From the NCBI GenBank assembly GCA_001642005.1, contig LWCA01000440.1:1-27273 (forward strand): a stretch of 27,273 nt of DNA, given 5' to 3'. Of this stretch, positions 1 to 27,273 are shown in pieces. A program made the position numbers and the translations under genes. The first letter of the stretch is position 1. Each line of letters begins with the position of its first letter. The notes below the pieces were generated by a model. That model was not told the origin of the DNA. It made no database searches and was given only the letters and a program-made list of their open reading frames with translations. The DNA is from Intoshia linei. Taxonomy: Eukaryota; Orthonectida; Rhopaluridae.

Positions 1-2
1 TT

Positions 3-284
3 TTCATTAGATCAAAGTCAGTGAAAGAGTTCAAAGAATTGTGGAGACTTTATTTATGCATTATTTCTGAAAATTCTATTGAGACTTGGAGGGATTTATA
101 ATGTAGTTGCTATAATTTCGTCAAGCTTAAAAGGTGTTTACATGTTTATTTTGTCCTTAAATCGAAGAATATGCTGCATCTAATTAATATGCCTCTGAGT
201 GAAAAAAAGAAGCGTGGAAGACCAAAGAAAGTTAAAACGAAGGCTTCTGCGTCTTATTATTCACGCAAGAAAATGGAAATGTGA
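3..284 (+). pseudogene. MULE-type transposase C-terminus with SWIM zinc finger (relic)
   Basis: Read in the frame starting at base 3, this stretch encodes a short leader rich in K/E/W (ending WRDL), an in-frame TAA, and then a segment with the SWIM zinc-finger spacing CxC...CxH (CSC ... RCLH). A basic tail with KKKRGRPKK follows, ending in TGA at 282-284. A SWIM finger followed by a KRGRPKK-type tail is the usual C-terminus of MULE/Mutator-like transposases in animal genomes (family knowledge). The stop in the middle, the weak finger and the missing catalytic region make this an inactive remnant. Its 5' part may lie left of the window. I infer no host function. Confidence 0.55.
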
Positions 285-869
285 TTAAATAAAGTTTTTA
301 GTATTTATAAAATTATTAATAAAGTATTTATTAATAACGGTTTTATTCGTATAAATCATGTCAGCATTCAAACGGATTTTAATACATATAAAAAGGGTAT
401 AAGTAATCATTTTAATTTTTTAATATCATTTTTCTGATCTTTATTACGTTTATTTTTTTATTGGCGTGTATTGATTAATTTTGCGTTTTAATAAAAAATT
501 TTGCTTATTTTTAAATAATTTGGCGGCTGGTGTTTAATTTAGCGTATATTCTATTAATATGGCTTACAAAAAAATGGCAACCATATTAAAAATAAAGTAA
601 AAACAGTCCAATCCTAAAAAATGTCATAAATAGCATAAATTCCACAAAAAAAAAATTATAAAAACTTATTTTGTCATTTTCAATGTGATAATATATATTC
701 AGTACCGTTTTAATAAATACTTAAAAATACCAATTATGTATCAATAATTAACGTAATCTTGGAAATCTTAAAAGGATTGTAATAAATATCAAAATGATAA
801 TAACAACGTTGTATTACTTTTAGTTTTGTTGTTGTAGTTTTTATTTAAATTTTATTTAAAATTGTAGCA

Positions 870-1555
870 TCAATATTTACATTTTCAATTTTTATTTTAA
901 TCCAAATATTTGAAAAATATTGGTTGATAATATATTCAAAATTATTTTTCATCGGGAATGCGTAGATTTCTCGGGTTGAAATTTTGTATTTATATCAACT
1001 GGAATAAGCTCTATCAGAATAATCTTTTTTTTAATTTTCGGATAGTCAATTATTTCGCATTTTAAATGTTAATAAAATATTTCGGGAAAAAATATATGAA
1101 TACTAAAATACCTTTTTGACCGTGAAGGTGTCACTTAATCTGATTGAAATTTTTTGTATGTGTTAATAGGATACAACTGTACACAATGTACCAATTGTAA
1201 ATTTTTTTAAATTCTAGGGCTGTTTTCATTAAAAAAAAAGGTCATTTAGGGGTTTGGCCCTGAAGATATATTTTTTTTAAATTTAAATTTATGATAATAT
1301 TTATGATTTTACAATCCGTATTAGAATATATCTTTTTTTAAACTTTCCAACTCGTTTGATTTTTAAAAAAAAGGACAATTTGGCTTTTTGACCCGTAAAA
1401 TGTGAGTTTGTGAGGTTGAAATTTATTTTGCTAACACCCCGGAAAAAACTGTAATTGAAATGTGGACTTTATAAAATTCTAAGACGGTTAGTTATTGAAA
1501 TAAACGGGAACACACATACAAACAAACATTGCGTAGCATATTATATAACTAAAGA
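870..1555 (+). repeat. Modular dispersed repeat, most complete copy
   Basis: A core at about 955-1045 (GAATGCGTAGATTTCTCGGG ... GGAATAAGCTCTATCAGAAT) is followed by three related modules with a TTTTTGACC/TTTGGCCCTGAA/TTTTTGACCC motif near 1115, 1245 and 1380, so the module period is about 130-140 bp. It ends with GCGTAGCATATTATATA near 1530-1550. The same blocks recur, in different order and orientation, near 1880, 8640, 10395, 12880, 16110, 19590 and 21325. No transposase or terminal inverted repeat was recognised, so the class is unknown. Confidence 0.7.
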
Positions 1556-1879
1556 ATTTCGATTCATCAATTATGCAGTAAAATAGTATTTAAATTTGTT
1601 ACAATAATTACAAAATTTAGATGATGATTGGTATGTTACGAAATTTTTTCAAAACTCGTAAAATTTATAAAAGCGTCCATTCATGTGTTTATATATTTAT
1701 TTCTGTGTTTTCAAGTAATATTTTATAATAAACAATAATATTGTATATATATTATATATATAAATGTAATCAAAACACATTATTACAATTTTTTTTTTAT
1801 CTTTTACCTCGTTACTTGGTTACTCATAAACACTAAAATTTACGACATATAACTCCGTGACCATTTTTAATAGGGTAAA

Positions 1880-2215
1880 AATTGATCGGCATAAATGAAT
1901 TTTGAAAACTGAAATAAAACCAAATATAAAAAAATGAATATCAAAATGCTTTTTTGACCGTGAAGGCGTCACTTTGTCAGATTGAAACTTTTTATGTGTG
2001 TTAACTGGATATAACTGTATTAGCTGTAATTTTTTTTAAATTCTAAAAGTATTTTCATTTTTTAAAAAAAAGTTAATCTGATGTTTGGATCACAAAAATG
2101 ATATTATTTGGGTTTGCGATTAAACCTCAACCTTGAAAAACTGTATTTTAAATGAGTATTTTGAAAACTCGACTCTTCTTATGTTCTTAAATAAAATGGA
2201 AGAAACAAATAAATG
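1880..2215 (+). repeat. Partial copy of the modular dispersed repeat
   Basis: It contains the module GACCGTGAAGGCGTCAC near 1958 followed by the same AT-rich spacer and a second module, then a degraded AAAAACTGTATTTTAAATG end. It closely follows the order of the 870-1555 copy from its module part onward. Confidence 0.6.
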
Positions 2216-2503
2216 AACAGACATTCTTATCTAAATAATTTTATGTAAGTAAAGATAATGACGTTGAAATTAAAAAAAATATAGTTCTGACATTGCGCAG
2301 ACTTTCAGTCATTTTACACTCTGTAATGTATCTCAATTAGTTATGTTTTATATTAATGCACACTTTAAAATTGTGTAGGTCCTCATTTGGGAACATAACT
2401 GAAATGTTGAAAAAAATGTTTGAAATATGTTTGAAAATGAAAAATTGGTTGATATAATAAAAACCAATATTTAATAAAATAACCTTTAAACCATTATATT
2501 TAG

Positions 2504-3290
2504 ATGTAGCGATTAGTTTGGGTTTTCAATTACCTCTGACTCTAAAAACAACTCCTAATTGGAGTTTATACTTTTGGATATTTTATGTATGCTTTGGGAT
2601 ACTATTTCACGTATTCTGCAGTTTGTATTCAACTGCCATACAAAAGGGTAACAAAATTTTACATTTTCTTTTATATTCTACGTATTTAGCTGAAGGTACA
2701 TTTACTGGTAACATGGGCATTAATCCAGAAAAACATGTTCTAAACGCTGACGAAATTATGGAAGTAATACATTTATTTGTATACAAAATTTAAAAAATTT
2801 CAAGTTAAACTTGAATATCATTAATGGGTTGTCAATCGTGCGGCCCGCGTTATAATATAAATTTTTATTTTTATAAAAAAATTTTTAAATTTATTTTAAA
2901 AAGATCTACAAAACTTTATGTTTAATGTGTTATTTTTTATATTTTTAAATCAACATTCTTATTTTGATATCATTTCACACACATATCATATTTTTTGAAC
3001 CTTTATTTTTTATGGTACCAATTTACCTACGTATATATACGTACGTTGCTATTTTATCAATTTTTAAAACTGCTAGTTGAATGTGCCGCCCACATAATAA
3101 TTTTTCCCCACATTTGGATTGTCAAGCAAATTGAGTTTGACATTCCTAATCATAAATGTTGATTCATCATACATTTTTGATTTGATTAATACAAAATATA
3201 ATTTAGAAACGAAAAAAACTTCAACGGTGGATCATAGCAGCCGGAGTCTATTACCTAACCTTTGGATTTATATTAGTCATGTTACTTAAT
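2504..3290 (+). CDS. Exons of an unrecognised multi-pass membrane protein (partial)
   Basis: An exon-like block starts after the acceptor ATATTTAG at 2503 and stays open to 2793. It encodes a strongly hydrophobic helix (YFWIFYVCFGILFHVFCSLY) and then a hydrophilic stretch ending ADEIMEVIHLF. A donor GTATAC at 2779 would join in phase 0 to a second exon at 3207-3290 (acceptor TTTAG, donor GTGATT), which encodes a basic stretch KRKKLQR and another helix, AAGVYYLTFGFILVMLL. The exons flank a MITE at 2825-3148 that would then lie in the intron. A 42-nt stretch at 2648-2689 also looks like an intron but is a multiple of three and open. No start codon or family was recognised. A chemoreceptor-like 7-TM protein is one possibility, but this is a guess. 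Exon calls rest only on splice sites, phase and hydrophobicity. Confidence 0.35.
2825..3148. mobile_element. hAT-type MITE, family A
   Basis: This 324-bp element is bounded by near-identical 8-bp target duplications, ATCATTAA (2817-2824) and ATCATAAA (3149-3156). Its ends are inverted (TGGGTTGTCAA ... TTGACATTCCTA), and the subterminal GCGGCCCGCGTTATAATATA recurs in the copies at 5595 and 25169. It has no coding capacity. Confidence 0.75.
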
Positions 3291-4178
3291 GTGATTTACT
3301 GAATTTTATTAAATATATATTAAATTTTGTATTACATTTTTCATAATTATTCATTTTACAATTTCGAAACAAATGAGAATTGACTCTATAAAGTGTATTA
3401 TTTACCACTTTACCATCTAGACGCAAGTGAGTTTTATCAAATGTATATATTCGAATCACGATTAGTATAATAGCGATATATCATGCATGTTAATTTACTA
3501 AGAATTCAAGAATTCTTATCTCAATCTCTGAAAATGAAATTTAATTTTAAATTTTTGATTTAATATCGCTCACTGAAAAATTTTCGTAACTATCAATTTT
3601 CAAATTTAATTTAAATTTACATTTATTCTATTCAAAAATTGTTTTAATAATTAAATTAACAATGTAAATCAAAATTTAATCACACTTTGAACTTTTAAAC
3701 AAAAAATATATAATACGGACGCATTTAATGTTTTAGTGTTTTACGATTTTCTGTATATTTTAAAATTTGATTTTTTCTTGAATTTTAATTATTTAATTAA
3801 ATAAATATGAAAACGTTCGCACTTGACAGGCTAGATATTGTTTTTATGCATTACAAAACAGACAGATGATACTTATAAAAATTTTCAAATTTGATCAAAA
3901 TTGTTCTATACATCTCTTAATCTTATATCCCTCGAAAGTATAAAAAATATAATATTTAAAATCAAAATTATAATTATCTGTATAAAAAATATAATAACAT
4001 AGAATGAAGTTAATTAGTTTCAAAATAATATAGTTGCATCTAAGTAAAAGCGTAATTAAATTGATTCTTGAAATTATTAGTCGATATATTCGTACAAATC
4101 AATTTATAAATTGATTATCAAGATTAAGTTTTATGTCATATTCATACCATTTCATTTATCAGTTGTGAATTTACGTGA
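3291..4178. other. Intergenic region, no gene seen
   Basis: A+T-rich sequence without recognisable exons, TIR elements or RNA genes. The last bases before 4179 hold a TCAGTTG sequence (4159-4165) that fits an arthropod initiator (TCAGT), a plausible start site for the peptide gene. No well-placed TATA box is seen. Confidence 0.35.
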
Positions 4179-4409
4179 ATGATGAAATTTTCCATTATAT
4201 TTGCATTGTTTGTTATTATGTGGAATTGCGCTGAATCGGCGAATGTCAACAAAGAAAAGTACATGTCACAGTTTTGGAGTATGTTGAGCTATCGTGATCA
4301 GTGTTTCATTACCTGTTTAAGTGCAAAAGTCAAGGTTTATACATGTGTCTTTAATTAATATTTAATTTAGTATAAATGTGCAAACCAATGTTTGCGATTA
4401 TATGGATGA
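4179..4409 (+). CDS. Small secreted cysteine peptide (two CX3C motifs)
   Basis: The ATG at 4179 begins with a typical signal peptide: MMK, a hydrophobic core (FSIIFALFVIM), and a likely cut after an AES-A site near residue 21. The mature part starts with a polar helix-like stretch and then CFITC. Unspliced, the frame ends at 4358. Splicing a 36-nt intron (4335-4370, GTTTAT...AATTTAG) in phase 0 joins an exon at 4371-4409 that supplies CANQC and a TGA stop. The product would be 64 residues with four cysteines as CX3C-X8-CX3C. A donor six bases earlier (4329) would shorten the spacer. This cysteine pattern is that of a two-helix hairpin held by two disulphides, found among secreted defence and venom peptides; which of these, if any, applies cannot be told. 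No relative was seen in the window. Confidence 0.5.
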
Positions 4410-4866
4410 TGTCTCAATATGTTATTATCTTAAATATTCAATTGTTTTATGTTTATTTATAACATGGGTGGTAAATTAAACTTTTAAATTGTTATTTTAC
4501 AATATCATCATTTTAAATGACTATGTTAATTAATTTTTTTATTTTAAGAAATAAATATTTCTGTAAAGTTTAGACATAGATATTATATGAACCGTTATAA
4601 TTCGTTTTCATGCGACTCATACAACAGTGTTTTCCAAACTTTTTTAAACAATAGCCCTTTTCGTCATTAAAAAATAATCGCCTCATCAATCCATTTATTT
4701 GTACAATGTACAATTTATAAAATAAATAACAAATTGTTTTTGATGAGAACCTTGAGCCTGATGTTTATCACATAATACATTGAAATCGATCTGAGATCAA
4801 TGAAAACATTAGTAAATATTGTACTAAACATTATTATCCTATTTCTATATCCAAGCAAATAACTTT

Positions 4867-5084
4867 CACGTAGTTAGTGAGCATAGTAAATGACAGTGAC
4901 TTGCATATATTAAATAATTATTTCCGGAAATTTTTTATTCTAAATACTATTCTGGTCATTACTCCAAAATATACTAAAAATAGATAAAAATATTTATTAT
5001 TAAAAAATTTTCTAGTTCATAAAATAAAATTTAAAAATCATCCGTTGGCAATCACTATAATTTACTATGCTCACTAACTACGTG
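4867..5084. mobile_element. MITE of unknown class with about 35-bp TIRs
   Basis: The left end reads CACGTAGTTAGTGAGCATAG and continues as TAAATGACAGTGAC. The right end is its reverse complement with few changes (TTTACTATGCTCACTAACTACGTG). The 218-bp element is non-coding. No clear target duplication is seen, so the superfamily is undecided. Confidence 0.6.
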
Positions 5085-5594
5085 CTATTGTTAATGCGTT
5101 TATAAAATTTAACAATATATTCTTCAGTTAACAATTTATAAAAACTTTTCTATTAATAATTCTAAGAATTGTCGATCAGTTTCATGAGTCCTGCTTCATT
5201 ATCAATTATAATATAATAATCTGTATTAATAAAATAATTATAATTATCTAATCAATAAAAATTTACAAAAAATATAAAATATGTAAAAAAATGACACAAT
5301 TTTTGTTTTATTATTAAAATTTTCACAATTAGGTTTACAAATATCAATAGAACCCTCTTAAAAATTTTGTTTGAATAATATCCTATTAACGATATCACAT
5401 TATTTTAGTATAGTCTAATATTTGACATTAACTATTAAAAACAAAGCCGCCCACTTTAGACCTCGTTTTTTACAGTAAAAAAGATGCAATCTTCAATATC
5501 TTGCATTATAAGGATGATGTTAAACAGTTACATTATTTTATTGTTATCTATACATATAATATGTTTATTAGTGTATTTCACGGTATGTCACTAC

Positions 5595-5952
5595 TAGGAA
5601 TGTCAGACTCAATTTTCTTGGCGGGCTAAATGTAAAAAAAATTATTACGCGGGCCGCACAAAAAAATCTTTACTCAAAAAATTATGTTAAAACTAACAAA
5701 TTTAATTAATTTATAATAATTTTAATTCATAAAATGAAATAAGAAACAATAAAAACAAAATAAGTGTAAAAATAATGTTAAAATTGTAATAATGAATAAA
5801 TATATCATGAAAAATAGATGAAAAAACTGTAAAATAAGAAGTATGTGTAAAAAATTGTTATAAAAAAATAAAAATTTATATTATAACGCGGGCCGCACAT
5901 TCCATAATTGGGGGCCGCAAATGGCCCGAGGGTCGCATAATTGACATTACTA
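5595..5952. mobile_element. hAT-type MITE, family A
   Basis: It is bounded by a perfect 8-bp target duplication GTCACTAC (5587-5594 and 5953-5960). Its ends are inverted, TAGGAATGTCAG ... ATTGACATTACTA. The interior is A+T-rich between two GC-rich GCGGGCCGCAC blocks shared with the copies at 2825 and 25169. Confidence 0.85.
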
Positions 5953-6361
5953 GTCACTACGAAGCACTTTAGAACCAAATCACTAGTTTTATAAAACTTA
6001 AAATATTGTGAAAAAAATTTTTATAAAAATTTGTTTGAAGTGGCAAAAGATAAAATAATATTTCGATATTTATATGATGATCAAAATCAATTTGATAACT
6101 AAATTGTATTGTAAAAAATTAAAAAAATTAAACTTAAATAAGGAGTGAATTATATACATCTACGTGAATTTAAAACTAATGTATGATCAGAGATTTTTTC
6201 TATTGGTCCCTGTTGTCAATATATATTATACAGTAGTAACCTACAACAACAAATTAATAATGATCTCAGCTTGCATTATTTACTTTGTATATTTTGATTA
6301 TTTTAATTTAGCCCCAGTTTCTTTATTTTGAATTTTAGTATATATAACACTTATATACATG

Positions 6362-6626
6362 CAGGGCCATGAAGACCATTAGTAGGCTTCGATCAGATAC
6401 AAATTGTAGGCCTGTATAAATTTTTTTTAAAAAATGGGACCTCTATACATTGCTTAATCGATCGTTCATTATCTAAAAATTTAAAATAACTAATTAGACT
6501 GTTAATAGAACATTTTATTATACAATAATTTAAATTTTCAATGATTACCTATAAATAAATTAAAAAAGTAGGTCCTCATGATTGTAGGTCCGGGTCATAT
6601 GGCCCTAACCACTCTCCACGGTCCTG
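6362..6626. mobile_element. hAT-type MITE, family B
   Basis: A 265-bp element with a perfect 8-bp target duplication TATACATG (6354-6361 and 6627-6634). It begins CAGGGCCATGAAGACC and ends CTCTCCACGGTCCTG, imperfect inverted repeats. The related copy at 21895-22129 shares the CAGGGCCRTG end and GGCCCT subterminal blocks. Confidence 0.85.
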
Positions 6627-7557
6627 TATACATGGTTTATTAATTTTTAATTAAAAATATTAAGTTATTGCACTTATTTGTTACAAAATATAGATGCATG
6701 ACGAAATTTTTAAAATTTATATTTTTATAAATAAATAATATCATCTTTCCATGATAAAATTTCAAATACACATTTTAAATGTGAACCGGATACTAAAAAC
6801 ATTGTAATACAATTAAAAAATATTCATTTTAACTATTAAATTGATTTCAATTGATAAATGTATATTAAGCAGTTAATATATTGTCTTAGTAATTGAAAAA
6901 ATCGATAAGATGTGTCGCAAAAAATATACAAAATACAAAGTATTGTATGTGATACAGTATATAAAAAAATTAAATTGTTAATTAATCAGTAATGTCAAAC
7001 ATGCGGCCATTTAAATTTAAGTAATTGAATATCAAATTAATTTCAATATATTAACATACATGTATGTAAGTAACATGACGTTACTTTTACTGGTGATGTT
7101 ACTAACATATATAATTATAGATTATAGAAATGTTTTTGTAAAAGAAAATATCAGATATTAAAAATAAAAATTGAATTTCCTATTTAGTTTTTATTTACAT
7201 TTTGACAATTCTGTACAAAATGACATGTTGTAGCATATTAGGAAGTGGTAAAATTTTGATATTATAACAATGAGGTATTATAACATACGTATTGACTTTT
7301 TTATTGTTCATTAAAAAAAAAGTAATAAAAAAGAAAAAAAAGTCAATATAAAAATCTAAAAGTAACAAAAAATGTATCTAAATATCATTAATGATAATAA
7401 ATTATATTAAACTAATGCATTAGTGTTGAATAAATGTAGTTAAGCAAATAAAACATTAAAGCTTTAATGGGAGCATCAAAAAATTATATTTAAGCGGAAT
7501 TAACTGAATAAAGTTGATTACCACTGCTTTAATTGGATAAATTTCAATAACATAACA

Positions 7558-7563
7558 TTTATT
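7558..7563 (-). terminator. Poly(A) signal of TRAPPC5
   Basis: TTTATT on the plus strand is AATAAA on the minus strand, about 65 nt after the TRAPPC5 stop codon. Confidence 0.45.
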
Positions 7564-7625
7564 AACGACAAACTAAACCATAATAATTTGAATCTTATCA
7601 GTGATATGTGATCTGTGATAAATTA

Positions 7626-10600
7626 TCACATATAATTATGAGCTTGATTCTTGATTGCAGATGGATTGAATTTAATAATGTATACAGTTGAATTTTCGTT
7701 GTGCCATTGTGTTTTAACTGTACAAGTCTAATTGATAATATACTAGTGGTTCTTAAACTATGAAATCCACAAAATCCGACCCAGTTCACCCACACTTGAC
7801 ATTAAAATTTTTATGACGTCTCAAAAATACTCAAAACAAAAATAATTATTATATTTAAATAAATATTGTTTTTTGAATTGAAAATAGTCATTTTGAATAC
7901 ACAATCTGTAAAAATCTTTTGCAAACTCATTGATAAATTATACAGACTCCAGTTTAAGAAACACTGCAATATACAATGTAATTATAATTATTAATGTTTA
8001 CATTTTATAATTTAATTAATATTTATAATAATGTTAATATTTAAATTATGTAATAATGCCACACAATAAAATGCATTTAAATAATTGCAGTTTAATTTAA
8101 ACCACATTGTGTGCCAACTGCATATCTTCCTCGATTTTTCCCATATGTGGTTTAATCATAATAAAAAACTTATGATAATTACAAAATTTGTAGAATTTAA
8201 AAATCCCTCTATTATTCCTCCAATATACGCAGCACAATTTGGACGGTTTTCTAATAACATAGTTACATTAATGCATATCGATTTATTCATATTATACCTA
8301 ATGGATCTGTTGACAATGGTATACATTTTGTTATGAAAGGTTTTGATTCAAAAATATAATCTAAATACGTTTTACTAATACATAAATATACATAAATACA
8401 TTCAATGGACAGTCGATTCTGTTCTATATGAACACGATGGGGCCAGGTTTTGATCATGTTCATACTATACTGTAATATGAACATATATGAATGGCGATAA
8501 TAATATAATTAAAAGTTTCGAAATGTCCCACTAAATGTTTGTTCAAACAAAATTGTCGTGTTCATATTGATCTGAGTTCATATTCTAGGGTGTTCATATA
8601 AAACAGAATCGACTTTATTTATAAATGAATGTAAACTGGACATCAAAACCTTCAAAATCTTATATTTTCACGACCAAAACAACAAATTACCCTTTTTTAT
8701 AAAAATGAAAAAATGTCCTAGAATTTTATAAAACATACATTCTAAGATAGTTTTTAAAATCATAAGCATAATCATAAATGGCAACCTCAAAATGTTCATT
8801 TTCACAATCAAAACCACAGATTACCCTTTTTTTAAAAAACGAAAACAGCCCTAGAATTTTTAAAAAAATTACAGATGATATCCAGTTAACACACACAAAA
8901 AATGTCAATCGGACAATATGACGCTTCATGGTCAAAAAAGCACTCATGTATTTACTCGGCATAGCTACATTATATGTAGGTACTGATTGTACAAAGTACA
9001 TAAATTCAAGCTACTGTCTTTTCTCGATTATAAGCAGACCCCTGAAATACAAATTTTTAGTAAAATTTTTAACTAAATAAATTTTCAATATAAGCAGTTT
9101 CTGTTTGTATTCGAAAGAAAGAACTTTAAAAAAGAAATAAACAACATATCAATTTATTTCTAAAAAATAACTTCCTTCATACAATAGAATGTCTAATTTA
9201 TAAGTTTATACTAATTAGAAAAAAACTTTTAGTGTATTTTTTATATTTTTCAAGGTCTGCTTAAAAGTCTGCTTGTTTTTGATTATGAGCATTTTTTTTT
9301 CTCTCGATTATTAGAAGACTTCTTATAATCGAGAAAAGACAGTAGTATATTACATTAGTTATAATTACATGTCAATTCATCACCACTACCTTGTTCAACA
9401 CTGTCTGGTTTTTTTTGAAATAAACTCTGAAATTTTAATTAAAAAGAATACGTTTAAATCAATAATATATAATTACTTTCCACAGCGTGCTAGAAATGAG
9501 GTTTAGAATATCGGCAATATTATTTTCTTTTTTAAACGACTTTTCCCTCCATACTAAGACGTCTATTAAATGTTTGCCAGTGGTATTTCCAATTTTAGTC
9601 AATCTGTACAATCAATACATTAATGATTAAAATAGGGATCGCCAAAGCGGGTCATATGGAAACTGGGTAAGTTAAATATATTTATGGTTGAATGGTTTAC
9701 ATTTTTAGGCTAATATAATATTATGATGGTTACGAACCATGTTATTTTATTCTTTAGATCAGTGGCCACCAAACTTTTTGACATGGGGCCGGAATAACTA
9801 AAAAATTAAGATACTTTAGCAAAAGCACTTTAGTATTCATATACAGTAATCTCTCCAGAACTCGCCAACTCTGTATCTCGCCATTGATTTAAAATATAAA
9901 ACTAAAATTTTTAAAACTATTTTTCAGAATTATTTACGATTTTGTGTACTTAAGTTTTATATCACGTTGAAATTTAAAATGCTTCTAAATCGCAAAAGAA
10001 AAGGTTTAATAAAGCAGATGGATAATAAATTTATTTAAAAAGATGAATCTGTATAGTACACTTACAAAAAATTGTATTTATATTCTATTCTATTTACTGA
10101 TTTATTATTTAGTAAACCCATTTTTATAATTCAAATGTAATTTTTAGAAATTATTTAATTAAAAAAATAAGTAATTAATTTCAGCTGCAAAAATGTATTT
10201 TTTGATACGATAGATTTTAATTATTTTGTATTAAATTTTACAATTTCATTGGAATTTAACCTTTTATTTAAAAGTTTTATCTGTTATTTCTATAGTTTTA
10301 AATCCTCTATCTCACCACATTCCCTATCTCGCCAACGTTTTCGAAATCCCAAGAATGGCGAGTTATAGAGAGAATATTGTATTTTATTAAAACAAAAAAT
10401 GTGAAATAATCAACGGTCCGAAAATTAAAAAAAGAAGATTACTCTGATAGAGCTTATTCCAGTTGATATAAATACAAAATTTCAAGCCCACAAATTTACG
10501 CATTGCAATATATTATCAACAAATATTTTTGAAATATTTCGATTAAAATAAAAATTAAAAATGTAAATATTAATCCTACAATTTCAAAAAAAATGTGCAT

Positions 10601-11944
10601 TGAACGTCTACACATTTCCAATGTAGAAACATGGGTACAAATTTACATAATTCATTCCTTCGGAATTTTTTTTATTTTCTCTATTTTCAATTCTCTTTAA
10701 AGTAAAAAGTAATGTGATATGATGGTTCCACCTGAAAAAAGTTTGGGAACCACTTCTTTAAAGGATTGATAATAGTGAATAGTAGGATTTTTAAGTTAGA
10801 TTTTCAACGTGAATTTATTTTTTAAGTATAATAAAAATGTGCTCTCGGCAGAGCTAGGTCCTGTTTGTACGTAGTATGTAAATTTATTTTTTGGTAGTAT
10901 AAAAATGTTCCCTCGGTAGAACTAGGCTACGGGGATTGATAATAGTGAATAGTAGAATTTTTAAGTTAGATTTTCAACGTGAATTTTTTGATATCATAAA
11001 AATGGGCCCTCGGCAAAGCTAGGTGCTGTTTGTACGTTGTACATAACAGTCAACCTAGTGTATCTATAAAATGTATGTACTTTAGATATTTAATAGACAT
11101 TTTTTACGTTTTATAATATTAAATAATTGATCATTACAATAAATAATAAAAATTTGAAAAAAATCAGATTCAGCTGCCGGCGTACTATTTTGGAAGCACT
11201 ACATTAGAGTTTGCAACACGTTCCGACGCACGATTATGAGTCCGAAGATTAGATATTTGTTTTCAGATTATACAGCTACCGAATGATTGTAAACCATAAT
11301 TTTTAATTTGTAAACATTTTGAAAGTTTGTTCTTCAGACCGAAATGTTTGGATTGCGTTGCAAAAACTCTACTACATAATAACTATTTACTATAGAATAT
11401 ACTTTTCTTGTAATAAATCTATCGATGAGGTCACAGATTTAGCATAATTAACAATCGCACAAAAAAGCAATGCTAAAGTATCAAATTGTATCTAAATTAA
11501 TGTTATCATTTTTTTATATTTAACGATGGAATGGTAAAATTGATAATGTTGGCATTCAGTAAAATATTAACATTAGGGAATGTTATGAAAAAATTACAAT
11601 TTAGGCTTAAAAATTTAATAGTTTAGTCATTATATGGTACCGCGAGGATAACATAGTTATGACATAATTGGTAAGCCACACATTAACTGGTTAGTTCAAA
11701 TGCTGTATTTTGTTCAAATAAAATTTTCGGTTAATTTGACGACACTGTTTATGTGAAACATACATACAAAGTATATTATGTCCAAGGATTGATTAATAGA
11801 ATTAAAAAATAGTTTGATCCACTATTAATAATAATACTACTAATGATTTAGACAATTAACAAAAATAAAAACATCATATCGTGTTTTTCCAATAGATTTT
11901 TCAAATATAGCCAATTTAGAATTTTCAATAAATTTTTCTTGCAT
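7626..11944 (-). CDS. TRAPPC5: TRAPP complex subunit 5 (Bet3-family vesicle tether)
   Basis: TRAPPC5 (yeast Trs31) is a core subunit of TRAPP, the tether and Rab GEF acting in ER-Golgi traffic (family knowledge). Seven exons join with matching phases: 11944-11873, 11491-11403, 9603-9477, 9426-9369, 8360-8298, 8250-8183, 7727-7626. The product is 192 residues (human 188). Family landmarks appear in order: an N-terminal MQEKF start; TLALLFCAIVNY; HLIDVLVWREK; LWKSLF; DELTYYIFESKPF; NCAAYIGGIIEG; and TQWHNENSTVYIIKF near the end. Introns are 381, 1799, 50, 1008, 47 and 455 nt. The larger ones carry a hAT element, tandem repeats, a mariner MITE and a hAT MITE, none entering an exon. The protein is unusually diverged but open throughout, so I take it as functional. 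The exon 1 start rests on phase and resemblance to the family N-terminus. Confidence 0.88.
7744..7966. mobile_element. hAT-type MITE, family C, in TRAPPC5 intron 6
   Basis: It begins TAGTGGTTCTTAAACT and ends AGTTTAAGAAACACTG, inverted. The 8-bp flanks are TAATATAC (7736-7743) and CAATATAC (7967-7974), one mismatch. It starts only nine bases upstream (in transcript sense) of the last TRAPPC5 intron acceptor, so it sits right beside the branch-point region. Confidence 0.7.
8411..8614. mobile_element. MITE of unknown class with repeated TGTTCATAT motifs
   Basis: Terminal inverted repeats AGTCGATTCTGTTCTATATG ... CATATAAAACAGAATCGACT bound a 204-bp non-coding element. The motif TGTTCATAT or its complement recurs several times inside, like subterminal transposase-binding repeats. 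No target duplication was identified. It lies in TRAPPC5 intron 4. Confidence 0.6.
8640..8960 (-). repeat. Modular dispersed repeat, inverted copy
   Basis: Read on the minus strand it carries the GACCATGAAGCGTCAT, GTGTTAACTGGAT and AAATTCTAGGGCTGTTTTC blocks in the same order as the 870-1555 copy. It lies in TRAPPC5 intron 4. Confidence 0.65.
9014..9342. mobile_element. Tc1/mariner-type MITE in TRAPPC5 intron 4
   Basis: The 329-bp element has long inverted ends, CTGTCTTTTCTCGATTATAA ... TTATAATCGAGAAAAGACAG, each flanked by TA, the expected target duplication. A second internal pair of CTGCTT/CTCGATTAT repeats lies near 9255-9310. It ends 26 bases from the exon ending at 9369, within the 5' part of the intron. 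Confidence 0.8.
9844..10379. mobile_element. pogo/mariner-type MITE nested in the hAT element
   Basis: The ends CAGTAATCTCTCCAGAACTC and GGCGAGTTATAGAGAGAATATTG are imperfect inverted repeats, each flanked by TA. Internal CTCGCCA blocks are repeated near both ends. At 536 bp it is too short and too stop-ridden to encode a transposase. Confidence 0.75.
10395..10600 (-). repeat. Core part of the modular dispersed repeat, inverted
   Basis: On the minus strand it reads through GGAATAAGCTCTATCAGAGT and matches 870-1060 over most of its length (TTTTATTTTAATC, TTGATAATATATT, GAAATTTTGTATTTATATCA). Confidence 0.65.
10763..11060. repeat. Two tandem copies of a 170-bp unit ending in a hairpin
   Basis: GGATTGATAATAGTGAATAG starts at 10763 and again at 10933, each followed by TTTTTAAGTTAGATTTTCAA and a CTCGGCARAGCTAGG segment. 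The second copy ends in a 40-nt imperfect inverted repeat (11019-11058) also seen at 16666-16705. It lies in TRAPPC5 intron 2. Confidence 0.75.
11206..11370. mobile_element. hAT-like MITE, family E, beside TRAPPC5 exon 2
   Basis: The element begins AGAGTTTGCAACACGTTCCG and ends GGATTGCGTTGCAAAAACTCT (inverted). Flanks ACTACATT (11198-11205) and ACTACATA (11371-11378) are an 8-bp duplication with one change. The larger element at 24139-24623 has the same GAGTTTTGCAACACG end. Confidence 0.7.
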
Positions 11945-12400
11945 AGTTGATAAAATAAATAAAATTACATTTAATATACGTGACAACGTTTTTCATTATA
12001 TTTGATAATGAATCCACAAAAACTAGTTGAAATGAGTGTTGACAGTGCAGAACGAACCAAGCTCGAGGCGACCCAATAATGCAAAATAGGACCCACTATT
12101 TTTTCTCAAACGATGCGCACTGTGCATTGCGTAGTGTCATATAGCCGTTAGCCACCTATCCAAGGCTCTTGGCTAGACATTTTATATTCAAGAATATATT
12201 TTTATTAATTTACAATTTGGAAAAATGCGGCCCTATTTTATCAAAAATTCGTCGATGCAACCGAAGAGTGATCTCGAGGTACGGTACGTTCTGCACCGAG
12301 TGTTGGCCAATCAGATCAACGGTAAATGTGAAGCTGTACTCGCATTTTAAAAAATTAGAAAATGTGCAATACACCGAAAACTGATTAAAATTTTGTTTAG
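11945..12400. other. Divergent intergenic region between TRAPPC5 and NDUFA12
   Basis: About 450 bp separate the TRAPPC5 start codon from the first NDUFA12 exon I can propose. Most of it is the MITE at 12043-12298. The rest should hold the promoters of both divergent genes, and perhaps a missing NDUFA12 leader exon. No TATA box or initiator can be called with confidence. Confidence 0.4.
12043..12298. mobile_element. hAT-like MITE in the TRAPPC5-NDUFA12 interval
   Basis: The ends CAGTGCAGAACGAACCAAGC and CGAGGTACGGTACGTTCTGC-ACCG are inverted. Flanks AGTGTTGA (12035-12042) and AGTGTTGG (12299-12306) form an 8-bp duplication with one change. The element is more GC-rich than its surroundings and contains short open frames with no protein likeness. 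Confidence 0.7.
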
Positions 12401-13728
12401 ACTCTAAAAACAAGTCTGATGCAAATTTTGAGTTGACCGAAAGTTTACACAATGTTATAAGCTTATTTGATATGGATAATGGATTAAACTTGATGGATTT
12501 ATTTCTTAGAAAATCAAGTTATAAGTGATTGACTGCTAAAATTACATAATTTACTATTTTTAATACAAATGTAATGAGAAATTGAAATACAATTTGTACT
12601 TCACAATGCAATTTCACATTGTGAATCAATATATAAACAAGAAAAATAAAAAATAAACATCGTTTCAATCTTAAATAATATTGTTTTTATTTATGAATGT
12701 CGGTATACTACAAGTGGCTTAAATATTACATAAATACAATAAAAATTAATGGTGGAATAATAGGTTCAGCTAAAAAGATATTTTGGTAATTTTTGTTAAT
12801 ATTTTGATATGAAATACGAAGAAAATTTGAAAAAATACTTATCCAAATTTTTTATATTTTTATTTTTGAAATGATTTGAAACAAAAAATTTCATTTTTTC
12901 ATTTAAAAAAGAAAGGGGAATTTGTGGTTTTGACCATGAAAATGCAATTTTCTGTCATTCAAATTTATTTTAAATTCTGTAATTTAAAAATTGAACCAGA
13001 ATTTATGTTTTTTTTATGTATTTTTTTATTTAAAAAAGAAAGGAGTAATTTGTGGTTTTGACCATGAAAATGCACTGTGATTTCTGTGATTTAAATTTAT
13101 CTTAGATTTTGTAACTTAAAAATTTACTCAAAATTTGTGTTTTTTTTTATTTTTTTTTTCATTATAAAAAAAAGGAGTAATTTGGGGTTTTGACATTAAG
13201 ATGCAAATTGCTATTATTTAAATTTTTTTTATTCTGCAAAAACTGGTATATATTATACTACCTTTAACGTATTTTCTTTATGAACAATCAAATTTAGGAA
13301 TGATACTTTGAAACATGGAAAATGTGTCGGAGAGGACCAATTTGGAAACAAATATTTCTATAATCCTAATTATTTTGTTGGTACACCATTTATACGTAAA
13401 TAGATAAATATTTTTAAAATCCAAGGTCGCAGTAGATGGATAGAGTATTCAAACAAAACGGGTTGGGATTATAATGCAAGTGAAATACCTCCAATGTGGT
13501 AATATTCAAAAAATTTGTTTTTGTATATGTACCTACTACTAAATATAATCTAGGCATGCTTGGATTCATTATCAAACGGATAGTATTCCAAACACAAAAG
13601 AAATTTTAAAAAACCGAAAACCTTGGATGACTGAACACACTGAAAATAAAACTGGAACTATTGATAATTTTTTACCTTACATAACCAGCAAAGATAAAAT
13701 ACAAGAATGGAAAGAAATAAAAAAATGA
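12401..13728 (+). CDS. NDUFA12: NADH dehydrogenase 1 alpha subcomplex subunit 12 (complex I)
   Basis: NDUFA12 (B17.2) is an accessory subunit on the matrix arm of mitochondrial complex I (family knowledge). Three exons are firm: 13298-13380, 13426-13498 and 13554-13728 (TGA at 13726). They encode the family signature in order: GKCVGEDQFGNKYFY; then FVGRSRWIEY; WDYNASEIPPMWHAWIHYQT; and TGTIDNFLPYITSKDKIQEW at the C-terminus. The introns are 45 and 55 nt, and the first contains an in-frame stop, so splicing is required. An upstream exon at 12401-12524 joins in the right phase (donor GTGATT) and ends LRKSSYK, which fits the family segment just before the signature. Its start codon is unclear: the only in-frame ATGs are at 12472 and 12493, so a further leader exon is likely. 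AATAAA follows at 13746. The gene is convergent with the EF-hand gene, 36 bp apart. Confidence 0.85.
12880..13215 (+). repeat. Three tandem modules (about 130 bp) in NDUFA12 intron
   Basis: The motif AATTTGTGGTTTTGACCATG recurs with GGTTTT at 12926, 13053 and 13186, so the period is 127-133 bp. Each unit is preceded by an AAAAAAGAAAGG-like run. These are the same modules that make up the dispersed repeat. The open frames here are low-complexity by-products. Confidence 0.7.
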
Positions 13729-13742
13729 TGAAATTGAAAACA

Positions 13743-13755
13743 TTTAATAAATAAA
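13743..13755. terminator. Overlapping convergent poly(A) signals
   Basis: Plus-strand AATAAA at 13746-13751 and 13750-13755 serves NDUFA12. TTTAAT at 13743-13748 is ATTAAA on the minus strand, just past the EF-hand stop at 13765, so the two genes may share one 3'-end region. Confidence 0.45.
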
Positions 13756-13764
13756 TAATTATAT

Positions 13765-16700
13765 TTATAATTTTTGAATTTCAATTCTTTTTTCAATCTC
13801 CTTGCAAAACTGTATATAATTTATTTCGTCTCCCATTCGATGTGATGACGTAAACATTTCTGATAATAAAGACCATTCATACTCATTTTGAACAAATTTT
13901 GCGATATCTAGAACCCCTAAAATTCGTCTAAATTGATTTTTAGTAACGTATCCATTATTAACAATATCGTAATCCTTAAAAAAATGACTAATTTCGATTT
14001 GACCAAGTTTGACAAATTTTGCAATTTTTAAAAGTACACAATCAGTTTTTTCTATGGCTAAAAAGTTTGTATTTTCAACACTATTCATAACAATTTCCGA
14101 ATCTGAAAACGTCTGAGGTTTAAGATTGAACCGTGGACTCTTTTCCAAATTTTTTTGAGTGAAAGCTGAATTAATGTCATTATAAAACTGAACAATGTTT
14201 ACATATGTTAATTCCTTGTTTTTTGTTTCTTTAATTTTATCACTTTTGTAAATTTTAATTAATTCATCAAATTCATTATTCGACAATTCTATGCCTTGCA
14301 TTGATAATATTCTTCGAAATTGTGAGGCCGAAATATGCCCATGGTGCAACGGATCAAAGTCATTATCCCATTCTGTTATTCTCAAAGATTTATGATAGAC
14401 AATTTGACGAATTTTTTTGATGGCGTTTGTAGTTACATTCTGTTTTTCTAGTGATGAATTTTCAATTTTTGGTTTTGATGTAATGGGTTCACAATTTATC
14501 ATATCTGGATAGTTTGTTTCCATATACGTTTTAAAATCGTTTAGAAAAGTTTTGTAACTAATTTTTCCTTTATATGTGCAATACTTGAGAACATCTTTTA
14601 ATATTCCCGGAATAACTGTATGGGGTTTTCTTGCTTCCAAATTTATTGTTTCGTTTGTTATCAATTCTCCTTTTGTCGGTAATTCTGCACTGTAAATTAG
14701 AAATGAATTTATATTAAAATTAATGTTTTTTAGACCTCTCAAGAAATTGTTTAATGTAACGTAGCCAGAATTATGACTGTCAAACTGAGTAAATGTATCC
14801 TTTATGTCCATTGTATTTGTAGGGTTCATTAGACTGCACAAATTTTCAAATAATTGCGAGTATTCGGTTCCAAAATCTTTTGCTTTTAATTTTCCCATTC
14901 TATTTCCATTGTTGTCTAAATAAAATTGGATATCATCACTGATTCTATCGGTAGGATTCTTGTTAATGTCTGGCTTTGATATTATGTATTCCACGTCATT
15001 TTTAAACAAATTCCAGTTTACCATGTACAATTCATTTTTACCTGATTTAAACAGGTTCTTTTTAATTTGATAAAAATTTGCCAAAAAATCTAAATCTTTT
15101 TGGGGTATTGGAGATTTACCCAATGTACTAAATCCAATATTGCTCAGAATTCTTTTGAATTGTTGTTTTGTTATCATACCTCGACGTAATGGGTCAAAGT
15201 ATAATGGTTCTTCTTCGATTCTGATACGATATCTTAACATGTGATCTCTTATTTTCTTTAATAAGTATTTGCATTTTTGTACATCTTGTGCGTCAAATGG
15301 AATCAAGCTTTCCTCGTTTTCGTTTTCATTGTTAATTTTTTTTAATGATTCATAATCTGTCGGTAGGATATACTTTTCCTTCTCACGTTTGTTTCCATCT
15401 TTTTCAATCTAAATTTATGTTACTTGTGTTATTATAATAATTATAATTATTATCATGAAAATTAATGAATTATGTATTTTTATGTTTTTTAAGTAAATGT
15501 TTCAAACGTTTAATCGTGATTTTTGGAATTATTGTAAAACGGTGTAATTGGGAAGTGTTTTAAAACGGAAAGTTTATAAAAATTATTATTTTGATAAGAT
15601 TTTTTATAAAAACCGTTTTAAATTTTTAAAATTTATTTATTTGCGTATTTGTTCCAGTTTATTTAACCCTTTCACTGTCTGATGCAATTTTATGTACCAT
15701 CACCACACGTCTGGAATTCATGTTTTAATTTAAACTTTTATTATTTTTAAATTACTTATGAGAAAATGTATGAAAATAAAAGAATAACGTTTTTCAAAAT
15801 TATGTTGTGTATATCATAGAATACACAGACGTGCCAAGTGAAATTGCTGTGTATAGTATAGAATACACAGACAGTGAAAGAGTTAAGACAGTAAGGAGAG
15901 TCGAGTTTTACAAATTTCATATCCTTATAAAAGTTTTTTCAGAGTGATTTTTTATCCCAAATTTCAATTTCAGGAATTGAATCGTTCAAGGTTAAAAACC
16001 CCAATTGTCAGTTACGGAGACCCTTGCATATGAGTGGATCTGGTTGTTACTTGTATTTAGTATATTTATATATATTTATTTTTAAATTCTAACCCGTCCT
16101 AGAATTATAAAAAATACACATTCTAATAAAACGTTTTAAATTCATCAATATTATGAAAATTTTCATCTTCAAAATCTTATATCTTCACGGCCAAAACCTC
16201 AAATTACCCTTTTTTTTAAAAATGAAAAAAGTCCTAAAATTTTATATAACATAAATTCTTGCATAGTATTTTAAATCATAAACATTATCATAACTTGTAA
16301 CCTCATAAAAGTGAAATTTCACAAACAATTCCCAGATTACTTTTTTTTTAAAAAATTAAAATATTCCCAGAATTTTAAATAAATTACAGCTAATAGAGTT
16401 ATATCAAATTAAGACATAAAAAAAATTTCAATCTGACAAAGTAAAGCGTTCACGATCAAAAAAGCATTTTAGTATTCATTTTTTTCACCGGGAATGCGTA
16501 GATTTCTGGAGTTGAAATTTTGTATTTATATCAATGGAATAAGCTCTATCAAAATAATTTTTTTTTTAATTTTGGTACCGTTAATTTTGGTAAAAGTGAA
16601 TATAAACATGTTTAATAATTGTGAGATAATTATCTAAGATTAGAAAATTTGACCCTTGGGCAGAGCTAGCTACTGTTTGTACAAAGTACATAACTGTCAA

Positions 16701-18196
16701 GCTAGTCTAATAATAAATTAAACTTTGCAAATTCACCTCATAACTAATCAATTTACAAAAAAGTAAATAATCCACAAAGTTTGAATCTTTGCTAAAGTAT
16801 GAAACCAAATTATCGTAATCATGAGGTTGAAATTGATAAGTTTTAGAAAAAGTCATATCTAGCGCAGACACAAATTTATTGATTAAAATTTTTCCATGTC
16901 CATGTTTATCATAATCTTTGAAAAATTCAATAGGTCTGATACCATAAATGTGTGATATTTTTTTTAGTCTAATAAATAATTTTTCACATTGAACTTTGAA
17001 ATTATCCGAATTTTTCTCTTCTTCTCGTAGAACCTTAATTTCTTGTAATTTTCTAATTTGATGGATTTTTTTGTCTTTATGTTTCAATAAATTTTCATTA
17101 TTTTTACTAATATTCATAAATAATAATAAATCATTATGTAGATTCATGTAATTGACCGTTTCACTTTTAGTTTCATCTTCATATGTGTCAATTATCAAAA
17201 GTTTTTCTAACGTGGAAAGTTTATTATAATATAAACAAGCCCTAGAAAATTGCCATTTTGTAATTGTGCCCATATTATATTGGTCAAAATCCTTACATTC
17301 ATCTCTCAATGTAATTTCAAATGTATTATAATGTAATGCCATTTTTTTTAAACAATGATTCAAGTCATTTCTTTTATTAACAATTTCACTGTTCAAATCA
17401 TCTTTTAAATTGAAATTCTTTTCGATCGTAGAGAATTTGAAACTTTTATTTTCAATTATATTGGATATTGAGTCAATATCTAATGAAAATTTTTTATAAC
17501 AAATTCTACGTTCAAATCCACTTAAGAATCCATAATTAGTAAATATTAATTGTTTTGTTTCATGTGTATACAATTTTTGTGTCAATTGCCACAAAACTCT
17601 GTAAAATTGTGTTTCTGTTATAGAGTTTTTATTCGTCATGTCAAAATCGGCAAAATAATCTACCATACGTATACTTCGAGTGTAAATACATTTCGCAATG
17701 TTGTACATTAGAGATTCAAATGGTTTTTTTTTATCGACATCATCTTTAACATTAAATTTTTCTTGCATGGCTACTTTCGCCATATTGCTGACATTGTTGA
17801 TTTCTTTTTTGTTATTTAAACTCTTTGATACCATTTCATTTTTAACGCAAAAATCGTTGACGTTTTCAGTTTTGTTTATATTAATTTTCTTACTTGAATT
17901 ATCTAGATTTAAGATTGGATAATTTTCATTTCGATTTTTTTCATAATCATGTTCAGTTTCATTTTTAATTGAATCTCGCGTTTCATTTGCTAAATCAAAA
18001 TTTGACTCGTTTTCAAAGTGAACGTGTTTTTCTTGATCCAGGTTTACAGACTTTGATTTCAATGAATTCATAGATTTGCTTTTTTTTGGTAATTTTGAAT
18101 TAACCTATATATAAATATATTTACGATATATGGTTTGTTTTCATTGTTTTCTATTGGTTTCAGCTGTTGTTGTAATTGTTTAACATGAATGTACAT
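13765..18196 (-). CDS. Large EF-hand-repeat protein with degenerate loops
   Basis: Exon 16737-18104 joins exon 13765-15408 across a 1328-nt intron in phase 0 (GAG|GTGAAT...TTTAG|ATT). From the ATG at 18071 the protein has 992 residues. A 5' exon at 18125-18196 would add 35 residues but needs a 20-nt intron, so it is doubtful. The first 120 residues are acidic, lysine/asparagine-rich and probably disordered. EF-hand loops follow near residues 144, 263, 388, 517, 655, 797 and 926, each shaped DxxxxGxI/VxxxQF (DPLHHGHISASQ, DIVNNGYVTKNQ; the first loop has N for G). Position 12, normally Glu, is Gln, Asn or Lys in all seven, so calcium binding is doubtful. Tandem EF-hand proteins of this kind occur in cilia and sperm tails (EFCAB6-like); I infer a structural role there, weakly. 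Frames are intact. Confidence 0.75.
15667..15882. mobile_element. piggyBac-type MITE in the EF-hand gene intron
   Basis: CCCTTTCACTGTCTG ... CAGACAGTGAAAGAG is flanked on both sides by TTAA (15663-15666 and 15883-15886), the piggyBac target. Inside, TGTGTATATCATAGAATACA and TGTGTATAGTATAGAATACA are a direct subterminal repeat next to CAGAC. It is 216 bp and non-coding. Confidence 0.85.
16110..16585. repeat. Rearranged copy of the modular dispersed repeat
   Basis: The module half (16157-16475) is inverted, reading GATCGTGAACGC on the minus strand. The core half (16490-16560, GGGAATGCGTAGATTTCTGG) is in plus orientation. In the 870-1555 copy both halves face the same way. Confidence 0.7.
16666..16705. 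repeat. 40-nt imperfect hairpin, dispersed copy
   Basis: CTAGCTACTGTTTGTAC, loop AAA, then GTACATAACTGTCAAGCTAG form an imperfect inverted repeat. It lies 31 bases inside the EF-hand intron from its donor. The same structure is at 11019-11058, with degraded relatives near 8975 and 18662. Confidence 0.65.
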
Positions 18197-18774
18197 TATT
18201 GTCAATAATTCCAAAAATTAAACATGAGTTTAAAACTGCGTACTGTAAAATTTAAAATTTGTCAAAATTTCTATATTTTATAATTACTACACAATTATAA
18301 TTACCACACAATGCATGTGTAGTACACATGCAATAGATAACACACACTGGTCTGTCATTAGAAAAATAACTGGCTTTTATCTTTTCTATCACAGATTTCA
18401 TAAACTGTAGAATTTTTTCGCCATTTTCTGGGAATTTTGTCAGTGATTTTTCCCCCGGTCACAATCATTAATTTTTATGAAAAAGCTAACAATGGGTTAT
18501 ACTGCCCCCAGATTCAATTAGGTATTTACAATTTTATTTTAATTTATTCTCAGTCATTTCATTTACGATAAATTTTTAGGCTTACAACTATAATCGTATT
18601 GTTTTTATATTTTATTTTTGAATTACTTTGTTAAAAATTTAAAACGTCAGGTCTCAGGATATCTAGCTACTTTTTGTACGAAATTCAAAACAGTCAAGCA
18701 AGTAAAAAATGAACTTTAATATATAATAGAAAAATAATGTACAATTATTGTATTTCAATAAATAATAAATAATC
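18197..18774. other. Interval between two minus-strand genes
   Basis: No exon recognised. It contains a short perfect inverted repeat TGCATGTG-TAGTA-CACATGCA (18312-18332) and a degraded copy of the hairpin near 18662-18703. TTTAAT at 18715 is ATTAAA on the minus strand and may be the poly(A) signal of the upstream gene ending at 18775. Confidence 0.4.
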
Positions 18775-21700
18775 TCAACGATCCTCAGCAATGAGCTTGT
18801 TGGCTAATTCAATTAATGTGGTCAATTTAACATGAATTATGTCAAGTTTAATATGAGTTGATTGAATTGTAGATAGTATATTTTTCAATAATTCATTTTT
18901 TCGATTCTTCAATCCATCCTCAACCTTGGTGTCTAAATTTAATTTCATTCAACTGAAATAAACTTAAACTATTTCTTAATTAAAAATAAATATTATTAGA
19001 ATTGTGAACCATCATTTAATTAAAGGAAAACATTTCAATATTTTGATTATTTGTAGTGGTGTTTAAAAAATGCAAAATGTCCTTTATTGTAAAATTTCAA
19101 ATTTTTGAAAATTTCAAAGTTTATTAAATAATTTAAGATTATTATCCCTTAGATTCTACGCTTAGAACCAAAATTAATATCAATGTGATTTTAAAATGGA
19201 CTAAATTTAGAATTGTAAAATATATTACAGTCAGACTCGTCAATAATGATACCCTCAATAATGAATTTTTTGAATTGTGAATGATTTTTTGTAAAATTGT
19301 GACTGCACCATTGTAAAGATTATGGAATTTCATGATTTTATTGAAATGGATCAAATTCATTATAATGAATTTATAAAAAAAGTTTTTAATTTTTAAGCAA
19401 AGTTTTATTTCAACCCGATATTAAAATATTTTGAGGATAATCTTAGTTCCAAAAATTTGTGGGGTTTTTAAGCAAATATTTTTAACATTTATAGGGTCTA
19501 CAAAACCTTTAAAAATTTTGTGAAACAAAATATAAATTGTTGGTTTAACCATTTTCATGGTTACTATTATACTAATTTAACCTAAGACCTAGACCACCTG
19601 TAAATTTTTTGAAATTCTAGGGCTGTTTTTATTAAAAACAGAAGGTTAATTTGTGGTTTTGGCCCTGATAATATAATTTTTTTAAATTTAAATTTATGGT
19701 AATGTTTATGATTTTAAAATCCGTATCAGCGTATATATTTTTTTAAATTCTCGAACTCGTTTGATTTTCAAAAAAAAGACAATTGGGATATATATTTTTT
19801 TAAATTCTCCAACTCGTTTGATTTTCAAAAAGAGGGACAATTTATAAATTCTCCAACTCGTTTGGTTTTCAAAAAAAGGGAAAATTGGGGATTTTGAACC
19901 GTAAGATGTGAGTTTGGAAGGTTGAAATTTATTTTATTATACGTCCCGGAAAAAACTGTAATTGAAATGTGGACTTTATAAAATTCTAAGACTGGTAGTT
20001 ATTTCAATAAACGATAACACAAACAAATATTGCATAGTATATTATAATATGCTATGATTATATAAGTACACACACACAAACAAAAATCGCGTAGCATATT
20101 ATATAAGTTGGGATAAAATGAATTTATTATTATGAAGACTTATCTTAAAATGTTCGTTAAATCAAATCAATGTTTAATAGTGAATCTGTCAAACATCTGA
20201 CATTTAGGGTTGATTATTGACAATTATGACTGTATTAATTTAATTGGTAACGTAATTTACTTCAATTTATTAGGTTTTAAAAAAATAGATCACTATAAGC
20301 CAGTGATTCTTAACCAGTAAACCGCAAAAAAATTGAAGATTATTATATAAATTTTTAAAAATTAATGTCAAAAGTTTACATTGACCATGGCGTGTCAGAC
20401 TCAATTTGCTTGGCGGGCCGCACAAAAAAAATCTATACTCAAAAAATTAAGTTAAAACTAACAGATTTAAATAATTTATAATAATTTTAATTCATAAAAT
20501 GTTCATAATACATTAACTATAGACGCTGGTGAAATTAGACGCTGTAACTATTAAATTATATGTTGCAATAATAATATTGTTGTAAATGTACCTGTTTCGG
20601 TAACATCATGAGTTTCAACGTTCTTATTTTTCATTTTTCCAACTAAAATTCAAAATAAAATTCAATTACAGAATTCATTGACAAACAATATAACAAAGTT
20701 TATATAACTTCAAATATAGCTATAATATTTTTTTATATAATAATTCTTACACTTAATTTTGTTTTATATATGCGACTTATAACAAATATTTACATTATAA
20801 TACGAAAAAACGTGTTTAATGACATGTTAGTAGTAGTAACGACGACAAATGAACTTTTAGAATAATAATACATGCATTAATTAAATTAATATTTGTTTAA
20901 ATAACAAACAGTGTACGTTAGGGTGTCACACCCATCAAAGAATCAAGCATGGTTAGCGTGCAAATCGTGTATTTTAAGGAAAAACCAATTAATATAAAAT
21001 TTTATTTTATTTTCATCAATTCTTCAAAAGTAAATAAATATAATTAATTTTTGTGACGTTTACTATATCTTTCAGCAATTAAAAAATATTAAATTAAAAT
21101 TTAAACAGCAATTAAAACCATTTTGACTTGTAGCAAAGTTAAATTATTGAAACAAGGTGCAACCTCAAAAGTTCGATGGACGTGTCGCCTGATATATGAT
21201 CTGTTACAGTCTAAAAGCATATTTTCTCAATGTAGACAGATCTGAATTAATGTTATCTTTTTTAAGACTTACCGGGTACGATTACTATTATTATTAAGTT
21301 TTGGATGGATGCGAGCTACGCTAAAAAGGTCACGGTCAAAAAAGCATTTTAGTTTTTATATATTTTTTTTTACGAAATATCCAAATATTATATTAAAACA
21401 AAAAATGTGAAATAATTAACGGTCCAAAAATTAAAAAAAAAAATTATTCTGATAGAGCTCATTAAAAAAAATATAATTTGTGGTTTTGGCCCTGAAGATA
21501 TATTATTTTAAATTTAAATTTATGGTTTTAAAATCCGTATCAGAATGTATATATTTTTTTAATTCTTCAACTCGTTTGATTTTCAAAAAAAAACCAATTG
21601 TGGTTGTTGACCCGTAAAATGTAAGTTTGGTAGGTTGAAATTTATTTTGGTAACACCCCCGGAAAAAACTGTAATTGAAATGTGGACTTTATAAAATTTA

Positions 21701-24700
21701 AAAACTGGTAGTTATTGAAATAAACGGGAACACACACACAGACAAATGTTGCGTAGCATATTATATAAGTAAGAATTTTTTAAAGATAATAAAGAATTTT
21801 CTTTTTTTTTTTAAAAATAACTATCGTAATATATCAATCTGTTGCTGTGGTTTCCAAAAAAATATTAAAAAATTACTCCCCAGTCAGGGCCGTGGACAAG
21901 GAGCTAGAGCCATATGGCTCGATCTACAATCATAAGGCCTAATATTTTAACTTATTATTAGGTAATGTTGGAAAATTTCTTAAGTATGTCAAAATTATGA
22001 TGACCAATGCGATTTGAAACTGTTATTTTCAATAATTAAACAATTTATAGACATCCCAACTTAAAAAAATTATAGAGGGGCCTACAATTTCCATCTGGCC
22101 CTGGCCTACTTCTGGCTTTCCACGGCCCCAGTATATAAATATTTTATATAGTCTTACAAATCATTTGCGAAATTTTTTAGGTTTTTATTTATTATTTTAA
22201 TAGCCGCAAGTATGGTAGGTTCGGCTCTGGTACATATATTCAGATATTTAATCATCTTGAATTATAACGTCACTATAAAAAAATTAATGATGTGTTTTTT
22301 AAATTTCCACACTCTTGTTTTTTAAATAATACATTGCAAATTGCAACACTAAAATTCAATTTAAAAAAGAAAAAATTACTTATATTTTTTTCAATTTTAT
22401 ATTCTTCTTCAAGTTTTGTTAAGGCCTTCCTCTCATTATCCGATGATTTATAATTGGTTTTTTTCTTTTTATCCACTTGAATACTTTCTTTCTCAACCAA
22501 CTCAGAGCTTGATGATTTTGCTAAACTATTCTTCTTCCTATCATCTTTTTTGAAAAATTTATTAAACTTCGAAGAAAATGATTGTTTTATAGGTTTTTCT
22601 TCATTTTCAAATTTTCTTTTATTTCTATCTGCATCGGTAATCTTACTTGTTTTATCTTTTAGATCTTTTTCTACCTCTACACTAGACGGACGTGAATCAA
22701 CCATTATTTTTTTATAATCTAAATCTTTGTTAAATGGATTTAATTTTTCGTTGTCCAACTCGTCATTTTTTTCTGCAGCTTTAGATAGAAATGATAATGA
22801 ATTTTTTGTCTTTTGTGTCGATTTTGCATTTTCATCAACTGTTTCAACTTTAGATTTTTTCGTCGTTTCTATTTTTTCAAGCTTATCTAATTTTTCAGGT
22901 TTTTCTAATTTATCAGTTTTTTCCAATTTATCAATTTTTTGAAATTTTTCAACATTCTCAGACATTTCATTAGATTCTGTGGAAAATGGGTTATTTCCAA
23001 TATCATTATTTTTTATTTTTGAAATAAATTTCTTTTTTAATGGTAGTATTTGAGGTTTACCAATTATTTTTTGTTTTTCATCGTTCTGAGAAACTGTTTT
23101 TATTGAATTATTAGGTAATTTAAATTGAACTATATCTGGCTTTTTCGTTATTATACTAGTTTTGAATTTAACATTTTTGGAATCTTCTTTGTTATTCGCA
23201 ATTTGGCCTGAAAAGGCTAGTTTCTTTGGAATTGTTAGATTTTCCAATTTTTCAAATTTCTCAGCTTCACATTCGTTTCCTACTTTATCTGGTATATTTA
23301 AATCATCAATCTTTTCAGTTTCATTTACTTTATCCACTTTATTTATGTTTTGTGTTAAATTTTCATTTTTATTTTTTAATATTCCCGTCATTTCTGTTTT
23401 TAAAACTTCTATGGACTGTCTTTGCTTTAGTATTTCAATTTGACTATATTCTAAAATGATTTTATAATTCGATAAAAAGTTTAAATTTAATATAATTTGA
23501 TAATTTTTTTAAAATACAAAATATGTAATATTTCACGCCATTATCGATCACCTCAGCTTGAAACGAATATAAAACATTTACCAGTGTTTCCTTACTGCCA
23601 TTCAGCATCATTTTCTACTGATCCCAAAAAGTATGCATCAAATAGTAAATTTTATTGCAAATTGTCAAAGGGGTGCCAAAATTTAACAAAAAAATTTAGT
23701 CTGCGTCAATAAATTGACTAACAATCCTTAAATTATTAATATCATTAATTTTGACTATTAAATTATTATGAAATATTACGTTTAGTATAACGTCTTGTTG
23801 GTTTAGGGGGTTTAGATTCTGTATCGAGTGAATCTATTGATAAATTATCATTTTCGCTTTCTTTTTCAGAATACTTTGGCATTTTTTCTTTCGTTATTTC
23901 TGTTAATGTCTTTATTTCTTTTATTTCTTCTTTTTCATTTATTTTTTTTTTGTCATGTATATTTTTATTAAATTTAGTGTTTTCGATTGTTTTTGATTTT
24001 TGTTTATCAAATACTTCGTTTTCTTTTACAGATTCAATATTAATTTCACTTTTTGGTAGGTTTTTAGTAATAGCTTCTATTAATTTTTAATTAAAAATGG
24101 ATTAATAATTATAATGAATATTCCCCTAGTAATATAAATTAGAATTCTGCATTGGATCGTGTTGAGATGATATGTACGAACAAAACGAAACATTTTTGTC
24201 CGAAACACGATCCGACACGATTTATATCAGGGGTCGACAACCAGTGGCCCACATAATAATTTTGTTGACCCTTTTAGTAAATATGTAAATTATTTATTTT
24301 TAAGTTTTTCAACCTTTAAATACCGCTTTACACATTTTCTAATATAATTGGCTCATTATAATTATTTTAATTCTGAATTTTCAGATCGGCCTGGATATTA
24401 TTTTTTGAATATACTGGAATCGTTTCTCTGCAGTTGAAATTAAAATTTATCATGTGTAAATTTTCAGAAACGGGGCCATATACTTTTTTGATATAAAAAG
24501 TGGCCCACGAGACGCAAAAGGTTGCCGACCCCTGATTTATATGATATTATATGATGATAAATATGAAAATTTTGTAAAGACGATCCAAAGTTCTGTTCGG
24601 ATCGGATCGTGTTGCAAAACTCTAATATCAATATAAAAAATACCTTCGAATAATTCGTCTGGTTCTAATATAAAATATTAGTTTTATTAATCTTTGACAA

Positions 24701-26092
24701 ATTGTAAATTAAAATTACATTGGTAAACATTTTTTGTACCAATTTTAAGTCATACTAGATCAGTGTTCCCAAACCCTGCGTCGCAAAACAAATTTAGAGA
24801 TTTTTAACTATAATTCAAAAATTTAAAAATTCACACTAAAGTTATACATTTATTTGTACTTGAATTTATGTTTGTGTTTTATGTTATATTCCTAATTTTT
24901 CAACACATGTTTGAGTAAGAAAAACAAATAACCAAACGTTTTTAGAGTAATTTTAATAATGCTTAAAAATTTAAGTTTAAACATTTCTTCATTCATTATT
25001 CACATTCCTTAGGGACTATTCCATCAAAACCCAGTAAATCGCAAAAAGCAAACCGGCATATCGATTTGAAATGTTGAAAAGTTTTTTACATATTCGGTAC
25101 GCCGTCAAATATTCATTAATTTTGAGTGCACCGCTACCTTGAAAAGTTTGGGAACCATTGTACTAGATCAGGGGTGTCAATTATGGAATGTGCGGCCCGC
25201 GTTATAATATAAATTTTTATTTTTTATAACAATTTTTTACACATATTACAATTCTTATTTTACAGTTTTTTCATATATTTTTCATGATTTATTTATTCAT
25301 TATTACAATTTTAACATTATTACACTTATTCCATTTTTATTGTTTCACATTTCATTTTATGAATTAAAATTATTACAAATTAATTAAATCTGTTAATTTT
25401 AACATAATTTTTTGAGTAAAGATTTATTTCGTGCAGACCGCGTAATAATTTTTTTTCACATTTGACCCGCCAAGCAAATTGAGTCTTACACCCCTGTACT
25501 AGATCAATGGTTCTTTTTTATTGAATTACGGAGGGAATTTAAAAAAATATTTCTGCATTTTTGATTAGGGGGTGATTCTAAATAAAGTTTAAGAACACAA
25601 CACTAGATTGTTTGTTTTGTAATTCAAGCAAATTGCATAATATTTATTAATTATATGAATAATTTCAACTTTTCGACCTCGTATAACAAACTCTGTTATA
25701 TAAGTACTATAAATGTAAGTTAAGTCAAATTGCATCTTTAAATTTTATTTTTACATTAAGGTCACTAACATAACTCTCAGAAAACTTTAAAAGTAAAATA
25801 AAATAATGATAACTCAAACCTAAAATAATATAATTGAAGATAAACCTGCATAATCGACGAAAATTGATTTTGGCCTTCTTCCTTTCGGTAATTTTGCGCG
25901 TATATCGAGATCATTTTCTAATAACTGTGATGAATCTGTTTCTGATTTAAAGCGTAATATGCCAGTGTTTTTATTTTTTGTATTGGGGGAAAATTTATTT
26001 GGTGGGAATTTACCATTTTTTGGAGATGTCAAAGTGTTGCCTATTTTCAAACCAAGTTTGTTTGCTAGCATATTAATATTACTTTTACTCAT
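18775..26092 (-). CDS. Lysine/glutamate-rich disordered protein, six exons
   Basis: Six exons join with consistent phase: 26092-25846, 24664-24644 (21-nt microexon), 24076-23780, 23450-22380, 20642-20592, 18932-18775 (TGA). All five introns are phase 1, giving 614 residues. The N-terminus (INMLANKLGLKIG ... RAKLPKGRRPKSIFVDYA) has the look of a short linear-motif region; the basic RRPK core recalls capping-protein-interacting motifs of CapZIP/FAM21-type proteins, but this is a weak likeness. The microexon adds EPDELFE. The middle is charged and mostly disordered, with a KLEK/KLDK repeat (DKLEKTDKLEKPEKLDKLEK). The last 45 residues form an amphipathic helix or coiled coil (NELLKNILSTIQSTHIKLDI). 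No enzyme domain is seen. Introns carry most of the right-hand MITEs. Further small phase-1 exons could have been missed in the two introns of more than 1.5 kb. Confidence 0.65.
19590..20110 (+). repeat. Modular dispersed repeat copy
   Basis: It carries AAATTCTAGGGCTGTTTTTA, the GGTTTTGGCCCTGATAATAT module, three short repeats of CTCCAACTCGTTTGATTTTC (about 60 bp apart at 19745-19880), and the AAATGTGGACTTTATAAAAT ... GCGTAGCATATTATATAAGT end. It lies in the last intron of the lysine-rich gene. Confidence 0.7.
20301..20500. mobile_element. Truncated MITE fragments
   Basis: A lone hAT-like end CAGTGATTCTTAACCAGTAA at 20301 resembles family C. From about 20392, TGTCAGACTCAATTTGCTTG and the following GGCGGGCCGC block match the left half of the family-A element at 5595. 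Neither has a second end here. Confidence 0.55.
21325..21775. repeat. Rearranged copy of the modular dispersed repeat
   Basis: An inverted module and core (GGTCACGGTCAAAAAAGCAT, then ATTATTCTGATAGAGCTCAT) run into plus-strand modules (GTGGTTTTGGCCCTGAAGAT) and the usual end GCGTAGCATATTATATAAGT near 21752. Confidence 0.7.
21895..22129. mobile_element. hAT-type MITE, family B
   Basis: It begins CAGGGCCGTGGACAAGG and ends GGCTTTCCACGGCCCC, inverted, with internal GGCCTACAATTT-like blocks as in the copy at 6362-6626. The right end is worn and no clean target duplication was found. Confidence 0.65.
23497..23712 (+). CDS. Possible small nested gene, unrecognised
   Basis: An open frame of about 70 residues on the plus strand lies wholly within an intron (23779-23451) of the minus-strand lysine-rich gene. 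Its base use is less A+T-biased than its surroundings, and it reads PVFPYCHSASFSTDPKKYAS and then a basic, cysteine-containing tail. It could be a retrocopy fragment or chance. No family was recognised; the track's first codon is not an ATG-strong start and no splice sites stand out. Confidence 0.2.
   Translation: MIIFLKYKICNISRHYRSPQLETNIKHLPVFPYCHSASFSTDPKKYASNSKFYCKLSKGCQNLTKKFSLRQ
24139..24623. mobile_element. hAT-like MITE, family E, hosting a nested MITE
   Basis: The right end, GGATCGTGTTGCAAAACTCT, is the reverse complement of the family-E end seen at 11206. The left end is TTAGAATTCTGCATTGGATC. Flanks AATATAAA (24131-24138) and AATATCAA (24624-24631) are an 8-bp duplication with one change. 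Internal CGATCCGA/CGTGTT blocks are repeated in both orientations. The element is split by the MITE at 24228-24534. Confidence 0.6.
24228..24534. mobile_element. hAT-type MITE, family F, nested
   Basis: A perfect 8-bp target duplication ATTTATAT (24220-24227 and 24535-24542) bounds ends CAGGGGTCGACAACCAGTGG and GGTTGCCGACCCCTG. It is 307 bp, non-coding, inserted in the family-E element. Confidence 0.9.
24761..25160. mobile_element. hAT-type MITE, family D (first of three stacked)
   Basis: It starts CAGTGTTCCCAAACCCTGCG and ends AAAAGTTTGGGAACCATTG, inverted. TACTAGAT flanks it on both sides (24753-24760 and 25161-25168). It is 400 bp, in the first intron of the lysine-rich gene, 96 bases from the microexon. 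Confidence 0.9.
25169..25496. mobile_element. hAT-type MITE, family A (second of three stacked)
   Basis: It starts CAGGGGTGTCAATTATGG and ends TGAGTCTTACACCCCTG. TACTAGAT lies at 25161-25168 and 25497-25504; the left copy is also the right duplication of the preceding element. Its interior matches 5595-5952 in reverse orientation. Confidence 0.9.
25505..25600. mobile_element. Short hAT-type MITE, family C-like (third of three stacked)
   Basis: It begins CAATGGTTCTTTTTTATTG and ends AAAGTTTAAGAACACAA. TACTAGAT (25497-25504) is on its left and CACTAGAT (25601-25608) on its right. The ends are worn, so this element is less certain than the two before it. Confidence 0.55.
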
Positions 26093-26384
26093 TTTTAGTT
26101 TTTAATATATAAAGTAAATTTAGAATATCACGTATTAAAGATTCAATACTTTATTGTGTATATTTATTCTTTTACATCAAGAATCTACAGCTGAATCAAT
26201 AATATGTATTACATTACATTTATACGTTATAACGAGGGCAAACTTTTTCTAACCTATAAAATCGTCAAAATATAACCTATCAAAATAAAATTCGAACTTT
26301 TTTAACTTATAAAAAATACATTAAACATTCAATTTGGTCACCCTGTTAAAAATAATTTAAAAAATTAAATATTAAGATTTATTA

Positions 26385-27273
26385 AGGTACAATATTAAAT
26401 ATTTATTAACGTTACTAGATAAAAAATTCCTTTGTTTTGTGAGTAATTTCTTCAGCATGCTAAAACTTCTTTCTACACCGTTAGAAGTTGAAGGGCCATT
26501 TCTCAATTGGCTGTACAATGAAGGAGGTTTGGACTGATCCATAGCTAACATAATTTTTTTGATATCATTCTTTTTTAGTCTTTTTTCTATATATAGTTGT
26601 ATTTCACATGGGTCAGGAATAAATTATATTTTTTTATTGTATCATATGCTTGATAAATAATGAACGACTCTTTTGCCATGTCAATAATACCTAATATAAA
26701 TGTATACCTGTTTAATTCAATTAATTCATTATATAATCCAATCATAGATACAGCTTTCCTCGCTCGCTGTATAATTACACCATTTCCGGGTATACCATCT
26801 ACAATTTTTTTACCAATTCAAATTTGTTGATATAGTAAACACTGGCTTCAAGCCAAGTACCCCACCTTGTAATCACTGGTCTGGGTGGATAACCAATGTC
26901 ATAAAACAATTCGCGGAGCGATTTATTCTTTAATGTAATAAATTTCATACTGTTGATGAGTTCGTCAACAATTGTATATTTCTGTCGAAGCTTCATGCAA
27001 CAGTTATGCATTAGATGGCTTATGCAAGTAACGTTGAATAAATTTGGATACAGCATTTTCAATTGTGATGTGATCGATGTATTGAATCTAATATTGATAT
27101 TATATATATATTTGCAATTGATAAAAAAATTAAAATTACCATGCAGCATCAGTTACGAATAAAACAAAATTTTTCCTTTTTATATTTAAAGATTTAGCAG
27201 TGTCGTCCACATTATGTAAAACAATTTGACCATTCATGTTTGTATTAATCATTTCACAGTCAAACAGCATTAA
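26385..27273 (-). pseudogene. hAT transposase (DUF659-type), frameshifted, partial
   Basis: Reading leftward from the window edge, the minus strand encodes FVLFVTDAA, then after a stop or gap VTCISHLMHNC, then ITRWGTWLEASVYY, and finally the hATC dimerisation segment GVERSFSMLKKLLTKQRNF near 26500-26440. This order and these motifs are those of hAT-superfamily transposases with a DUF659 region (family knowledge). The frame is broken by a stop near 27145, by a one-base loss in an A-run near 26805, and by another shift near 26620, so it is dead. The BED zinc finger and the N-terminal half lie beyond the window. It could once have mobilised MITEs such as those listed here, but its own terminal repeats are not visible. 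Confidence 0.8.

What the first reader, a model, noticed from the sequence alone, without database searches (positions are those of the whole stretch)
24753..25608. Three different hAT MITEs stacked end to end at one 8-bp target
TACTAGAT occurs at 24753, 25161 and 25497, and CACTAGAT at 25601. Between each pair sits a different hAT-type MITE (400, 328 and 96 bp, with ends CAGTGTTCCC, CAGGGGTGTC and CAATGGTTC). Each later element went exactly into the target duplication left by an earlier one. hAT elements are not normally site-specific, so reuse of the same 8 bp three times suggests either a real preference for TACTAGAT-like sites next to an existing hAT end, or insertion guided by the resident element.
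Basis: seen in the sequence. Interest (0 to 1): 0.75.

Follow-up and report, generated by a model that had tools for sequence, protein, structure and literature searches.

The report
Three stacked hAT MITEs, one target
Three short jumping-gene remnants sit end to end at one 8-letter DNA site, most likely because this kind of element prefers such sites and copies the site each time it lands, so a good landing spot survives for the next one.

Summary
In detail: TACTAGAT at 24753, 25161 and 25497, CACTAGAT at 25601, and three hAT-type elements (400, 328, 96 bp) between them; the third is the least certain. The stack is not a repeated unit: of 46 listed genome matches to all 856 bp, only the window's own spans E1 to E3. 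Target choice is not random: the end motif CMYTG is followed in phase by CTAG 895 times genome-wide, against 218 one base out of phase, in line with the TA-centred preference published for Buster-type hATs. Since insertion copies its target, an occupied site stays a good target. Thirteen places carry hAT-like end motifs on both sides of one 8-bp CTAG site (reversed control 0), 11 outside the window. Target reuse predicts about 6.6 (5.2-8.7); no preference, 0.04-0.2 for an assumed 2,000-10,000 elements, before chance motifs. The 11 were counted by motif; one was inspected and not confirmed as a full stack. A real, known-type preference is supported. Guidance by a resident element is not needed, though an effect of up to about twofold is not excluded, and a triple at this half-matching site is unexpected under the simple model.

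The parts
24753..24760 (.). target copy 1, TACTAGAT
24761..25160 (+). E1: 400-bp hAT-type MITE, ends CAGTGTTCCCAAAC / (inverted) CAATGGTTCCCAAAC; 28 other matches, partial, 68-93% identical
25161..25168 (.). target copy 2, TACTAGAT, shared by E1 and E2
25169..25496 (+). E2: 328-bp hAT-type MITE of a repeated family (all 45 other matches to the 856 bp fall in it; best long match 93% identical)
25497..25504 (.). target copy 3, TACTAGAT, shared by E2 and E3
25505..25600 (+). E3: 96-bp hAT-like element, perhaps an internally deleted copy; no second copy found in the assembly as searched
25601..25608 (.). target copy 4, CACTAGAT (one change)
24228..24534 (+). E4: separate hAT MITE (CAGGGGTCGACAACC... 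/ ...GGTTGCCGACCCCTG) with its own duplication ATTTATAT at 24220-24227 and 24535-24542; a neighbour, not part of the stack

Best explanation
Target reuse without guidance. A hAT-type transposase, or a few related ones, that prefers 8-bp targets with TA and especially CTAG at the centre inserted three non-autonomous elements one after another at a single TACTAGAT site. Each insertion duplicates the 8 bp, so each one leaves two intact preferred targets where there was one, and a later insertion into either copy gives exactly this layout. Shown: the layout, the preference genome-wide by end motif, and that no other copy of the stack is among the listed matches. Inferred: that all three were moved by transposases of one preference class, and that insertions were sequential. 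The order is not recoverable from the layout; E2 has the closest relatives and so is probably the youngest.
For: Exact copies at three junctions and 7 of 8 at the fourth. CMYTG followed in phase by CTAG: 473+422=895 (pattern read backwards 85+91=176) against 115+103=218 one base out of phase. CMYTGNTCTAGA: 174+156=330, backwards 4+11=15. Of 24 hand-compiled duplications 18 have TA at positions 4-5, 15 have T at 2 and 18 have A at 7. 13 places have end motifs on both sides of one NNCTAGNN, backwards control 0; 8 of the 13 are NTCTAGAN. Two-class reuse prediction 6.6 (5.2-8.7), of which 2.2 are a real end facing a chance motif; for NTCTAGAN alone 4.5 against 8 seen (chance 0.09-0.11). No-preference prediction 0.04-0.2 pairs for an assumed 2,000-10,000 elements. 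Without the CTAG requirement, spacing 8 holds 8 of 100 listed pairs and 1 of 50.
Against: Observed pairs run above prediction: 11 outside the window (chance of 11 or more 0.07-0.09), 13 with it (0.017-0.026); treating all CTAG sites alike predicts only 4.2. In one search spacing 8 holds 7 of 50 listed pairs, more than spacings 6 and 10 (2 and 1) though fewer than 5, 7 and 9 (12, 12, 15). Three or more insertions at one CTAG site are expected 0.09-0.7 times genome-wide at end-motif sensitivity 1 to 0.5 (up to 1.7 at 0.35), and at a half-matching site such as TACTAGAT only 0.005-0.04 times. Of the 11 places outside the window only one (C398, L068) could be inspected, and its far target copies were not found within the 3 kb held; the 11 rest on end motifs. 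The number of CTAG sites was estimated from 190,749 held bases picked near hAT elements and motifs; a recount away from elements (119,753 bases) gave a similar CTAG number and fewer TCTAGA, 19 sites. Several E2-family duplications lack the TA centre (YTATTGAA in L006, ATCAGGAA in L003, GTCACTAC in the window).
Confidence: 0.77

Rival explanations
1. Resident-guided insertion: a hAT end already in place (through transposase bound to its ends, or the DNA shape beside a terminal repeat) draws the next hAT element to the adjacent 8 bp.
For: Observed pairs exceed the plain reuse prediction by up to about twofold, and a triple at a half-matching site is unexpected. In one search spacing 8 exceeds the other even spacings. 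Some other neighbouring hAT ends lie 15-17 bp apart (L024, L043).
Against: Guidance should act whatever the target sequence, but two of three listed sets of end pairs without the CTAG requirement show no rise at 8 bp (counted). Guidance should also leave the target spectrum of pairs like that of single insertions (TCTAGA about 306 of 677 CTAG ends), yet it is 8 of 13, or 8 of 11 outside the window, closer to what reuse predicts. The numbers are small.
Confidence: 0.12
2. One composite element that moves as a unit and carries E1, E2 and E3.
For: Terminal repeats at the outer ends and near-matching 8 bp outside would let it be mobilised as a block in principle.
Against: Of 46 matches to the whole 856 bp only the window itself covers more than E2, its flanking target copies and up to 5 letters beyond (40 of 332 candidates were scored). 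E1 has only diverged partial relatives and no second copy of E3 was found.
Confidence: 0.03
3. A local hot spot, not exclusive of the best explanation: this stretch is unusually open to insertion for reasons of chromatin or DNA shape, so many elements gather here, and the shared 8 bp follows from the hot spot plus the target preference.
For: Another hAT MITE, E4, ends 218 bp left of the stack with a different target (ATTTATAT), and what I take for hAT transposase remains begin about 760 bp to the right. It would explain the modest excess over prediction.
Against: hAT-like elements also occur elsewhere in the window; no measure of accessibility exists here.
Confidence: 0.2
4. Assembly artefact: E2, a dispersed repeat, joined two unrelated loci in the assembly.
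For: E2 is a repeat of about 330 bp in an assembly of 1319 contigs.
Against: Both flanks of E2 carry the same 8 bp exactly, and so do the outer sides of E1 and (7 of 8) E3; a chance misjoin would not preserve the duplication.
Confidence: 0.02

Closest known systems
Buster group of the hAT superfamily (TcBuster; Mar MITE of Drosophila willistoni)
   Same: 8-bp duplications with TA at the centre (nnnTAnnn); Mar ends CAG(G/A)GGTAGGC resemble E2's CAGGGGTGTC; 26,871 of 27,985 TcBuster integrations in human cells had TA at the centre (passages read: PMC3517528, PMC3499496).
   Different: Here CTAG and TCTAGA are favoured; no transposase is tied to E1-E3; 6 of 24 compiled duplications lack the central TA; the passages read do not speak of stacked elements.
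MITE multimers and clusters in rice (Jiang and Wessler 2001, seen only as cited)
   Same: Several MITEs together; 11% of rice MITEs in multimers as cited in PMC10664404 (passages).
   Different: PMC5907723 (passages) says that in rice MITE clusters insertion into existing elements is commoner than adjacent insertion; here insertion is adjacent, at the duplication itself.
gSaTar / AgS-MULE arrays of guayule and rice (PMC5907723, passages)
   Same: Intact different elements joined end to end because each lands in a preferred target that survives insertion.
   Different: MULE elements with 10-bp duplications that target microsatellites; not hAT.
M1 and M2 repeats of pithoviruses (PMC10664404, passages)
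   Same: Adjacent MITE-like repeats share one target duplication.
   Different: TA dinucleotide target, palindromic repeats often in (M1-M2)n-M1 arrays; not hAT.

Membership tests
hAT superfamily (non-autonomous) | 8-bp target duplication | tested here: met
   E1 and E2 8 of 8, E3 7 of 8. In held loci 27 structures with 8-bp duplications against 7, 2 and 2 for lengths 7, 9 and 10, and 25 for 6, which match more by chance.
hAT superfamily (non-autonomous) | short terminal inverted repeats of the CA..TG type | tested here: met
   E1 and E2 clear; E3 imperfect, right terminus TTG.. instead of CAG.., and not listed by the scan.
hAT superfamily (non-autonomous) | mobilised by a hAT transposase with matching ends | not testable with these tools
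   No autonomous partner of E1-E3 was identified. The reading frames at 26372-27273 reach the contig end; their Pfam matches are all below cut-off (Dimer_Tnp_hAT E 0.078, DUF4891 E 0.0097; Bac_DnaA E 0.092).
Buster group | TA at positions 4-5 of the duplication | tested here: met
   TACTAGAT fits; 18 of 24 hand-compiled duplications fit.
Buster group | transposase in the Buster clade | not tested
   No transposase assigned, so no tree was built.
MITE | short, without coding capacity, many similar copies | tested here: inconclusive
   Copy number met by E2 (45 other matches, 332 first-look candidates for the 856-bp query); E1 has diverged partial relatives; no second copy of E3 was found. No frame of 100 aa or more lies in the stack.
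Composite element | the parts recur together at other sites | tested here: not met
   0 of 45 other matches to the 856 bp span more than E2, its flanking target copies and up to 5 letters beyond.

The most novel reading that the evidence does not exclude
A hAT end already in place raises the chance of insertion into the adjacent duplication beyond what target sequence explains, by a factor of up to about two at CTAG sites, so hAT families build stacks in which a middle element can later leave by excision.
Probability: 0.12. Interest if true: 0.6.

Novelty: new member of a known kind. Interest (0 to 1): 0.36.

Why it matters
It gives a simple, countable account of why different MITE families can end up in shared-duplication stacks: the target is copied, not destroyed, so sites multiply (a pure-birth process), and the number of stacks can be predicted from the target preference alone. 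The same calculation gives a yardstick against which a claim of guided insertion can be measured.

Tried and rejected
Composite unit: disfavoured by the whole-856-bp search. Fourth TACTAGAT at 26413 as a further duplication: rejected, it lies inside a reading frame that I take, from recalled motifs, for transposase remains. General excess of hAT ends 8 bp apart: looked for with CCCTGN{0,30}CAGGG, CCCTGN{4,12}CARTG and CACTGN{5,11}CAGTG (spacings counted over 50 of 126, 100 of 268 and 50 of 146 places). Spacing 8 holds 1, 8 and 7; the largest are spacing 9 (14), 7 (24) and 9 (15). In one search the even spacings 6, 8 and 10 hold 2, 7 and 1, so that set is equivocal. The peaks at 7 and 9 were not followed up; most of the spacing-9 rows share one recurring interior. 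TA-centred pairs in general (79 places, backwards control 7): not used as evidence, because of the 50 listed 10 are the same 18 letters (CACTGCATTAAAACAATG or its reverse complement) and 5 more differ by one letter; two of the 10 (L063, L066) have a complete hAT-like element on the left. Checking pairs in held loci: of 15 loci, three have a complete left element with exact target (L063, L064, L066) and none had both far target copies found. One of the 15 (L065) was read at the wrong offset, because its match lies near the contig start, and counts as not examined. Transposase remains: no PDB match at E 1 or better for the 116-aa piece, only sub-threshold Pfam matches. Most subscription papers are not in that library, the classical MITE nesting work probably among them.

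Rows dropped before the 24-duplication tally: of 27 structures, seven were left out by hand (window 9621-11136, window 25169 as the same target as E1, L022, L039 1969-2564, L042, L054, L066 as a repeat of L063). Four were added by eye (E4, L005, L007, L043), of which L005 was seen on one side only. The tally is hand-picked and only illustrative; the genome-wide counts carry the argument.

Full report
What is there. The sequence shows TACTAGAT - E1 (400 bp) - TACTAGAT - E2 (328 bp) - TACTAGAT - E3 (96 bp) - CACTAGAT at 24753-25608, as described. E1 and E2 have clear inverted ends with CA..TG termini, and a mechanical scan for 8-bp duplications beside inverted ends lists both. E3 is not in that list: its ends align only with a gap and its right terminus is worn. 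I still take it for a hAT-type element, because its ends align with each other over GTTCTT and TTTATT and because a 7-of-8 copy of the target lies exactly at its right end. E3's left nine bases equal E1's right nine, so one transposase could have moved both (inference).

Genome. The window is contig C766 of an unnamed assembly, G000, of 34,653,042 bases in 1319 contigs. I take it for eukaryotic from its content. The best relative of the EF-hand reading frame at 13765-15306 among 26 matches is a beetle protein (Agrilus planipennis) at 23% identity, which does not fix the species.

Not one unit. Searching G000 with all 856 bp gave 46 matches. Only the window's own spans the elements; the other 45 lie within query positions 409-757, that is E2 (417-744), its two target copies and up to 5 letters beyond (40 of 332 candidates scored, so counts are lower bounds). 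E1 alone gave 29 matches, the other 28 partial and 68-93% identical. E3 gave only itself.

Target preference. Duplications of the E2 family read from loci include CTCTAGAC, TTATAGAT/C, ATCTATAA, CTATATAG and ATATAGTA, but also YTATTGAA, ATCAGGAA and GTCACTAC, which lack the TA centre. In a hand-compiled set of 24 duplications 18 have TA at positions 4-5 and 5 have CTAG. Genome-wide, the end motif CMYTG is followed in the right phase by CTAG 895 times and one base out of phase 218 times (patterns read backwards 176 and 162); for NTCTAGA the count is 330, with 15 for the pattern read backwards. The preference agrees with the published nnnTAnnn of Buster hATs (PMC3517528, PMC3499496; passages read). 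TACTAGAT has the CTAG centre and the A at position 7 but lacks the T at position 2, so it is a good but not a best site.

Reuse arithmetic. If insertions fall independently on preferred sites, and every insertion turns one site into two, the number of adjacent pairs is about K squared over S, where K is insertions at that class and S the number of such sites. When ends are recognised with a fixed sensitivity, detectable pairs equal (half the excess of end-plus-target counts) squared over S, so the sensitivity cancels. Site numbers came from 190,749 unique held bases: CTAG 312 and TCTAGA 35. The prediction is 3.7 pairs at TCTAGA and 0.7 at other CTAG sites, plus 2.2 from a real end facing a chance motif, 6.6 in all (5.2-8.7); with all CTAG sites treated alike it is 4.2. 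The search found 13 places (backwards control 0), two of them the window's own, and 8 of the 13 at NTCTAGAN. Excluding the window, which was chosen for this feature, 11 against 6.6 has a chance of 0.07-0.09; all 13 have 0.017-0.026. Without any preference 0.04-0.2 pairs would be expected for an assumed 2,000 to 10,000 elements, before chance motifs. The eight CTAG places whose letters were printed hold seven different targets, the window's two sharing one, so those seven sites are not copies of one duplicated segment.

Guidance or preference. Guidance by a resident end should make pairs at all kinds of target. Of the listed pairs of ends without the CTAG requirement, spacing 8 holds 8 of 100, 1 of 50 and 7 of 50, counted. 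The first two show no rise at 8. The third is equivocal: more than at 6 and 10 (2 and 1), fewer than at 5, 7 and 9 (12, 12 and 15). These lists hold only part of all places (100 of 268, 50 of 126, 50 of 146). The share of TCTAGA among pairs (8 of 11 outside the window, 8 of 13 with it) leans towards reuse rather than the 45% seen among single CTAG ends (about 306 of 677). Against a complete account by reuse: the pair count is somewhat high, and three or more insertions at one CTAG site are expected only 0.09-0.7 times genome-wide at sensitivities of 1 to 0.5 (up to 1.7 at 0.35), and 0.005-0.04 times at half-matching sites like this one. Finer preferences or local accessibility could close such a gap (inference), but an effect of resident ends of up to about twofold is not excluded.

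Limits. Of the 15 loci held from the TA-centred search, none showed all three target copies; three had a complete left element with exact target (L063, L064, L066), and one (L065) was not properly examined. The 13 are therefore counts of end motifs around a site, with a control of zero; only the window's own two are confirmed as a stack.

Verdict. The stack is real. The best account is repeated use of a preferred target that each insertion preserves.

Noticed in passing
24228-24534: A fourth hAT MITE (E4, 307 bp) with duplication ATTTATAT, ending 218 bp left of the stack; a relative 81% identical is in L003 and a partial one (79%) in L011.
   Followed up: partly
26372-27273 (minus strand): Broken reading frames running off the contig end that look like hAT transposase remains (recalled motifs; Dimer_Tnp_hAT match below cut-off, E 0.078); TACTAGAT at 26413 lies inside them.
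   Followed up: partly
G000:C352:18727-18998 and C271:19345-19370: By coordinates: in C352 two hAT-like ends with two TCTAGA copies between them (15 bp) and a third TCTAGA after a 245-bp element, the layout an excised middle element would leave; in C271 two facing ends with only 12 bp from end to end between two TCTAGA copies.
   Followed up: no
L024 1590-1630 and L043 1495-1530: Neighbouring hAT ends 15 and 17 bp apart. In L024 the right element has target CACTAGAG on both sides and the stretch between holds the inverted repeat CTAGTCACTAG; in L043 the E2 copy has CTATATAG on both sides.
   Followed up: no
G000:C351:7086-7104 and C346:12124-12145: Two E2 copies have a CAATG motif 9 and 12 bp beyond an end: near but not exact neighbours.
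   Followed up: no
window 2825-3148, 5595-5952, 6362-6626, 7744-7966, 20389-20501: Further hAT-like elements or pieces in the window; the first two and the last are E2 relatives. Duplications ATCATWAA (by eye), GTCACTAC, TATACATG and YAATATAC for the first four.
   Followed up: partly
G000: Two short motifs recur in many contigs: CCCTGTTTAGAAGACAGGG (spacing 9) and CACTGCATTAAAACAATG, the latter with a hAT-like element on its left in L063 and L066.
   Followed up: no
13765-15306 and 16707-18071 (minus strand): Two long EF-hand-like reading frames, perhaps neighbouring paralogues (the second scores below Pfam cut-off); nearest relative of the first is from the beetle Agrilus planipennis (23% identity).
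   Followed up: partly
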